A stretch of 64,000 nt of DNA, taken from an uncultured Photobacterium sp. (GTDB lineage Bacteria > Pseudomonadota > Gammaproteobacteria > Enterobacterales > Vibrionaceae). The notes below the pieces were generated by a model. That model did not search any database, had not been told where the DNA came from, and was given only the letters and a program-made list of their open reading frames with translations. The stretch is taken from the NCBI RefSeq assembly GCF_947039875.1, contig NZ_CAMRAN010000010.1, positions 1 to 64,000 on the forward strand, given 5' to 3'. Positions 1-64,000 of this stretch are shown here, in pieces. The position numbers and the translations under genes are program-made. Numbering within the stretch: the stretch's first letter is position 1; each line of letters opens with the position of its first letter.

Positions 1-2
1 GA

Positions 3-74
3 GCTGATTTAGGCATTAGAGGATTTGAACCCGCTTTTATTGCGCCAATTAAATATATTGCTACTTTTACTTAG
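3..74 (+). CDS. C-terminal end of an unidentified protein (partial)
   Basis: An open frame enters from the left edge and stops at a TAG at 72-74, giving about 23 residues ending in IKYIATFT. A strong bidirectional hairpin follows within 10 bases, as expected at the end of a gene. The tail is too short for me to assign a family. It could also be a chance open frame, so only the orientation and the stop are suggested. Confidence 0.4.
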   Translation, partial: ADLGIRGFEPAFIAPIKYIATFT

Positions 75-83
75 ACGAAAAAA

Positions 84-105
84 AGCCAACATTTAAATGT
101 TGGCT
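84..105. terminator. Bidirectional terminator between partial gene and tRNA-Ser
   Basis: An 11-bp perfect inverted repeat (agccaacattt / aaatgttggct) is flanked by A-rich sequence on the left and T-rich sequence on the right. It can end transcription from the left-edge gene on the plus strand and from the tRNA-Ser gene on the minus strand. Confidence 0.8.
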
Positions 106-116
106 TTTTAAGAATT

Positions 117-207
117 TGGCGGAGAGATAGGGATTTGAACCCTAGATACGCTATAAACGTATGCTGGTTTTCAAGACCAGTGCTTTCAACCGCTCAGCCA
201 TCTCTCC
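117..207 (-). tRNA. tRNA-Ser (UGA)
   Basis: Read on the minus strand, this 91-nt gene begins GGAGAGATGG and ends CTCTCCGCCA, with CCA encoded. The acceptor stem pairs perfectly. The anticodon stem-loop CTGGT-CTTGAAA-ACCAG places UGA as the anticodon, which reads UCN serine codons. A long variable arm, typical of class II serine tRNAs, lies between the anticodon and T arms. Confidence 0.97.
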
Positions 208-411
208 ATGCGGCGTATATTATAGTGGTCAGTATTATCTGTAAAGGCTTTATTCTCTAAAGGAATTTAAGCGAGCGTTTATTACACTGATAATTGAATT
301 TTAGCTGTTTTATCACACCATGACTATTTCAAAATGTTCGCTATAATTTAATTTAGCAGCCATTGTTACAATATTGATAAATAATAATATTACGATTTCA
401 AGGAAGATCTG

Positions 412-1119
412 ATGAATGTATTAGTTCTTGGTGGCACAGGTGGTATAGGGTTAGCGATCGTTCAACAATTGTTACTCATTAAGCCACATGCAAACATCCA
501 CGCGACATTTTTTCGCCACCAGCCTCAATATCAACATTCGCAGCTACATTGGCACTATTGCGATATTACACTAGAGAATCATATTGCAGCACTTGCAAAA
601 CAACTACCTCAACTTGATATCGTGATCAATGCTGTCGGTATGCTCCACACCACTGAACATCAACCTGAAAAATCTATTCAACAATTTGATGTGAATTTTT
701 TCCAAACCAACATTCAAACGAATACACTACCCAGCTTATTAATTGCTAAACATTTCATGGCGGCATTAAAAACATCGTCACGCAGTTATTTTGTGACTAT
801 TTCAGCCAAAGTTGGCAGTATTGAAGATAATAAATTAGGTGGCTGGATCAGTTATCGTAGCTCAAAAGCCGCACTTAATATGTCCATTAAAACTATTAGT
901 ATTGAATGGCGAAGCAAACTCCCCCATTGTTGTGTTATTACTTTTCACCCCGGCACAACCGCAAGCCCACTATCTAAACCATTTCAACGTAATGTTGCGC
1001 CTCACAAATTATTTACCCCCTCTTATACCGCACAATGCTTATTAAATTTATTAGCGACATTAACACCACAAGATACCGGACAATTTCTAAGTTATGATGG
1101 TAAGATTATCTCTTGGTGA
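412..1119 (+). CDS. SDR-family NAD(P)-dependent oxidoreductase
   Basis: This 235-residue protein is a classical short-chain dehydrogenase/reductase. The N-terminal Rossmann motif GGTGGIG begins near residue 7. An NAVG-type motif lies near residue 76 and the catalytic YxxxK pair (YRSSK) near residue 147. Similar proteins are often called C-factor/CsgA-like, but the substrate cannot be read from sequence. The ATG at 412 has a good ribosome site (AAGGAAG) about 6 bases upstream. It stands alone between tRNA-Ser and a DMT exporter. The SDR family assignment is firm; the physiological role is unknown. Confidence 0.9.
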   Translation: MNVLVLGGTGGIGLAIVQQLLLIKPHANIHATFFRHQPQYQHSQLHWHYCDITLENHIAALAKQLPQLDIVINAVGMLHTTEHQPEKSIQQFDVNFFQTNIQTNTLPSLLIAKHFMAALKTSSRSYFVTISAKVGSIEDNKLGGWISYRSSKAALNMSIKTISIEWRSKLPHCCVITFHPGTTASPLSKPFQRNVAPHKLFTPSYTAQCLLNLLATLTPQDTGQFLSYDGKIISW

Positions 1120-1286
1120 CAACTGAAAAACATAAGTTATAAGCACAGGATAGACCAATACCACACATTTTATATCATTATACATAATGTTAAAATCATC
1201 ATAATATACAGGCTTATTAATACTGTTGTTTGCGCTTCTTAACCTCAATCAGCACCACATTCACCTTGTTTATTGCGGCAGGTATA

Positions 1287-2171
1287 ATGAAAAAACGTTC
1301 TGCTGGCTTTGCTATGACCATTTTAATTATTGGTAATTTAGTCGCTGTACTTTCTGATTCATTAATTGAAACCATGGGTAAAGACGCAGCTGTGTTTCAG
1401 TTTGTATTTTTTCGCCAATTATCAGCGGTAGTGATTCTGCTTCCTTTTTGTTTACGCGCAACCAAACAAAGTTTTTTAGTCGGCTTAAAATGGCATTGTA
1501 TACGCGCACATGTGTGGTTATTAGGGGCAATATTTATGGTTATTTCATTAAATACGCTACCGTTAGCCACAGCCAATGCTATTTTCTATGCCGCGCCCTT
1601 GATCATGCTTCCGTTAGCCGTCATGGTTTACGGTGAAAAACTCAGTCGTTATTCTATTGCTGCGGGGATCATCGGTTTTGCTGGCGTGTTAGTTATTGTA
1701 CGCCCAACAGACATTAGCTGGGCAGCATTAGCCGCGCTCGTGGTTGCATTCACGATTGCTGTAAATAACCTTTTTATTCGTAAACTCCCCACCCAACAAA
1801 GCGTTGCCCAAACATTATTACTCACAAACTTAATCGGTATGCCAGCATCTCTCGCATTAGCATTGTGGGAAAATAAACCATGGGATTGGTCACCTTTGAT
1901 TACCGCCTCTGGTTCTAGTGCATTAATTTTAGTGTATGCCGCCACATGCGTAGTGGCCTACCGAGCAGCGGAAAGTAATAAAATCGCCAGTGCTGAATAC
2001 AGTGGTTTAATTGGTGCTGTGATCGTGGGTTATTTATTGTTTAACGAAGTGCCTGATATAACAACCTTAGTCGGCACGCTAATGATCATTGTGCCACTAT
2101 TATGGCTAGCAAAAGTTGAAAGAAAGCAGCATAAAAAAGATTCAATTCAAGCGATTGCTGTTAACGAATAA
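1287..2171 (+). CDS. DMT-family (EamA) transporter
   Basis: This 294-residue integral membrane protein has about ten hydrophobic segments in two EamA-like halves, as in drug/metabolite exporters. I chose the ATG at 1287 (MKKRSAGFAM). The frame opens upstream at a TTG (1230), but that adds a short extra segment without a convincing ribosome site. The second half has the typical VLVIVRP and GEVPD-like loop (LFNEVPD) followed by a final hydrophobic helix and a charged tail rich in Lys. The substrate is unknown; relatives export amino acids, purines or drugs. It appears to be a single-gene unit. Confidence 0.88.
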   Translation: MKKRSAGFAMTILIIGNLVAVLSDSLIETMGKDAAVFQFVFFRQLSAVVILLPFCLRATKQSFLVGLKWHCIRAHVWLLGAIFMVISLNTLPLATANAIFYAAPLIMLPLAVMVYGEKLSRYSIAAGIIGFAGVLVIVRPTDISWAALAALVVAFTIAVNNLFIRKLPTQQSVAQTLLLTNLIGMPASLALALWENKPWDWSPLITASGSSALILVYAATCVVAYRAAESNKIASAEYSGLIGAVIVGYLLFNEVPDITTLVGTLMIIVPLLWLAKVERKQHKKDSIQAIAVNE

Positions 2172-2282
2172 TACAATCTTTCATTGCAGAACTTTCTGCA
2201 TACAGAGGCTAAGACTCGGAATATGCTATTTTCAGCCACAAGTTATATGTGACTTTAACGTTACTTACATAGGATATCTGTA

Positions 2283-2537
2283 ATGAGAAAAGCGCTTAAA
2301 ATTAATAATATTTATATCAATATGGAAACAATTGTAGCCTTTGATTTGAATTATAAAATAGATGGTCATCGTGCTCTTTATCTATTAACAAATAGCACTG
2401 AATTACCTTTTTTAGAAATTGAAGAAAACGATATAGCAACCGATGATGGTACTGACTATCAAGCTCAGAAAGTCATATCAAGTGAATATAACCGGATTAA
2501 GCGTGAGTTATGCGTTTATATGGGGGTTGTTTTATAA
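2283..2537 (+). CDS. Small hypothetical protein, 84 aa
   Basis: This 84-residue protein is soluble-looking, with a Lys-rich N-terminus, an acidic centre (EIEENDIATDDGTD) and no signal peptide or membrane segment. The ATG at 2283 follows an AGGA-like ribosome site (taggatatctgta), and a clear terminator follows the stop by 4 bases, which argues that it is a real transcribed gene. I do not recognise the family. It lies between the DMT transporter and the convergent acetylpolyamine amidohydrolase gene. Confidence 0.7.
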   Translation: MRKALKINNIYINMETIVAFDLNYKIDGHRALYLLTNSTELPFLEIEENDIATDDGTDYQAQKVISSEYNRIKRELCVYMGVVL

Positions 2538-2540
2538 ATA

Positions 2541-2572
2541 AAAAAGCGATAGCCATTCGACTATCGCTTTTT
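2541..2572. terminator. Bidirectional terminator
   Basis: The 12-bp inverted repeat aaaaagcgatag / ctatcgcttttt has a short loop and A/T tracts on both sides. It serves the 84-aa gene on the plus strand and the amidohydrolase gene on the minus strand. Confidence 0.9.
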
Positions 2573-2602
2573 CATCTTGCATAATTTTAGATTACGATAA
2601 AC

Positions 2603-3646
2603 TTAAACGAGTGCTTTATTAAATCCATCAAGGACGGCGACGGTGTTATGACCTAAATCATCTACCGCATACCCACCTTCAAAAACAAATAGTGTTGGTA
2701 TATTTAATAAGCCAATCATCCAGCCAATATTTTGGTAATCATTACGCATCAATTTAAAGTAACTAATCGGATCATCAGCAAAAGTATCCATACCCAATGA
2801 AATCACTAATGCCTCAGGCTTATATTCTGCAATACGAGCCAATGCTTGTGCTAATACGGGCTCATACACCGACCAATCAGTTGTATGCAGTGGCAATGGA
2901 AAATTAAGATTAAATCCTACCCCTTCACCTTCACCCTCTTCATCAGTAAAACCTAGATAATGCGGATAATCGTAATCAGGATCGCCATGAATAGAAGCAA
3001 ATAAAACGTCACTACGATGATAGAAAATACTTTGCGTACCATTACCGTGGTGGTAATCAATATCTAATACAGCAACTCGCTTAGCACCTTGACGAACAAA
3101 GCTTTCAGCTGCAATTGCTGCATTATTGGCATAACAATAACCACCCATTAAATCAGACGCCGCATGGTGACCAGGAGGACGACATAATGCAAATGCGGCA
3201 TGTTCGCCTTGTTTAATTAAATCTACCCCAGTTAAAGCACATTCTGTCGCCGCAACAATCGCTTTCCAAGATCCAGCAGTAATAGCAGCGGTCATATCAA
3301 AGCTGTAATACCCTAACCGACCTTCGATATCTTTTGGAATACGGTTACGTAAATGACGTGCAGGTGCAAAACAGTATGGCGACGCATCATGTACATCACC
3401 AAACGCTTCTACCCACTGATCCCAGCAACTCGCAAGAAAATCAACGTAATCATCAGTATGAACCCAACGCAGCGGCGCATCACCATAACTATTGGGCTCA
3501 ACCATCGTAAAACCACCGTGGTTATTTAACGCATTCAACACCATGTCAGCACGTTCGGGTTTTTCAAAACACGGCGTCGCTTCACCATTTAAGAATTCAA
3601 AACGTACATGGTGCAAACGTTGTTTTTCAGTGTAGATAACTTTCAT
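2603..3646 (-). CDS. Acetylpolyamine amidohydrolase-like class II histone deacetylase family protein
   Basis: This 347-residue protein belongs to the zinc-dependent histone deacetylase/acetylpolyamine amidohydrolase superfamily. The tandem catalytic histidines are H160-H161 in RPPGHHAA. The zinc ligands are D197 and H199 in DIDYHHGNGT and probably D287 in GMDTFADDP, and the late FEGGYA motif carries the catalytic tyrosine. Its length matches bacterial AphA. The start codon overlaps the stop of the upstream PotD-like gene in a TAATG junction, so the two are translationally coupled. That pairing supports acetylated polyamines as substrate, although deacetylation of other amines cannot be excluded. 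Confidence 0.9.
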   Translation of the reverse strand: MKVIYTEKQRLHHVRFEFLNGEATPCFEKPERADMVLNALNNHGGFTMVEPNSYGDAPLRWVHTDDYVDFLASCWDQWVEAFGDVHDASPYCFAPARHLRNRIPKDIEGRLGYYSFDMTAAITAGSWKAIVAATECALTGVDLIKQGEHAAFALCRPPGHHAASDLMGGYCYANNAAIAAESFVRQGAKRVAVLDIDYHHGNGTQSIFYHRSDVLFASIHGDPDYDYPHYLGFTDEEGEGEGVGFNLNFPLPLHTTDWSVYEPVLAQALARIAEYKPEALVISLGMDTFADDPISYFKLMRNDYQNIGWMIGLLNIPTLFVFEGGYAVDDLGHNTVAVLDGFNKALV

Positions 3647-4677
3647 TATTTCTTTAACTCCATCCAGTAACGCTGATAGAGTGCTGTCGCATCACCAACA
3701 TCCGCTAGAAATTGACCTTTTTGCTTAATCGCTTTCGGTGGAAAGATAATCTCACTTTGACGAATAGTATCAGGAAGATTATTTAATGCTTCTAAATTAG
3801 GCGCAGCATAGCCAATTTCTGTGATAATTTTAGCTTGGTTCTCAGGCTTTAATAAGAAATTAATAAATTGGTAGGCCGCATCTTTATGCTGACTGGCAGC
3901 GGGAATAACCATGTTATCCATCCAGAAAATAGTACCTTCTTGAGGATAAGCAAATTTAAGTGCTGGATTTTCATTTTTAGCACGAACTGCAGTGCCGTTC
4001 CATTGCATTCCAACAGAAACTTCACCTGCAATATAAGGAATGTGTGGCGCATCTGAATTAAACACCGCAACATTTGGCATCAATGTTTTCAATGTTTCAT
4101 AAGCTTGTTTGATTTCAGCTTCATTACGGCTATTAACACTATGACCATTCATAATCAGCGCCATGCCAAATACATCACGAGGATCATCAGTTAATAACAC
4201 GTTACCTTTAAATTCAGGCTTCCACAGATCTTTCCAGTGTGTGATCTGGTGGCTATCAATACGATCACTATCATAACCTAATGCGGTACTCCCCCAAACA
4301 TAAGGCAATGAATACTGGTTATTGGGATCAAAAGGTTGATTTAAAATTGTGCTATCTAGTTTAGAAAATGCGGAGATCTTGCTATGGTCTAATTTCGCTA
4401 ATAAGCCTTCATCAGCCATTTTAGACACGTAATAAGTAGATGGGAAAACTAAATCATACCCTTTACCGTCGATCATTTTGATCTTGGTATACATCGTTTC
4501 ATTACTTTCAAACGTTGAATAGTTAACCTTGATATCGGTTTCTTTCGTAAATTGTGTCAGTAATTCTGTAGGTAGATATTCTGACCAATTATAAATATTT
4601 AATGTTGTATCAGCGAGAGCAGGTTGAGCGGCGAAAGAACTAAGTAGAAGCGATGCAAGTAGATTCTTTTTAAACAT
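3646..4677 (-). CDS. PotD/PotF-like polyamine ABC-transporter periplasmic binding protein
   Basis: This 343-residue exported solute-binding protein has a signal peptide (MFKKNLLASLLLSSF...ALA) followed by the typical mature start LNIYNWSEYLP of spermidine/putrescine-binding proteins. I chose the ATG at 4677; the frame extends five codons further to a TTG, but AGGTG precedes the ATG. No permease or ATPase genes lie next to it, so it is an orphan binding protein or serves a transporter encoded elsewhere. It overlaps the amidohydrolase gene (TAATG), which suggests that a polyamine is bound in the periplasm and its acetylated form is processed inside. Confidence 0.9.
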   Translation of the reverse strand: MFKKNLLASLLLSSFAAQPALADTTLNIYNWSEYLPTELLTQFTKETDIKVNYSTFESNETMYTKIKMIDGKGYDLVFPSTYYVSKMADEGLLAKLDHSKISAFSKLDSTILNQPFDPNNQYSLPYVWGSTALGYDSDRIDSHQITHWKDLWKPEFKGNVLLTDDPRDVFGMALIMNGHSVNSRNEAEIKQAYETLKTLMPNVAVFNSDAPHIPYIAGEVSVGMQWNGTAVRAKNENPALKFAYPQEGTIFWMDNMVIPAASQHKDAAYQFINFLLKPENQAKIITEIGYAAPNLEALNNLPDTIRQSEIIFPPKAIKQKGQFLADVGDATALYQRYWMELKK

Positions 4678-4804
4678 TTCACCTATTACCAATATTCAAA
4701 TAAAGCTCGAAATAAGCTTTCCTAATTGACAATAACATAAATAAATTTAAGCAGTTATTTAGAAATTGCATGTAAATGCTACATAGATATGATTTCGGTA
4801 ATAT

Positions 4805-4840
4805 AAAAAAAGACGCTAATGATTAAACAGTTAGCGTCTT
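4805..4840 (-). terminator. Terminator downstream of the Kef antiporter gene
   Basis: The 10-bp stem aagacgctaa / ttagcgtctt is followed, on the minus strand, by a run of seven T. It ends the kefG-kefB-like unit. Confidence 0.88.
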
Positions 4841-4891
4841 ATTAACTCAATTGAAGTTGTTATTTTAGATCAAGAATCACGCTCATCACTG

Positions 4892-6817
4892 TTAGTTATT
4901 CTTATCTGCCTGCATTTGTTCTGCTTCTTCGATAAAGTTTTTAGGTGGCGGCGCCCAGCCACGTTCTGGTCTATTACGCTCTTGTTTCATCACTTCACCT
5001 AACGTTTGTTCTAGTTGTCTGAACAATTCAACATAAGAGGTATTAAAGCGATCTTCTTCAGTATTATTACTCCATGTTTGATACAGCAGCTCTTTACTCT
5101 TTATTTCCGTTTCAACAAACATTTCTTTTTGCTGTTCGGCTCTAAACGGATGGACACCGAGTTCTTTCAAAGCTTGTGCACCCATCGCTAACGCTGAACG
5201 GTAGGTCTCACTGATCGTATAATCAGCACCTGCGTAGCGTAATGAATAGTGATGCCCTCGATCATAAGCGCGCGCTAATACACGAACATGCGGATAATTC
5301 TGCTTGATATAATGCACGAGTTCTGTCGCACGCTCTTGATCGTCAATGGCCACCACAAACACTTTGGCATCTTCAATACCAGCGGTATGCAATAAATCAT
5401 GACGAGTAGCATCACCAAAAAAACTCTTAATGCCAATTTTACGCATCATATCAATTTGAGTCACAGAATGATCGAGTACTACAGTTTGCATGCCATTTGA
5501 GGTCAATAAACGATTCACAACCTGACCAAAACGACCGATACCTGCGATGATGACTTTCCCTTGTTCATCAATCTCATCAGCCTCATGTTCATTTTGAGCC
5601 GCACTAAACCGCGGCAAAATCACCTTATCATATAATATAAATAACCCAGGAGTTAAGAACATCGACAAAGCCACAACTAATGATAACGTTTGACCTAATT
5701 CTGTAGGCAATACATTGTTTTGGACAGTATAGTTCAATAATACAAATCCAAATTCACCCGCCTGTGCCAAACTAAGCGCAAATAGCCATCTATCACTGCC
5801 TTTCACTTTAAAAACAAACGCTAATATTAGTAATACCAATGCTTTAATTAGCATCACACCAAGAGTTAAGCCAATAATGGTACCAAACTGCTCAAACAAA
5901 ATACCAAAGTTAATACCTGCACCAACAGTAATAAAGAATAACCCCAGCAATAAGCCTTTAAATGGTTCAATATTTGATTCAAGCTCGTGACGGAATTCAC
6001 TGTTTGCCAGTACTACACCCGCCAGAAACGTTCCCAATGCAGGTGATAAGCCAACTAAACTCATTAGCACAGCAATACCAATTACCAGCATTAATGCTGT
6101 TGCTGTGAAAATTTCACGTAAGCCAGAACTTGTAACAAAACGGAACAGTGGTCGACTAAGATAATGCCCACCAACAACAACTCCCGCAATGGCGAAAATC
6201 ACCACAATAGCGTATCCCCACCCAGGTAACCCTACGACTAAACTCAGTTCATCATGATGCTCGGCAGCAGTAGCTACGGTTGATTGTGCTTTCTCGACTA
6301 ATTCAGGTAATGCTAATAATGGAATTAATGCCAGCATCGGAATAACGGCGATATCTTGAAACAGTAACACCGAAAATGCACTTTTACCGCCTTCCGTTTT
6401 ACTTAGCCCTTTTTCATTAAAGGTTTGCAGTACAATCGCAGTTGATGACAATGAAAAGATCAAACCAATGGCTAAGGCATAAGTCCAACCTAGCCCTAAT
6501 GCCATAGCAACTCCCATAACAACAGCAGCGGTTACTACAACTTGCAAGCCACCTAAACCCAATAAGCGATGACGCATACTCCATAACATTTTAGGTTCTA
6601 ATTCTAAGCCGACAACAAATAACATCATCACTACCCCAAACTCAGCAAAGTGCTGAATTGTGGTAGTTTCGCTGCCAACTAATCCAATAACGGGGCCAAT
6701 AACGACACCGGCAATTAAATAACCCAATACTGAGCCAAGTCCGAAGCGTTTCGCGATAGGTACAGCAATAATAGCTGCCATTAAATAGATAAATGCTTGT
6801 AAAAATATTCCAGTCAT
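4892..6817 (-). CDS. KefB/KefC-type glutathione-regulated K+/H+ antiporter
   Basis: This 641-residue protein has an N-terminal CPA2 sodium/proton-exchanger domain of about 12 membrane segments (residues 1 to about 390), then a cytoplasmic TrkA-N/RCK domain that starts with the nucleotide-binding motif GKVIIAGIGRFGQ near residue 415. Length and domain order match KefB/KefC. Such antiporters release K+ and acidify the cytoplasm during electrophile stress when glutathione adducts bind. Its upstream neighbour is the matching ancillary flavoprotein, two bases away, as in the kefG-kefB arrangement of enterobacteria. The C-terminus is acidic and probably soluble. Confidence 0.93.
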   Translation of the reverse strand: MTGIFLQAFIYLMAAIIAVPIAKRFGLGSVLGYLIAGVVIGPVIGLVGSETTTIQHFAEFGVVMMLFVVGLELEPKMLWSMRHRLLGLGGLQVVVTAAVVMGVAMALGLGWTYALAIGLIFSLSSTAIVLQTFNEKGLSKTEGGKSAFSVLLFQDIAVIPMLALIPLLALPELVEKAQSTVATAAEHHDELSLVVGLPGWGYAIVVIFAIAGVVVGGHYLSRPLFRFVTSSGLREIFTATALMLVIGIAVLMSLVGLSPALGTFLAGVVLANSEFRHELESNIEPFKGLLLGLFFITVGAGINFGILFEQFGTIIGLTLGVMLIKALVLLILAFVFKVKGSDRWLFALSLAQAGEFGFVLLNYTVQNNVLPTELGQTLSLVVALSMFLTPGLFILYDKVILPRFSAAQNEHEADEIDEQGKVIIAGIGRFGQVVNRLLTSNGMQTVVLDHSVTQIDMMRKIGIKSFFGDATRHDLLHTAGIEDAKVFVVAIDDQERATELVHYIKQNYPHVRVLARAYDRGHHYSLRYAGADYTISETYRSALAMGAQALKELGVHPFRAEQQKEMFVETEIKSKELLYQTWSNNTEEDRFNTSYVELFRQLEQTLGEVMKQERNRPERGWAPPPKNFIEEAEQMQADKNN

Positions 6818-6819
6818 AG

Positions 6820-7437
6820 CTACTCCGTGATCACAATATCAAGACTCTGATTTAATTCTGATAATTTACTCGCAACGTCATAATCGAACTTATTCTCTGC
6901 TATTGCGACTAACACGCGACGCCAATTTTGTAGGTGTTTGATAGTACGTTGCTCTTCCGTAGCAGTACCCGCACCAAATAAAGCAAACGGAGCTAAAAAC
7001 GCCATTCCCGTCAATTCTGTCATTAGCTCTAGCGGCTGTAATACCTGACGAATACCAGAATGGTTAAAACCATCTTTACAATAACTAGCTTCAGAACCAC
7101 CAACAGTAAGTGCGCATAGCAATTTTTTACCCTCTAACGCCTTACCTTTACTACCGAAAGCAAAGCCATATTCCAACACCAGATCTTGCCATTCTTTCAG
7201 TAACGATGGCGTTGAATACCAATAAAGTGGAAACATAAACACAATCACATCATGATCACGTAACCGTTGCTGTTCTTTATCGATATCAATACGAAAATTG
7301 GGGTACTCTGCATATAAATCCACAGTCGTAACGTGGTCAAAACCTTTAGACGCATTAAATAACGGAACATTGATTTCAGAACGGTGTTGTAACGGATGAG
7401 CAAATAAAATCAACACTTTTTTTTGAGAAGCAGACAT
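6820..7437 (-). CDS. KefG/KefF-like NAD(P)H oxidoreductase (antiporter ancillary protein)
   Basis: This 205-residue protein is a flavodoxin-fold quinone reductase of the KefF/KefG/MdaB group. It has KVLILFAHPLQHRSE at the N-terminus, FMFPLYWYSTPSLLKEW in the middle (the WYSxPxLLKxW signature) and LTVGGSEASYC later. The ATG at 7437 has a TAAGGA ribosome site; the frame extends upstream but that extension is hydrophobic and unlike the family. It ends two bases before the antiporter gene, so the two are co-translated. Proteins of this type bind the antiporter and are needed for its full activity. Confidence 0.92.
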   Translation of the reverse strand: MSASQKKVLILFAHPLQHRSEINVPLFNASKGFDHVTTVDLYAEYPNFRIDIDKEQQRLRDHDVIVFMFPLYWYSTPSLLKEWQDLVLEYGFAFGSKGKALEGKKLLCALTVGGSEASYCKDGFNHSGIRQVLQPLELMTELTGMAFLAPFALFGAGTATEEQRTIKHLQNWRRVLVAIAENKFDYDVASKLSELNQSLDIVITE

Positions 7438-7543
7438 TGTTTTCCTTATTATTGTTATCTTATCTTTGATAGATACTACGCTAATAAAACAATATATTAT
7501 AAAAAACATAATAATTGCACATCAACGATGCTATTTAGATATA

Positions 7544-8491
7544 TTATTGAATCAATCCAGCATTTTCATGAATTTTACTTGGCGGTAAACCAAAATAGCG
7601 TTTAAATTCACGGCTAAACTGCGCAGGACTTTCATAGCCCACCAGTCCCGCTGCAATATTAGCAGCCATACCTTGTTGTAAGATTAACGTCTTGGCATTA
7701 TTTAACCGTATTTTCTTAATGTATTGCAGTGGTGGATCGGTCACGACCTGTTTAAACACTTTATGAAAAACAGACACACTCATTCCAGCCATTGCCGCTA
7801 ACTCATGCACTTGTAATTTTGTATCATAATGTAGTTGTACATAATCAATAACTGATGAAATTTTAGCTAACGCACTATCTTGTTCACAATATTGCGCTAA
7901 TAAATACCCTTGATCGCCTTGCAGTAAATAATAAAACAACTGCCGAATCAGTGATGGGCCAACAACCATCGCATCAAGAGGATCGTGCAATACTTCTAAT
8001 AATTGTTCGACACTGCGATACATGCGTTCTGTCATCTTTGCGGTCGCCACTCCACAACTGCCTTCATAATTAAATTGATATTGCTGCTCAGATTCAATCA
8101 TGGTGACTAACTGGCGAATAACAGTTAGATCAAAATCGATATTAATTCCAATCAATGGCTGTTGTTGTGAGGCAAAGGTTTCACAAACAATGGGATAAGG
8201 TGTCGTAACTAATAAGCATCGTTGTGGATCGTAATTAAATTGGTGTTGATTTAAATGACCCGTTTTGTGGCCTTGAATAATAATAACAACACCTTGCTCA
8301 TACATTTGTGGGCTATGTTTATGATAACTATCAATTCTAAATAACCGTATTCCAGCAAGATTGGTGTCCACACGACCAGATTGATGCGCTAAACCATAAT
8401 ACTCACATAACGAATAGGCCAAGGTAATTATGGATGTTGGTATGGTGATCGGTTGAGATGCAGTTATCTTTGCAATGCTTCCACTTTTCAT
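7544..8491 (-). CDS. AraC-family transcriptional regulator (YqhC-like)
   Basis: This 315-residue regulator has an N-terminal AraC-type sensing domain (residues about 20-190) and two C-terminal helix-turn-helix motifs (residues about 215-310, including AAMAGMSVSVFHKVFK and GYESPAQFSREFKRYFG). It is transcribed divergently from the aldehyde reductase gene at 8702 across a 210-bp spacer. This reproduces the yqhC-yqhD arrangement, in which the regulator activates the reductase in response to reactive aldehydes. Size and context fit; the effector here is inferred. Confidence 0.88.
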   Translation of the reverse strand: MKSGSIAKITASQPITIPTSIITLAYSLCEYYGLAHQSGRVDTNLAGIRLFRIDSYHKHSPQMYEQGVVIIIQGHKTGHLNQHQFNYDPQRCLLVTTPYPIVCETFASQQQPLIGINIDFDLTVIRQLVTMIESEQQYQFNYEGSCGVATAKMTERMYRSVEQLLEVLHDPLDAMVVGPSLIRQLFYYLLQGDQGYLLAQYCEQDSALAKISSVIDYVQLHYDTKLQVHELAAMAGMSVSVFHKVFKQVVTDPPLQYIKKIRLNNAKTLILQQGMAANIAAGLVGYESPAQFSREFKRYFGLPPSKIHENAGLIQ

Positions 8492-8701
8492 GGTTATCTA
8501 CTCACAAAATCATTTCAGTCACCTTAACAGACATCCACTATTAATAGCAGCAACAAAAGAGGAATAGGCAAGTATTAAAGAGAATTATGTATTAAGTAAA
8601 TACGTATTATCCCCTAGACTGGAAACATCTAAGGTACTCAGTATCTGATAACTAAAATCATTATAATAATCAGCTCAGTTTGCTGTTCTAAGGAAAATAA
8701 A

Positions 8702-9853
8702 ATGGATAAGTTTACCTATCAAAGCCCTACAAAAATTCATTTTGGTGAAGGTCAAATTACTGAAATTGCCAATGACATTCCGAAAGATAAGAAAATCTTA
8801 GTTATCTACGGTGGCGGCTCAATTAAAAGTAACGGCGTCTATGAACAAGTTGCCGCAGCACTAACAGGCTTTAATTGGAGTGAGTTTTCAGGCATCGAGC
8901 CAAATCCACAATATGGCACCCTAATGCAAGCCGTTGCTAAAGTGAAAGCAGAAGACTATGACTTCTTATTAGCCGTTGGTGGTGGTTCAGTGGTTGATGG
9001 CACTAAATTCATTGCCGCAGCAGCATGTTATGAAGGCGCAGATCCATGGGAGATTTTGCATGATCAAGCACCAATAACAGCTGCGTTACCTATCGGTTGT
9101 GTATTAACATTACCAGCAACAGGCTCTGAAACTAACGGCGGTGCTGTGGTTTCTCGTGGTCACGATAAGCTATTCTTTGGCTCAGCATTAGTGAAGCCTA
9201 CGTTTGCTATCTTAGATCCACAAACCACATTAAGCCTATCACCTCGCCAAGTGTCTAATGGTGTTGTAGATGCTTTTGTTCACACCATGGAACAATACTT
9301 AACTTTCCCTGTGAATGCTAAAGTTCAAGATCGTTTTGCTGAAGGTCTATTGTTAACGCTTATCGAAGAAGGCCCGAAAGCACTAGCAACTCCAGATAAT
9401 ATCGCGGTTCGTGCCAATATCATGTGGTCTGCAACTCAAGCGTTGAATGGCTTAATTGGTGTGGGTGTTCCACAAGATTGGGCTACACATATGATTGGCC
9501 ATGAACTTACTGGTAACTACAGTATCGATCATGCCCGTACATTAAGCATCGTGCTACCTGCGGTAATGCAAGTTTGTCGTAAAGAGAAACAAGCAAAATT
9601 AGTTCAATATGCAGAACGCGTATTTGGTATTACTACCGGCACAACTGACGAGCGTATTGATGCAGCAATTGCACGCACTATTGCTTTCTTTAAAGAAATG
9701 GACGTTCCAACCTCACTGGCTGATGTTGAACTAGGCACTGCTGATATTGATGTATTAGTTGCTAGCCTTGAAAAACATGGCAGAACAGCACTAGGTGAAA
9801 AAGGAAAACTAACGATTGCAGACAGCCGCAAGATTTTAGAAACCGCGCTGTAG
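8702..9853 (+). CDS. yqhD: YqhD-like iron-containing alcohol dehydrogenase / aldehyde reductase
   Basis: This 383-residue member of the group III metal-dependent alcohol dehydrogenases has the nucleotide motif GGGSVVDGTKF near residue 93. Metal ligands expected for the family are visible as D190, H194, H263 and H277. The N-terminus, MDKFTYQSPTKIHFGEGQI, matches YqhD, an NADPH-dependent reductase that detoxifies short-chain and lipid-derived aldehydes. A good ribosome site (TAAGGAAA) precedes the ATG. The divergent AraC regulator supports inducible expression. Butanol dehydrogenase is the usual alternative annotation for close relatives. Confidence 0.92.
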   Translation: MDKFTYQSPTKIHFGEGQITEIANDIPKDKKILVIYGGGSIKSNGVYEQVAAALTGFNWSEFSGIEPNPQYGTLMQAVAKVKAEDYDFLLAVGGGSVVDGTKFIAAAACYEGADPWEILHDQAPITAALPIGCVLTLPATGSETNGGAVVSRGHDKLFFGSALVKPTFAILDPQTTLSLSPRQVSNGVVDAFVHTMEQYLTFPVNAKVQDRFAEGLLLTLIEEGPKALATPDNIAVRANIMWSATQALNGLIGVGVPQDWATHMIGHELTGNYSIDHARTLSIVLPAVMQVCRKEKQAKLVQYAERVFGITTGTTDERIDAAIARTIAFFKEMDVPTSLADVELGTADIDVLVASLEKHGRTALGEKGKLTIADSRKILETAL

Positions 9854-9880
9854 TCATTACCCAATATTATTACCATAAAT

Positions 9881-9913
9881 AAAAAGGCTAGGTATTTTAT
9901 ATCTAGCCTTTTT
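9881..9913. terminator. Bidirectional terminator
   Basis: The 11-bp repeat aaaaaggctag / ctagccttttt lies between the convergent yqhD-like and Crp/Fnr-family genes, with T tracts in both directions. Confidence 0.9.
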
Positions 9914-9950
9914 ATTGGGAACTTCAATATTATGTACCTTTTATTAACGG

Positions 9951-10628
9951 TTAGTGATCGAAGATATCAGCGGTTAAATTTACTGACAGACAAAGCGCTG
10001 CAATATCTTTAATTTGTAAACTATTGCCATATTCAATTAATTGCCCTTCATCTTTTAAACGTTTAATCGTTCTTGATAATGTCTCAGGGGTCATACCTAA
10101 TTGCGTAGCTAATAATTTTTTTGTTATCGATAAGCTGATTTTATTATCTTTGGTTGATTGCTTTTTATATATCTCAGCCAGTTTCATCACAAACCGTTGA
10201 TTCGCATTTACTTGCGTTAAAATATTAATGTCATTGACTAAACTATGAATTTTATTGCTCATATACTCCATAACGCTGACAGCAAGCTCTGGTGTTTGAG
10301 AGACTATTTTTTTTATATCAGTATGTTTATATACCGCTAAAACAGAATCTTGTTCTACCCTTGCCGTCATTGGATATTGACGAGGTGACATAAACATAGC
10401 CATTTCAGCAATCACATCACCAGCAAGAAAAACATTGAATACCTTCTCTTCGCCACTAGGCATTAATCGATAAAGTGTCACTTTTCCTTTTTCAATTACG
10501 TACATACAATTAGCTTCTTTACCTCGATGAAACAGTATCGTACCTGCCTGATAAGATCTTTTCTCTTGCAGTAATGCCAATGTGGATAATTGTGTTTTAC
10601 TCATTAAAGAGATAATGGAAAAGTTCAT
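9951..10628 (-). CDS. Crp/Fnr-family transcriptional regulator
   Basis: This 225-residue protein has a cyclic-nucleotide-binding-type beta roll (residues about 15-125, GTILFHRGKEANCMYVIEKG) and a C-terminal winged helix whose recognition helix reads TPETLSRTIKRL (near residue 180). The four N-terminal cysteines that hold the Fe-S cluster of true FNR are absent, so it resembles the DNR/heme-binding or cluster-less branch. The E-SR contact pattern in the recognition helix (PETLSR) suits TTGAT-type half-sites. A perfect TTGAT-N4-ATCAA palindrome lies 15 bases upstream of its start, so autoregulation is likely. What it senses is unknown. Confidence 0.88.
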   Translation of the reverse strand: MNFSIISLMSKTQLSTLALLQEKRSYQAGTILFHRGKEANCMYVIEKGKVTLYRLMPSGEEKVFNVFLAGDVIAEMAMFMSPRQYPMTARVEQDSVLAVYKHTDIKKIVSQTPELAVSVMEYMSNKIHSLVNDINILTQVNANQRFVMKLAEIYKKQSTKDNKISLSITKKLLATQLGMTPETLSRTIKRLKDEGQLIEYGNSLQIKDIAALCLSVNLTADIFDH

Positions 10629-10643
10629 CTTACCGCCCTCTAC

Positions 10644-10657
10644 TTGATAATTATCAA
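10644..10657. promoter_or_regulatory. Perfect FNR/DNR-type operator
   Basis: The 14-bp palindrome TTGATAATTATCAA matches the FNR consensus at all ten specified positions. It lies just upstream of the Crp/Fnr gene on the minus strand. It also sits 41.5 bases before the probable start point (about 10692) of the plus-strand promoter of the tiny gene at 10729, a class II activator position. It could be bound by FNR itself or by the adjacent Crp/Fnr protein. Confidence 0.82.
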
Positions 10658-10683
10658 GATGTATTTTAAATGCATCATTGTAT

Positions 10684-10702
10684 GATAATGATTATCATTT
10701 TA
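10684..10702. promoter_or_regulatory. Fur box over a -10 element
   Basis: gataatgattatcatttta matches the 19-bp Fur consensus at about 16 positions. The hexamer TATGAT (10681-10686), a good -10 element, overlaps its left edge, so bound Fur would block the plus-strand promoter. Iron repression of the small gene downstream is inferred. Confidence 0.72.
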
Positions 10703-10728
10703 GATTCAACCTTAGAAAGGAACTTTTT

Positions 10729-10809
10729 ATGGACAACATTAGTGTAACTTTCCGCTGGATAAGTTTTATCTCAATACTTCTACTTTTTGTTCCTATTCTT
10801 TTTCATTAG
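10729..10809 (+). CDS. Predicted 26-aa single-span membrane peptide
   Basis: A very short frame encodes MDNISVTFRWISFISILLLF and a further six residues (VPILFH). It has a short polar N-terminus and one hydrophobic helix of about 17 residues. Three features argue that it is real: a strong ribosome site (AAAGGA, 7 bases before the ATG), a consensus-like -10 (TATGAT), and an FNR palindrome at -41.5 with a Fur box at the start point. I recognise no family; FNR-activated, Fur-repressed expression is inferred. It may be a small accessory subunit or regulator of a membrane complex used under oxygen and iron limitation. Confidence 0.6.
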   Translation: MDNISVTFRWISFISILLLFVPILFH

Positions 10810-11226
10810 GATGCTTAAAATTGTTTAACATGGACGGCCATATTTTAATTTGGACAGCCAAATATTTAACACTTAAATAGAGTCACCAAAAATCAATCCA
10901 TGCCACTTGCAATAAACACCCAAATCTAAAATTTACAGCTTATTGTTTATAATTCATCACTAAATCTGTTCTGTTCCCATATTTCAGGATCGATAACGCC
11001 TACAATCCTGACGGTTATTGCAGTATTTTCTTCTGATTATAAAAAGTATTTAACTGGGATGTAGCTGATGACTCGCCGACTTTCCTTTGCACCAATGTCC
11101 ACCAGCATGTTGTTTCAATGTACACATTCGGGACCATTTACCGCTTACATTGGCATAATGTTCCATAAATTGTTCACTGTGCTCAAGCCAAGCATCCGGT
11201 GTTCTATCGCCCTCGCGGGCATTCAT
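10810..11226. other. Gene-poor stretch with possible gene or element remnants
   Basis: No intact gene is visible. At 10829-10880 two near copies of TGGACRGCCA occur about 20 bases apart in similar AT-rich contexts, as seen at ends of decayed insertion elements. On the minus strand 11050-11226 is an open frame of 58 codons starting MNAREGDRTPDAWLEHSEQF, with cysteines and histidines in its C-terminal half, no clear ribosome site and no family I recognise. I treat it as a possible remnant. Confidence 0.35.
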
Positions 11227-11270
11227 TATAGGAAATAACGGAGAGGTAATTTAAATATTACCACTAAAAT

Positions 11271-11305
11271 AAAACCCCTATCATTTAATAAACAATAGGG
11301 GTTTT
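11271..11305. terminator. Terminator downstream of GNAT gene
   Basis: The 11-bp stem aaaacccctat / ataggggtttt has T-rich flanks. It ends the lptA-like/GNAT unit on the minus strand. Confidence 0.88.
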
Positions 11306-11335
11306 ATTTATGAGTTTATTTACAACCACGACAAA

Positions 11336-11803
11336 TTAAGCCGTGGTTTTAAAACATTGACGGGTGACATCGCCCCAGTATCCATCATGGTAAATATCTT
11401 CAACGAATACTTCATTGGTGTAACTGCCAATCGCACGTCGCCAAAATGCAACCGCGTGATCTGCGCCCTCAATCTGCTTGCTTTGCCATAAACCCGGCAT
11501 CATATCAAATAGCGTATGAGCAAAACGTTGACCAGCTTTGTTCTTACGAAACACGGGCACAACGTAGAAATCACACACTTCATAATGATCAACACTCTCG
11601 TTAGCAATAGCGGCTAATCCTGCGGGTTTACCATCAATATACAATAAATAACCAGTGACATTACCCTCAATCGGAGTGTCTAAAGCAAACTTACCTTCAT
11701 CATCTGGCAATTTTTTTGTTAACGGTGAAAATTCAGCTTCATAAGCTTGGGTTAAATTTAAATAAATCGCTAGATTGCTCGCATTAACTTTTACTAGTTC
11801 CAC
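11336..11803 (-). CDS. GNAT-family N-acetyltransferase
   Basis: This 155-residue protein has the GNAT fold: a central strand and loop for acetyl-CoA (YEVCDFYVVPVFRKNKAGQRFAHTLFD, with the R/K-x-x-x-GQ/R-type pyrophosphate loop near residue 88) and a C-terminal region with AVAFWRRAIGSY. The start is a GTG at 11803 preceded by AAGGA at good spacing. It follows the LptA-like gene by 11 bases on the same strand and is probably co-transcribed. The acceptor substrate is unknown; the pairing with an envelope protein may be incidental. Confidence 0.85.
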   Translation of the reverse strand: MELVKVNASNLAIYLNLTQAYEAEFSPLTKKLPDDEGKFALDTPIEGNVTGYLLYIDGKPAGLAAIANESVDHYEVCDFYVVPVFRKNKAGQRFAHTLFDMMPGLWQSKQIEGADHAVAFWRRAIGSYTNEVFVEDIYHDGYWGDVTRQCFKTTA

Positions 11804-11814
11804 GAAAATTCCTT

Positions 11815-12303
11815 TTACTTCGTTTCTGGTAATAATTTGGTTTTAACTTGCTGAGACTTAGTGCCTGTCGCCTTCATAAACTGTGTTTTAAGGTTATAAC
11901 TAACCGTATTGGCACGGATAGTATTACCACCTTGAGTTACTTTTACGTTTTTCTTTAATACCATCATGCTATCTGAAGGGGTATAGATACCATAACTAGA
12001 TTCGCCATTAATGACTTTGCCATCTTCCATAACACGTTTGAAGTAAGCTGGCTTGCCATACACTTCAATCGTTTTTAATTCTTTAGTTTTAGCATTGAGT
12101 TTAATCACCGCTTTATCTGCTTTAATGGTGATACCACCCTGAACGATATCCACTTTACCCGTTAACGTTGTCGTATTATTTACAACATCAACATCTTGAG
12201 TAACAGATGATAATTGGATAGGTAGTGCTGTTTCTGCCGTAGCTGCCAAGACAGAGGTACTCAAAAGTAAGAGTAAAGTCGCAGTAAATAGCTTTTTCTT
12301 CAT
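11815..12303 (-). CDS. LptA/OstA-like periplasmic protein
   Basis: This 162-residue protein has a signal peptide (MKKKLFTATLLLLLSTSVLA). It then has repeated beta strands of the OstA/LptA type, with alternating D-x-x-x-x-T-x-x-G-x-V patterns (TLTGKVDIVQGGITIKADKA and a second set near residue 125, KVTQGGNTIRANTV). LptA bridges inner and outer membranes in lipopolysaccharide export. The essential lptA normally sits with lptB and lptC, which are not here, so this is more likely a paralogue with a related envelope role. The C-terminus is Lys-rich. Confidence 0.82.
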   Translation of the reverse strand: MKKKLFTATLLLLLSTSVLAATAETALPIQLSSVTQDVDVVNNTTTLTGKVDIVQGGITIKADKAVIKLNAKTKELKTIEVYGKPAYFKRVMEDGKVINGESSYGIYTPSDSMMVLKKNVKVTQGGNTIRANTVSYNLKTQFMKATGTKSQQVKTKLLPETK

Positions 12304-12591
12304 TATTTATTATTCTCATCATGTAATGCTAATTTTGCCACGATAATACCAAGGAATTAAAGACGCTATTGCTTCTCTTCATTACGCACTTAAAATATAT
12401 CGCTCTTCTTAATATTCTAACTGATTTTTACAGTTTTATCTTAAAGCTATTTGTTTGTTTCACTTCATGCCTTATCGCTAAATATATATACAATATAATC
12501 AATGCCTTATAAAAAACACCACTTTATTGTTGCACATACAACAAAGAACGATTAAATTACATTAATTATTGTTGTATAGGTTACAAAAAAA

Positions 12592-13641
12592 ATGAAAGAA
12601 AAATTTTATCAATACCTTATTTATAGCGTACTCACTATCATTGCGTGTTTTTCCCTCTTTTTATTGATTAGTGATAACATTGCGCCCTTTACCACTCAAT
12701 CAACTTTATACCGTGCTGTTGCCAATATTTCACCGCAAGTTTCTGGTGTGATCACCAATGTGGCGGTTAAAAATGGCCAAACAATCGATAAAGGAAAGCT
12801 ACTGTTTAGCATTGATCCTGCTCCCTATGCACTTAAAGTGCGTCAGGCTCAAGCCGATTTAGCCCAAGCAGATCAAAACTATTCAGCACAAACACAGCAA
12901 TTAGTCACTGCAAATCAGCTGTTAAAGCAACGTCAATTAGAATCACATAATGCAGCTATTTCACTGACTAGATTTCAGCAGTTAATTAATAAAGGCTTGG
13001 TGACTCGTCAACAATTTGATGACGCACAAACACAAGCAGCGGTTGCAAGTAGTGCTTATCAAGGTGCTAAAGCAGATGTACTACGCATAAAAGCCCTGCT
13101 TAATGGCAAATCTAACAATGCTGCTGTTGAGTTAGCTCAGGCTAAGCTAGATCAAGCTCAATTAGATTTAGCACATACCCATGTAATCGCCCAAACCACA
13201 GGCACAATCACCAACCTACAACTACAGGTGGGAAGCTATATTACTCAAGGTACGCCTGCTCTGTTTATCGTTAATGAAAACAATGTCTGGTTAAGCGCCG
13301 ATTTTAATGAAAAAGGAATGACCCAATTACAACCTCAGCATATGGTTTATATTGCGTTTGACGCCATTCCAGGCAAAGTATTCAAAGGTGAGATAAGCAG
13401 TCAAGATCGGGCTGAATTTGATGCTGAAAACCCCAATAACCAACTATCAACAGTAGCAAATGATAAAAATTGGATCCGTGAATTACAAAAAATTCGCACT
13501 CGTATTACGGTTAATGATCTTGATCCTGCTTTAATTTCAGGTGCCCGTGCCAGTGTTATTGTTCAAAGCAGTAACCCAATTATCAATACAATAGCGCAAA
13601 TATGGATCAAGCTAGTCGCTATTTTTCACTATATTTATTAG
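12592..13641 (+). CDS. HlyD-family membrane fusion protein (EmrA/AaeA-like)
   Basis: This 349-residue periplasmic adaptor has one N-terminal membrane helix (residues about 8-28). A lipoyl half-motif (VSGVITNVAVKNGQTIDKGKLLFSIDP) is followed by a coiled-coil hairpin rich in Ala and Gln (about 85-200), the second lipoyl half (GTITNLQLQVGSYITQG) and a beta-barrel domain. It is first in a three-gene unit with a DUF2955 membrane protein 12 bases downstream and a MarR regulator. Together they form an efflux system for small, probably aromatic or hydrophobic, compounds. The substrate is inferred from relatives only. Confidence 0.9.
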   Translation: MKEKFYQYLIYSVLTIIACFSLFLLISDNIAPFTTQSTLYRAVANISPQVSGVITNVAVKNGQTIDKGKLLFSIDPAPYALKVRQAQADLAQADQNYSAQTQQLVTANQLLKQRQLESHNAAISLTRFQQLINKGLVTRQQFDDAQTQAAVASSAYQGAKADVLRIKALLNGKSNNAAVELAQAKLDQAQLDLAHTHVIAQTTGTITNLQLQVGSYITQGTPALFIVNENNVWLSADFNEKGMTQLQPQHMVYIAFDAIPGKVFKGEISSQDRAEFDAENPNNQLSTVANDKNWIRELQKIRTRITVNDLDPALISGARASVIVQSSNPIINTIAQIWIKLVAIFHYIY

Positions 13642-13653
13642 TGAGTAAGGCAT

Positions 13654-14640
13654 ATGACATTAAATAAAAGTGATACCAATAATGCGCTACGAATTGCGTT
13701 AACCATCACCTTTTGTATGCTAATAGGTAAATTAGCCAATTTTAATTCGCCAGTTTATTTTGCACTTTATCCAACACTGTTAATGACCAAAGGGCGTCAA
13801 TTTTCATGGGTTGGTATTGGCCGAATGTTCTTACCTACGTTTATCGCCGCTAGCACAGCGTTAATTGTTAGTAACTTATTTTATAACCATCCTTTTATTA
13901 TTTGGACGATCAGCTTATTTTTCTTTGATTTTATGCGGCGTCGAGCCAATACGTCGGCGAAATTAAATCAATTATTAATGCCAACGTTTAATTGGATTTT
14001 AATCATTATTTTTGCTCAACATACTGATATGAATATGGCAATGAGGATCCATGAAATATTATTAGCAATGATCATTACCGCTGTAATAGCAAAAATAATG
14101 ATAGGGCTATTTCCTATCACGGCCCAACAACCACCATTAACTCCTATGCCCATATTTAATGTCAGTTATCGACACCGATTTATCACATTAACTTTACTGG
14201 GGATCAGCGTCGCGTTTCTTATGATCGTTGACTTAATTTCAGCCACATTTTGCCTAGTACCCGTTATTGCCGCGGTTACACAGTTAAACCGAACTAACTA
14301 TGTAAAAACGGTAAAATTACGTTTTATCACGCAAATTGGAGGTTGTGTGATTGCTCTGATTTTTTCAGTTTTAATGATGGGACATCAAACCATTATTCCT
14401 TACTACGCTTTTATTCTTGGGGGGGTGATATTTGTTCTAGCATTGATGATGACTACAACTAACGGTATTGCGCGTGACATTCATGCTGATACCATTTTAG
14501 CGACAGTATTACCGATCCAACTCTATTTAGGAAATAATAGCTTTAATTTGAACAATACCTTTCTACGTGGGTGGGAACTGGCGGTAACTTTAGGTATATT
14601 GTTTTTAATCCATTTCTTAAGTTCGACCAAGAGATCCTAA
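13654..14640 (+). CDS. DUF2955/FUSC-like inner-membrane efflux protein
   Basis: This 328-residue polytopic protein has roughly ten hydrophobic segments in two halves, separated by a loop with PITAQQPPLTPMP. The architecture and the partner HlyD adaptor match DUF2955 proteins, relatives of the FUSC/AaeB aromatic-acid exporters but without the long cytoplasmic domain. It overlaps the following MarR gene by one base (TAATG), so expression is coupled. Likely function: the inner-membrane pump of a tripartite system; the outer-membrane channel is presumably encoded elsewhere. Confidence 0.85.
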   Translation: MTLNKSDTNNALRIALTITFCMLIGKLANFNSPVYFALYPTLLMTKGRQFSWVGIGRMFLPTFIAASTALIVSNLFYNHPFIIWTISLFFFDFMRRRANTSAKLNQLLMPTFNWILIIIFAQHTDMNMAMRIHEILLAMIITAVIAKIMIGLFPITAQQPPLTPMPIFNVSYRHRFITLTLLGISVAFLMIVDLISATFCLVPVIAAVTQLNRTNYVKTVKLRFITQIGGCVIALIFSVLMMGHQTIIPYYAFILGGVIFVLALMMTTTNGIARDIHADTILATVLPIQLYLGNNSFNLNNTFLRGWELAVTLGILFLIHFLSSTKRS

Positions 14641-15104
14641 TGCATTCTGTTATTACTAATATACCTGAATTGGATAGTAGCCTAAGTTTTACCATTGGAA
14701 TTACTTACAAACAATTTAGAACCATTGCTAATCAATCACTAAATTCAAAATTTGATATCACTTTAGAAATGCTAGGTGCATTACGAGTATTAGATCATTT
14801 AGGTGAAATTCCTCAGCAAACCGTTGCAGAAGCATTACAACGAGAGCGTTCAGTAACAAAACGTTTAATCGATAATTGTATTAAACGTGAATTAGTTGAA
14901 GCGAAGAAAAGTGTCGATAATAAAAAAGCGCGGTACTTAGTGCTTACTCCTAAGGGATTAACGGTCAAGCAGCAAGCTGATATTGTCATTAAAGCCATTA
15001 CACTTGATTTTTATGCTCCTCTTAACGCACAAGAATGTGAACAGTTATTATCCCTTTGCCGTCGACTAGTAAAACCTGATTTCATTTTAGGCAGTGACAA
15101 TTAA
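14640..15104 (+). CDS. MarR-family transcriptional regulator
   Basis: This 154-residue winged-helix regulator has a helix-turn-helix around residues 55-80 (QQTVAEALQRERSVTKRLIDNC), a wing (AKKSVDNKKARYLVLTPKG) and flanking dimerisation helices. I chose the ATG at 14640, which overlaps the stop of the DUF2955 gene (TAATG). Being last in the efflux operon, it probably represses the promoter upstream of 12592 and is relieved by a pump substrate. That role is inferred from context. Confidence 0.87.
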   Translation: MHSVITNIPELDSSLSFTIGITYKQFRTIANQSLNSKFDITLEMLGALRVLDHLGEIPQQTVAEALQRERSVTKRLIDNCIKRELVEAKKSVDNKKARYLVLTPKGLTVKQQADIVIKAITLDFYAPLNAQECEQLLSLCRRLVKPDFILGSDN

Positions 15105-15122
15105 TCTAACTAATAAAGCAAT

Positions 15123-15154
15123 GAGCTGTTAGTACTCTTAATAGTTAACAGCTC
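15123..15154 (+). terminator. Hairpin after the efflux operon
   Basis: The 9-bp inverted repeat gagctgtta / taacagctc lies 19 bases after the MarR stop. There is no strong T tract, so it may be a processing or weak termination site. Confidence 0.6.
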
Positions 15155-15206
15155 AATACTCTTCAGATGATGCCCATATCTTCATCTAGATTCATTAATA
15201 GCTCTA

Positions 15207-15221
15207 TGTTATAACATAACA
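15207..15221. promoter_or_regulatory. Possible Zur box upstream of the DUF1007-NicO pair
   Basis: tgttataacataaca is a near-palindrome closely resembling the core of the gammaproteobacterial Zur consensus (ATGTTATAATATAACAT). It lies about 65 bases before the DUF1007 start, in the promoter region. Zinc-responsive repression is an inference from the motif and from the metal-handling genes downstream. Confidence 0.5.
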
Positions 15222-15285
15222 AGAATATTGCTATTTACCCTGAATCATTGTCACTCATCAAATGATGAATATGGAGCCAACTTAG

Positions 15286-15948
15286 ATGCGTTTGAATGCC
15301 TTGCCCTGTTTTATATTATCTATCGCTGCGTTATTACCCATAACCAGTCAAGCGCATCCGCACTCTTGGATTAATATGAAAACCTACATCGAGGGAAATA
15401 GCACTCAAATTACAGGGTTTAAAATGGTATGGACATTTGATGCCATGACCACCGCTTATATGATTGATGGTGAAGATATGTCGACTGAACATAAGCAGCA
15501 AACATTAAAAAATATAGCGCAATCTGTAATGGAAAACATGAAAAATTCGCATTATTTTACCTATTTTTATGATAATGAAACCCCGATTAAATACCATATT
15601 CCTGCCGGCGGTGAATTAATTAAGCCTCGCGCTAAAGCCACACTGACTTTTGAATTACCACTAGCAAAACCTAAAACTATCACTAAAGATTCATTAAAAT
15701 TATTAATCTTTGAACCAAGCTATTATGTTGATATGTCATGGGGTAATAAAAGTGACATTATCCTTTCTCCAGAACTAGCAAAAACATGTCGCTTTACATT
15801 AGTAGAGCCAAACCCAACACCTGAGCAGGTTACTTTTGCTATGTCGATTCCTGCCGATGCAGATCCTGATAATCAATTAGGGCAAGTGTTTACGCAAGCA
15901 GTAAAATTACACTGCGATATCAACACTACCGCGCCTTCCATCAAATAG
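15286..15948 (+). CDS. DUF1007-family periplasmic protein
   Basis: This 220-residue exported protein has a signal peptide cleaved before AHPHSWINM, the invariant HPH-W mature start of DUF1007. It is followed by mixed beta strands, a FKMVWTFDAMTTAYMIDG motif and two late cysteines (near residues 168 and 207). The paired histidines at the mature N-terminus suggest metal binding. DUF1007 proteins typically neighbour NicO/RcnA-type transporters, as here 21 bases downstream. I infer a metal-binding partner for the transporter, most likely for zinc, nickel or cobalt. Confidence 0.87.
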   Translation: MRLNALPCFILSIAALLPITSQAHPHSWINMKTYIEGNSTQITGFKMVWTFDAMTTAYMIDGEDMSTEHKQQTLKNIAQSVMENMKNSHYFTYFYDNETPIKYHIPAGGELIKPRAKATLTFELPLAKPKTITKDSLKLLIFEPSYYVDMSWGNKSDIILSPELAKTCRFTLVEPNPTPEQVTFAMSIPADADPDNQLGQVFTQAVKLHCDINTTAPSIK

Positions 15949-15969
15949 TTTTAATTTAGGATCTATCCA

Positions 15970-16983
15970 ATGAAATCTGACTATCATTCCCCTGTAGAGG
16001 CTGATAATAATCCTCCACTATCGTCTTGTGCTCATCATCAACATTCCCATGAACACGCTGAAACTCACCCTGCACCTGCCTCATGGTTAGTCCGTATAAG
16101 TGTGTTACTGCTGTTTGTGGGTAGTGGCTATATGTTATGGCAGCAATGGCCAACACTACTGATGGAAAGTATTAAATGGCAACGTGATATTAATGGCCAG
16201 TTAAGTGATTTACTTTACGATGCTCAACAAAATATAACCGCCGCTTACTCATTAGCGGGCTTGAGCTTTCTTTATGGTATTTTTCATTCATTAGGCCCAG
16301 GCCATGGCAAAATGATTGTTACTACTTATCTCGCTACTAACCCTGCAAAAATCAAGGCCAGTTTAATAATGACAGTGGTATCAGCATTTGTACAAGCGCT
16401 GGTTGCCATTACGTTAGTGAGTATTTTATTGGTGTTTTTCAAAGCATCAATGCGACAAGTAAATGATGCCGCAGATCAATTTATTAGCTATAGTTTTATG
16501 GCGATGTTATTGCTTGGGGCTATTGTTATTTACCGCAGCCTAAAACAAGCATGGCAACTCAGAATGGCACATCAGCACCACGACCATGGTAGTGAATGTA
16601 GCTGTGGCCATAAACACTTTGCAAATGCTGATGAAATCAATAACGCGACCAGTTTACGAGAATATATTGTCATCATCTTCAGTATTGGTATTCGTCCCTG
16701 TACCGGTGCCATTTTAGTGTTGTTATTCGCTAATATGGTTGACCTGTATTGGCTTGGCGTTATAAGTGCAATACTAATGGCAGTGGGGACAGCACTGACC
16801 ACATCAGCCATTGCATTATTGACCTTATCAGGTAAGAAAATCGTCAGCCGCTATTTAGCCACCAACGAACGTCAACGCACAATGACCAGTATTATTATCA
16901 AACTGATCGGTGGAATATTACTTGTATTATTAGGCTTATTGCTACTTAACGGCCACAGCTATGGTATGTCGCCCGTCTTATAA
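15970..16983 (+). CDS. NicO/RcnA-like nickel/cobalt (or zinc) transporter
   Basis: This 337-residue membrane protein has a His-rich cytoplasmic N-terminus (HHQHSHEHAETH), about seven helices and a second His-rich loop (HQHHDHGSECSCGHKH). The family motifs are HSLGPGHGKMIV near residue 109 and GIRPCTGAILVL near residue 241. RcnA homologues export Ni/Co, whereas DUF1007-linked members have been connected with zinc or cobalt uptake, so direction and metal are uncertain. It forms a two-gene unit with the DUF1007 protein. A strong terminator follows. Confidence 0.88.
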   Translation: MKSDYHSPVEADNNPPLSSCAHHQHSHEHAETHPAPASWLVRISVLLLFVGSGYMLWQQWPTLLMESIKWQRDINGQLSDLLYDAQQNITAAYSLAGLSFLYGIFHSLGPGHGKMIVTTYLATNPAKIKASLIMTVVSAFVQALVAITLVSILLVFFKASMRQVNDAADQFISYSFMAMLLLGAIVIYRSLKQAWQLRMAHQHHDHGSECSCGHKHFANADEINNATSLREYIVIIFSIGIRPCTGAILVLLFANMVDLYWLGVISAILMAVGTALTTSAIALLTLSGKKIVSRYLATNERQRTMTSIIIKLIGGILLVLLGLLLLNGHSYGMSPVL

Positions 16984-17026
16984 TCAAAAGATAACCAACA
17001 AGAACGACGAGGTTGATCTAGAAAAT

Positions 17027-17088
17027 AAAAAGGTTGGGTAGTGATCACTTTCAATAAGAAAGAAATAACAACACACTCAACCTTTTTT
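17027..17088. terminator. Bidirectional terminator
   Basis: A long inverted repeat (aaaaaggttgggt near 17027 and actcaaccttttt near 17075, with one G-T pair) has a loop of about 35 bases. It lies between the convergent transporter and flippase genes. Confidence 0.75.
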
Positions 17089-17122
17089 ATTGGCTCACAT
17101 CAGATGATTTAATCACTCAATA

Positions 17123-18427
17123 TCAATCAACACTAATACCTTGGCGTCGATATTCACGTAAAATCTGCTGCTCTGCCACGGTCGATAAAATAAACATCAT
17201 CACATACCCAAAACCCAGCGCCACAATAATCGCCACCACGTTAGCAGTAAATAACGCTAACAGATAATAACTTACCACCAAAGTAACGATGCCACTTAAT
17301 CGAATCATTAAACTCAATGTAAATTTACCATGAGCTTTGATATACGCTAACTGGTAAGCATTAAGCATCATGAAAATAAAGAAAATAGAGAAATGAAATA
17401 ATACAATCTCTGCGCCTTTATATTGTGTAGGGAAAATAAACCCAACAATATCTTTACCACCAATAAGCATAACCAAGAAAAAGCTCACACTCACAATGAC
17501 AGCTAATCGGTATACCCAACGACGAATAGTACGTATTTGAGCATGCTCACCTTTACGTACACTTTGTGATAATTCAGGTAATACAAATCGATAGATAGGA
17601 AATACGAATAACATTGTCATATAAGTAAATATCGGTCTAACAACCACTTGAAAATCACCTAACTCATCTAAACTAAAATGGGTGATCGTTAGTAGAACCG
17701 CCGCATAAATCATTAAAATACTGGCTCCGGCTTCTAAAGATGCCGTGAAACTTTTGCGGACATAATTACGCATATTCGGATCAAGCTGCACCGTCGTTAA
17801 CGGTTTTGTCGCTATCTGTTTTCTACGTTTCCAATACATGAAATGAGCAACAATCAATGAAGAAACCATTACACTATAAAAAAGAGAAGCTAACGCAGTA
17901 AAGTGTAAAATATAGTAACACCCCACAAAGGTAATAACATTTGATGTCGGTTCAATCCATGTCACTTTATTTGAAACATCGTATAAACGGTACATAGCGA
18001 TTAAATTGGTAAAGTATATTTTCAACCCCATACCAAAAATAACGCCAACCATTTCAAAATAGCCAACATTTATATGTAATTCATGTTTTATATAGGGTAA
18101 AACTAAACCCCATGTAATAAGTACAACGATAATCAAACTGAAGCGGAATATATTGATAATATCATGATCATTGTGTGTCTGACTGTAAGTAACAACCATT
18201 GATGATCGAAAGCCCGTCATTAAAATTAATGATAATGACACAATATCAATAACACTATTAAATAGTGCTAAATCGTCTTTTGCTACCCACTGTGCCAACC
18301 AAACTTTAAACAAAAAACCAATCGAAATACTGGCTAATGTTGCCCAAATACCCGCAACAAATGCTTTTTTTAATCGTGTCAATGTATCAACATCATCAAC
18401 TAAAGGAATGGCCTGCGGCTCTTTCAT
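17123..18427 (-). CDS. Polysaccharide flippase-like (MOP superfamily) membrane protein
   Basis: This 434-residue protein has about 12-14 predicted membrane helices with short loops. The pattern and length fit Wzx/MATE-like flippases of the MOP superfamily, which move lipid-linked sugars across the inner membrane. I see no diagnostic residue pattern. No glycosyltransferase or Wzy genes are adjacent, so it is not part of a local O-antigen cluster. The N-terminal 20 residues are charged and cytoplasmic. The specific substrate is unknown. Confidence 0.72.
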   Translation of the reverse strand: MKEPQAIPLVDDVDTLTRLKKAFVAGIWATLASISIGFLFKVWLAQWVAKDDLALFNSVIDIVSLSLILMTGFRSSMVVTYSQTHNDHDIINIFRFSLIIVVLITWGLVLPYIKHELHINVGYFEMVGVIFGMGLKIYFTNLIAMYRLYDVSNKVTWIEPTSNVITFVGCYYILHFTALASLFYSVMVSSLIVAHFMYWKRRKQIATKPLTTVQLDPNMRNYVRKSFTASLEAGASILMIYAAVLLTITHFSLDELGDFQVVVRPIFTYMTMLFVFPIYRFVLPELSQSVRKGEHAQIRTIRRWVYRLAVIVSVSFFLVMLIGGKDIVGFIFPTQYKGAEIVLFHFSIFFIFMMLNAYQLAYIKAHGKFTLSLMIRLSGIVTLVVSYYLLALFTANVVAIIVALGFGYVMMFILSTVAEQQILREYRRQGISVD

Positions 18428-18517
18428 ACGTAATAACTGTAGAGAAACATATTAATATAATACTGGATTTTTCAAATGAGATCTCAAGCGAATAACAGAT
18501 TTAATAATTAACACTTA

Positions 18518-18552
18518 AAAACCATTATTATTAACTGATTTATAATGGTTTT
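18518..18552 (-). terminator. Terminator-like hairpin at the end of the broken small gene
   Basis: The 11-bp stem aaaaccattat / ataatggtttt is followed by TTTTTAAG on the minus strand. The stop codon of the degenerate frame upstream lies inside the hairpin, so this marks the end of a former or actual minus-strand transcript. Confidence 0.6.
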
Positions 18553-18806
18553 ATTTCACCAAGTAACGCATAAATCATTTCAAATTCAACACAATATCGA
18601 TCTAACTGATGTAATAAGAAATTTAGGTTTTTATTTAACCCATGACTCACACAATAACGGATCGTTTTTTCCGTGCCTTTGATTTTAAATCGAGCAATAA
18701 TTAATCGACATTCTAATTATGGTGTGGTAATAAGAAAAAACCTACGAGGGAAGCCATCTTGAATCCAAAGAATAATATAACGTAATATCTCTCTGCATTC
18801 TAACAT
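18540..18806 (-). pseudogene. Small gene interrupted by an in-frame TAA
   Basis: On the minus strand an ATG at 18806 opens 29 codons (MLECREILRYIILWIQDGFP...) ending in TAA at 18717-18719. The same frame then continues for 58 codons (LECRLIIARFKIKGTEKTIR... to GEIKPL) with protein-like composition but no start codon of its own. A terminator overlaps the true end. The continuous frame on both sides of one stop suggests a recent nonsense mutation, or decay of a longer gene. I do not recognise the family; no ribosome site is obvious at the ATG. Confidence 0.4.
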
Positions 18807-19014
18807 TTTTTATAATATAATTAATAAGTTAAAATGAAATCAAAATTCTTAAAAATATATTATAAGCTCATCTAAATATTAACTTCGATATCTGCATATT
18901 AAAATCACTCATTCAATTCTGGTTACAATTTATTCAATATTAAGTAGGGTGTTCAGATTGCAATCATAACTATGGCTAGGTATAAGTAGTGCTTATTCTA
19001 ACTATGAGAAACTT
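18807..19014. other. AT-rich intergenic stretch without recognisable gene
   Basis: Together with the broken small gene, the spacer between the flippase and the next GNAT gene is almost 590 bases. This part is very AT-rich with scattered stops in all frames. I see no RNA gene or repeat in it; it presumably holds the promoter of the gene at 19015. Confidence 0.5.
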
Positions 19015-19494
19015 ATGAACATAGTCCCCATCCAGGCATCACATTGGCAGCAAATCGAATATATTCAACATTTAGCCTATGGTGATGATTTTTCAGAAAC
19101 TATTGAAGTGTTAAAAAGTAAAGTTACAATCTCACCACAAACGTGCTTTGTATGTATCAATGAACAACAGCATGTCCTTGGGTATCTCATTAGTCACCCA
19201 CATCATAAAGGTTCAACACCTACGTTAAATCAACTAAGTACAGCAATTGAGAGTAATCACCTACACCTACATGATTTAGCAATCATTACCTCGGCTCAAG
19301 GACAAGGATTACCAAAATTATTACTTAGCCATCTATTCACTGTACTTAAAAATTTGGACTATCAGTCTGTTTCATTAGTTTCAGTTCAAAATTCCACAGC
19401 ATTTTGGCAAAAATATAATTTTATTACTGATAACAGCTTAACTACACCTATAAACTATGGTGATAATGCAATATGTATGTCTCGCTATATATAA
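19015..19494 (+). CDS. GNAT-family N-acetyltransferase
   Basis: This 159-residue protein has a GNAT acetyl-CoA loop (AIITSAQGQGLPKLLLSHLF, residues about 91-110, with the Q/R-x-x-G-x-G/A pattern) and the late VSVQNSTAFWQKYNF motif typical of this superfamily. It is encoded alone, converging on a diguanylate cyclase gene. The substrate is unknown. The ribosome site is weak (GAGAA), so translation may be modest. Confidence 0.83.
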   Translation: MNIVPIQASHWQQIEYIQHLAYGDDFSETIEVLKSKVTISPQTCFVCINEQQHVLGYLISHPHHKGSTPTLNQLSTAIESNHLHLHDLAIITSAQGQGLPKLLLSHLFTVLKNLDYQSVSLVSVQNSTAFWQKYNFITDNSLTTPINYGDNAICMSRYI

Positions 19495-19523
19495 ATATAT
19501 TTAATCATTATTATTCGTAAAAT

Positions 19524-20873
19524 TTATATAGCCGTAATTCGGTTACGGCCATTGTTTTTTGAATGATAAACAGCTTTATCTATATTTTTGAGCACTATCT
19601 CAATTTGATCATTTTGTGGTGAAAATGAAGTTAATCCGATAGAAACAGTAAGATGAATAACTTGGCCGTTATATAAAAAAGGATGCTGATTAACAGCGCT
19701 TAAAATTCGATAACAGACATCTTCAGCATGAATGTTACTGGTTTCTTCCATAAATAAAATAAACTCTTCACCACCCCAACGAGCAATAACATCTGTTGTT
19801 CGTATATTATTCAAACAAATATCTGCAAATACCTTTAATATTTCATCACCTGCATCATGCCCATAAGTATCATTGACCCTTTTAAAATGATCAATGTCAA
19901 AAAAAGCAATACTGTGTGTCGCAGTAATATTTGAAAGAAATATTTGTCTCAGTACGTTGTTCATATATCTACGATTATAAATATTAGTTAGCTCATCGGT
20001 AAAAATAGCAAGTTTCAGTATATTATTTGCATCACTAATATGGCTATGCGTCAATAAAAGCTGCCGCTCTCGCTTGTAAATATAAAAGAAAAAAGACAAC
20101 ACCGTTAAATATAATATAATACGAATAATGACATGCTTTTGCTCATTATACTTATCATTTTGCATTGAAAACAACCAGTTACCATTAGGTACTGGTACAT
20201 TAAAAACAGATATTGGTCCCTTTTTCGTATCAATAATATTATCAAATATTGTTAGCATTTCGCCATCAGGATCAAACCCCTGAATTTTATAAGATAAGTT
20301 TTTAAAAGGTAACTTATTACTAAGACCTTCCAGATCACTGATTGCAATAATAAACCCTGTAAACTTTGACTTCTCATTAAAAATAGGCAACCGTAAAATA
20401 AAAGATAAACGATTATTTTGAATGAGCCTTATCGGTCCAATTAAAGTAAGCGATTGATTTTCAATAGATAACAATACCCCTTTATGCCTTTTTTCTAACT
20501 GATTTAAATCATGACCTATTGCAGAATTATTTTCTGAATGGGGATACGCAAGTTGAATGATCCCCTGCGGTGCAAACTGTAACTCAGATACACTACTGTT
20601 CGTCGCCATAACTTCTTTTGCTAATGTATTAAATTGAACAGGATCATAATCTGTTGCTTTAAACAAGAAATTAAATGTTTTCAATGATATAACCATATTA
20701 TTGATTTCATTATTAATAATCTTTGATACATCTTGTTCAAAGACCAAATCGTTTTTCTTATTCAATAGTTCAAATTGTTTTTTTTCATTAAAAAAAAACA
20801 TTTCAACAACGATCAATGTTAACAATAAAGAAATAACTATTGCTAGACTTGATGGGGTAATTTTTAACTTCAT
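19524..20873 (-). CDS. Membrane-bound diguanylate cyclase (CHASE-like sensor plus GGDEF)
   Basis: This 449-residue protein has an N-terminal membrane helix, a periplasmic CHASE-type sensing region (about 35-240), a second helix (about 245-265) and a C-terminal GGDEF domain. The active site reads GGEEF. An RxxD inhibitory site (RTTD) sits five residues before it, so cyclic-di-GMP synthesis with product inhibition is expected. I chose the ATG at 20873; an upstream in-frame ATG would add 15 residues of unlikely sequence. The sensed signal is unknown. The gene is monocistronic. Confidence 0.9.
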   Translation of the reverse strand: MKLKITPSSLAIVISLLLTLIVVEMFFFNEKKQFELLNKKNDLVFEQDVSKIINNEINNMVISLKTFNFLFKATDYDPVQFNTLAKEVMATNSSVSELQFAPQGIIQLAYPHSENNSAIGHDLNQLEKRHKGVLLSIENQSLTLIGPIRLIQNNRLSFILRLPIFNEKSKFTGFIIAISDLEGLSNKLPFKNLSYKIQGFDPDGEMLTIFDNIIDTKKGPISVFNVPVPNGNWLFSMQNDKYNEQKHVIIRIILYLTVLSFFFYIYKRERQLLLTHSHISDANNILKLAIFTDELTNIYNRRYMNNVLRQIFLSNITATHSIAFFDIDHFKRVNDTYGHDAGDEILKVFADICLNNIRTTDVIARWGGEEFILFMEETSNIHAEDVCYRILSAVNQHPFLYNGQVIHLTVSIGLTSFSPQNDQIEIVLKNIDKAVYHSKNNGRNRITAI

Positions 20874-21242
20874 TATTGATACTTCAAGATGCACTAAAAA
20901 ACAAAATGGAATCATCACATAGCTATTTAGCTTATAATTACATTCATATGCTCATATTGAGTATACTAGCTCATATACAAGGTAATGAATATAAAATATT
21001 ACAAAAATACACATTTCGTCACAATTTCCATATTTAATGCTAATAATCTAAGCTTGAAAACCTTCAAAAGCATGAAAATACAACAGAATTTATAAAAGTA
21101 AATAAAATTCACTTATTGATGTTATTTTGAACAATGACTATTAGATATCGTACATTTTATTCATATTTCAGTGCTAATTACATTATTTGTAATATCTCCT
21201 ATTGATCACACAAAGACAAATGTATATTGTCTTTATGTGAAA
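20874..21242. other. Intergenic region with tRNA-Gly promoter
   Basis: No gene is visible. Near the right end TTGATC (21202-21207) and TATATT (21223-21228), 15 bases apart, form a plausible promoter for tRNA-Gly. A 7-bp inverted repeat (aagacaa / ttgtctt, 21213-21233) overlaps it. The remainder is AT-rich and featureless. Confidence 0.45.
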
Positions 21243-21316
21243 GCGGATATCGTATAATGGTATTACCTTAGCTTCCCAAGCTAATGACACGGGTTCGATT
21301 CCCGTTATCCGCTCCA
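21243..21316 (+). tRNA. tRNA-Gly (CCC)
   Basis: A 74-nt cloverleaf begins GCGGATA and ends TATCCGCTCCA, with CCA encoded. The anticodon stem-loop TTAGC-TTCCCAA-GCTAA gives anticodon CCC. The D loop (AATGGTA) and T arm (CGGG-TTCGATT-CCCG) are standard. Confidence 0.96.
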
Positions 21317-21360
21317 ATATCAAATATCAAATATCAAATATCAAATATCAAATATCAAAT
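21317..21360. repeat. Tandem 7-bp repeat abutting the tRNA-Gly 3' end
   Basis: Six perfect copies of atatcaa plus two bases begin immediately after the encoded CCA of tRNA-Gly. The unit is not a multiple of three and lies outside any gene. It is most likely a slippage-prone simple repeat. Confidence 0.92.
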
Positions 21361-21600
21361 AATCTACGTCCTTCATTTTTATAAATACGATTAATTTATC
21401 TTTAGTTACAAAAACAGCAAAATATATAACCTGTCATCAACTTCATCGCCACTTCTTTATAAGGAAAGTGATATTTAATACTACCTTCTTTATATTTAAC
21501 CATAATAATAACTTATTACTGGTTATGTAACATCTCGATATCACATATTTACCACTTATTATTTAGCATTAATGAACATTTAAAATAAAATCACTAAAAC
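21361..21600. other. AT-rich intergenic stretch
   Basis: Nothing recognisable is visible between the tandem repeat and the terminator of the next minus-strand gene. There are no open frames with ribosome sites and no stable hairpins. Confidence 0.5.
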
Positions 21601-21633
21601 AAAAACGATATTAAAAGAATTAATATCGTTTTT
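21601..21633 (-). terminator. Terminator of the 158-aa exported protein gene
   Basis: The 14-bp stem aaaaacgatattaa / ttaatatcgttttt has a very short loop and T-rich flanks on either side. Confidence 0.88.
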
Positions 21634-21681
21634 AATTTTATTCATTATACAACATATTATCTATATACGTTAATGTTTCTA

Positions 21682-22158
21682 TTATGCTTTATTCCACGAT
21701 TGCACAAATCCTTGAGCAGAAATCTTAAAATCTAATTCTGTTTTTTGATTATATATATTGACAAAAACTTTATGAATCTTAACTGTTTCTGTATATTTAA
21801 ACTGCGTAATTAAAAAAGCAAGTCCTTCATTTGTCGTGGGAGTATAAACCCAATAATTTTTACTATCTTCCGTTCTACGACAAATCTTATCCATTTCTAC
21901 TTTTTGGCCATTAATCGTCATTAATACAGTTTTATCTAAACCATTTTTATTACATTGACTCAAAAATCGCTCAAAACCATTATTGTTATACTTTGCCTTA
22001 TAAAGCGAAAAGAACACTCTTTGTTGTCCTCTTTGCTCATCAATCAAAGACGATAAAACATAATGCCCATCAATCCCAGAGGAGTTCCATTCTGATGCAT
22101 TTACATGAACAGGTAATATTGTGGCACAAGTCCAAGCAAGCCAAAAAAATTTACTCAT
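21682..22158 (-). CDS. Exported hypothetical protein, 158 aa
   Basis: This 158-residue protein has a probable signal peptide (MSKFFWLAWTCATILPVHVNA). The mature domain carries two cysteines in its first half (SQCNKNG and DKICRRTE) that could form a disulfide. Alternating hydrophobic residues suggest beta structure. I recognise no family. It is an isolated unit with its own terminator, and its AT content resembles its surroundings. Confidence 0.72.
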   Translation of the reverse strand: MSKFFWLAWTCATILPVHVNASEWNSSGIDGHYVLSSLIDEQRGQQRVFFSLYKAKYNNNGFERFLSQCNKNGLDKTVLMTINGQKVEMDKICRRTEDSKNYWVYTPTTNEGLAFLITQFKYTETVKIHKVFVNIYNQKTELDFKISAQGFVQSWNKA

Positions 22159-22639
22159 ATTATTCCTTTAACATCAATAAAATAAACAATACCAGCACGA
22201 CATTGTTTTATTAAAATTTAAATATTATTGCATCAGTATTTAAAAACATATTAGTATAATAGCGACTAATTAAATAATGAGAATAGTTAATAAAAACGAA
22301 TCAGACATGATCACAAATAAATATTTAACACGATTTAAAACTACATTATTTTTGCGATGAGTATCATTATTACAAACTATGAGTAGTCATATAATAAAGA
22401 ATAATTAGACTCTTTTTTCTTTGTTTAAACAACGAACAAACTAAATATAATACCTTTACCAGATATTATTATTGACGTTCAAATAGAAAATAAAATATCT
22501 CTTTTTGTCGAGTTAACCCTTATTATGTACACAAATGTCATCAAAAATTTATCTATCCATTTTCTTGACTACATTAGTCTCAGTTCGCTTCTAACCCTGT
22601 TAACAAACGACACATGTTTAGAACATAGCTCATACATAC
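22159..22639. other. AT-rich intergenic stretch
   Basis: About 480 bases hold no convincing gene. A 42-codon plus-strand frame from 22525 has no ribosome site and no protein-like features. The region presumably carries the promoter of the 158-aa gene. Confidence 0.5.
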
Positions 22640-22672
22640 AAAAATGCTCATACTAATAACAGTACGAGCATC
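22640..22672 (-). terminator. Terminator of the 99-aa lipoprotein gene
   Basis: A 10-bp stem (gtacgagcat pairing with atgctcatac, one mismatch) is followed on the minus strand by a T run. It lies just downstream of the lipoprotein stop. Confidence 0.75.
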
Positions 22673-22683
22673 TTAATAATCAT

Positions 22684-22983
22684 TTACAGGCCAGTCCACA
22701 TCGCAGCACCTGCGGCCCAAACTTCGACATAGTTTGCATTACATCGAAACTTTAAATAACCGCGATTATTATCTTTTTTATAATTAACATATACCCAACC
22801 ACGGTTATCTTTCGATTTATTATCCACACTGTTATTGGACATTGCGGTAACGACATAATTTGTTTTAACAGCGATCCGTTGTTGGCACATTTCAATATCT
22901 TTAGCTGTCGGTGGTTGACGTGTTTCTGTGGTAATATCACAACCAGCTAATAATAATGCGGTCACAAAAGCGTATTTTTTCAT
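22684..22983 (-). CDS. Small lipoprotein, 99 aa
   Basis: A lipoprotein signal peptide (MKKYAFVTALLLAGC) puts the lipidated cysteine at residue 15. The residue after Cys is Asp, which in enterobacteria favours retention in the inner membrane. The mature part has two further cysteines (near residues 33 and 80) and a WVYVNYKKDNNRGYLKFRC segment that looks like a small beta domain. I do not recognise the family. It precedes the hydrogenase island but shows no link to it. Confidence 0.75.
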   Translation of the reverse strand: MKKYAFVTALLLAGCDITTETRQPPTAKDIEMCQQRIAVKTNYVVTAMSNNSVDNKSKDNRGWVYVNYKKDNNRGYLKFRCNANYVEVWAAGAAMWTGL

Positions 22984-23179
22984 TGGCTACTTACGTTGTT
23001 TATCATCAAGATATCGCTAATGAGAGACACAACGAAGTGTACGCTTAGGCTCTGTTAGCTTGTTTGCGCGGCATTCTATAGATAAATAAAAAAAATGATA
23101 GTAATAATTAGTCTGTTTAGATGATTTTTTGAACATTATCACTAATTAACTTGAATTGGTGCCTATCAATAAAAATATT

Positions 23180-23220
23180 AAAAATGCTGCTTGTCTATAA
23201 AATAGATTTACAGCATTTTA
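23180..23220 (-). terminator. Terminator at the end of the hyp operon
   Basis: The outer 9-bp stem aaaatgctg / cagcatttt and the inner pairing tctat / atag form a strong hairpin with a T tract on the minus strand, 25 bases beyond the hypB stop. Confidence 0.85.
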
Positions 23221-23245
23221 GTACCAAATAAATAGAGCAAAGTAA

Positions 23246-24319
23246 TTACAATTGTTGTCGATTTTCGTTTAACCAATTAAACCAAGCATCCATCCCTTCA
23301 CCTGTTTTGGCTGATAACTTAATAACCTGAATTGTCGGATTTACTTTTCGCGCATTCGCAATACAATCATCAATATTGATATCAACATAAGGCAACAGAT
23401 CGACTTTATTAATGATCATCAGATCAGCTGCAGCAAACATATTTGGATATTTAAGCGGTTTATCCTCGCCTTCCGTCACTGACAAAATCGCAACTTTAGA
23501 GGCTTCACCAAGATCAAAACTTGCAGGGCAAACTAAATTACCGACATTTTCAATGAACAAAAAACCAGGTTCATTAATAGCAAGTTGATGATAAGCATCA
23601 TGAATCATTTGAGCATCAAGGTGACATCCCTTACCAGTATTAACCTGAATAGCCGGAACAGCGGTTGCACGAATACGATCAGCATCGTTGCTGGTTTGTT
23701 GATCACCCTCGATCACAGCACAAGCACACTGATCTTTTAATGTCATTAATGTTTCGGTTAATAAGGTTGTTTTACCTGAGCCTGGACTTGATACTAAATT
23801 TAGTACTAATTGGTGATTTTCAATAAAATGCTCACGATTATGTGCTGCTAACTGATTATTATTACCTAGAATATCCATTTCTAATGTTAATAACTGTCGT
23901 TGTGATACACCAGCAACATGCACTTCAGCTTCACCCTTACCGTAATGTAAATCACCAGAATCTAAACACTCAGGTTGATGATCTGCATGATGATGATCAT
24001 GACTATGGGCGTGGTGATGATCGTGGTCATGCGAATGTATATGACACTTTTCATGCTCATGATGATGCCCATCCACATGTTGCTGCGGCATAACGCCCGC
24101 AGGCAATGTATAATGAACATGATGATGAACATCACCTTGATGATGATAATGGTGATGAATCACAACTGATTGTGGCACTTCTGCTGCTAATTGATCGTTA
24201 TGCTGGTGTGGATGTTCATGGTGGTGATGATCATGGTGTCCATGAGCATATTCGTGAGAATCCTGTTCGTGAGAATGATCTTCAATTCTGCTATCGCCGC
24301 AGCCGCATACGTTACACAT
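23246..24319 (-). CDS. hypB: Hydrogenase nickel-incorporation GTPase HypB, extremely His-rich
   Basis: This 357-residue GTPase delivers nickel to the NiFe hydrogenase large subunit. It starts MCNVCGCGD, the N-terminal high-affinity metal motif also present in E. coli HypB. I chose the ATG at 24319 for that reason; a TTG three codons earlier is possible. Residues about 10-117 contain 40 histidines in runs such as [13 protein letters not shown]. The SIMIBI GTPase domain follows, with Walker [12 protein letters not shown] near residue 178 and [10 protein letters not shown] near residue 307. The stretch makes it about 65 residues longer than the E. coli protein and implies nickel storage. It is last in the hyp unit. 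Confidence 0.96.
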
Positions 24320-24320
24320 A

Positions 24321-24662
24321 TTATTCAACCTCGATATGTTTAATCATTAATTCTTCTCCAGTTTCAACATTAAGTTGATAACCGTGACAGCGCGGGCAAC
24401 TCACCCCTCGCTCAGGAATTTCTACATGTTGCTGGCAATCTAAACACCATACACGAGCAGCAACAGATTCAATCTTCAATTGGGCGCCTTCCGCAATCGT
24501 GTCACGACAAGCAAATTCAAACCCAGTCGCTAATGCTTGAGGTTCAATACACGACAAAGTACCAATGGTCAGGGTTACACTAACAACGCGCTTAAACCCT
24601 TGTTTCTCTGCTTGTTCAACCACGGTATCAACCGTATTTATACTTAGCGATAATTCATGCAT
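24321..24662 (-). CDS. hypA: Hydrogenase nickel-insertion protein HypA
   Basis: This 113-residue protein begins MHELSL, the invariant nickel-binding start of HypA (His2). Its zinc site is formed by two CxxC pairs, CLDCQQH near residue 73 and CPRCHG near residue 89. HypA works with HypB to load nickel into the hydrogenase precursor, here presumably HyfG. The gene lies 11 bases after hypF, and hypB starts one base after its stop (TAATATG), so the three are one translational unit. Confidence 0.95.
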
Positions 24663-24673
24663 TTAGGTGGTAC

Positions 24674-27052
24674 CTATGGGGTAATAGTTGAATCTAGTGG
24701 ATGATGAAGCGCATACCATAACTGTCCCGCTGCGATTGCACCGTCATTTGATGGCAGTTTTTCACCACAATATAATGGTTGCGATAAGGCTGAGAACTGG
24801 TGATATATTTGATCCATCAACACGCGATTTTGAAAAACGCCACCACCAAGAACAATAGCGTGATCTGGATATTGTTTCGCGACAGTCACAACCATTTTGG
24901 CAATAGCCATAAACACACTGTGCGCTAAACTATTAATCCATGTCTGATACTGTGCATCATTTATTTCACCAACAAGCGGCAACACATGTGCAAATAATGG
25001 CTGCCAATCAAAGGTACCGCTGTCAGTGATCTGAAAAGACAATGGAATATGGTATAGATCTTGTTTAGCTGCTTGTTCTAATAACAACCCACATTGACCT
25101 TCATAATTAACCTGATCAATCAGCCCAAGTAAGCAAGCCCATGCATCAATAAATCTTCCCATTGATGAGGTATAAGGTGATCGACTACCACTTTGCCATA
25201 GTCGATATAAATTATTAAAATAAGTTTCATTCCACGATGAAAAAGCACTCAATTGCATTGCTTTAATGTCATCAAGGCAATAGCACTCAAGTAATATTGC
25301 AAATAATAGTCGTGCAGGCTCTTTTATTGCTTTTTCACCACCAATAAGACGGAAAGGACGCAAGTAACCAATACGCTGATAGTCTTGGCACGATGCGAGT
25401 AACACCTCACCTCCCCATACAGTATCATCATCACCATAACCTGTGCCGTCAAAAGTAAAACCGATCACTGGTTTAGTTAAATTAAACTCCGCCATTACCG
25501 CCAAAACATGCGCATGGTGGTGCTGTACTTGTAATAAATTTAATGGAATTTTTGATTCAGAAATCAATTTGTTGGCGTAGATTGATGAAGAGTAACCCGC
25601 ATGTTTATCGCACACAAGTTGTGGTGCCGTCACTTGATACAGCTCTTGTAATTCAGCCACAGCTTGTTGATAACGCTGCTCAGTATCAAGATTATTAAGA
25701 TCACCAATATAAGGTGATAAAACCCATTGTTGAGGTAACGCAAGTGCAATGGTCGATTTCTGCTGCGCACCAAGCGCTAAGGTTATCATTTCAGCTTTAT
25801 GCCCAAAATGGCTATAAGGAGCATAACCTCGCGCCATTCTTAAGGTTCGTATTTTTCCCCCCGCATAATGCACCACACTGTCATCACAGGTATGAACAAT
25901 AGGACGATTATGATCAAGTACACTATCAATCGTACCCCAAAATTGTTGCTTAATTTGCTCAATATCTGTCGCAATTGGCATGCCAGAAACATTCGCACTG
26001 GTCATGACTAACACGGCGGTTGCATTAATGTCAGCTAACGCGGTAAATAATAAATAATGCAAAGGAGTATAAGGTAGCATAACCCCTAAATAAGGTACAT
26101 TAGGTGCAACATTCGCAGCAACATTCATACCAGACGAGGTGCCATGAATAGTTTGATATTTATGCATTAACACGATCGGACGAGCCAGAGAATCCAATGC
26201 TTGCCATTCAATTTCATCGCCAGTGACTAATTGATGTGCCACCTCGATATCTGCAACCATTACTGCTAATGGTTTTTGTTGCCGATGCTTAATTTGACGT
26301 AATCGTGTGACAGCACCGGCATTGGTACCATCACAAACAAGGTGAAAACCACCTAAGCCTTTAATCGCAACTACAACGCCAGCTTGAAGCCGTTTTGCTA
26401 ATTGATTAATAGCTGCTTGTTGCGTTAATTCAACCTCTGATATTACGTCATCACGGTAATCAACAAACCGCGTCCAAGGTCCACAAACTGCACAACTGAT
26501 TGGTTGAGCATGGTAACGACGATCAAGAGGATTTTCATACGCTTGTTGGCAATCAGAACACAATACAAAACTGGCCATACTGGTCGCTATGCGGTCATAA
26601 GGTAAGGCACGGGTAATACTGTAACGAGGGCCACAATGGGTACAATTGGTAAAGGGATAGCGATAATAACGCGAGGTAGGATTTGCGGTGTCTTGTTTAC
26701 AGGCATTACAAAGCCCTTGATCGGGAGAAACACACACTGTAGTACTATTGCAATGCTGGCTTTTCTCGATACTAAATAGCATCGGCTTTTCTGCGACGAG
26801 CCATAATGATAATGGCATCACTGTCATTTGATCTATACGACTTAATAGCGGTGCTTGTTGCTGAAGTTCAATAATAAATTGTTCAAGGTTTTCAATCTTA
26901 CCTTGAGCATCTATCTTGACGCCTTCTGAATCATTAATTACCCATCCAACGAGCGCATATTTCAGCGCCAGTTGGTAGACAAAGGGGCGGAAACCGACCC
27001 CTTGTACAATGCCGGTAATATGAATATATTGTCGTGCAAAGTTGTCTTTCAC
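24674..27052 (-). CDS. hypF: Carbamoyltransferase HypF (NiFe hydrogenase maturation)
   Basis: HypF converts carbamoyl phosphate to the thiocarbamate that HypE turns into the cyanide ligands of the active site. The 792-residue protein shows the full domain order: an acylphosphatase domain (GIVQGVGFRPFVYQLA, residues 14-29), four CxxC zinc pairs (C115/118, C137/140, C165/168, C187/190), a YrdC-like domain (about 200-390) and a Kae1-like domain with HHHAHVLAVMAEF. The start is a GTG at 27052, 18 bases after hupE. hypC, hypD and hypE, its partners, are not in the window. Confidence 0.95.
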   Translation of the reverse strand: MKDNFARQYIHITGIVQGVGFRPFVYQLALKYALVGWVINDSEGVKIDAQGKIENLEQFIIELQQQAPLLSRIDQMTVMPLSLWLVAEKPMLFSIEKSQHCNSTTVCVSPDQGLCNACKQDTANPTSRYYRYPFTNCTHCGPRYSITRALPYDRIATSMASFVLCSDCQQAYENPLDRRYHAQPISCAVCGPWTRFVDYRDDVISEVELTQQAAINQLAKRLQAGVVVAIKGLGGFHLVCDGTNAGAVTRLRQIKHRQQKPLAVMVADIEVAHQLVTGDEIEWQALDSLARPIVLMHKYQTIHGTSSGMNVAANVAPNVPYLGVMLPYTPLHYLLFTALADINATAVLVMTSANVSGMPIATDIEQIKQQFWGTIDSVLDHNRPIVHTCDDSVVHYAGGKIRTLRMARGYAPYSHFGHKAEMITLALGAQQKSTIALALPQQWVLSPYIGDLNNLDTEQRYQQAVAELQELYQVTAPQLVCDKHAGYSSSIYANKLISESKIPLNLLQVQHHHAHVLAVMAEFNLTKPVIGFTFDGTGYGDDDTVWGGEVLLASCQDYQRIGYLRPFRLIGGEKAIKEPARLLFAILLECYCLDDIKAMQLSAFSSWNETYFNNLYRLWQSGSRSPYTSSMGRFIDAWACLLGLIDQVNYEGQCGLLLEQAAKQDLYHIPLSFQITDSGTFDWQPLFAHVLPLVGEINDAQYQTWINSLAHSVFMAIAKMVVTVAKQYPDHAIVLGGGVFQNRVLMDQIYHQFSALSQPLYCGEKLPSNDGAIAAGQLWYALHHPLDSTITP

Positions 27053-27070
27053 TGCGATTTTCCAGCTAAA

Positions 27071-27658
27071 TTACGACAGCATTAATATGCCACCAAAGGC
27101 TGCCATAACAACGCCAACAACACGCATAACACGTAGGTTAATGGCTGAAGTCATAACAAATTTACCTAATGCAATACCTGACACATGTAAGATTGCCGTT
27201 GCTACAATAAAACCACTGAAGTATTCCAGTGCTTGTGCGTCAAGCGGCATTTCCATGCCATGTGCCATACCGTGAAATAGTGCGAAAGCCATTACTAATC
27301 CCGTTGCCACTTTCTCTGACATACGACCACCAGCTAATAACATTGCCCCCATACCAATAACAGATAAAGCAATACCCATTTCAATGCCCGGTAATACCAT
27401 ACCCGCAACACCTAATGCGCCACCGATAATCATAATTCCAATAAATGCCATAGGTAAGCGTGATACTGCTTTACCACCGATTAGTGCAGCCAATAAACCA
27501 ACACCAATCATTACTGATAAGTGATCAAGGCCTGTAAATGGGTGCACAAAACCTGTCATAAAACCTGTTGTTGTATGAGAGCCAATATGGCCAGGGTGTG
27601 CTAAAACGAGTGGTGAAAAAAGAGTAAGCGCACCGGCAACAATATGTTTAAGTTTCAT
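27071..27658 (-). CDS. hupE: HupE/UreJ-family nickel permease-like protein
   Basis: This 195-residue membrane protein has a cleavable signal peptide ending at LVLA before HPGHIGSH. The family signature HPFTGLDHLSVMIGVG begins near residue 39, and there is a second His cluster ALFHGMAHGMEMP near residue 126. HupE/UreJ proteins mediate nickel uptake for hydrogenase or urease. Here it sits directly upstream of hypF, hypA and hypB and downstream of fdhD on the same strand, which fits nickel supply to the formate hydrogenlyase. The spacer before it holds a short CCCG/CGGG hairpin. Confidence 0.93.
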   Translation of the reverse strand: MKLKHIVAGALTLFSPLVLAHPGHIGSHTTTGFMTGFVHPFTGLDHLSVMIGVGLLAALIGGKAVSRLPMAFIGIMIIGGALGVAGMVLPGIEMGIALSVIGMGAMLLAGGRMSEKVATGLVMAFALFHGMAHGMEMPLDAQALEYFSGFIVATAILHVSGIALGKFVMTSAINLRVMRVVGVVMAAFGGILMLS

Positions 27659-27683
27659 TTATTTTTGTCCTTAGTGTAATAGA

Positions 27684-27707
27684 ATGAAAACCCGACCTAA
27701 CGGGATT
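27684..27707 (-). promoter_or_regulatory. Short hairpin in the fdhD-hupE spacer
   Basis: aaaacccgacctaacgggattt can fold into a stem with CCCG/CGGG and A/T pairs. It lies in the 106-base gap between fdhD and hupE. It is a weak terminator or attenuator candidate, and the only hairpin I can make out in the gap. Confidence 0.4.
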
Positions 27708-27764
27708 TATTGCTAATGAATAATAAACTTATTCATTAACATTAAATTCAATACCTAAGCGTGA

Positions 27765-28598
27765 TTAAATCATTCCTATAATGCGCTCAGAATGCGTATA
27801 AGCATCTGCACGACCATTACGACAATGACCCAATAACGTCAGGTTAAGTTTTTCCGCTAAATCAACGGCCATTTTGGTCGCTGATGAAATTGCTAGTAGT
27901 ACTTCAACCCCTGCGGCTGCGGCTTTTTGCACCATCTCAAAACTGGCACGACTCGTTACCAATACCGCGCCACCTGTTAACTGTTGTTGATGAATACAAC
28001 CTACCAGTTTATCTAATGCTATATGACGGCCAACATCTTCAAAAATAGCCGCCACTTGACCTTGAGTATCAATATACACCGCAGCATGAGCGGAGCCTGT
28101 CAGCTGATTCAATTGCTGCTTGCGTAATAATTGTTGTAAGACAGGATCAAGATACCTTAAATCAAATTGCACCGATGACGGCACTGGTGCTAATACACGG
28201 CATACCGTTTCTAATTTTTCTTCACCACAAATACCACACCCCGTCAGCCCTGCTAATGAGCGACGCTTTTGTTGTAAGCGTGCAACACAACGGTTGGCAA
28301 TGGTAACGTTAATATTGATACCGCCACAGGTCGGCGTCATTTCAATATCATGAATATCACGGTGATGATCAATGATCCCTTCTGATAACGAAAAGCCAAT
28401 CGCAAACTGTTCTAAGTCATTAGGCGTACACATCATGACGGTGTAAGCAACACCATTAAAAGCAATGGCAACCGGCGTTTCTTCAATAATGTAATCAAGT
28501 TCATTGCAATCATTTTTGCCTTTACGGTAACGTACAATAGGACGTTCACTTGCATTACAAAACATCGATTCCGGTAACACTTCAAAGGTGTTCAACAT
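27765..28598 (-). CDS. fdhD: Formate dehydrogenase accessory sulfurtransferase FdhD
   Basis: FdhD transfers sulfur to the molybdenum cofactor of formate dehydrogenases, a step needed for activity of FdhF. The 277-residue protein has the catalytic pair C121 and C124 in LTGCGICGEEK, at the same positions as in E. coli FdhD, and the cofactor-binding region FEDVGRHIALDKLVG. A good ribosome site (AAAGGA) precedes the ATG. It follows fhlA by 42 bases. The location next to fdhF, rather than with a respiratory formate dehydrogenase, suggests dedication to the hydrogenlyase. Confidence 0.95.
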   Translation of the reverse strand: MLNTFEVLPESMFCNASERPIVRYRKGKNDCNELDYIIEETPVAIAFNGVAYTVMMCTPNDLEQFAIGFSLSEGIIDHHRDIHDIEMTPTCGGININVTIANRCVARLQQKRRSLAGLTGCGICGEEKLETVCRVLAPVPSSVQFDLRYLDPVLQQLLRKQQLNQLTGSAHAAVYIDTQGQVAAIFEDVGRHIALDKLVGCIHQQQLTGGAVLVTSRASFEMVQKAAAAGVEVLLAISSATKMAVDLAEKLNLTLLGHCRNGRADAYTHSERIIGMI

Positions 28599-28640
28599 CT
28601 TTTTCCTTTACTTATCTATTATGATATTTATTTATAACAC

Positions 28641-30710
28641 TCAGCTAATTAAACGGAAATCTTGACTATTCAAACCCATTTTCTGCATGCGTGATAACAA
28701 TGTGGTTCGCTTTAAACCCAACTGATTCGCCGCACCATTAGGACCTGCAATAACACCACCACAATGAATTAATGCATCGACTATCATTTGTTTATCAATC
28801 ATCGGTGACGGTAATTTAACATCAGCGGACAATACAACATCTTGTATCACAGGCTCGACTGGCGTAAGAGTTAACATTGATGGTGATGAAACCAATTCTT
28901 GGGTTGGCACGTTAAGCACATGACCTCGTGTCAAAATAACTGAACGTTCAATCACATTACGTAACTCACGCACATTACCGGGCCATGAGAATTGCTGCAT
29001 AATATGCATATCTTCAACCGCAATAGAGGTAATGTTTTTACCCATTTTTTTTGCTAACTCTCGCGTAAAATGTTTTACCAATAAAGGAATATCTTCTGCT
29101 CGTTCTCGTAACGGCGGAATCTCAATTGGAAAAACATTTAAGCGATAATACAAATCATTTCTAAATTGTTTCTGTTGCACCATCTCAAATAAATTTACAT
29201 TGGTCGCAACTACAACACGGACATCAATACTGATAAGCTGATTTTTACCTACTCGCTCAATTTCATTTTCTTGCAAAACACGTAATAATTTAGGCTGTAA
29301 CTCTAATGGCATATCACCAATTTCATCTAGAAATAGTGTACCTTTATGCGCTTGTTCAAAGCGCCCAACACGTTGAGTTACTGCACCTGTAAATGCACCA
29401 CGTTCATGACCAAACAATTCACTTTCAAACAGTCCACTTGGAATCGCAGCGCAGTTCATCTTGATCATGTCAGTTTTGCTACGATGACTCATTTTATGAA
29501 TCGCCCGTGCAATCAATTCCTTACCAGTACCTGATTCACCTAAAATCAATACAGTACTGTCACAGCTTGCTACTAATGCAACTTGCTCTAACACTTTATT
29601 CATCACTTCACTTTGACTAATGATGTCATCAAAAATCGCATGCTCATCATAACTATCTTCAATACTAATAAACTTTGTCTGAGAGCGATGTGGTGTCGCT
29701 GATTGATGTACTTTTATACTGTGTATAGCCAATGCTACACGCGCTGATATTTGCTTAAAAAGTTCAATTTCACTTTGCTCAAATTGACTTTCTATCGCTT
29801 TGATATAGCAAATATAACCAATCGTTAAGCCTCGAAAAATCATTGGGATAATACAAGCACTTTTGGCCTGTGATGAAAAATAAGGACTATTATCATCATG
29901 GTTTAATTTATAAATATCAGCCGCAGTCAAAATAACAGCTTGATTATTTTCGACTGCATTTTTAATCATACTGTCATCAGTAAAAAAATGGCATTGGTAA
30001 TCCATTTCTCCGCCAGCATCACTACCAGAATATTGATTATAGTGGCCATCTTGAGACTGTATAATTGATAATTCATTCATTCCAAAACGTTGATATAAAA
30101 AACGCAGTAACGAACAAATCAGTTCTTTTTTTGAGCTCTGATTAATAACTGTATTGGTAATATCAACTAAAAACTGGAAGTCCTTATGTTCATTACTTAA
30201 TTGCTGAGTAAGCGACGATGCAATTTGATGCTCAAGAATATGTTCGATCATTGCTGCAACCATATTATTGAACAACTTGAATTGTTTTTCTACATCATCA
30301 TGATTAGGTAGACGAAGGTTAATATATTCAATAGCACCTAACTGTTGGTTTGCTATTAGTAGCGGTATTTTACAGTATGTTTGAATATTAGTGTATGCCG
30401 GATGAAGAGATAATTGAGGAAAAGTACGATAAAGCTCTTCACCATTAATGTAATGGCTATATTCACACGATACAACATGATGAAGACTTAAACTATCTTC
30501 TGAATAATCATAACGTTGGAACTCTTTATCTACATTTTGATAATATAAAATTGATTGAGCACTTATGTCATCTTTTAAAATAATATTAACACGATCAGCA
30601 TCGATAAATAATAAACGTTCATTATTTAGAAAATTAATCACACCTGAAATGTCATTTATAGACAATAATGCCTTAGAAAAGATCATTAAATCGCTTTCAA
30701 AGTTTTCCAT
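28641..30710 (-). CDS. fhlA: Formate-responsive sigma-54 activator FhlA
   Basis: This 689-residue enhancer-binding protein is within a few residues of E. coli FhlA in length. It has two N-terminal GAF-type sensing regions (about 1-350), then a sigma-54 AAA+ domain with Walker A GESGTGKE near residue 389 and the GAFTGA loop near 437, and a C-terminal Fis-type helix-turn-helix (GAANQLGLKRTTLLSRMQK). FhlA binds formate and activates fdhF and hydrogenase promoters, and both target promoters with candidate sites are in this window. I chose the ATG at 30710; 19 upstream codons are open but unlikely. A perfect FNR palindrome lies about 95 bases upstream. Confidence 0.94.
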   Translation of the reverse strand: MENFESDLMIFSKALLSINDISGVINFLNNERLLFIDADRVNIILKDDISAQSILYYQNVDKEFQRYDYSEDSLSLHHVVSCEYSHYINGEELYRTFPQLSLHPAYTNIQTYCKIPLLIANQQLGAIEYINLRLPNHDDVEKQFKLFNNMVAAMIEHILEHQIASSLTQQLSNEHKDFQFLVDITNTVINQSSKKELICSLLRFLYQRFGMNELSIIQSQDGHYNQYSGSDAGGEMDYQCHFFTDDSMIKNAVENNQAVILTAADIYKLNHDDNSPYFSSQAKSACIIPMIFRGLTIGYICYIKAIESQFEQSEIELFKQISARVALAIHSIKVHQSATPHRSQTKFISIEDSYDEHAIFDDIISQSEVMNKVLEQVALVASCDSTVLILGESGTGKELIARAIHKMSHRSKTDMIKMNCAAIPSGLFESELFGHERGAFTGAVTQRVGRFEQAHKGTLFLDEIGDMPLELQPKLLRVLQENEIERVGKNQLISIDVRVVVATNVNLFEMVQQKQFRNDLYYRLNVFPIEIPPLRERAEDIPLLVKHFTRELAKKMGKNITSIAVEDMHIMQQFSWPGNVRELRNVIERSVILTRGHVLNVPTQELVSSPSMLTLTPVEPVIQDVVLSADVKLPSPMIDKQMIVDALIHCGGVIAGPNGAANQLGLKRTTLLSRMQKMGLNSQDFRLIS

Positions 30711-30804
30711 GCTAACATTAACTCTTATTGATAATATGGCTCGAATAGCGAATAAAAATCCAAGCATTTGTTATATAATTCTCAATCATTTTAATAACCA
30801 AGTA

Positions 30805-30818
30805 TTGATCCATATCAA
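30805..30818. promoter_or_regulatory. Perfect FNR-type operator upstream of fhlA
   Basis: TTGATCCATATCAA matches the FNR consensus at all ten specified bases. A weak -10 (GAGAAT, 30783-30778 on the minus strand) would put the start point near 30771 and the site near -41, a class II activating position. Oxygen-regulated expression of fhlA is inferred. Confidence 0.8.
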
Positions 30819-30928
30819 TCAATAATTATTAACAACAGTATCTTTAAAATAAAACGAATAAAAATGAAAATGTTTGAGCTGACAAATAAATTAAAACAAT
30901 AATTTTTAATAACAAAAAATATAAGGAA

Positions 30929-30960
30929 CCAAGATAAAAATAATCAATCTTTTATCTTGG
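30929..30960 (-). terminator. Terminator downstream of fdhF
   Basis: The 11-bp stem ccaagataaaa / ttttatcttgg is followed on the minus strand by TTCCTTATATTTTTT. It separates the hydN-fdhF unit from fhlA. Confidence 0.75.
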
Positions 30961-31030
30961 AAACCTTATTTTCATTTATGATGCTATATATTGTATATAA
31001 AACATAACAAGTCTTATTTACACAACATTT

Positions 31031-33175
31031 TTATGCATTAGCAACATGGTTTTTCAAACGTGCTTTTAAATTACTGTATTCAGTTTGTACATAATTTTCA
31101 GCCCATGGCTGATCATCAATGTTCTCTACTTTAACCGCACAGTATTTAAATTCAGGCGTATTTGAAATAGGATCGACATGCTCAATGGTTAATTCATTAC
31201 ATGCGCCAATCCACCATTGGTATGTCATGTAAACCACACCTCTGTTTACGCGCTCATTGTAGTTAGCACGCGAGATAACTTTGCCGCGACGAGAAGATAC
31301 CCACACTAATTGTTGATCATCGATCCCCAATGCTTTGGCATCATCTGGGTGCATTTGCACATAACCAGGTTCATCAGCCAATGTTTGTAGTGCAGAACAG
31401 TTACCTGTCATTGAACGACAAGAATAGTGGCCCACTTCACGTACAGTTGACAATACCAATGGATATTCGGCATCAGGTTGCTCTAGCGGCGGACGCCAAT
31501 CAGCACCAATGAAGATACCTTTACCCGAAGGTGTAGTGAACTTGTTGTCTTTAAATAAGTAAGACGTACCTGGGTGATCTTCTGTTGGACAAGGCCATTG
31601 GACAGATTTTAGATCAGCCATTTTTTCATACGTCACACCGGCATAATCAGGACATAACGCACGTAGTTCATCCCAGATTTCTTCAGTGTTATTGTACGAC
31701 ATAGGGTAACCCATGTACGTTGCTAGCAAACTAAAGATTTCCCAGTCAGGTTTCACATTACCGGTCGGAACCACTGCTTTATAGAAGCGTTGGAAACCAC
31801 GGTCGGCACTACTGTACACGCCTTCATGTTCACCCCAGCTTGTTGCAGGGAAAATAACATCCGCAAATTCCGCTGTTTGGGTCATGAAGATATCTTGAAC
31901 GATAACCAATTCCATTTTGCGCATAGTCGCGCGCATGGCGGCAAGATCAGCTTCAGTTTGTGCTGGATCTTCACCAAAGATATAGAACGCTTTACAAATA
32001 CCTTCATCAGCCTTGTGCCCAACTTCAGTCAGACGGTAGCCCGGCTTACCTGAAAGCTCAACACCCCACGCTTTTTCAAACTTTTCGCGGTTTGCATCAA
32101 TGTTTACGTCTTGATAGCCAGGGAATTGGTGCGGCAACATACCCATATCACAGGTACCTTGAACGTTGTTTTGACCACGAACCGGACCACAACCTACACC
32201 AGGACGGCCAAAGTTACCGGTTAACAGTGCAAGACCCGCTAAACCACGAACCACGTCAACTGCCTGACCGTACTGAGTAACGCCCATACCCCATAGAATC
32301 ATGGCTTCAGGTGCCGCAGCATAAGTACGTGCAGCCAAACGGATATCCGCAGCTTTTAGACCTGTTACTTCTTCCACTGTTTCTGGTGTGTAACGTGAAG
32401 CAATTTCACGGAACTCATCAAAACCTTCAGTGTTGTATTGTACGAACGCTTTATCGTAAAGATTTTCTTCGATAATCACATTTGCTAACGCATTAACAAG
32501 TGCCATGTTCGAGCCGTTCTTTAGCGCTAACCATTGATCAGCAACACGCGCAGATTCGATCTTACGTGGGTCACATACAATAATTTTAGCGCCATTTGCA
32601 CGGGCTTTTAAAATATGTCGTGCTACAACTGGGTGAGAATCAGCCGCGTTGTAACCGAAGATGAGTAAGCATTTAGTTTGTTGAATTTCGGGAATAGCGT
32701 TACTCATTGCGCCATTACCTACTGTTGTCTCCAGACCGGAGACTGATGGTGCGTGTCACACCCTAGCACAGTGGTCAACATTGTTGGTTCCGATCACCGC
32801 CCTTGCGAGTTTTTGCATCACATAGTTGGCTTCATTGCCCGGACCGCGGGCTGAACCTGTTGTCATTATTGCATCTGGACCATATTGCTTTTTAATTGCC
32901 ATTAGCTTATCACCGGCAAATTGAATAGCTTCGTCCCAAGACACGGCTTCTAAGGCTGACTCACGTGTACGGCGAATCATTGGTTGCTTTAGGCGTGGTG
33001 TTAATAAGTTGGTATCGTTGAGGAAATCCCAACCATAGTAGCCTTTCAAACAAAGTTGGCCTTCATTGGTACGACCCATTGCTGGCTCTGCTGCCACCAC
33101 TTTGTTATTTTCGACAACCAACTTTAGTTTGCACCCAGTACCACAGTAGGGACAAACAACAATTGATTTTTTCAT
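31031..33175 (-). CDS. fdhF: Formate dehydrogenase H, selenocysteine-containing (FdhF)
   Basis: FdhF oxidises formate to CO2 and feeds electrons to the hydrogenase. Reading the UGA at 32756-32758 as selenocysteine gives a 714-residue protein, one residue shorter than E. coli FdhF. The 4Fe-4S ligands C8, C11, C15 and C42, the lysine K44 and U140 in ARV-U-HAPSV sit at the same numbers as in E. coli. A SECIS hairpin follows the UGA. Without recoding the frame would be cut into 139- and 574-residue pieces. The gene is second after hydN, 56 bases apart, under an apparent sigma-54 promoter. Confidence 0.96.
32727..32743 (-). promoter_or_regulatory. SECIS element of fdhF
   Basis: Twelve bases after the UGA the mRNA can form a perfect 6-bp stem GUCUCC / GGAGAC closed by the loop GGUCU. 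The E. coli fdhF SECIS loop also presents GGUCU to SelB. Spacing, stem and loop all fit a bacterial SECIS. Confidence 0.92.
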
Positions 33176-33231
33176 ACTAACCTTTTGGCTATAATTGTTA
33201 TTAATGTGTATTTAAACGAAGGCTTAGCGCC

Positions 33232-33780
33232 TTAGCGAACAATCGCTACTGCAGCATTGAGCGCAGCTGCTTCACGTTTTTGTTTGCTTGTTTGTTGTAA
33301 TGTTTCAGGTTCAATAATCTGAATAGCGCTAGTAGGACAAACTTCTACACACGCAGGACCAGCATCACGATGAGAACACAAGTCACATTTCAATGCTTGA
33401 GATTTAGGCACCATGCGCTTAAATAGCGATGCACCTTTTGATTCTTCAACCATCTTTGTCACGACATTCATTGCACCATAAGGGCAAGCAATGACACAGG
33501 TTTTACACCCGATACAACGTGACTGAATCACTTTCACATAACCATCTTCTAAAACGATGGCATTATTAGGACAAACCTGAGCACAAGGTGCATCATCACA
33601 TTGACGGCACATTACGGGTGTTGTTACATGCGCATTTTTCACCAAGGTCAAACGAGGTGTAAATTCTGCTGCATCAACACCAGTAAGCATTCCGTCTACT
33701 TGGTGAGAAACAACACATGCAATTTCACAGGTTCGACACCCAATACACAGATTTGGATCTGCAAAAACAAACCGGTTCAT
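33232..33780 (-). CDS. hydN: HydN-like 4Fe-4S electron-transfer protein
   Basis: This 182-residue ferredoxin-type protein has four cysteine clusters: CIGCRTCEIACVVSH, CRQCDDAPCAQVCP, CIGCKTCVIACPYG and CDLCSHRDAGPACVEVCP. It therefore probably carries four 4Fe-4S clusters. It matches HydN, which accompanies FdhF and helps formate dehydrogenase H activity or electron transfer. It differs from HyfA in this window, whose third and fourth clusters are separated by a longer insert. It is first in the hydN-fdhF unit behind a sigma-54-type promoter and TGTCGA sites. Confidence 0.93.
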   Translation of the reverse strand: MNRFVFADPNLCIGCRTCEIACVVSHQVDGMLTGVDAAEFTPRLTLVKNAHVTTPVMCRQCDDAPCAQVCPNNAIVLEDGYVKVIQSRCIGCKTCVIACPYGAMNVVTKMVEESKGASLFKRMVPKSQALKCDLCSHRDAGPACVEVCPTSAIQIIEPETLQQTSKQKREAAALNAAVAIVR

Positions 33781-33840
33781 GGTCTATACCTTGTTAATGT
33801 CGATACATCACAGCATAGCGTTATGCCATGATGCTTTGTA

Positions 33841-33856
33841 AGCATTTATTGTACCA
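33841..33856 (-). promoter_or_regulatory. Sigma-54 promoter of hydN-fdhF
   Basis: On the minus strand TGGTACAATAAATGCT has the required GG (-25/-24) and GC (-13/-12) with exactly 10 bases between them. The start point would be near 33830, 50 bases before the hydN ATG. A nearby TGGCAT...GC pair at about 33821-33836 has 11-base spacing and is less likely. Confidence 0.65.
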
Positions 33857-33903
33857 AAAATATCCATAGAACGAATTTATTTTTAAGCCAATGAAATCTA
33901 GTT

Positions 33904-33946
33904 AAAAAAAAAGAAAGCGCGAGCACTGTCACGCTTTCTTTTTTTA
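33904..33946 (-). terminator. Strong terminator ending the hyf-hycI operon
   Basis: A long stem (about 14 bp, aaaaaaagaaagcg / cgctttcttttttt) with T tracts on both sides lies between hycI and the hydN promoter. It insulates the two operons from each other. Confidence 0.9.
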
Positions 33947-33949
33947 GAG

Positions 33950-34020
33950 TGTCGATAATCACTTTCTATTAATCAAATACATCGACATTTTTCGTCAATA
34001 CTATCGACACTTTATCGACA
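33950..34020. promoter_or_regulatory. TGTCGA half-site cluster upstream of hydN (probable FhlA sites)
   Basis: TGTCGA occurs at 33950-33955 and its complement TCGACA at 33982-33987, 34004-34009 and 34015-34020. The cluster lies about 120-190 bases upstream of the inferred hydN start point, the normal range for enhancer sites. A matching cluster lies upstream of hyfA. The half-site resembles the TGTCG/TGACA motif I recall for FhlA. Binding is inferred. Confidence 0.68.
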
Positions 34021-34038
34021 CCGACTAATAGCGATTAC

Positions 34039-34563
34039 TTAGCAATGCTCAAAACCGCCTGATCCTTGCCATTCAGGTAAACGCTGATAAATAGTTTCAA
34101 CCGCGGTTTGCACCATCTCAGTTAACGGAAATGAAAATGCGACAATAGCAGGCTGAATACCCACAAAAATAACCTCAGGCACAAAGGTTTTTAAATCATC
34201 AATCAAAAAATTGAGCGGTAAGCTATGAGTCGAGACCACATACATATCGACAATGGTTTCTGGATCAATAATTCTCACTTCTCCCGCCTGTTCACCGATA
34301 TCAGCCGCATCCACCACAATCACTCGTTGTGGTTGAGCTTTACGAATAAGGTGCAAACAATCTTCAGGCATCGAGCCGCCTTCAAGTACACTCCAGCCTT
34401 TAATCGGATTATCTTTGATCATTTTTGCTAATAAGGGTCCTGCGCCATCATCTCCCATCATGCTATTACCCACGGTGAGTACAATATTGCTGACAGACAA
34501 ATCAACATCATCGTTAGAGACACTTTCGCCCATCACTGTTGACAAATTCACTTCCTGTAACAT
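34039..34563 (-). CDS. hycI: Hydrogenase maturation endopeptidase HycI
   Basis: This 174-residue protein is the protease that trims the C-terminus of the hydrogenase large subunit after nickel insertion. The family motifs are VGNSMMGDDGAGPLLA (acidic metal-sensing residue), VVDAADIGEQAGEVR and THSLPLNFLIDDLK, and it ends QGSGGFEHC. It has about 25 extra N-terminal residues compared with E. coli HycI. Its expected substrate is HyfG, which keeps a 33-residue tail. It is the last gene of the hyf operon, two bases after the hycH homologue. Confidence 0.95.
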   Translation of the reverse strand: MLQEVNLSTVMGESVSNDDVDLSVSNIVLTVGNSMMGDDGAGPLLAKMIKDNPIKGWSVLEGGSMPEDCLHLIRKAQPQRVIVVDAADIGEQAGEVRIIDPETIVDMYVVSTHSLPLNFLIDDLKTFVPEVIFVGIQPAIVAFSFPLTEMVQTAVETIYQRLPEWQGSGGFEHC

Positions 34564-34565
34564 AA

Positions 34566-35015
34566 TTAGCGTATTCCTCGAATCATCATATACATGGTCG
34601 GTTCACGGTGAATATCCCCAAGCGCGGTAATAAAATCACGGGTCAATTGCTGTGATCGCGCATTTTGAGTTGAACTATCAATCCGATCAAACGCTAATGC
34701 CAACATATTAAGATGTTCAGGATAAATAGTGATTTCACCAAACACAAAATAGCCTTTCATTTTATTAAATGCTTCACCGTCTTGTGGTAAGCCACTGATC
34801 CAATCTAGGTATTCATCACCTTCACATTCAATTACGGCCTTTAAACAATCGACCACACCTAAATGGTGACCGATCGCCAAACTGTAATACATGATCTGCT
34901 TAGCTTCTTCTGGCACATCATAGCTCTCATCAACAAACTTACGTCCTAAGGTATAAAAGTAGACGTGGCCTTGAAAATGACGCGACTGTGTTAATTCCAC
35001 TAAAGCAGCACTCAT
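34566..35015 (-). CDS. HycH/HyfJ-like formate hydrogenlyase maturation protein
   Basis: This 149-residue protein resembles HycH, needed for assembly of the formate-hydrogen complex (RKFVDES...[17 protein letters not shown] and the final [16 protein letters not shown]). I chose the ATG at 35015, whose ATGA overlaps the hyfI stop; the frame opens three codons earlier at a TTG. No enzymatic motif is visible. Its exact action is unknown even in E. coli. It is positioned between the structural genes and the protease, as in the hyc operon. Confidence 0.92.
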
Positions 35016-35851
35016 TGGTGACAACCTTCACACGATGCTTGACCTTGTTGTGTGCTCGGGCATGCTTCTGAACCTGTTAATGCTGTCATGGTTTTTGATA
35101 GCAAAATATTCACGATTTCAGTAAGTCGCGGATCATCTTTAGTTGCAAGGTAAGCACTGATTTTTTGATCAACGTCATCGGCACTACAAGTAGCGAGTAC
35201 ATTCATAACGTCATCGGCAATACGTTGTCCTTGCACATAACCTGCAAGTAGACGTGCTTGACGTTCAATCATCACTTTAATATCCAATGGAATTTCAGTG
35301 TGTTTTAAACTTGCCTTTTGTACTTCAGGTTGATGCACTTTGGCTTTTAATTTTTGATCAAGTAAACCCAGTGCAACCGCAAAACCATAGATGGTCGCCG
35401 CGGGGGTCGGAGGACAACCAGGAATATATACATCTACGGGAACAATTTTATCCGTACCACCCCATACACAATAAAGGTCGTGGAAAATACCACCATCACA
35501 ACCACATGCACCGTATGAAATCACAATCTTAGGATCAGGTGCTGCTTCATAAGCACGTAATGCTGGTGCACGCATAGCACGAGTTACTGAACCGGTATAC
35601 AGCAAAATATCAGCATGACGTGGAGACGCTACAATTTTAATACCAAAGCGCTCGGTATCAAAAATAGGTGTCGTGGCCGCAAAAATTTCGATCTCACATG
35701 CGTTACAACCACCGCAGTCAACGCGGTATACATACGCTGAACGACGAATCTCCTTGATCAATGCATCTTTTAGCTTTTGGCTATTCGGTGGCAATTCAAC
35801 AGGTACGGTTTGAGTGTGGGCTGTGCCGACTAATTGTTTAATACCTTTCAT
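35012..35851 (-). CDS. hyfI: Hydrogenase small (Fe-S) subunit, HyfI/HycG type
   Basis: This 279-residue homologue of complex I subunit NuoB holds the proximal 4Fe-4S cluster next to the NiFe site. Ligand cysteines are in [13 protein letters not shown] (C46, C49, C52 region), [12 protein letters not shown] and [13 protein letters not shown]. It is about 25 residues longer than E. coli HyfI or HycG because of a C-terminal extension that ends with four extra cysteines and histidines ([16 protein letters not shown]). It overlaps hyfH by one base (TAATG) and the next gene by four. Confidence 0.94.
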
Positions 35852-36399
35852 TACTTTTGATCCCCAAGGTAACGTAGGTGACTGACATTTTCGCTATCTA
35901 GCATATTGTTACGACGACGACATTCAGGGCAGGTTTCAATTTGCTTACGGCGCTCTTGAAGTTGCTCACCCGTTACACCACTGTGTGCTAACGTATCTAA
36001 AACATATTCAAGTAACTTACGTGCCACAAATGGACGTTCACATTGACGACAATTTGCTAACGTAAATACCGCTTCATCATAAAGATCAGCTTTACTGGTT
36101 ACCGCTAACTCAAAATTCTGAGTCAATTTAATCGCATGAGTTGGACACACTTCTTCACAACGGCCACAGAAAATACAGCGTGCGGTTGACAGTTCCCAAC
36201 GACGAGTGCCCGCTTTGGCATCTGTTTCCATGATCAAAGCATTGGCAGGACAAGCACGCGTACATGCACCACAAGATAAACACTGATCAGCGTCTAATTC
36301 TGGCTTACCACGAAAATCTTCATTCACTTCCATCGGAGCAAAAGGATATTTAGTGGTAACTGACCCTGTTTTTATTACCGTTTTTAATAACTTAAACAC
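35851..36399 (-). CDS. hyfH: Hydrogenase ferredoxin-like subunit, HyfH/HycF type
   Basis: This 182-residue NuoI-like subunit has two classical 4Fe-4S motifs ([16 protein letters not shown] and [16 protein letters not shown]). The additional CxxC pairs CRQCERPF and CPECRRRN are typical of HycF/HyfH and probably form a rubredoxin-like site. It relays electrons between FdhF/HyfA and the NiFe module. The ribosome site (AGGAGGTC) is unusually close to the ATG, but the N-terminus matches the family. It lies eight bases after hyfG. Confidence 0.94.
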
Positions 36400-36407
36400 A
36401 TGACCTC

Positions 36408-38162
36408 CTAAAGCTTGAATGGCGAGTTCTTGCGGTCAATGCTGTATTGCTCAATCGCTTTATAAGGAACTGTTTTACTACGTTGTTTTTTAGTATCAAC
36501 AATAGTTACACGGTCAGTACATGAGTAACATGGATCTAAGCTACCAATGATTAACGGCGCATCTGCCACAGTATTACCACGTAACATATAGCGTAATGTT
36601 GGCCAGTTAGCATATGTAGCCGCACGACAACGCCAACGGAATAACTTCTGATTATCGCCGGTCATGCTCCAGTGAACGTTTTCACCACGTGGTGCTTCAG
36701 TAAAGCCCAATGCGAATTTATTCGGTTTATAGTCAAAGCCTTCAGTTAGAATCGCACCTGGTGGCAAGTGATCCAAACCGTATTCAATCACATTTAATGA
36801 TTCAAACACTTCGCGTACACGTACCATTACACGTGAGAACACATCACCATTTTCCATCACTTGAATATCAATCGGTACGCTACCGTATGACTCTAATGAT
36901 TGGCCATGCACAATACGCACATCACGGTTAAAACCACTCGCACGGATCAATGGACCTACAGGGCTGTAATCACGTGCAATTTGCTTTGATAAAATACCCA
37001 CACCTTCAGTGCGGCTACCGATATTTGGTGTCACAAGCAGTACATCCACCAGCTCAGAAAACTTCTGACGAACTTCCTTCACCATCGCAATACCTTGTAC
37101 GCGCTGCTGTTTTAGAAAATCGCGACGTACGCCACCAATTAAGTTCATGCCATATGTTTTACGGGCACCTGTTAATAACTCAGCCAATTCCATGGTTTTT
37201 TCACGCACACGGAAAAATTGCATAAAGCCAGAATCAAAACCGACAAAGTGGCTTGATAGACCAATGTTTAATAAGTGACTGTGCAAACGTTCAACTTCAA
37301 GTAATACAGTACGAATCATCTTGGCGCGAAATGGCACATCAACTGATAATGCGTTTTCAATAGTATTACTGTAGCCAACACTATGAGTAAAACCACAGAT
37401 ACCACAAACACGGTCAGTTAACTGTGCCACTTCATGATAACCCATGCGTGTTTCAGCTAATTTTTCCATACCACGGTGAACATAGAACATGCGGTAATCC
37501 GCATCAACAATGTCTTCACCATCAACGAACAGACGGAAGTGACCCGGTTCATCAGAGGTAATATGCAATGGACCCACAGGCACGATACGGTTGCTATCAT
37601 CACCTAACTGGTTATCAAACTGATAGGTTTCAGTTTCTGTTGTTGGTTGTGGACGCTGACGGTAATCCATTGCATCTTTACGCAATGGGTGAAGATTTTC
37701 AGGCCAATCATCGGGTAGAACTAAACGACGTTCATCAGGCAAACCTACTGGGCGTAGACCGTACATATCACGGATTTCACGCTCGCCCCATACCGCAGCA
37801 GGAATGGTTGGAGTAATAGAGATAAATTCTTGGCTATTAGCATCAACTAAGACTTTTACCGTTACCCAGCTTTTTACTTCACCTTCCATAGAAAGCGCAT
37901 GATAAACCGCAAAGTGACCATTAAGGCTACGTTCATCATTACCAAAAGTAACCGTTAACCAGCCTCCTTGATCGTAATAAAGCCATTTCATCACCTCAAC
38001 CAACGAGGTCATTTTAACGGTGATAGTCACTTGGTTTTCGGTCTGCCACTCTTCATCAATAATTGCGGATGGAAAGAAATGATTCACACCATCGACATAA
38101 TTTTTACCAATACGACCCGCTTGTGGCTGCGAGTGAAATTGTTGAGATGTATTGTTTGTCAT
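36408..38162 (-). CDS. hyfG: NiFe hydrogenase large subunit, HyfG/HycE type
   Basis: This 584-residue protein fuses a NuoC-like domain (about 1-175) to the NuoD-like NiFe catalytic domain. Nickel ligands are C253/C256 in RVCGICGFTH and C545/C548 in DPCYSCTDR. Behind R551 is a 33-residue tail (VTIVDTKKQRSK... to NSPFKL) that HycI should remove after maturation, like the 32-residue tail of E. coli HycE. It catalyses H2 formation from the electrons of formate. It is the fourth gene of the hyf operon, 9 bases after hyfC. Confidence 0.96.
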   Translation of the reverse strand: MTNNTSQQFHSQPQAGRIGKNYVDGVNHFFPSAIIDEEWQTENQVTITVKMTSLVEVMKWLYYDQGGWLTVTFGNDERSLNGHFAVYHALSMEGEVKSWVTVKVLVDANSQEFISITPTIPAAVWGEREIRDMYGLRPVGLPDERRLVLPDDWPENLHPLRKDAMDYRQRPQPTTETETYQFDNQLGDDSNRIVPVGPLHITSDEPGHFRLFVDGEDIVDADYRMFYVHRGMEKLAETRMGYHEVAQLTDRVCGICGFTHSVGYSNTIENALSVDVPFRAKMIRTVLLEVERLHSHLLNIGLSSHFVGFDSGFMQFFRVREKTMELAELLTGARKTYGMNLIGGVRRDFLKQQRVQGIAMVKEVRQKFSELVDVLLVTPNIGSRTEGVGILSKQIARDYSPVGPLIRASGFNRDVRIVHGQSLESYGSVPIDIQVMENGDVFSRVMVRVREVFESLNVIEYGLDHLPPGAILTEGFDYKPNKFALGFTEAPRGENVHWSMTGDNQKLFRWRCRAATYANWPTLRYMLRGNTVADAPLIIGSLDPCYSCTDRVTIVDTKKQRSKTVPYKAIEQYSIDRKNSPFKL

Positions 38163-38171
38163 ATCTATTAC

Positions 38172-39125
38172 TTACCAACCAAAAATTAAAAATATCAGTG
38201 CCAATACAGCCACTAAAAACGCAGGGAAAATCGTACAGTGAATTTGAGTAAAACGTACACGTGCCATGGTGTTTTCAACTAAACCAGCAATCAAGAACAC
38301 CACAAACAATTTAATCAACAAAATGATGGAAGCTGAAAATAAGCCACCAAAACTTAAGCTGCTTGCTTTACCCCAAGGAATGAAAATCGCAAGGAATAAC
38401 TGTGCAACAACAAGTTGTTTTAAACCTAAACCCAATTTCACCATCGCCAATGCAGAACCTGAGTATTCTGTTACTGGACCTTCTTGAAGCTCTTGCTCTG
38501 CTTCTGCACTGTCAAACGGTACTTTGCCCATTTCGATAAACAATGCAAACGCACATACAAGACCTGCAAGAATAACGGTTAATGGATGCTGCCAATGGTT
38601 ATTCGCTAACGCGTGGCTGATATAACCTAAGTCAGTGGTACCAACACTTAACGCAACCACGACAATTGCAAGAATTAGAATTGGCTCAACTAAGATACCC
38701 AACGTCAATTCACGGCTACTACCGATACCTGCAAACATACTGTTTGAATCGATACCTGATAATGCGAAGAAGAAACGGAAAATCGCTAACAAGTAAATAT
38801 CGGTAATAATGTCACCCGAAATTGGAAACGGTGACACTTGAGTAACGGTAGGCAGTGCCATGCCAATTAATAGCATTGTCACTACAAGTACCCATGGCAT
38901 TATCCAAAAAATAAAACCAGAGTTTGCAGGTGCTACCGATTGGCGACGCAATAATTTGGCAATATCACGGTAATCTTGTAATACACCAGGCCCTTGACGC
39001 GAATGAATTTTAGCGCGAATAACGCGAGAAAAACCCGTTGCCAGTGGCGCTAACATCAGCATTAAAATAGCTTGGACAATCGCTAAAACAATCCAACCCG
39101 CTGTTGGCATTTCAAGTGGGGACAT
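38172..39125 (-). CDS. hyfC: Hydrogenase membrane subunit, HyfC/HycD type
   Basis: This 317-residue NuoH-like membrane protein has about eight helices. Family motifs include RQGPGVLQDYRDIAKLLRRQSV near residue 42, GIGSSRELTLGILVEP and EMGKVPFDSAEAEQELQEGPVTEYSG. The wording of these motifs is closer to HyfC than to HycD. It anchors the soluble arm of the hydrogenase. It overlaps hyfB by one base (TAATG), so synthesis is coupled. Confidence 0.94.
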   Translation of the reverse strand: MSPLEMPTAGWIVLAIVQAILMLMLAPLATGFSRVIRAKIHSRQGPGVLQDYRDIAKLLRRQSVAPANSGFIFWIMPWVLVVTMLLIGMALPTVTQVSPFPISGDIITDIYLLAIFRFFFALSGIDSNSMFAGIGSSRELTLGILVEPILILAIVVVALSVGTTDLGYISHALANNHWQHPLTVILAGLVCAFALFIEMGKVPFDSAEAEQELQEGPVTEYSGSALAMVKLGLGLKQLVVAQLFLAIFIPWGKASSLSFGGLFSASIILLIKLFVVFLIAGLVENTMARVRFTQIHCTIFPAFLVAVLALIFLIFGW

Positions 39126-41056
39126 TAGAGACTAACTCCTGAAATGAGAGGAACAAACAACACCACAATCACCACCGCAATAACGCAGAAGCGACACACT
39201 TTACGACTATCGAGTGTTGGATTTTCACCACCTTCACTTAAATGAGGCAATACAAAACGCTCAGTCAATGATGCTTGGCGGTTGTTATAAATAAAACCAA
39301 ACATATTACGCATCGGACGGGTAATACTTGCAGCAGAAACCGTCATACGTTGTTCGTATTGGTAACCACACGCCCAAGGATCACCTTGATGACGACGAGC
39401 AAGACGACGTTGACGGAAAGCATAAAGTAACGCAGCAGGTACTAAAGTTAATAGTGCCAGTGCAATGGCGATGACAGGTGTTGAAAGGATCGCTTGATCA
39501 GCAACCGCAGGATATACCGTTAAACCATGAGCAACCGCTAATGGTGCCATATTTAACATTGATGAAGCAATTGATGAGAAGTAAGGTACTATCCATGGTG
39601 CACACACGCCTAATACCACACACAATATTGCCAGTGATGTGGTTGCGGTGATCATTGCAGGACCCACTTCTCGAGTATTGGCTGCGCGTTCTGTTTTAGG
39701 TGCGCCAGTAAAACAAATACCGTATACCTTCACAAAACACATACATGCTAATGCGCCCGTAAACGCAAGCATTACCATACCAAATGGACCAAAGACGAGG
39801 TTTGCAACTGTGCCAACTTTACCCATGCTAAATAGCGATTGGTAAATAAACCATTCTGAAACAAAACCATTTAATGGCGGCAATGCACAAATTGCTAACG
39901 TACCAATCAAAAATGCTGCGGCTGTTTTAGGCATTGTTTTCGCCAAACCACCCATGTCATCCATTTCTTTGGTATGCATACGAAATACAATTGAACCAGA
40001 GCCTAAACATAACAGGCCTTTGAACACTGCGTGGTTTAATAAATGATATAGACCACCAAGAAGACCAAGCAATGCTAATACTGGATGATGTGAAGCAATA
40101 CCAATCATACTCACACCCACACCAATTAAAATGATGCCGATATTTTCAATAGTATGGTATGCCAACAATCGTTTGATATCGTGTTCTGCTAGTGCGTACA
40201 TTACGCCAAGCACAGAAGACACTGCACCAAAGATTAACACCAAGAAGCCCCACCATAATTGGGTTGCGCCAAGAAATAAAATCGCAAACTTCAAAATACC
40301 GTAAATACCAATCTTAACCATCACACAAGAAATCAAGGTTGAGCAGTATGACGGTGCAATCGGATAAGCTTTAGGTAACCAGCCATGTAAGCCAATACCA
40401 GCCGCTTTAATACCAAAACCAACTAAGGCTAATAAGAACACTAGAGATGCCGTTGCTCCAGTAACAGGGTTATGCATGATGGCACTAAACTGATAACTAT
40501 CGGCATGAGAAGCAACGATCATAAATGCCACTACAACTAAAAAACTGGCTGCATGATCAGCAATAAAATATTGCAAGCCTGCTTTTTTACTTGTCGCACT
40601 ACCATCACTAGTAATAATTAACCAAGAAGCCAGTGAAATGATCTCCATAAATACAATAAAGACCATTACATTGGCTGACACCACAAGCGCTGTCATCGCT
40701 GCGGCAAAAATATTGAACAGGACATTAACCTTCCAACCACCTTTGCCGTAGTATTCTTCTAAATAGTTAATTGAATAAACTGAAGCTGCCATGGTTACGA
40801 CTGAAATGACCACCACCATTAGTGCTGATAGCATATCCATACTAAACCAATGACTGATCGCCGCCGTCGCATCCGCTGTATCGAAACCCGAAACAATCGT
40901 GCTTACCCCTGCAATGATGCCAAACAATCCACCAAATGCACTGATTACTCCAGCAATACGTAAACTTTCTTGCTCATGTTTACGCCCCTGATACGATAAA
41001 ATCGCAGCCACGGCATAACTAATTAAAGCAAAACAAACTAAAACTAATGGGCTCAT
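39125..41056 (-). CDS. hyfB: Hydrogenase antiporter-like membrane subunit, HyfB/HycC type
   Basis: This 643-residue NuoL-like subunit has about 15 helices. It includes charged residues in membrane segments seen in proton-translocating subunits (for example KKAGLQYFIADHA near residue 157 and the LLAYHTIENIG motif near residue 300). It is the only antiporter-like subunit; HyfD and HyfF are missing. It may allow some ion translocation coupled to formate oxidation. Its start overlaps the hyfA stop (ATGA). Confidence 0.94.
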   Translation of the reverse strand: MSPLVLVCFALISYAVAAILSYQGRKHEQESLRIAGVISAFGGLFGIIAGVSTIVSGFDTADATAAISHWFSMDMLSALMVVVISVVTMAASVYSINYLEEYYGKGGWKVNVLFNIFAAAMTALVVSANVMVFIVFMEIISLASWLIITSDGSATSKKAGLQYFIADHAASFLVVVAFMIVASHADSYQFSAIMHNPVTGATASLVFLLALVGFGIKAAGIGLHGWLPKAYPIAPSYCSTLISCVMVKIGIYGILKFAILFLGATQLWWGFLVLIFGAVSSVLGVMYALAEHDIKRLLAYHTIENIGIILIGVGVSMIGIASHHPVLALLGLLGGLYHLLNHAVFKGLLCLGSGSIVFRMHTKEMDDMGGLAKTMPKTAAAFLIGTLAICALPPLNGFVSEWFIYQSLFSMGKVGTVANLVFGPFGMVMLAFTGALACMCFVKVYGICFTGAPKTERAANTREVGPAMITATTSLAILCVVLGVCAPWIVPYFSSIASSMLNMAPLAVAHGLTVYPAVADQAILSTPVIAIALALLTLVPAALLYAFRQRRLARRHQGDPWACGYQYEQRMTVSAASITRPMRNMFGFIYNNRQASLTERFVLPHLSEGGENPTLDSRKVCRFCVIAVVIVVLFVPLISGVSL

Positions 41057-41667
41057 CGTGTTACTGCTCCACCTTTGGCTGACGCTGAACTATCTGCCGC
41101 GCACACACGTTTAATATCACGTGTTTTCGCGATACTTGCTTCATCAATCAGGATTATCGCTTGCGTTGGACACACTTCAGCACACGCGGGTCCTTGTTCT
41201 CGAAAACCACACAAATCACATTTAACCGCAATGCTTTTTACTCCTGGTTCCCAAGCAAGAATATCTTGACCAAATGTACTTGGAATAGAAGTTGAAGGAT
41301 TACTTGAACGGATAGTGGAAGGGATATAAGTATCGTAGCTATTTGCCATCGCAACAGGTCGACTACCATCAAATGCGATTGCACCAAAAGGACAAGCAAC
41401 AGCACATAAAGTACAACCAACACACAAGGTTTCATTAAGCATGACACGATCTTGTTGCTTGGTGATCGCTTGTACTGGACATACTGTGGCACAAGGTGCA
41501 TCTTCACAATGACGACACATCACAGGCGCTGTGGCATCATCAAGTTTAACCACGGTTAGGCGGGGATGGCTTTGCAGTCCTTGTTGTTTATGTACTGTCG
41601 AACAAGCTGCCATGCAGGTGCCACAACCAATACACTTCTCAGGATCTGCAATTACAAAGCTTTTCAT
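41053..41667 (-). CDS. hyfA: Hydrogenase 4Fe-4S subunit, HyfA/HycB type
   Basis: This 204-residue polyferredoxin has four cysteine clusters (CIGCGTCMAACSTVH, CRHCEDAPCATVCP, CVGCTLCAVACPFG, CDLCGFREQGPACAEVCP). It has a Ser-rich insert of about 45 residues between the third and fourth. It links FdhF to the hydrogenase module. The text around ACSTVHKQQGLQSHPRL and WEPGVKSIAVKCDLC resembles HyfA more than HycB. It is first in the operon, with a sigma-54 promoter 35-50 bases upstream of its ATG. Confidence 0.94.
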   Translation of the reverse strand: MKSFVIADPEKCIGCGTCMAACSTVHKQQGLQSHPRLTVVKLDDATAPVMCRHCEDAPCATVCPVQAITKQQDRVMLNETLCVGCTLCAVACPFGAIAFDGSRPVAMANSYDTYIPSTIRSSNPSTSIPSTFGQDILAWEPGVKSIAVKCDLCGFREQGPACAEVCPTQAIILIDEASIAKTRDIKRVCAADSSASAKGGAVTR

Positions 41668-41701
41668 TGTCTACCTAGTCAATCGCAAAAAAACCTATTA
41701 A

Positions 41702-41717
41702 AGCAAGAAATATGCCA
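41702..41717 (-). promoter_or_regulatory. Sigma-54 promoter of the hyf operon
   Basis: On the minus strand TGGCATATTTCTTGCT matches the -24/-12 consensus (TGGCAC-N5-TTGCA) at nearly all positions, with GG and GC exactly 10 bases apart. The start point would be near 41691, 24 bases before the hyfA ATG. Confidence 0.88.
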
Positions 41718-41830
41718 CACAAGTATAATTTAAATAATAACTATAATATCAAAAGCTTAAAAATACATAATGGTAAAAAAATACTTTCTTAGATAACAAT
41801 ATATTGATTGTGGTGCCGTCAGCGGTAACT

Positions 41831-41872
41831 TCGACACAGCCATGTCGACACGCTTCGACAGTCGAGTGTCGA
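41831..41872. promoter_or_regulatory. TGTCGA half-site cluster upstream of hyfA (probable FhlA sites)
   Basis: Four half-sites occur in 42 bases: TCGACA at 41831 and 41855, TGTCGA at 41843 (part of the palindrome tgtcgaca) and at 41867. They lie about 140-180 bases upstream of the inferred hyf start point. The same word is clustered upstream of hydN and not obviously elsewhere. The assignment to FhlA is inferred. Confidence 0.7.
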
Positions 41873-41920
41873 ACCATCATCTTAAAGAGCGGCGTCTATA
41901 TCAGAAAAAGTACCATACGA

Positions 41921-41962
41921 AAAAGCCCTCTACCTATATTTCACATAAGTAAAGGGCCTTTA
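41921..41962 (-). terminator. Terminator downstream of selB
   Basis: A stem pairing gccctctac with gtaaagggc (one mismatch) is followed on the minus strand by a T run (GGGCTTTTTC). It lies between selB and the TGTCGA cluster. Confidence 0.78.
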
Positions 41963-42032
41963 TTGATACTCTAGATAGGATGCTGCATGGTATTAACAAC
42001 GTTGCTTGCTAGCCTATATTTACCGTTATCTG

Positions 42033-43874
42033 TTAATGCCATGCTTTTAAAATAATGCGCTCATCATCATCACGTTTAACCCAACCATCTTTTTCCATTC
42101 GGTTCGCTAGCGGAATAGAATATTTACGACTGAGATCGGTACGATCTTTAATATCCGTCATGGTAATACGATCATGGGGTTGATGATCTGCAATTACCGC
42201 TTTCACAAGATCTAAATATACCCCCATATCAAAATAAATATTTTCATCAAGCGCGGTAATGTATTTTTGATGGCTTAATTGACGTAACCACTTTTTACCA
42301 CCGACAATTTTGACTTTATTTAACTCAAGCCCAGCTTTGCCAAACTGACGAATTTGATGCAGAATATTAAGCGCATCTTGAGGTAAATCATCTTCATTAT
42401 CACCTTGTCCAACACACCATTTACCGTAACTTAAATGCACTTTCTGTTGTAGCTTTAAACGCTGCATGATCAGTTCAATCACGGCGTCATTGATCCGTAA
42501 CCGACTGCATAATTCCGTCGAAGCCATAGAGATACCGCCACCCAGTAATGTTTCAACTTGTTGCGATATATCTGTTAGCCATTGGTTGTCAAAACAAAAT
42601 GGTGCAATAAATGTTTGTTGTTCCGTTGGTTTAAAATCAACGTCATGACATTCAAAATAACCTTGTAGCACTAACAACATCTGTCGTTGTGACTCTGGCT
42701 GTAATTGATGCGGTAAATTATTTAGCACGTCATATAGACGGCGTTTTTGATAACCAAAAATATAATCAGTCCACACCACTTCTGCGCCATGCTGTAAACC
42801 ACTGCCACCTTTTTGGATCATCGCCAATCGTTGACCAAATAATAATGGCATTGGTTTTTCAAACACTAATCGAGCTAGCTCAGTATTGGGGATATAGCTC
42901 AGACGTGCTGTTCCGTGCCATGTTCCCATCGCCACTTCCACTTGGCGTTGTTTTTTAACTTTTAACTTTGTCGCTGTTTTAGTTAATCGTACAATACATT
43001 GATCACGCAAGGTGATGTGTTGATTGATACCGGTAATCAACTGCCCTCTACCAATATCCTTACGGCCAACCCCTTTAACATTCACCGCGACACGGCATGT
43101 TGCTGAAACTGAGGTTAATTGCTGGTGATAAGCCTGAATTGATCGCACTGTCCCAACAAGGTTTGATGGATGACACCGTACTTTATCGCCAATCGCTAAT
43201 TGCCCTTGTGCAAGTGTGCCCGTTAGCACCGTACCAATTCCGTTAACAACAAACACCCGATCAATATACATCAGAGGATCTGTCGCAGGCTCAAGCACTG
43301 CAATATCATCACTGTTTGCTGGCGCGATAACTTTATGACGTGCAATGTTGACCTGTACGGTATCAATTAAAAGTTGGCGCAGCGCTTCAATGTTATCTTT
43401 CTTTAATGCAGAAACAGTCACAATTTCAGGTAACAACCCGCTACGTTCCATGACTTGTTCTAACACTTGGTCTTCTATTTCAGCTAATTGCTCTGCATTG
43501 ACTTTATCGCGTTTATTAATACAAACAACAATATCTTCAATCCCCATCGCATGTGCAACATCAAGGTGTGAAGTGGTCATTGGCATCCAACCTTCATCGG
43601 CCGCTACCACTAATAACAACACATTTAAATGCCATACGCCCGCGACCATATTACGCAAATAACGTTCATGTCCTGGTACATCAACCACACCAATAGTATT
43701 GCCATGATCATCTTGAAAATGCGCAAAGCCTAAATCTTGGGTCATGCCTAATTGCTGCTCATGAGGACGGGCGGTGATCATGCCTGTTAACGCTTCAATC
43801 AACGCAGTTTTACCATGGTCAACATGCCCAGCAAGACCAACTACGGCTTGATATTGTGTCGATATTACCGCCAT
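42033..43874 (-). CDS. selB: Selenocysteine-specific elongation factor SelB
   Basis: SelB brings Sec-tRNA to UGA codons marked by a SECIS hairpin. The 613-residue protein (E. coli 614) starts with an EF-Tu-like GTPase domain (G1 GLAGHVDHGKTALIE, G3 DVPGHERYLRNM, G4 NKRDKV) and ends with four winged-helix repeats that bind the SECIS. It overlaps selA by one base (TAATG). The only visible client in the window is fdhF. Confidence 0.96.
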   Translation of the reverse strand: MAVISTQYQAVVGLAGHVDHGKTALIEALTGMITARPHEQQLGMTQDLGFAHFQDDHGNTIGVVDVPGHERYLRNMVAGVWHLNVLLLVVAADEGWMPMTTSHLDVAHAMGIEDIVVCINKRDKVNAEQLAEIEDQVLEQVMERSGLLPEIVTVSALKKDNIEALRQLLIDTVQVNIARHKVIAPANSDDIAVLEPATDPLMYIDRVFVVNGIGTVLTGTLAQGQLAIGDKVRCHPSNLVGTVRSIQAYHQQLTSVSATCRVAVNVKGVGRKDIGRGQLITGINQHITLRDQCIVRLTKTATKLKVKKQRQVEVAMGTWHGTARLSYIPNTELARLVFEKPMPLLFGQRLAMIQKGGSGLQHGAEVVWTDYIFGYQKRRLYDVLNNLPHQLQPESQRQMLLVLQGYFECHDVDFKPTEQQTFIAPFCFDNQWLTDISQQVETLLGGGISMASTELCSRLRINDAVIELIMQRLKLQQKVHLSYGKWCVGQGDNEDDLPQDALNILHQIRQFGKAGLELNKVKIVGGKKWLRQLSHQKYITALDENIYFDMGVYLDLVKAVIADHQPHDRITMTDIKDRTDLSRKYSIPLANRMEKDGWVKRDDDERIILKAWH

Positions 43875-45322
43875 TATTTAGCCTCAGTATTTGTATAAGA
43901 TTGAATATAACCGTCAAGTTGAGCAATAAAGTCGGTATGATCGCTATCTAATAAGGTCGCGACATTTAATAGCAACTGATTACTATTAACATAACCAATA
44001 ATCGGGATCGGTAACTCACGTAGCGCATCTAAATGCAGTTGTGCTTTACCCGGTAAGGTAAGTTTAAGACCATAACAAGGATAGGTTTCACTAGGAATGG
44101 CACCGCCACCGACTTGCATCACCAGAGGAACAGCCTGAGCATAAGATTTCCAGCGTAGCGCCCATTGTTGAGCCAATGATTGACTCACTTTAGCGCGATC
44201 TAACGCCTGCTGTGCGACACCAAAAGCAGCAGGATCACGGTTAAGTTTCTGGACTAATAACTGCTCAAGCATGGATAGGACAATTCGTCCCGGACGGAAA
44301 GTACGCATCATGGGGTTTTTAGCTAATTGTTGGCAAAGTTTTGGACACCCAGCAATGATACCCGCCTGCGGTCCACCAATGATTTTATCACCAGAGAAAC
44401 AGACTAAATCAACGCCCATCTGCAAATAACGTGGTAATGAGACTTCACTTTGGGCATATTGTTCAGACGATAATCCAGAGCCTTGATCGATCACTAATGA
44501 AACATGCTCAGGTAAACGTTCAGCCACATCCTGAATATCTGGCGATTCAGTAAACCCCTGCATGGAGAAATTAGACTGATGTACCATTAAGACCATCGCA
44601 GTATTTTCAGTGATCGCATTAATATAGTCATCACTGGTGGTGATATTGGTGGTGCCAACTTCAACTAACTTACAACCAGAAAGGGCTAGAATATCAGGGA
44701 TACGAAAACCCCCGCCAATTTGAACTTGCTCACCGCGAGAAACAATCACTTCTTTACCCGCAGCCAACGCATGCAGCACTAAGTAAACTGACGCAGCATT
44801 ATTGTTTACAACTACACAATCTTCAGCACCAATCCAGCTCTGGATCAAGGTCGGTAATAAACCATTACGATCACCACGCTTACCATCAGCTAATTTCAAC
44901 TCAAGGTTGTTATACCCCGTATTAACCGCTTTCACGCTGTCCCAAATTTGTTCGTTAATTGGAGAACGTCCAAGATTGGTGTGCACTGCTATACCGGTAG
45001 CATTCATTACTCGTTGTTGGCGACGACGATATAACTGACGGCAACTATCAAGCACTAAGGCCATAATATCGAGATCATTAACACCTTGAGTTTTAAAATC
45101 AGGGTGCTGACGGATAGATGCAAACAGTTGACGCAGTGTATTAGTTACAACTGGGCGACTTAATAAGCGCACATAATCAGTTAAATCTGAATGCTGAAGA
45201 AGTTGTTCAATTTGAGGTAAACGGTAGTTGATTGTTGGAGCGAGTGATGCAGAAGGTAGAGCTGGCGATGTTATTGTCGTCACGATAAGTTCCTTGGCTG
45301 AATTGCAGACAACAGCACTCAT
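43874..45322 (-). CDS. selA: L-seryl-tRNA(Sec) selenium transferase SelA
   Basis: SelA is the PLP enzyme that converts seryl-tRNA(Sec) to selenocysteyl-tRNA(Sec). The 482-residue protein has the PLP lysine at K313 in CFSGDKIIGGPQAG and the conserved NATGIAVHTNLGRSP region near residue 107. It is about 20 residues longer than E. coli SelA at the N-terminus. The tRNA-Sec gene ends 60 bases upstream on the same strand, so selC, selA and selB probably form one unit. selD, for selenophosphate, is not in the window. Confidence 0.96.
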   Translation of the reverse strand: MSAVVCNSAKELIVTTITSPALPSASLAPTINYRLPQIEQLLQHSDLTDYVRLLSRPVVTNTLRQLFASIRQHPDFKTQGVNDLDIMALVLDSCRQLYRRRQQRVMNATGIAVHTNLGRSPINEQIWDSVKAVNTGYNNLELKLADGKRGDRNGLLPTLIQSWIGAEDCVVVNNNAASVYLVLHALAAGKEVIVSRGEQVQIGGGFRIPDILALSGCKLVEVGTTNITTSDDYINAITENTAMVLMVHQSNFSMQGFTESPDIQDVAERLPEHVSLVIDQGSGLSSEQYAQSEVSLPRYLQMGVDLVCFSGDKIIGGPQAGIIAGCPKLCQQLAKNPMMRTFRPGRIVLSMLEQLLVQKLNRDPAAFGVAQQALDRAKVSQSLAQQWALRWKSYAQAVPLVMQVGGGAIPSETYPCYGLKLTLPGKAQLHLDALRELPIPIIGYVNSNQLLLNVATLLDSDHTDFIAQLDGYIQSYTNTEAK

Positions 45323-45381
45323 ACCCTAGCCCAAATAGGCAAAGTAACGAGTGTCAAAGGAACCATTTAAACGCGCGAAAA

Positions 45382-45474
45382 ATGGCGGAAGAGGCAGGAA
45401 TTGAACCTACCAAAGCTTATACAGCTCACATCGGTTTTGAAGACCGAGAAGGCCACCAGACCTCATCTCATTCC
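45382..45474 (-). tRNA. selC: tRNA-Sec (UCA), selC
   Basis: A 93-nt minus-strand gene begins GGAATGAGATGAGG and ends CCTGCCTCTTCCGCCA, with CCA encoded. Sec-specific features are visible: anticodon UCA in CTTCAAA, a 6-bp D stem with a 4-base loop (GAGGTC-TGGT-GGCCTT) and a long variable arm (GAGCT-GTATA-AGCTT). The acceptor is odd: the 5' side has eight bases (GGAATGAG), the 3' side only seven (CTCTTCC), and full pairing needs U5 to bulge. selA lies 60 bases downstream and an FNR-type promoter lies just upstream. Confidence 0.95.
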
Positions 45475-45487
45475 GAAATTCTTTTGC

Positions 45488-45493
45488 ATGATA
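45488..45493 (-). promoter_or_regulatory. -10 element of the selC-selA-selB promoter
   Basis: TATCAT on the minus strand is five of six to the -10 consensus. It sits exactly at -12 to -7 if transcription starts at 45481, seven bases before the mature tRNA end. The FNR palindrome upstream is then centred at -41.5. Confidence 0.65.
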
Positions 45494-45515
45494 ATGTAAC
45501 TATCATCGTCATTAT

Positions 45516-45529
45516 TTGATTTACATCAA
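45516..45529. promoter_or_regulatory. Perfect FNR-type operator upstream of selC
   Basis: TTGATTTACATCAA matches the FNR consensus at all ten specified bases and lies in the -41.5 class II position relative to the -10 at 45493-45488. This implies that the selenocysteine machinery is induced without oxygen, together with its client fdhF. Direct evidence is the motif and spacing; binding is inferred. Confidence 0.8.
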
Positions 45530-45622
45530 TTCGTAGTACAAATACCACTATACCAACAGAGTATTCATTTGAACGTGTAATATTTCATCATACAAAAGTT
45601 AAATTCCGTTATCATTATGAAC

Positions 45623-45652
45623 AAAAAAAGCCCTACGTTACCGTAAGGCTTA
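45623..45652 (-). terminator. Terminator of the 199-aa lipoprotein gene
   Basis: aagccctacg / cgtaaggctt form a stem with a TTAC loop and one offset, followed on the minus strand by seven T. It ends the gene at 45680. Confidence 0.82.
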
Positions 45653-45679
45653 AACAAAAAAGATAATATGTTTATTAAG

Positions 45680-46279
45680 TTATCTTACAACCCCATTATC
45701 TTGTAGGTTTTCAATTAGAATATGTGTTAATTCTGAAATAATATCGTTCATGTTATTAGGATCAACAGACTCTGATGATGTTGACCAAATAGGCTTATGG
45801 CTTTTTGTATCAAACAAGGTAAATTCAACATTCACAAACTCATAAGAAACCGTATAACTGTCATCATAAATATAGCTATACGAACTATTATAGTAATTAT
45901 GGAATGATAAACCGCTGCTATATCCTCCATAACCATTTCCTGGGTAACGAATATTTTTATCTTCGATGTTAACTAACTTCGCGACAAAAACTGTTTGGGT
46001 GCCATTTTTCTGAATATAACTCGATAAATCCGCTTTTGATGGTAATTTATTAGGGTATATTTGAGAACTCGATACAGCATTAACTCCCTTCTTTTGTAAT
46101 TCTTTAACCATATCATCTTCAAATATTCGTCTCACACGTAAATTATCCGACATCGCAACTACTAATGAACTTTTGATAGGAAAATTTGCATAATTTTGAT
46201 CAACCCATGATGAAGTTAAATTACTAGAAGCACATGATGTTAATAACATTGTTAATATAAAAATAAAGATTGAACGCAT
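45680..46279 (-). CDS. Lipoprotein, 199 aa, DUF4136-like
   Basis: A lipoprotein signal MRSIFIFILTMLLTSC puts the modified cysteine at residue 16, followed by ASSN (outer-membrane type). The mature part has strands and a Gly/Tyr/Ser-rich loop (YPGNGYGGYSSGLSFHNYYN), followed by YEFVNVEFTLFDTKSHKPIW. The pattern of a small beta-sheet domain ending in a 'kpvWs' strand resembles DUF4136 lipoproteins, but I am not certain. I chose the ATG at 46279 with AAGGGA upstream; the long open extension before it overlaps the divergent gene. Its role is unknown. Confidence 0.78.
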   Translation of the reverse strand: MRSIFIFILTMLLTSCASSNLTSSWVDQNYANFPIKSSLVVAMSDNLRVRRIFEDDMVKELQKKGVNAVSSSQIYPNKLPSKADLSSYIQKNGTQTVFVAKLVNIEDKNIRYPGNGYGGYSSGLSFHNYYNSSYSYIYDDSYTVSYEFVNVEFTLFDTKSHKPIWSTSSESVDPNNMNDIISELTHILIENLQDNGVVR

Positions 46280-46341
46280 AATACATCCCTTTAAGTTATG
46301 TTCTAAAATTAACAATAGTACAGGGATAGGAGAAAGCAATA

Positions 46342-47463
46342 ATGAAAAAAATGATAGTCTCAAGTTTAATAATACTTTGTGGTTGTAGTGCTGAAAGCAA
46401 TGATTCAAATTTAACAAACGAGCCTGAATTAAACAAACCAACATCAATGTCAAAAAATAAAGCACTACAAACACTCTCACCATTATCTCAATCAATATTA
46501 AAGATTGAAAATGCAGAAACATCTAAATCTGAGAAAAAGAATGAAATAAAAAAAATAGAATTTATGGCAGAAGATGATCCTGATGCGATGATTTATTTAG
46601 CCGCATTGTTCGAAGAAGGTGAATTAGTCACAAAATCAGAACAAAAAGCACGATCACTGTATAAAAAAGCAATAGAGAAAAATCATCTCCTTGCTCGTTA
46701 TTATTATTCACTAATGCTAATAGATGGCAGAGGTGGCAAAACTGACTATGCTAATGCTGAATCAAACTTACTAATTAATATTAAAAATCAACATGCTCCA
46801 TCATCTTACTCATTAGGTTATTTATATTTCATACAAGAAAGACATCAGGATGTAATTGATATTTTAAATAAAAACGATAATGCCAATAATGAATATTCAA
46901 ATTATTTATTAGCCATTTCATATCTAGAATTAAATAAAAATACACAACAAGCGATTAATTTATTACATAACTCAGCTAAAAAAGATCATCCTTATTCTCA
47001 TTTGGTATTAGGTGACATCTATCGCCGAGGACTCTATGACATCGAAATCGATACAGAAAAGAGTTTTAAACATCTTAATATTGCAGCAAAGCAAAATAAT
47101 CCTAAAGCCTTATTTGATTTGGCTACATTAAGTTTGGAAAATTTATCTCTTATTGAAAATGATATTAATATTGCAATAGAGCAATTAAAATCGGCAGATA
47201 AAAATGGATACCCTTCTGCCAGTTTTGAATTAGCAAAATTATATGATCAAGGTGATCTTATCGAACAAAATTTTGATAAAGCTATTTATTGGTATAAACG
47301 TTCAGCTGCTCAAGGAAATAATAGAGCAATGTATAATTTAGCCAGTATTTATATAAATGGCGATGGTGTAGACATCTCTATGGAACAAGCGGAATACTGG
47401 CTAATAGAATCAGCTAAAAATGGTAATCATCGAGCTAAAGATATTCTTAAAAACGGAGAGTAA
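46342..47463 (+). CDS. Lipoprotein with Sel1-like/TPR repeats
   Basis: This 373-residue protein has a lipobox (MKKMIVSSLIILCGC, Cys15) followed by a polar linker and then Sel1-like repeats from about residue 75. Clear units include AMIYLAALFEEGELV, SHLVLGDIYRRGLYD, ASFELAKLYDQGDLIEQNFDKAIYWYKRSA and AMYNLASIYINGDGV. Such solenoids mediate protein-protein contacts. It is divergent from the 199-aa lipoprotein across 62 bases. It may be an envelope scaffold; no partner can be named from sequence. Confidence 0.87.
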   Translation: MKKMIVSSLIILCGCSAESNDSNLTNEPELNKPTSMSKNKALQTLSPLSQSILKIENAETSKSEKKNEIKKIEFMAEDDPDAMIYLAALFEEGELVTKSEQKARSLYKKAIEKNHLLARYYYSLMLIDGRGGKTDYANAESNLLINIKNQHAPSSYSLGYLYFIQERHQDVIDILNKNDNANNEYSNYLLAISYLELNKNTQQAINLLHNSAKKDHPYSHLVLGDIYRRGLYDIEIDTEKSFKHLNIAAKQNNPKALFDLATLSLENLSLIENDINIAIEQLKSADKNGYPSASFELAKLYDQGDLIEQNFDKAIYWYKRSAAQGNNRAMYNLASIYINGDGVDISMEQAEYWLIESAKNGNHRAKDILKNGE

Positions 47464-47485
47464 GTTACTCTTAACGTATTATAAT

Positions 47486-47513
47486 AAAAGCCCAATAACT
47501 ATATTGGGCTTTT
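47486..47513 (+). terminator. Terminator of the Sel1 lipoprotein gene
   Basis: The 12-bp stem aaaagcccaata / tattgggctttt has a short loop and a T-rich tail on the plus strand. Confidence 0.9.
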
Positions 47514-47524
47514 ATTGTTTTATG

Positions 47525-47560
47525 ATAAAAAAAACTTGCTTGATATAACATCAAGCAAGT
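47525..47560 (-). terminator. Terminator at the end of the DUF11 cluster
   Basis: The 10-bp stem acttgcttga / tcaagcaagt is followed on the minus strand by a run of eight T. It ends the 2193-aa/OmpA/919-aa operon. Confidence 0.9.
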
Positions 47561-47584
47561 ATTACCGTCACAAGTAAACGATAA

Positions 47585-50344
47585 CTAGTTATCAATACGA
47601 ACACTAAAGATAAGTTCTTCAGACTCACCAGGGGCGACACTTCCGATTGTTCCTATAATTGATCCCGTAGAACCATTAGCAATCGTATTAATTGAGCCCT
47701 TTGAAATACTCGGTAAAGACCCTGCTACATTAAATGTTGTATAAGCGGGTGTGGCATCGGTTAAGGTCACGTTACGTGCCTCTTCAATTGCAATATTCTC
47801 TGTTGTTAATCGATACATAATGCATTGGCCAGGTGCAATAGCAAAATTGGTGGTCACATAAACACCCGAATCTGATACACCATTACAATCTAAATCTGGT
47901 GTTTGTTCTTTCGTTACCTTCATATTTGTATTTGCAACTGTGGTGGTATCAATAATCTGCAATGTGCCACAACTTACCGTGGTTTCGACAGTCGTAATAT
48001 TATCCGTTCCCTGTGGTGTATTTGCAGGCACAAAGACCTTTATAAATAATACTTTCTGTGCGCCACCAGCAAGAGAAGCCACTGACGTTATCGCATTATC
48101 AGACCCTGTCAGTATATTATCGCTATCAGTATCTTCATAAATAACTGTAGAAAAACCAGCACCTGAATTCGCCACAGTCAGCAGAATATTTAAGAATTCA
48201 TCATTGGTGTTATTATTTAAAATATGTTTATAAACAATGCTTCCGCCAGCAAACGTTACACCATTTGAATTTGGAGGACCAAAGGCTAAACATTGATTAT
48301 TATTATCAACAGTCACAGCGTCATGTTTAATGTCTTCTGCGCCAGTTGTTGGGGAAAAGACTTTAAAATAAATATCTTGAGTGATAGATTCTGCGTCTGC
48401 AGGAACGGTTACATCGGCATAAACAACGACCGCATCATCAGGACCTAATACTGGAATATTGGTAATGACTTCATTCTCAGCATTTTTAAACACAACAGTC
48501 CAATCTGCTGGCATGGTATTGACCGCAAAATTTGAGCCACTGTATTGCAACTCATAACTTTCAGCTGCATCTGACTTATTAGTTACGTATAAAGTAAACC
48601 GAGTGGTTGCACCAGGTAACGCAGTATTTGTTGTAACAGCCGCAGCTTCAGGACCTGCACCATAACCACAATTATCGTCAACGGCATCACAGCTATCTTC
48701 AACTGTTAGCCCCGTTTCTGCTCTCACATTATTAGTTAAATCAACGGTACTCACGACTATTTCTCCCAAACGGTCAATAACAGTATTTGTTTTCGAGGTA
48801 TCGTTTGACGATCTTGCACGTTTAACCGTCTGGTATGGTCCACCTATAGCTGAAGCAGGAAGGGTTGCAATCAATATGACTTTATATCCACACACTCCAT
48901 TACTGTCAGTCACTAAGTATGATGGACAGGTTTCGCCTGCTGCAGGAATAACGCCTGTATCTGGATTACTGTCATTATCAGTATCTATTAATGGTGTTAC
49001 ACCATCACTTTTATATAAGAAGAAGCTAGTACCACTTGGAAATGTGGAAGATTCAATAGTGACATTAAAAATATCTTCATCATTACCCGTATTCCAGATG
49101 TAATTGGTAAAACTAACACGAGCACCTTGCGAGGCGGATGCTATCTCAACAATCTCATGATTAGTGTCATCAAGTGCATCACAATTATTATCGGTACCAA
49201 CATCACAGCCACCATTATTAGCAATAACCGCATAATTAGACGTAATTAGAAATGGCACTCTATTAGTATTGGTTGAATCTAACTCACCTGTATCAACAGT
49301 ACCGTTATTATCTTCATCAAAACCATAAATACCTTGGTTATACAATGTTGTTGCAGAAAGGCCTGAATCGATATTAACTTCAAATGTTATCGTCGCTGAT
49401 TCATCAGCCGCTAAACCATCCATTACAAATTGAATTTCATCATTATCAGGACAAGATGCATTAGGGGCAATACAGGTTGTAAATGCTAAATCTTGATCAC
49501 CAGTCGTTTCACTGCCACCAGTTGTGATACCTGAAGCCGTTATTGTTGTTCCTGATAAACTCCAAGATACCGCACCATTAAATCGCATCCCTTCAGGCAA
49601 AACATCATTTAAAATTACGCCATTCGTCTGTAACGGATCCATATCTGTAAGACCAACATTCGTGTATGTAAATGTTACCGTATGCGGGCCGCTTGGTGAC
49701 GCACCAACATTGGCACTTAATGCTTTCGAAATTTCAACAATCGGTAAATTGGTTGCTGTTACAGTATCAGTATTGGTCTGTGTTCCCACTCCACCATTTG
49801 CCACAGAAATACCATCAACACTTACCGCTTGGCTGGTTGCTGTCACTGTTAGCGCATCCGATGAATTAATTGTCGCAGCAGCATCAATATCAGCCACAAT
49901 AACAAATTCAAAACTTTCACCTGCTGCTAGAGGACCAATTACAGAACCTGAAGCTATTGGTGATGAACCAGGATCAGCAACACCGTCGTTATTTTCATCA
50001 GGATAAATAGTTGCAGCACTAATAACAGAAGCTGGCATCACAACATCAAGTACAAAAGAATCAGTATTATTACCAGTATTCGTTAATACATGATTGAATG
50101 TCACCGTTCGACCAGGAGCACCTAACTTCGATTGATCATTAATCAATGTCAGTGCTGCAACAGGTTGAACAAGGGTTTCAACTAAATTGGATGTTGTGCT
50201 ACGTAAAATATTGGCACTATCTCGATACGTAGCACCAGCTTGATTTTTAATCACTGTACCAGATTCAGTTAAGGCCATTACAGCGAAGCTGGCACTAGCA
50301 ACAACGGTTATACCTATTTTGGCGATTCCCTTGAAGACATTCAT
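47585..50344 (-). CDS. Large secreted DUF11-repeat protein, 919 aa
   Basis: A signal peptide (to about residue 25, ...FAVMA) precedes the motif ESGTVIKNQAGATYRDS shared with two other proteins of this cluster. Serial DUF11/Ig-like modules follow, each with a TNTGN-type strand (VTFNHVLTNTGNNTDSF first). Asp-rich loops such as DENNDGVADPG, DEDNNGTVDTG and DTDNDSNPDTG look like calcium sites. The protein ends on the strand ELIFSVRIDN with no anchor, LPXTG or barrel. The ribosome site GGGGGAG is strong, and it lies 17 bases after the OmpA-like gene. I infer an extracellular or surface-bound structural protein. Confidence 0.85.
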   Translation of the reverse strand: MNVFKGIAKIGITVVASASFAVMALTESGTVIKNQAGATYRDSANILRSTTSNLVETLVQPVAALTLINDQSKLGAPGRTVTFNHVLTNTGNNTDSFVLDVVMPASVISAATIYPDENNDGVADPGSSPIASGSVIGPLAAGESFEFVIVADIDAAATINSSDALTVTATSQAVSVDGISVANGGVGTQTNTDTVTATNLPIVEISKALSANVGASPSGPHTVTFTYTNVGLTDMDPLQTNGVILNDVLPEGMRFNGAVSWSLSGTTITASGITTGGSETTGDQDLAFTTCIAPNASCPDNDEIQFVMDGLAADESATITFEVNIDSGLSATTLYNQGIYGFDEDNNGTVDTGELDSTNTNRVPFLITSNYAVIANNGGCDVGTDNNCDALDDTNHEIVEIASASQGARVSFTNYIWNTGNDEDIFNVTIESSTFPSGTSFFLYKSDGVTPLIDTDNDSNPDTGVIPAAGETCPSYLVTDSNGVCGYKVILIATLPASAIGGPYQTVKRARSSNDTSKTNTVIDRLGEIVVSTVDLTNNVRAETGLTVEDSCDAVDDNCGYGAGPEAAAVTTNTALPGATTRFTLYVTNKSDAAESYELQYSGSNFAVNTMPADWTVVFKNAENEVITNIPVLGPDDAVVVYADVTVPADAESITQDIYFKVFSPTTGAEDIKHDAVTVDNNNQCLAFGPPNSNGVTFAGGSIVYKHILNNNTNDEFLNILLTVANSGAGFSTVIYEDTDSDNILTGSDNAITSVASLAGGAQKVLFIKVFVPANTPQGTDNITTVETTVSCGTLQIIDTTTVANTNMKVTKEQTPDLDCNGVSDSGVYVTTNFAIAPGQCIMYRLTTENIAIEEARNVTLTDATPAYTTFNVAGSLPSISKGSINTIANGSTGSIIGTIGSVAPGESEELIFSVRIDN

Positions 50345-50361
50345 ATGAAGCTCCCCCTTCC

Positions 50362-50883
50362 CTATTGTGCGCTAGAATGACTAGCCACTGAGTTGTATTG
50401 CATACTAACCGGATTGAAATCGTCACCTAATAAAATAAGTTGTGTGCGGCGATTTACTCGATTGTTTGTTTTATTATTCGAAACAATAAACGGCTCTCTT
50501 GAACCAGAAGCTAATGTCACGATACGGTGTACAGCAAGCCCTTGGCGTTGTAAATAATTTGCAACAACGTCAGCGCGTGCTTTTGCTAATTGGTCGTTAT
50601 ATTCTGCTTTCCCTGAATTATCAGCAGAACCAATAATAGCAATATTTAATCTAGGATTAGATTTCAATAATTTTACAGCTTGATCTAATGCATGTTGTTG
50701 TTGTGCATCTAGCAATTTTTTATCAAAATCAAAATTGACAACGGTCGGCCAATAATGTCCTTCAAGAACAGTTGTTGTACTGCTACAAGCAAGATCACCA
50801 TAGTCGGCATAAATAGCTTCATTAGAAACACAGCCTGAAATCCCTACACTTAAAAATAATAAAGAAGTTGTTAATAATTTCAT
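50362..50883 (-). CDS. OmpA-like peptidoglycan-associated lipoprotein
   Basis: This 173-residue protein has a lipobox (MKLLTTSLLFLSVGISGC, Cys18) and a C-terminal OmpA domain. The domain shows VNFDFDKKLLDAQQQHALDQ near residue 50, IIGSADNSGKAEYNDQLAKARADVV and NRRTQLILLG, including the conserved Asp and Arg that hold diaminopimelate. It should tether the outer membrane to peptidoglycan. I chose the ATG at 50883, with GAGGAA upstream. It is 17 bases from the genes on both sides, within one operon with the barrel and DUF11 proteins, which suggests it anchors that apparatus. Confidence 0.9.
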   Translation of the reverse strand: MKLLTTSLLFLSVGISGCVSNEAIYADYGDLACSSTTTVLEGHYWPTVVNFDFDKKLLDAQQQHALDQAVKLLKSNPRLNIAIIGSADNSGKAEYNDQLAKARADVVANYLQRQGLAVHRIVTLASGSREPFIVSNNKTNNRVNRRTQLILLGDDFNPVSMQYNSVASHSSAQ

Positions 50884-50900
50884 GATTACATTCCTCACCA

Positions 50901-53900
50901 CTATTCGCTTAACCAACCAAATAAGTCTTCATCAAGCTTAAACATCATTTCAAAATAAAAACCTTGTAAGTTATAACCTTGTGGGTCGAGGTCATCATCA
51001 TCAAAACCTATTACGTTATAACCAATACCTGCACGTAGATTTTTCATAACAAGATAGTTTAAACCGACACCGAAAGAATAACGGCGACTATCAAACCAAT
51101 CAGTGCCTAACATGCCACCATGCACATCAAGGTCCCAACGACGGTTAATATAATAAATTACGCGGCCATCAATAATTGTTGCTACAGAATCATAGTCTTG
51201 CTCATATTCAGTGAAATCCTCCCACTTCAGCCCAACACGTCCTGATATTGTCCAATCTGGCGATAGTTGATAATTCTGGTGGGTAGATAAAATATGTGCT
51301 GTACGTGTGCTGTCATTACGCTCTGTTTTCCACTCATAAGCACCTAACATATGGTAACGATTGCTTAATCTAGGGCGATATGCAAAGCCTAAACTGAAAT
51401 GATTACTCCATGTGTTTTGTGCATTTTCTTTATCAATATAGCGGTATTCTTCACGTACAAGCCCACTCCAATCTTGACTCAAGCGCGTGACCCAGGCGCC
51501 CAAAATGCCATAATAATCTTCAGTATCACCGTGACGATATTCTATACGGCCCGTGGTTTTATAATTAGGATTACGTACATCAGCTAAACCTAATGACACC
51601 GCGACACCAGAGGTTCCTTCGCCTTCAATAACTTCAACATATTCAATTGCAGGATCAACACTGATACCGGGAATTACTTCAAACCGGCCACGATAACCAT
51701 TAGCTAGCTCAAGGCTACGACCATCTGATGCACCACGTTGTCTAAACTCATTAAACGTACTACCACCATGGAGCCAATCAACATCGATACCAGCCGTAAA
51801 TAAGCTTGTTGAACCACTGCCTAAATTACTAATGCCGTCTAAAGAATCAATATACTCATATTGGGTATATATGCTGGCTTGCTTATGTACTTTCCAATCT
51901 GCTTTTACATTAAAACGACGCTTACTATCATGACCAAAACTCTGCTCATATTCAGTGTCTAACCGACCAGGACGTCCCCACAAACTAAATGTACGACCCA
52001 GCCCCACAATTGCGGTGGTATATTCTTCTGAATCTGTTTCGGTTTCATTTTTAATATAACGAGAGCCTAAACGTGTTACCCATTGAGAGCCCAAAATCTT
52101 GCTATCTACGGTTGCCCCAATAGACTGTTGCTTTTCTTTATGCGCTAGAGATTCAGAATGACTGGCTTCAATGTTTAGGTTCATTAACCCTGTTAACTTC
52201 TGACGATGGCGAAGACGAAGCTCTTGACGAGCTGGCGTTACACCACCAGTAGAATTAGTAAACCCTTCTTCTGCATAAACATATTCAAGTTCAGTCGCTG
52301 CTTGAGCGTGCCAATCACGATTAAGTCTAAGTTTATATGCCATACCATTTTTAAGTTTTTCCTGAGTGTCAGTAGTTAACGTACTGGCACTTTCATCCCC
52401 CTTATGGGACATACTCGCAACAGAAGCTGTTATTTGCGTTTTATTATCAAAATCATAGTTAACCCAAAGGCTACCAATGTCATAACCTTCAACATCATTG
52501 TCGTTATATTCGTAGCTCAAACCGGCAAGTAAATAAGGGGTGAATAAATAAGAGAGTCTTGCACCTGCAACGGTATAAGCATCACCATCACCATCCACAT
52601 CATAGGCGACTCTCACTTTGATAGGATTGAGATTAGAATCGTAACTTGGAATAACACGATTAAATCGTATATCGCCCGAAAAATAGTCAATAGTATAGTC
52701 AATATAACGGGTTAATAGCTGCTGATTTAGAACAAGACCTGTATTATCTCTGTCATACGTAACCAAAGTTACCGTATCAGAATGACGCACAATGCGTGTG
52801 TCCCCGATACTATAAAACATTGCAGTACCGTTACCATTAAACTCAATCACTTTATGTAAATCTTCAGGACGTGCACCATATAATTGTGCGGTAATTTTCC
52901 CATCGTTATACATACTATTGAAGCCATTAAGGATCTGACTTGTACGTCCAATATCAGACTCATCAGTTCCATCTGCGGTACTATAATCACCCCACATTGC
53001 AAAATGGCGTTCTTTTTCAAGTTTCACATAGAGCTTACTGGTACTACGAGCATCATAACCTTTAATACTTGCATCACCTGGAATTGGGTAATAGCTGTCT
53101 GGTGATATTTCGCGATAAAATTCTTCATCAGACTTGTCACTGTCATAACTTAACGTTAAATGCATACCACCTTTAATATTACCTTTAATAAAGGCGGCGG
53201 CTCTTTCGTCATGACTATAGGTTTTATTTTCATAACCGTCTAATTGAGCAGGTGGTCTTTCTCCACTAAAGCGGCCATAGCGTCCGGTATAATTTACAAT
53301 ACCTGAGACAAATAATGGACGTTTAGCTGCAATTTGATAAAGTTTAATTTTGTCAGAGAAGTCTTCAACTGACGCTTGGATATTAATTTGGCCCGTATTT
53401 TCAGTACTGCGTAAATAAACGGTTTTTTCACCATTAATGACACGAACCTGATGACCTGTTTCATTCTCTTGAATATCAGGATCTAACCAAGTATCACCTT
53501 GATCTGTATCTAGCGTTACAAAGTAAGTACCACGTGCCAAATTATTATTTTCATCGTACAACTTAATAATAACAGGAATAACAGAACGACCACCGTCAGC
53601 ACGTAATACATCACCATCAGCGACAACACTTATACGTTTTGCAGATTTTGGATGAGAGAACGTTTTTCCTAAAACAAGACGCTCGTTACCAAATGGATCA
53701 ACTGTTTTAATTTCAACAACGTTATCGCCATCGTCTAATGGAATACCATACCAACCAACAATTTGAGCATTCTCGCGTTTATTTATAATACGCTCGCCTA
53801 ATTGATCAACATTGATTGCATTACCATTAACATACAATGTTGGTTCAACATCACCTCGAATAACGGCAATAAAACGACCATCATAGCTATAATCATTGGT

Positions 53901-56900
53901 TGGCCAATACCATGCCCCTGATTCTGCTTCTGCGCGGGTAATATTCTTCGCTTCACTTTCAGGCAATGGAATAACATCTTGTAGAATATTATCAATTCTA
54001 AACTTAGCTTCTTTCGGAATGTTATTGTATGCCGTTGGTACAATTTCAGTTTTAATTTTGTAAAGCGATAATGCCGTTCTCAAAACATTAAGCTTTTCTT
54101 GTGAATCACTAAAGCCAAAACGAATGGATGATAATTTATCAGTGCTTGGATAAATATAAGCCTCATCTTGTACTGATTTTGGATATAACGTGATCATACT
54201 CGCAAGATCTTCGTTACTACCTTTACGTGACTCTAATGCATAACCTTTAAATACAGTTAAAGAGGAAGTAGATGCTGGCGTTTGAGAAGCATTGTCAGCA
54301 GCGGTTGACGGCCCACTAATAACGCCAGCTTGTAATTCATCTGCTTTTAATGCTTTTGGTTTGGCATCATATTGCAACCCTTTAAAATTCTCTGCTGTTT
54401 TAAATAACCAATCACCATTTATATTTGTATTTCTTTCTTTTAATTCTTGATAAACCGCTTCTTGATTTTCTACCGGACATGGCGCGACAAAATCAGCACG
54501 ATGCATTTCACCACGTCGCATATCAACAAATCGAGAATCACCTTTTCCTGCATTACGTGTATCTGTTGGTTCTAATTCAATACCTAAAGGTAGGGTTTGT
54601 TTGTCAACTTTCATGACATGATTACCCGCCTTAACGCCGAACATTGAATACTGACCATTTTCATCAGTGATAACATAATCACCGGTTTCTAAATATATTT
54701 TCACTCCACCAATAGGCCACATCTGATTTTTCATAATGTCGTTACACTGTGCATCGACAAAAACCTTACCAAAAATAATGCCTCTCTCTGACATCACGCC
54801 CGTTTGGGTAACCTTAACTTGGTATTTATCAATATTAGAAGTAAGACGGGAATCCGTAGTACCACCAAAGGTCGCTGCATTAACATAAACAGAGTTGATA
54901 CCATCTGAATCTATAGCACCTGCTGTTAGTTGCAAAACATAGGTTAATTTATAGCTACCATTTTCAGGCGGTTGTGTACTGCCATTTAATGTCCCAATAT
55001 CAAAACGATATGTATAAGTATCAATACGTACTGGATCTTTATAAGGTTGATCATTTAATCGAGTACTGCCTTCCATATATTTAAAACCATATGGCATTGA
55101 ATCAAAAACTTGTGCATCAAATAATTGACTGTCTGGTAGGTTATTTTTAATCGTTACTGAATATTTAACGAAGCTACCAATTTCTGCGTTATCTTTATCA
55201 GCATCTTTTTGAATGGTTAATCTACGATCTAAACTTTTGGGGTCTAGCGGTATATCAAACGTATCAACCCGATCTCTAACAGTTATCGGGAATAAACCTG
55301 AATTTTCAAGATCTTCATTTCCATATGGCCCATATGACATAGGCATAACATTGTGAATGTTAAAATTCGCTAAAGTTGTATAAGCAGATGGCCATACATG
55401 TGTCTGTGGTGGCTCAACCGAAATATAATATTGATTACCATCAATGGGTGCTAATTTAGGAAATAACACACGACCATCAACATCTGATACCACTTCAGCA
55501 ACAGGAGTGAGACCATCAACATTAGGCACTCGTATTTTCGCCGTCGGTGCTACATTATTTTCTGTTTGATAAAACTTCACTATCGCATTTTCTACACCAT
55601 TAAAATTGGTCGCATCAAAAACAACAAATTGAGGGCTTATATAAGCCAAATCTGTCAGAATGATTCGGTTATTGTTGTTAGGATCAAAGACTTCAATCAC
55701 TAATTCATCATTTGGATTTGACTGAATTTCACAGTCTACGGCAGTTGAACCATTAAGACCAAAACCTGTAAAGTTAATTGTACCATCAATATTCGATAAC
55801 AATTCTGTACGAGTAATTTCACCTGTACGCCATGGAATAGCAATATCTTCTAAACAGTGGTTACCCCCAGGGCGAATATAATTATCTTTTGGTGATACCG
55901 CATGCACAGGAATAACACTTCTGAAAATACCAGTGTTAGGCCCTGTTTCAGCAAAAATCCAATAAAAAGAATCACCTTCCGTTGAACGTAATGTCACGGG
56001 GTAATTAGAAGAACTTGGGCCAATAATATCAATCGTTGACGCATGTTCATTACCTTGAGGAAGGATAATTTGAGCATGAATACCATCAAATTTTGAATCA
56101 AACCCAGTTGAACTTGAATGATAATAAAAGTTTGTTGGAATAAAATGCTTATGCTCACTGTATAAAATAGTAAAGTCACTATTTGGGTCTAATACAGTAT
56201 CGTCAATAAGTTCGAAATCAATTAAATTATCTTCTTCTTTACCTACTAACGTATTACATACTTCACCACTTCTAGAGATATTTTCAGCTGTTGACGATAA
56301 GTTAACTTCTGCTTCACTGTATATTTTAAATGGTACGGTTCCACGTACATCATTAACTTGTGCATAATAAGTAAAATGTCCTGATGTATTTGGCTTCATA
56401 TAATCAGGTTTAACTAAAAAACCCACCTTTTCTACATTACCTGATCCATCCCAAGAGCTATATTCATACCAATCTAAATTATGGTCATCTTGTTCAAAAA
56501 TAAAATTATTATTAATTCCGACTAATACCACACCGCCATCAAAATTGTATTCAGGAGAAATTAAGGTTATTGGTGAATGATCTTTAGCAGGCTGGCCATT
56601 AATCACTTTATCTTGTAATAAAGAAATATTAGCAGGAAGCTTTACTGAAATTAACACACCAGTATGGCTAACTTTCACTTGTGAGCCTGCTGCTTCTGAT
56701 TGAACAAAAATATTATACGGCAGTGCTGCCGATTCAGGCTTGGTGCGACCAACACTGGTATAATTTACTCTAAAATCAATTTCTGAAAGCGATGTTACTT
56801 GCTGTTGACAAATAGGTGAATTTTCAATGTTTAAATTAACGATAGGTCCATCAATCACGATAATTTTAGTCGTGCTTGTTTTTTCAACTGAAAGATCATT

Positions 56901-57482
56901 GACTGATGTAACAACAGCAGCAAGATCATAGAAGTCATTGTTTTTATCTGTTGCTGGAATCTCAACCGTATAAACAAGATTAATAAATTCACCTGGTTTT
57001 AGTTGATCAATAATATATTTGCCATCGCTATTTTTATTAAGCTCAGGTTCGCCTGGATCATGAATACCATTACCATTAGTATCAAAATATATCTTTATAT
57101 TGTCTGCATTCGGTGATGTAAGATCCCCATTATCATCAGTTAGATTATTAACATTAATAATATAGCTATCTTTAATATTACCAGTATTAGTTACTGTGTG
57201 AGGAATACTAACAATAGAACCAGGTGAAACATTTTTTTCTGTCTTATTATCTCCCGATGTATCAGGTGATAATGAAACATCATATACTTTTTCAACTTTA
57301 ATATGGGATATATTCGAAAGTACTCGAATATTCTCACCCGTCGTTGAGTCAAAATAAGTCATGATGGCCTGATTCATTATTTTTGTACCAGCATTAGTTA
57401 ACCCAAAAACTGTTGAACTCACACTTAATAATATAAAAACAATGAGGTACTTCATTTTAGTTATTACATCTAAGAGGGCCAT
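50901..57482 (-). CDS. Giant Ig-like/DUF11 protein with C-terminal outer-membrane barrel
   Basis: This roughly 2193-residue protein has a signal peptide, then the shared motif NAGTKIMNQAIMTYFDS and several DUF11/Ig-like modules. One begins LTIQKDADKDNAEIGSF near residue 752. A SdrD-B/Cna-B-like module (GKVFVDAQCND...TDENGQYSMFGVKAGNHVMKV) lies near 900-1000 and another Ig-like region runs to about 1385. From there to the end, alternating aromatic strands look like a large beta barrel, ending GFYFEMMFKLDEDLFGWLSE. GGAGAG before the ATG at 57482 decides the start; ATG 57455 would give a shorter signal. It is probably an outer-membrane anchor or pore displaying an Ig-like stalk. Confidence 0.85.
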   Translation of the reverse strand: MALLDVITKMKYLIVFILLSVSSTVFGLTNAGTKIMNQAIMTYFDSTTGENIRVLSNISHIKVEKVYDVSLSPDTSGDNKTEKNVSPGSIVSIPHTVTNTGNIKDSYIINVNNLTDDNGDLTSPNADNIKIYFDTNGNGIHDPGEPELNKNSDGKYIIDQLKPGEFINLVYTVEIPATDKNNDFYDLAAVVTSVNDLSVEKTSTTKIIVIDGPIVNLNIENSPICQQQVTSLSEIDFRVNYTSVGRTKPESAALPYNIFVQSEAAGSQVKVSHTGVLISVKLPANISLLQDKVINGQPAKDHSPITLISPEYNFDGGVVLVGINNNFIFEQDDHNLDWYEYSSWDGSGNVEKVGFLVKPDYMKPNTSGHFTYYAQVNDVRGTVPFKIYSEAEVNLSSTAENISRSGEVCNTLVGKEEDNLIDFELIDDTVLDPNSDFTILYSEHKHFIPTNFYYHSSSTGFDSKFDGIHAQIILPQGNEHASTIDIIGPSSSNYPVTLRSTEGDSFYWIFAETGPNTGIFRSVIPVHAVSPKDNYIRPGGNHCLEDIAIPWRTGEITRTELLSNIDGTINFTGFGLNGSTAVDCEIQSNPNDELVIEVFDPNNNNRIILTDLAYISPQFVVFDATNFNGVENAIVKFYQTENNVAPTAKIRVPNVDGLTPVAEVVSDVDGRVLFPKLAPIDGNQYYISVEPPQTHVWPSAYTTLANFNIHNVMPMSYGPYGNEDLENSGLFPITVRDRVDTFDIPLDPKSLDRRLTIQKDADKDNAEIGSFVKYSVTIKNNLPDSQLFDAQVFDSMPYGFKYMEGSTRLNDQPYKDPVRIDTYTYRFDIGTLNGSTQPPENGSYKLTYVLQLTAGAIDSDGINSVYVNAATFGGTTDSRLTSNIDKYQVKVTQTGVMSERGIIFGKVFVDAQCNDIMKNQMWPIGGVKIYLETGDYVITDENGQYSMFGVKAGNHVMKVDKQTLPLGIELEPTDTRNAGKGDSRFVDMRRGEMHRADFVAPCPVENQEAVYQELKERNTNINGDWLFKTAENFKGLQYDAKPKALKADELQAGVISGPSTAADNASQTPASTSSLTVFKGYALESRKGSNEDLASMITLYPKSVQDEAYIYPSTDKLSSIRFGFSDSQEKLNVLRTALSLYKIKTEIVPTAYNNIPKEAKFRIDNILQDVIPLPESEAKNITRAEAESGAWYWPTNDYSYDGRFIAVIRGDVEPTLYVNGNAINVDQLGERIINKRENAQIVGWYGIPLDDGDNVVEIKTVDPFGNERLVLGKTFSHPKSAKRISVVADGDVLRADGGRSVIPVIIKLYDENNNLARGTYFVTLDTDQGDTWLDPDIQENETGHQVRVINGEKTVYLRSTENTGQINIQASVEDFSDKIKLYQIAAKRPLFVSGIVNYTGRYGRFSGERPPAQLDGYENKTYSHDERAAAFIKGNIKGGMHLTLSYDSDKSDEEFYREISPDSYYPIPGDASIKGYDARSTSKLYVKLEKERHFAMWGDYSTADGTDESDIGRTSQILNGFNSMYNDGKITAQLYGARPEDLHKVIEFNGNGTAMFYSIGDTRIVRHSDTVTLVTYDRDNTGLVLNQQLLTRYIDYTIDYFSGDIRFNRVIPSYDSNLNPIKVRVAYDVDGDGDAYTVAGARLSYLFTPYLLAGLSYEYNDNDVEGYDIGSLWVNYDFDNKTQITASVASMSHKGDESASTLTTDTQEKLKNGMAYKLRLNRDWHAQAATELEYVYAEEGFTNSTGGVTPARQELRLRHRQKLTGLMNLNIEASHSESLAHKEKQQSIGATVDSKILGSQWVTRLGSRYIKNETETDSEEYTTAIVGLGRTFSLWGRPGRLDTEYEQSFGHDSKRRFNVKADWKVHKQASIYTQYEYIDSLDGISNLGSGSTSLFTAGIDVDWLHGGSTFNEFRQRGASDGRSLELANGYRGRFEVIPGISVDPAIEYVEVIEGEGTSGVAVSLGLADVRNPNYKTTGRIEYRHGDTEDYYGILGAWVTRLSQDWSGLVREEYRYIDKENAQNTWSNHFSLGFAYRPRLSNRYHMLGAYEWKTERNDSTRTAHILSTHQNYQLSPDWTISGRVGLKWEDFTEYEQDYDSVATIIDGRVIYYINRRWDLDVHGGMLGTDWFDSRRYSFGVGLNYLVMKNLRAGIGYNVIGFDDDDLDPQGYNLQGFYFEMMFKLDEDLFGWLSE

Positions 57483-57523
57483 AAGCACTCTCCAAAGGCT
57501 AGTAATTCAAAGATATGGATATA

Positions 57524-57607
57524 GGCTTATTGAACTTACTTGATTTAATTATTTTCAAATATATTTAAAATAAGCTCAATAAGCCCCCCTACAAGGTAGG
57601 GAGGGCT
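57524..57607 (-). promoter_or_regulatory. Alternative hairpins in the leader of the 2193-aa gene
   Basis: agcccccctac / gtagggagggct (57582-57607) is a GC-rich hairpin that could end the upstream 1088-aa gene but lacks a proper T run. The 10-bp repeat ggcttattga / tcaataagcc (57524-57533 with 57576-57585) shares four bases with it, so the two pairings exclude each other. This could be an attenuator or a processing site; function is unproven. Confidence 0.4.
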
Positions 57608-57622
57608 AAGTTCTATTTACTC

Positions 57623-60600
57623 TTAATCAATTTTCACTACAAAGTTACCAACCGCTTTGTCACCAGGAACAAGTGTTCCTACAGTAAAGGTAACAGTGTC
57701 ACCGCTTACCGCACCAGTAACGTCAGCACCAGTAGTACCATTAGGGTTACATAAAGGACCTAAATCATCAGTCTCTAAAGGATATGTTGCATCAGCAAGT
57801 GCTACAACAGTGCCTGAATCGGTCGTATTACGACAACTTACTAAGCTACCACCCGCATGAAATTGAGAGTACTCAGTTAATTGGTCTGTAATAACTGTAT
57901 TTAGCGCATTAGATGTACCTTCATTAACAGCAATCAGTTTCCAAACAACACACTGTCCAGGTTCAACATTTGTCGTTTGCTCTTTTAAGAAGGTCTTATC
58001 AGTATCAGCAACACCATCACAATCAGTATCTAAATCAGCATACTTATAAAGACGGACCTGACCTTTAACAACTTCTGAATTATCTTGACCTTGAGCAGTG
58101 ACTGTTGGATCTGTTGTTGATACAGCAGTAATTGTTGTTAGGTTATTTGTACCAGATGTTGCATCTGTTGGTGCAAATACAGTGACTTCCATTGGAATGG
58201 TTTCACCAGGTTCTAACGTTAGTGTTGGAACTGTATCTGAGCCATCTGTTGCATCACACGTAACTTCTACACTTACAGTAGAACCATCCGCTTGCTGCAC
58301 AATAATTGGTGTCGTTACAGGATCATCACATAAGTTACCAACTTCAGTATCAGGCGTACCATCACCATCAGTATCAACAGTAATTGTATTATTAAATCCA
58401 GTCATATTATTGCCTGAACTTAAATCAACGGTTTCAGTTGTATTACCATTGTTACCTAACGTGTGGTCGTAAGTAACACTACCACCTGGTTCGATTTGGT
58501 TGCTTAATGATGCTGGCGTAATATCAATACTTGCATCAGTTGCGACATCAAATGCTTCAACCTTACGGTTAGATGCATTAGATGCGTCTGATGTAGCAAC
58601 AAGTGAAATGATATAATCCATATCACCATCACTATTAGCATCAATCGCTGCCGTTTGATCACTATCAGCTAAAGCTTGAGTTGGATCTGATGGAATAGTA
58701 ATTTCAGCATTGACCCATAATACAGCACCTGCTGGAATAGTTGGTGTCGATGTAATAACATTGCCTGTTGCAGCAATATCTACCGTACCATCTGCATCAG
58801 TATCAATACCATTATGCTTGAATACTACAGTCCAGCCCGTTGGTAATGCTGTTTCCCAACTTGCGCCGTTATAACTACCTTCTGCACTTAATAGGAATGA
58901 ATCTGAACTACCGCCTTCATTAGCAATATAAATAGGTGCTATAACTGTTGAACCTAAAGGCTCATCATTAAAGACAGTTGCTACATCTGCGCTAGTAAGA
59001 ACGCCACCCGCAAGAAGCACAGGATCGACATCTACAGCAGGATCAATAGTAGTAATTGGTGTATTAGCAATATCAACAGTAGGGCCTGTAATATTATCTA
59101 ACCGCTCAGTTTTACTATCAGTCTTAGTTGCATCATTGAAAGAAGTTGCCGTTGTTGTTGCTTCAAATGGTGTTGGAGAATCAGCAGCATCTGATGGCAG
59201 ATTGGCAACGACACGGAACAATGTCTCATTACAATTGACAGTAATACCATCAATAGTTACAGCTGCATCGATACATGTAGAAGGATCAATAGGACCACTA
59301 TCAGGTGTTACATTACCATTAGTATCAACAAGTTGTGCTGAACCATCCGCATTCCAATATTCAAATGTTGTTCCTGTTGGAAAGCTAACATTTGCAGTCG
59401 AAAGATCAAAGCTATCGGTAGTATTACCGCTATTAATGATCTTGTTATAGAAGAATACTTCACTACCAGCAGCAGCTGAATCTACTGTCTGAATATTATC
59501 ATCAGTACCATCAGAGTCACCACCACCTGATGTTCCTGTTTCAGTACCAGTATCAGTAATACCTACACCAGTAGTCGTCGTTGTAGTGGTTGTGGTTGGA
59601 TTTGATGGATCGGGACCTGCAGTTGTAGGATCTGGATCATTACATTCACCAGCATCATCGTAATCACCATCACCATTAAGATCTGAACATGAATAAGCAA
59701 CGTTACCTATTTCGGTATCGCCCATCATTGTCTCAGGAGAATATGCTACATAAAAAGTCATGGAGATCGTTGTATTTGACGCTAATTGATCATCAACAGC
59801 ATATACACCAGGTACTGCAGTATCGGTTGTATTACCGTTACTATTAAGATCTAAGCCACCATCAATTTGATTTTCAGCGGTATCATTAGTGCCATCTTGG
59901 TCTAAATCAACACCATGTGTAGATTCATCAACTAAATTAGCTGCAAAATCAATGGGTGTATCACCATTAACAGTTAACAAACCACTGCTTGATGCATCAT
60001 ATAGCCCACCAGTACTACTCGCGACATATACTGTTCCTTCAGGAATACCATCAAAGATAACCACATCTTTAGCATCTGTATTACCCGTATTTGAAACAGT
60101 CACTGTGTAGCGAATTAAACTCAATTCTCGGTTAGTACCGCCATCCCCGTCTAAATCAATACCTAAAGCGGTTTCCGTACCAACATTCTCTAAGTGCGTC
60201 GCTGATTTGGTAATATTAACCACAGCATCGTTAGTCACTGTAATTAATGATGCGTTAGTATCAGGTAAGGCATCATTGTTATCACCAATATCAGTGACAG
60301 AGCCATTAACAGGAGAAGCAGTACCATCATGAGCTTCTGCTTCTAATGTCACACCAAGTGTATCACCAGGAACGGCTGTTGTAGGCACTGCTGCTGCAAG
60401 CATTAAGTTCATTTGCTCACCAGCATTTAGAGTAACAGTATCACCAGAAGTAAATTCGGTTTCACCCGCATCTGGTTGACCATTATTATTTGCATCATTG
60501 AAAAGCTTCAATGTGGCAGCATCAATCGTATCCGTTCCTCGTCCATCAGTTCCTGGAAGATTCTGCGCAAATGTCAATGTATAAGTATCAGCACCATTAC

Positions 60601-60889
60601 CAGTATTGGTTAATACATGAGGTAAATATACAGTTTGACCAGGAGAGCCAGTAGTATTGAGATCCTGCTCAATCGTTGCACTATAAATCTGAGCTACAGT
60701 TACAACCGCTTCATTAGATGTCGCGGTGTAACTATTTCCAGATTCATCTTCATAGGTTACTGTTGCTAAGTTTTTAATATCAGTTCCGGCGGCAGTAGCT
60801 GCAAGGGCTTGACTAGATAGTAAACCTGCACCTACCGTTATGAGTCCCGCCGCAACCCATACACTTATAGGTTTTAAATGCGTATTCAT
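57623..60889 (-). CDS. Large secreted DUF11-repeat protein, 1088 aa
   Basis: A signal peptide (MNTHLKPISVWVAAGLITVG...ALA) is followed by AAGTDIKNLATVTYEDE, the motif shared with the 919- and 2193-residue proteins. DUF11/Ig-like modules then run the whole length. Calcium-type loops abound (DLDGDGGTN, DLNGDGDYDD, DTDGDGTPDTE, DTDCDGVADTD). A linker of nine threonines followed by a Gly/Asp-rich stretch lies near residue 435. The end is GNFVVKID with no anchor. I chose the ATG at 60889 because AAAAGG precedes it; an ATG eight codons upstream lacks a ribosome site. It is an acidic structural surface protein by inference. Confidence 0.85.
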   Translation of the reverse strand: MNTHLKPISVWVAAGLITVGAGLLSSQALAATAAGTDIKNLATVTYEDESGNSYTATSNEAVVTVAQIYSATIEQDLNTTGSPGQTVYLPHVLTNTGNGADTYTLTFAQNLPGTDGRGTDTIDAATLKLFNDANNNGQPDAGETEFTSGDTVTLNAGEQMNLMLAAAVPTTAVPGDTLGVTLEAEAHDGTASPVNGSVTDIGDNNDALPDTNASLITVTNDAVVNITKSATHLENVGTETALGIDLDGDGGTNRELSLIRYTVTVSNTGNTDAKDVVIFDGIPEGTVYVASSTGGLYDASSSGLLTVNGDTPIDFAANLVDESTHGVDLDQDGTNDTAENQIDGGLDLNSNGNTTDTAVPGVYAVDDQLASNTTISMTFYVAYSPETMMGDTEIGNVAYSCSDLNGDGDYDDAGECNDPDPTTAGPDPSNPTTTTTTTTTGVGITDTGTETGTSGGGDSDGTDDNIQTVDSAAAGSEVFFYNKIINSGNTTDSFDLSTANVSFPTGTTFEYWNADGSAQLVDTNGNVTPDSGPIDPSTCIDAAVTIDGITVNCNETLFRVVANLPSDAADSPTPFEATTTATSFNDATKTDSKTERLDNITGPTVDIANTPITTIDPAVDVDPVLLAGGVLTSADVATVFNDEPLGSTVIAPIYIANEGGSSDSFLLSAEGSYNGASWETALPTGWTVVFKHNGIDTDADGTVDIAATGNVITSTPTIPAGAVLWVNAEITIPSDPTQALADSDQTAAIDANSDGDMDYIISLVATSDASNASNRKVEAFDVATDASIDITPASLSNQIEPGGSVTYDHTLGNNGNTTETVDLSSGNNMTGFNNTITVDTDGDGTPDTEVGNLCDDPVTTPIIVQQADGSTVSVEVTCDATDGSDTVPTLTLEPGETIPMEVTVFAPTDATSGTNNLTTITAVSTTDPTVTAQGQDNSEVVKGQVRLYKYADLDTDCDGVADTDKTFLKEQTTNVEPGQCVVWKLIAVNEGTSNALNTVITDQLTEYSQFHAGGSLVSCRNTTDSGTVVALADATYPLETDDLGPLCNPNGTTGADVTGAVSGDTVTFTVGTLVPGDKAVGNFVVKID

Positions 60890-60939
60890 AAAGTGGTTAC
60901 CTTTTAAGGTCATTAATTTAATTACGATGTGTATAAATA

Positions 60940-60958
60940 CCCTTGCAAAAACGCAGGG
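60940..60958 (-). other. Short GC-rich hairpin between 160-aa and 1088-aa genes
   Basis: cccttgc / gcaggg flank an A-rich loop without a following T run. It may modulate the ratio between the small and large DUF11 proteins by mRNA processing. Confidence 0.35.
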
Positions 60959-60977
60959 CGGTACATTTACTTAACGT

Positions 60978-61460
60978 TTATTTAACTTCGATGCGATAAG
61001 CAAAAACTTGTTTTTCCTTAGCATTAATAGGTGTTAATGGTATCCAACGAACTGCGGTATATTTTTCAGGTGGAATAATAATCTCAACTTTTTTTCCATC
61101 TTTCATTATTTCGCGTTTCACTGGCTCTTCTTCAAATGTTTTACCTCCATCAATACTAACTAAAAAATTCGATTTAATTTTTGTGTTACTTGTATTGGCA
61201 ATATAAAAAGTATTTTCAGGAATAGGTCCTGTAATAATTAAGCCATTCAAAGGCTTTTCGCTATTATTTGTGTAAGTTAACTTATATTCGATTTTATCTT
61301 TTGGTACGGCTTTCTCTGCTTTTACTAATTTTTCCTCTCCTTTATTATTTACTTCAACTATATATGCATCCATTTTACTTACTAGTAAGTTATCATCTTC
61401 CGCATAAACAGAAAAAGACATCATCAAACAGCCAATCACTATCAATAATAAATTTTTCAT
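60978..61460 (-). CDS. Small periplasmic DUF11-like protein, 160 aa
   Basis: This 160-residue exported protein (signal MKNLLLIVIGCLMMSFSVYA) has one DUF11-like domain. IEYKLTYTNNSEKPLNGLIITGPIPENTFYIANT is the classic 'x-Y-x-x-x-x-x-N' strand pair, and the sequence ends KQVFAYRIEVK. Unlike its giant neighbours it is Lys-rich rather than acidic. I chose the ATG at 61460 behind GAGGTG. It lies 88 bases before the 1088-aa gene on the same strand, so it may be a chaperone-like or subunit partner of the DUF11 proteins. That role is speculative. Confidence 0.82.
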   Translation of the reverse strand: MKNLLLIVIGCLMMSFSVYAEDDNLLVSKMDAYIVEVNNKGEEKLVKAEKAVPKDKIEYKLTYTNNSEKPLNGLIITGPIPENTFYIANTSNTKIKSNFLVSIDGGKTFEEEPVKREIMKDGKKVEIIIPPEKYTAVRWIPLTPINAKEKQVFAYRIEVK

Positions 61461-61873
61461 ATTACACCTCATCCTTTATGATCCATGAAACATATATAAT
61501 GCGATAAGCATGCCAATAAAATATTTTTTTATGCGATTAAAAAACAACAAGTTAATGATGTGTATTTATTTAAAAAGCAAAATAGAAAATTAATTATAAT
61601 TTTGCGAATCATTATTTAAATGCGAAATAAAAAGTCAAAAACAAAATTAAAAATATAAAGTTATAACTATCGAACCATAAGATAATGTTTTTAAAAGTAG
61701 AACATTTTACATAGCGTGTATTATAAAAATAACAACTTAACTTAAAATAAATCCAACATCAATTTCTTACGTAAAAACGATTATTAAACATCAATTTGTT
61801 TGATAATTTTATTGGCTAATTTCTTAATTAAACAACAACTGTTTTATATTTAACACATACTACATTTATCAAT
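61461..61873. other. AT-rich promoter region of the DUF11 cluster
   Basis: About 410 bases without a gene lie upstream of the 160-aa gene. The word ATGCGA recurs at about 61499, 61532 and 61620, and near the first copy ATTATATATG on the minus strand could be a -10. I see no named regulator site. Confidence 0.4.
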
Positions 61874-61914
61874 GTAAAAAAGAACCATGTCGATATTTTA
61901 TCGTATGGTTCTTT
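61874..61914 (-). terminator. Terminator of the partial GEVED/DUF11 gene
   Basis: The stem aaagaaccat / atggttcttt with inner pairing gata/tatc is followed on the minus strand by TTTTTT. It isolates the right-edge gene from the 160-aa gene. Confidence 0.88.
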
Positions 61915-61939
61915 CCTAAAATATTAGCCAATGATGATA

Positions 61940-64000
61940 TTATTTTATTTTTATTAAATAAACAGCTGTTCCTTGATCTCCTGGAGCTAAAGCGCCCGTC
62001 ATATTCCAGCGCACCTCCCCTTCATAATCTACAATATTTGCCCCATTAGTAGTAACAGGTATACAAGTGAGTGACGTTGGCACATTACCCGAGGTACAAT
62101 CTATTGCTTGAGAGAGCCCCGTATAACTTGGCGTACTATCAAAAATACTTAATTCAGTTAGATCACCATCTCCAACGTTAGTAAAGGTTATAACGTATTC
62201 CAATATATCCCCAGGACGGCCATTATTACTCACTCCAACAGCCGTTCCTTGAGTAATATTTCGTACCGTTTTCTCCAGCTTTAACTCGCCGGCACCACGG
62301 AACGTCGCTCTGATGGTGTCTTTATCTAACACTTGACGAGCAATACCGTGTCCTGTTCCCGCACTATCACTAAAGATCATATCTGCTGCTATATCATAAT
62401 GATATTGAGCATTGAGCGAAGCATTCGCTGGCACAAACACTTTACTGAGTAAACATACTGCTGTATTACCATTTACTACTGTCGGATTAATAACTTGAGC
62501 ATCCACACCATCTATTATTCCATTACAATTATTATCTAAATAAAGAATGGTACTCCAACCGTCATTTGCTGGAGCAACCTCTGGATTTATAATGGAAAAG
62601 TTCACACTTCCCGAGGTTGCAGCAGTAAACTTATGTGGGAATAATACTGCCTTTCCAGGTTCAACTTCACTGAAATTATCAGGCTCCATTCTTGGCTCAC
62701 GTACCTTACCAAAATCAAGACCACTGATATCATCCCCCGCACTGGCGTTAACAGCCATCTGACTATCAATCACACTGGTACTGGTCACTTGTGGGATCGC
62801 AGTGACATTAGCTTCACTGATATCAATCCAATCTGCTTGTTTAATCACATCTAGTAGTAAGTTTTTACCTGAGAAATCCACACCCAGAATAAATTTATAG
62901 CTACCATCACCCGATGTAATGTCCGTGGCTATCACATCACCCGTCGTCACTCCCGTAACACCAGCATCATTAAACGTTACGGTAACAGTAAAGTTACCTA
63001 AACCTATTTCAGTGCCGTCTTGAATACCATCATGTGCTGCTATTGCGCCACCATTATCTTCAAACACCACGCCATTTAAAACAATCCGATTGAGCAATTC
63101 AAATAAATGATCTTCGACTTCACCATCAACGGCTGCACCATCAAACGTATTACAACTGTTAGCGGCTGAACATAAACGTACTCGCATTACAGTATTACCA
63201 TTAAACCCTTCTGCACTAGCGGCATCTAACGTTATTGCTATATTATTATTTCCTGCTGTAACAGCTTGATCATTAATTAATAATTCATTGCTATCAGCAA
63301 AATCACCATCATTATTTAAATCAACCCAAATACTCACAAACCCATTACCCACTACTTGAATCGGTAATGTGGTGCTGGTTTCTACAATAATTTGAGCGGG
63401 AATATTCAGATCCTCATCATCCTGCCCATGGGTATCATCCCCCGTTGCATCGGCACTGATCCACTGTGTAAATTCAGGATCCCAACGAGAGCCAAGCGCT
63501 AAATCAGCCACACCATCTAATGTCGCATCTAAATAAGCATGGCTAGCTTGGCCATATGTTGCAGCTGCATCACCATAATCGGTCGAATCATAACAACCAG
63601 CACCATCATTACCTTGCAAACTACTATTATTTGACGCTACAACAAACTCTATTTCAGCGGTTATTACATTGATGCGATAGACTACAGCACGCTCATTTAA
63701 GTCAATAATCCCATCTTGATTTGAGTCATGATTTCCGCCATTAGTCATGGCATACAAATTAATAGAGTTATCCATAATCAATGCCCCCGCTTGTAATTTC
63801 CCATTCGAATCCACAGTCGGTTTACCACTAAGATAAATCAAATCCTGACTGATAATACTGCCGGTATTAAGATCAACCTGATATAACTTCTCACCTCGTA
63901 AATCAACAAGATAGGCTTGTCCATTTTGACTACTTATGGCCAAATCTGCACCTACATCAATAACAACACCAGTAAAGGAGTCATTCATGGCACTAATATC
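61940..64000 (-). CDS. Large GEVED- and DUF11-domain surface protein (partial, N-terminus off window)
   Basis: About 686 C-terminal residues are visible, and the frame stays open to the right edge, so the real start lies outside. The visible order is propeller-like strands ([20 protein letters not shown]), a GEVED domain ([15 protein letters not shown] ... [12 protein letters not shown]), a SdrD-B-like segment ([16 protein letters not shown]), an Ig-like segment with [12 protein letters not shown], and a DUF11 domain ([25 protein letters not shown]) ending AVYLIKIK. Calcium-type loops ([25 protein letters not shown]) are present. It is probably part of the same surface system, in its own transcript. 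Confidence 0.85.

Follow-up and report, generated by a model that had tools for sequence, protein, structure and literature searches.

How could proteins as different as a lectin-bearing giant, a very large barrel protein and an OmpA lipoprotein, encoded side by side in a Photobacterium genome, work together? In the 64,000-nucleotide stretch of DNA analysed (the window), ORF calls confirmed six consecutive minus-strand genes within 47585..64000, as an earlier note on this DNA had claimed, and all features given below lie on the minus strand. Five of the genes form an operon encoding a 164-aa exported single-DUF11 protein (60978..61472; wrongly given as 160 residues in that note), a 1096-aa protein (57623..60913), the barrel protein, here called BIG (50901..57488; 2195 aa from a GTG, 2193 aa if started at the ATG two codons later), an OmpA lipoprotein (50362..50883) and a 919-aa protein (47585..50344). 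The operon ends after the 919-aa gene in a strong intrinsic terminator (47534..47560; RNA fold -14.4 kcal/mol, z -4.92), and promoter-like sites, identified by consensus match only, lie 5' of it (61593..61638). The gaps between the BIG and OmpA genes and between the OmpA and 919-aa genes, read from the sequence, are both 17 bases, exactly as previously reported. Two giants are encoded upstream: the sixth ORF (61940..64000), cut by the window edge, is the C-terminal part of a 2995-aa protein, and further on, outside the window, the cluster includes a second giant, about 7600 aa long. DUF11 or TIGR01451 matches were found in five of the six ORFs (all but OmpA), some of them below the curated cut-off. 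The edge-cut protein, earlier described as a DUF11 protein, does contain DUF11, but the whole giant consists mainly of other domains (DUF4347, four GEVED and an L-type lectin).

The answer that we propose, and the new finding of this work, is an assembly logic predicted from DUF11 domains divided between protein ends. According to the structural report, DUF11 (CLIPPER) domains can contain an internal Lys-Asp-Asn isopeptide; in 9IFR, from an Acinetobacter silvestris adhesin, the bond joins Lys-715 to Asn-806, with Asp-748 as the presumed catalyst and beta-9 coming after it as the last strand (PMC12617251). The 919-aa protein contains one complete internal domain, which served as the unsplit reference (residues 200-374, 49223..49747; Lys207, Asp247, Asn336), and in 919-type proteins the triad lies within this single domain (Lys 60/61, Asp 60/61, Asn 61/61). 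The best PDB match of the 919-type internal-domain profile was 9IFR (E 8.1e-5); the alignment pairs Lys and Asp and stops short of the Asn strand, Asp lying 34 residues after Lys in this 9IFR alignment and 33 by the published 9IFR numbering. The C-terminal copy, or acceptor (residues 805-919, 47588..47932; Lys812, Asp863), matches Pfam DUF11 positions 11-84 of 114, and the protein ends where the match stops. In the AlphaFold2 (AF2) model the last acceptor strand spans residues 908-917, and the internal domain has two extra strands (333-342, including Asn336, and 363-367) where the C-terminal copy ends. The Pfam matches of this acceptor and of two tip proteins all stop at model positions 83-84, at the protein end, and an internal copy in BIG (residues 757-888, 54825..55220; positions 2-112) reaches 112; acceptors as well as internal copies match Pfam PF01345, in some cases at scores under the curated cut-off. 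Models and match ends support a predicted truncation of the C-terminal acceptor. In 919-type, 1096-type and giant-type proteins alike, the C-terminal DUF11 keeps Lys and Asp and the chain ends before the last two strands; these two strands, with Asn, form the N-terminus of 919-type, 1096-type and BIG proteins, right behind a signal-like stretch. In the window, the resulting donor hairpins were located by HMM at residues 28-62 of the 919-aa protein (50159..50263, Asn34) and, with the family HMM, at residues 39-78 of the 1096-aa protein (60680..60799, Asn48) and 30-68 of BIG (57285..57401, Asn39); the other acceptors lie at 57626..58000 (1096-aa protein) and 61943..62293 (2995-aa giant, weak Pfam matches). 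Two strands missing from the tail of one protein are present on the head of another, so the proteins appear to snap together, and the split halves give each a place in a chain.

To follow this division, a seven-row alignment and one peptide pattern yielded 221 relatives, of which the best 80 were kept as named loci; no BIG ORF was found in four of the 80, and these were dropped. Over the 80 named loci, 919- and 1096-type proteins carry both halves, giants and 164-type proteins the acceptor only, and BIG the donor only. With donor and acceptor profiles trained on these same loci and related sequences counted separately, a donor was matched in the first 130 residues of 60/61 919-type, 44/44 1096-type and 62/70 BIG proteins (the other eight BIG gave no match), and of 0/51 164-type proteins, 0/36 giants and 0/403 others. 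Donor and acceptor counts left out ORFs open at the relevant end, so that the Photobacterium giants are absent from these 36; the two giants of the window locus, checked separately with the donor profile, showed no donor, the N-terminus of the 2995-aa protein included. The key donor column held Asn in 104/104 links (in the 919-type alignment, Asn34 in 60/61 rows, the remaining row being gapped) and in 57/62 BIG. In the other five BIG donors it is replaced by His (L110, L112), Gly (L138, L139) or Ser (L164), so a Lys-Asn bond is impossible at those junctions; the giants of L110 and L112 also lack Lys and Asp. Among rows covering the acceptor Lys column (uncovered in 11/52 giants and 36/52 164-type rows), Lys and Asp occur together in 59/60 919-type, 46/46 1096-type and 37/41 giant acceptors, and Lys and Asp rank 4th and 3rd of 125 columns. 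This near-invariance, together with the constant link Asn, suggests selection for chemistry.

The halves also fit each other in sequence. Joining a donor to an acceptor tail improved the score of a whole-domain model by a median of 16.4-16.6 bits for links and tips (L101 left out), compared with 1.1-1.3 bits for shuffled donors and 0.6-1.0 bits for other N-termini. Acceptor-ended ORFs made up 201/345 of those in BIG's gene run versus 4/277 elsewhere; the four (L119, L141, L143, L157), one 161-aa protein and three large ones, belong to the same loci. A hydrophobic stretch, by a criterion of 9 of 12 residues, lies N-terminal to the donor hairpin in 59/60 919-type, 44/44 1096-type and 61/62 BIG proteins. 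Applied to internal domains, the donor profile gave few matches (18/141). A loose Asn pattern follows 44/46 internal domains in 919-type proteins, 11/12 in 1096-type proteins and 6/9 in giants against a background of 20%; in BIG it was found in 11/41, near that background, and in 164-type proteins in 0/5.

We propose, with a probability of roughly two in three, that split DUF11 (CLIPPER) domains let the proteins of this cluster assemble by themselves into a surface fibre or anchor. Each subunit's donor hairpin would complete the acceptor of its neighbour, so that chains would run from a tip (acceptor only) through one or more links (both halves) to BIG (donor only). In a more tentative step, modelled on the triad of the solved CLIPPER domain, acceptor Lys and Asp and donor Asn could form a self-catalysed intermolecular isopeptide bond, which would make the chain covalent without sortase. 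The large barrel would be the chain's outer-membrane anchor and possibly also its exit channel, and OmpA, separate or fused, would tie it to the peptidoglycan. The 164-aa protein, an acceptor fold with Gly82 at the position of the catalytic Asp, might, more speculatively, shield donor hairpins reversibly or cap the chain as a chaperone or cap; PDB sequence searches with this protein and with a giant's tail returned nothing useful. The best reading is thus one of head-to-tail assembly through donor hairpins, with giants at the tip and neither sortase nor usher, the chain probably being isopeptide-locked; from the arrangement of the halves we infer polymerisation, the covalent bond, the topology and the role of the 164-aa protein. 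The function is likely adhesion or aggregation via the lectin/GEVED giants. The broader proposal, that several diderm phyla build covalent fibres in which a C-terminal catcher (Lys, Asp) welds to an N-terminal tag (Asn), finally on the barrel, with the 164-aa protein as a dead-catcher chaperone that keeps the parts from linking too early, seems to us evenly balanced; such fibres would be a separate class of pilus-like assembly and a natural SpyTag/SpyCatcher.

The halves might also close within one molecule, circularising the 919- and 1096-aa proteins, or form non-covalent donor-strand joints in which the triad is inherited and inactive between chains. The presence of both halves on the links, the retention of the system despite loss of the donor Asn from five BIG proteins, and the absence of Asp from 48/52 164-type proteins all agree with this; circular closure, however, leaves the donor-only BIG and the acceptor-only giants and 164-type proteins without partners, and an inactive triad sits badly with near-invariant Lys and Asp and with the constant link Asn. 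We consider it unlikely, but the strongest of the alternatives.

The base of the proposed chain was examined by structure prediction. AF2 modelling of BIG residues 1100-2195 (mean pLDDT 80.9, pTM 0.69) gave 32 C-terminal strands of 10-17 residues with one short strand among them. Outer-membrane barrels, by title or known identity, made up 44/50 of the PDB matches listed by Foldseek for this model, with low TM-scores (0.03-0.32). OMP_b-brl matched at E < 0.05 in 8/19 barrel-region members, the window's own row not being among these, and searches of BIG and of its barrel against PDB sequences gave no match. Barrel and Ig regions could not be told apart by a hydrophobic-alternation scan, which was therefore not used. 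Model and matches support a C-terminal barrel with 32 or more long strands (residues 1381-2195, 50904..53348); the earlier note had claimed a barrel here and had named its absence from structure predictions as an argument against its own reading, and a barrel is what these predictions give. The OmpA-family peptidoglycan-binding lipoprotein (ATG at 50883, 173 aa) bears out its first description with a PF00691 match (3.6e-20) and the lipobox ISGC. Relatives carry the OmpA domain within the barrel protein itself, on the N-terminal side of the barrel. This position suggests a periplasmic location for much of BIG's N-terminal half, and its donor end may be periplasmic too. The arrangement renders the extracellular "stalk" described earlier doubtful.

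Such a barrel was initially read in terms of type IX secretion: the barrel would recognise the C-terminal DUF11 as a signal for secretion or sorting, the N-terminal hairpin would be only a leading strand, and no polymer would form. One C-terminal domain is indeed common to very different giants, and the barrel is very large, with SprA among the Foldseek matches and an OmpA partner present. We demoted this reading because of the donor, acceptor and junction results: it leaves unexplained why the tail stops short of the two strands that other proteins carry at the N-terminus and why the Lys-Asp-Asn triad is conserved across two halves, and BIG has no sequence match to PDB proteins. We now regard it as improbable.

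The gene set is conserved as a unit across loci. The multi-component envelope system around the barrel protein that had been claimed is supported, but that reading had missed the split halves and, as tips, the giants beyond the window. BIG was present in 27/30 genomes with a 164-type protein versus 52/369 overall, after removal of three of 33 such genomes (G325, G368, G394) in which the match falls within a long ORF; in a phylum sample the co-occurrence was 31/38 versus 56/398. At the level of sequence, the split homology of the DUF11 halves and this co-conservation are established. The same donor/acceptor logic recurs in further loci, where no donor was matched in the BIG of L082 and L084; for the most distant relatives of BIG (L087-L093, L097-L099), the search showed neither half. 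The distribution differs from the Vibrionaceae and Shewanellaceae in which the earlier note proposed to look: it takes in 17/52 Photobacterium genomes and other phyla, with one Shewanella (L113) in the best 80 loci. The gene set is common to a marine Photobacterium and many distant bacteria. The claim that sortase and usher are missing was upheld: in the organism's own genome (93 contigs, 99.97% complete), usher PF00577 and sortase PF04203 each gave 0 matches, with a positive E. coli control for the former and 3/14 control genomes positive for the latter. That this is an ordinary DUF11 adhesin cluster whose shared termini are duplication relics without a role in assembly is very improbable, for although DUF11 is common as an adhesin stalk domain (PMC12617251) and several cluster proteins are visibly related to one another, the halves partition clearly by protein class, across phyla and further loci, and the junction gain is specific.

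If the split-domain assembly is correct, diderm bacteria possess a self-assembling, perhaps covalent, surface structure needing neither sortase nor usher. A very large barrel family, so far uncharacterised, and many "DUF11 domain" proteins would then have a function, the anchoring of giant adhesins reaching about 7600 residues would be explained, and many organisms would supply natural tag/catcher pairs. A literature search, which did not extend to bioRxiv preprints and most subscription journals, found no paper on the operon or on split DUF11.

Compared with known systems, the proposed assembly shares features with several. Type Va autotransporters classically have an N-terminal passenger and a C-terminal barrel of 12 strands; here the predicted C-terminal barrel has 32 long strands or more, and the OmpA domain of relatives lies N-terminal to it. 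Type IX secretion combines a very large barrel, an OmpA-like partner and substrates with a C-terminal beta-sandwich, and SprA (8GL6, 6H3I) is among the Foldseek matches listed for BIG, but with low TM-scores and among many barrels, and no sequence relation of BIG was found against the PDB. In sortase pili the subunits are covalently isopeptide-linked, and SpyTag/SpyCatcher comes from an isopeptide domain that was split artificially; covalent isopeptide linking is predicted here as well, but no sortase was matched and the split is natural and in DUF11. Chaperone-usher pili assemble by donor strand complementation, in which the N-terminal extension of a neighbour fills a subunit left incomplete at one end; the tip adhesin has an acceptor only, the shaft subunits have donor and acceptor, the base differs and there is an outer-membrane barrel. 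The present system resembles them in its acceptor-only tip, both-half links, distinct base and predicted outer-membrane barrel. Complementation of this kind would suit its halves, which fit at sequence level by junction test and Pfam ends; it differs in its donor, a two-strand DUF11 hairpin, in a possible covalent lock and in the lack of an usher match in the genome. The CLIPPER domain of 9IFR, the top PDB match of the 919-type internal domain, belongs to the same family, but its bond lies within one chain, whereas the present system spreads the domain over two proteins. The report on the Sulfolobus acidocaldarius thread (PMC9715654) describes head-to-tail subunits with an N-terminal donor strand and a proposed intermolecular isopeptide, without known sortase, the bond running from the N-terminal amino group to an Asn two subunits away. 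The thread is archaeal, made of one subunit type and without outer membrane, but it shares with the assembly proposed here both the N-terminal donor strand and the proposed intermolecular isopeptide without a known sortase.

The cluster, carried by a genome of 3.96 Mb that its named relatives place in the genus Photobacterium, is transcribed from the minus strand in the order edge-cut giant, 164-aa exported protein (60978-61472), 1096-aa protein, BIG (the 2195-aa barrel protein), OmpA lipoprotein and 919-aa protein. As the earlier note had claimed, structural genes stand 17 bases apart, at both the BIG/OmpA and the OmpA/919 gaps; promoter-like sites precede the 164-aa gene, and a terminator lies 3' of the 919-aa gene, at the cluster end. 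Followed past the window edge, the cut giant has a full length of 2995 aa, with DUF4347, four GEVED, an L-type lectin domain and DUF11. Upstream of it and outside the window, an open frame of 7600 codons (G000:C10 71440-94239; L028, L180) encodes a second giant; a scan of 3428 of its residues showed nine GEVED stretches. Across the whole genome, the Pfam DUF11 model matched four sites at E up to 0.001, all inside the cluster. Immediately beyond the terminator, on the opposite strand, lies a gene for a Sel1-repeat protein (46342-47463). Of five Photobacterium genomes compared, four have this gene beside the operon, in one case reading as two ORFs, and the stretch from the fifth stops before reaching it. 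A tRNA-SeC (45383-45473) adjoins two genes (42033-45322) that resemble selenocysteine insertion genes; one or both adjoin the operon in 3/5 other Photobacterium genomes compared.

The cluster is one conserved system. The co-conservation of barrel, OmpA and DUF11 genes that the earlier note had proposed to look for was found: of the 36 Photobacterium genomes covered by both searches, 11 carry BIG and the 919-aa protein together and the other 25 carry neither, and gene order is identical in the first five other Photobacterium genomes compared. The 919-aa protein is in 17 of 52 Photobacterium genomes. Among the best 80 of 221 relatives, 42 loci hold the complete set within the fetched stretch, that is, BIG, a 164-type protein, a link (919-type or 1096-type) and a tip (a giant); BIG is alone in 10, 4 yielded no BIG ORF, and the remainder are incomplete by one or two classes, in many cases where a contig ends. 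The complete loci span Photobacterium, Alcanivorax, Halomonas, Granulosicoccaceae, Thiothrix, Geobacteraceae, Thermodesulfovibrionales, Gracilimonas, Verrucomicrobiaceae and Opitutaceae records, among others; a record from Gemmatimonadota (L179) and another labelled Akkermansia (L176) have BIG only. In a class sample of 369 genomes, BIG relatives were found in 52 and short 164-type ORFs in 30, 27 genomes having both (33 genomes matched the 164-type search, three only within long ORFs), and in a phylum sample of 398 the figures were 56, 38 and 31; the Fisher tests take no account of relatedness. BIG and 919-type protein distances correlate over 59 loci (r = 0.88; 0/999 permutations as high), which would also arise from shared descent alone. 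BIG, OmpA and DUF11 genes are also present on Acinetobacter haemolyticus plasmid p4 (CP085288.1, L181), typed mobilizable, where the DUF11 region 5' of BIG is annotated as several short pieces.

Most exported proteins labelled in the best 80 of 221 relatives have DUF11 as their last domain. With a profile of C-terminal DUF11 built from these proteins, 215 matches were obtained, 205 of them ending within 6 residues of the stop, and acceptor-ended ORFs make up 201/345 in the same-strand run of BIG versus 4/277 elsewhere. The Pfam DUF11 model shows that this C-terminal domain is incomplete: the alignment (114 model positions) stops at 83-84 where the protein ends (11-84 for the 919-aa acceptor, 2-84 and 2-83 for those of two tips), whereas internal copies extend further (2-112 in BIG, 4-104 in another); for the 1096-aa, 164-aa and 2995-aa acceptors and for two internal copies, the matches were partial and uninformative. 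What is absent is a hairpin whose residues follow I-x-N-x-A, then Y, then S-N. This donor hairpin was found at the N-terminus, directly after a hydrophobic stretch, in 60/61 919-type, 44/44 1096-type and 62/70 BIG proteins, and in 0/51 164-type, 0/36 giants and 0/403 other ORFs, presence counts that are partly circular since the profiles were trained on the same loci and related sequences were counted apart; the class partition, the positions and the junction test described below are less so. Both giants of the cluster showed no donor motif at their N-termini, and the second has an acceptor end as its C-terminus. Links have donor and acceptor, tips the acceptor only and BIG the donor only.

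In the junction test, a profile of the complete internal domain of the 919-type (20 sequences) scored acceptor tails alone or with a 48-residue N-terminal segment added, donors being taken from the same locus, the protein's own included. The median gain was 16.6 bits for 919 tails (152 pairs), 16.4 for 1096 (131), 16.6 for giants (128) and 11.1 for the 164-type (137), versus 1.1, 1.1, 1.3 and -0.4 with shuffled donors and 0.7, 1.0, 0.6 and -0.7 with the N-termini of other proteins. Gains above 3 bits were obtained for 97-99% of link and tip pairs and 93% of 164-type pairs, versus 20-22% and 2% with shuffled donors and 13-15% and 5% with other N-termini. The AlphaFold2 model of the 919-aa protein (52 sequences; mean pLDDT 86.3, pTM 0.58) agrees with this test: the predicted last two strands of the internal domain are 333-342, which includes Asn336, and 363-367, for which the C-terminal copy, ending in strand 908-917, has no equivalent.

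The complete DUF11 copy inside the 919-type has both parts in one chain. The best PDB match of its profile is 9IFR (E 8.1e-5), the solved structure of CLIPPER, a DUF11 domain in which a Lys-Asn isopeptide is formed with Asp as presumed helper (PMC12617251). Lys and Asp are paired, and the alignment stops short of the 919-type Asn strand; the paired Asp is 34 residues past Lys versus 33 in the paper's numbering, and the Lys-to-Asn spacing in 9IFR agrees with the paper. The triad is conserved in the internal domain (Lys207 60/61, Asp247 60/61, Asn336 61/61) and across the split halves of the 919-type (Lys812 60/61, Asp863 60/61, Asn34 60 and one gap). The donor Asn is present in 104/104 links and 57/62 BIG proteins; among non-164 acceptors, Asp is kept in 160/163 and Lys in 97% of 151 covered rows, the two ranking 3 and 4 of 125 columns by conservation. 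In the 164-type, Asp is found in 4/52, the position being mostly Gly or Leu, and the Lys position is variable. Twelve further loci, counted without L070, L071, L072 and L075 (same contigs as named loci), gave Asp 24/26 and Lys 14/14 covered rows for links and tips, and Asp 1/10 for the 164-type. Trp143 and Arg160 of the 164-aa family are invariant (51/51) and point to a putative binding site of its own.

Several BIG proteins depart from this pattern. The donor Asn is lost in L110, L112, L138, L139 and L164. In L110 and L112 (Photobacterium angustum and a close relative) it is replaced by His, and the giants encoded in these two genomes are without the acceptor Lys and Asp; this joint loss counts as a single event common to two sister genomes; it abolishes the bond there and hints that the BIG hairpin pairs with giants. 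No donor match was found in the BIG of L039, L079, L082 and L084, and BIG internal domains fit the Asn pattern poorly. Neither half was found in the farthest BIG relatives (L087-L093, L097-L099), possibly a one-partner form of the system; several of these have one very large protein beside the BIG relative.

The earlier note had placed a barrel in the C-terminus of BIG, then given 2193 residues, and the AlphaFold2 model of residues 1100-2195 (59 sequences; mean pLDDT 80.9, pTM 0.69) supports this predicted barrel, with 32 strands of 10-17 residues from about 1622 to 2185, one short strand interspersed. N-terminal to these are shorter-stranded domains, with some long strands too. Foldseek TM-scores were only 0.03-0.32 over the 50 matches listed, 44 of which we take to be outer-membrane barrels (SlpA, Mtr complex, LptD, SprA, TonB-dependent receptors), the others being glycosidases, apolipoprotein B and complement C5. 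OMP_b-brl matched 8/19 barrel-region relatives at E below 0.05, and the window's own protein gave no such match. In several relatives, Pfam places an OmpA domain inside BIG, N-terminal to the barrel (four scanned: L070 784-885, L082 485-587, L099 102-204, L077 912-1014), so OmpA belongs with BIG; in L071 and L072 (same contigs as L143 and L145) it is a separate gene adjoining BIG, as in Photobacterium. These fusions suggest that at least the OmpA-bearing part of BIG is periplasmic.

Because links have both halves, tips the acceptor only and BIG the donor only, we propose a chain in which links would connect a giant tip to BIG, the barrel serving as its anchor and OmpA tethering it. The inter-subunit bond is probably covalent. 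The 164-type, having acceptor sequence without the catalytic residues, might be a reversible shield or cap, which is our guess. In view of the OmpA position inside BIG, the chain may run outside the cell or may be drawn out through the barrel. Eight tips were scanned, two from the window's genome (one in part) and six of 36 complete tips. L-type lectin, CshA_NR2 or GEVED domains occur in five of them, which makes adhesion the likely function; the other three have only DUF11-like and SdrD_B-like domains.

The cluster was not recognised as a member of any assembly system tested. The defining tests of chaperone-usher and sortase pili both came out negative, with zero usher or sortase matches in its own genome and controls that matched. 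A search of mostly freely readable journals, bioRxiv preprints lying outside its scope, showed no paper that describes this operon or a split form of DUF11. The nearest published relatives are CLIPPER and the archaeal thread, in which a donor strand at the N-terminus joins the subunits, together with an isopeptide bond proposed to form between them (PMC9715654); in its proposed working, the cluster would resemble donor-strand pili.
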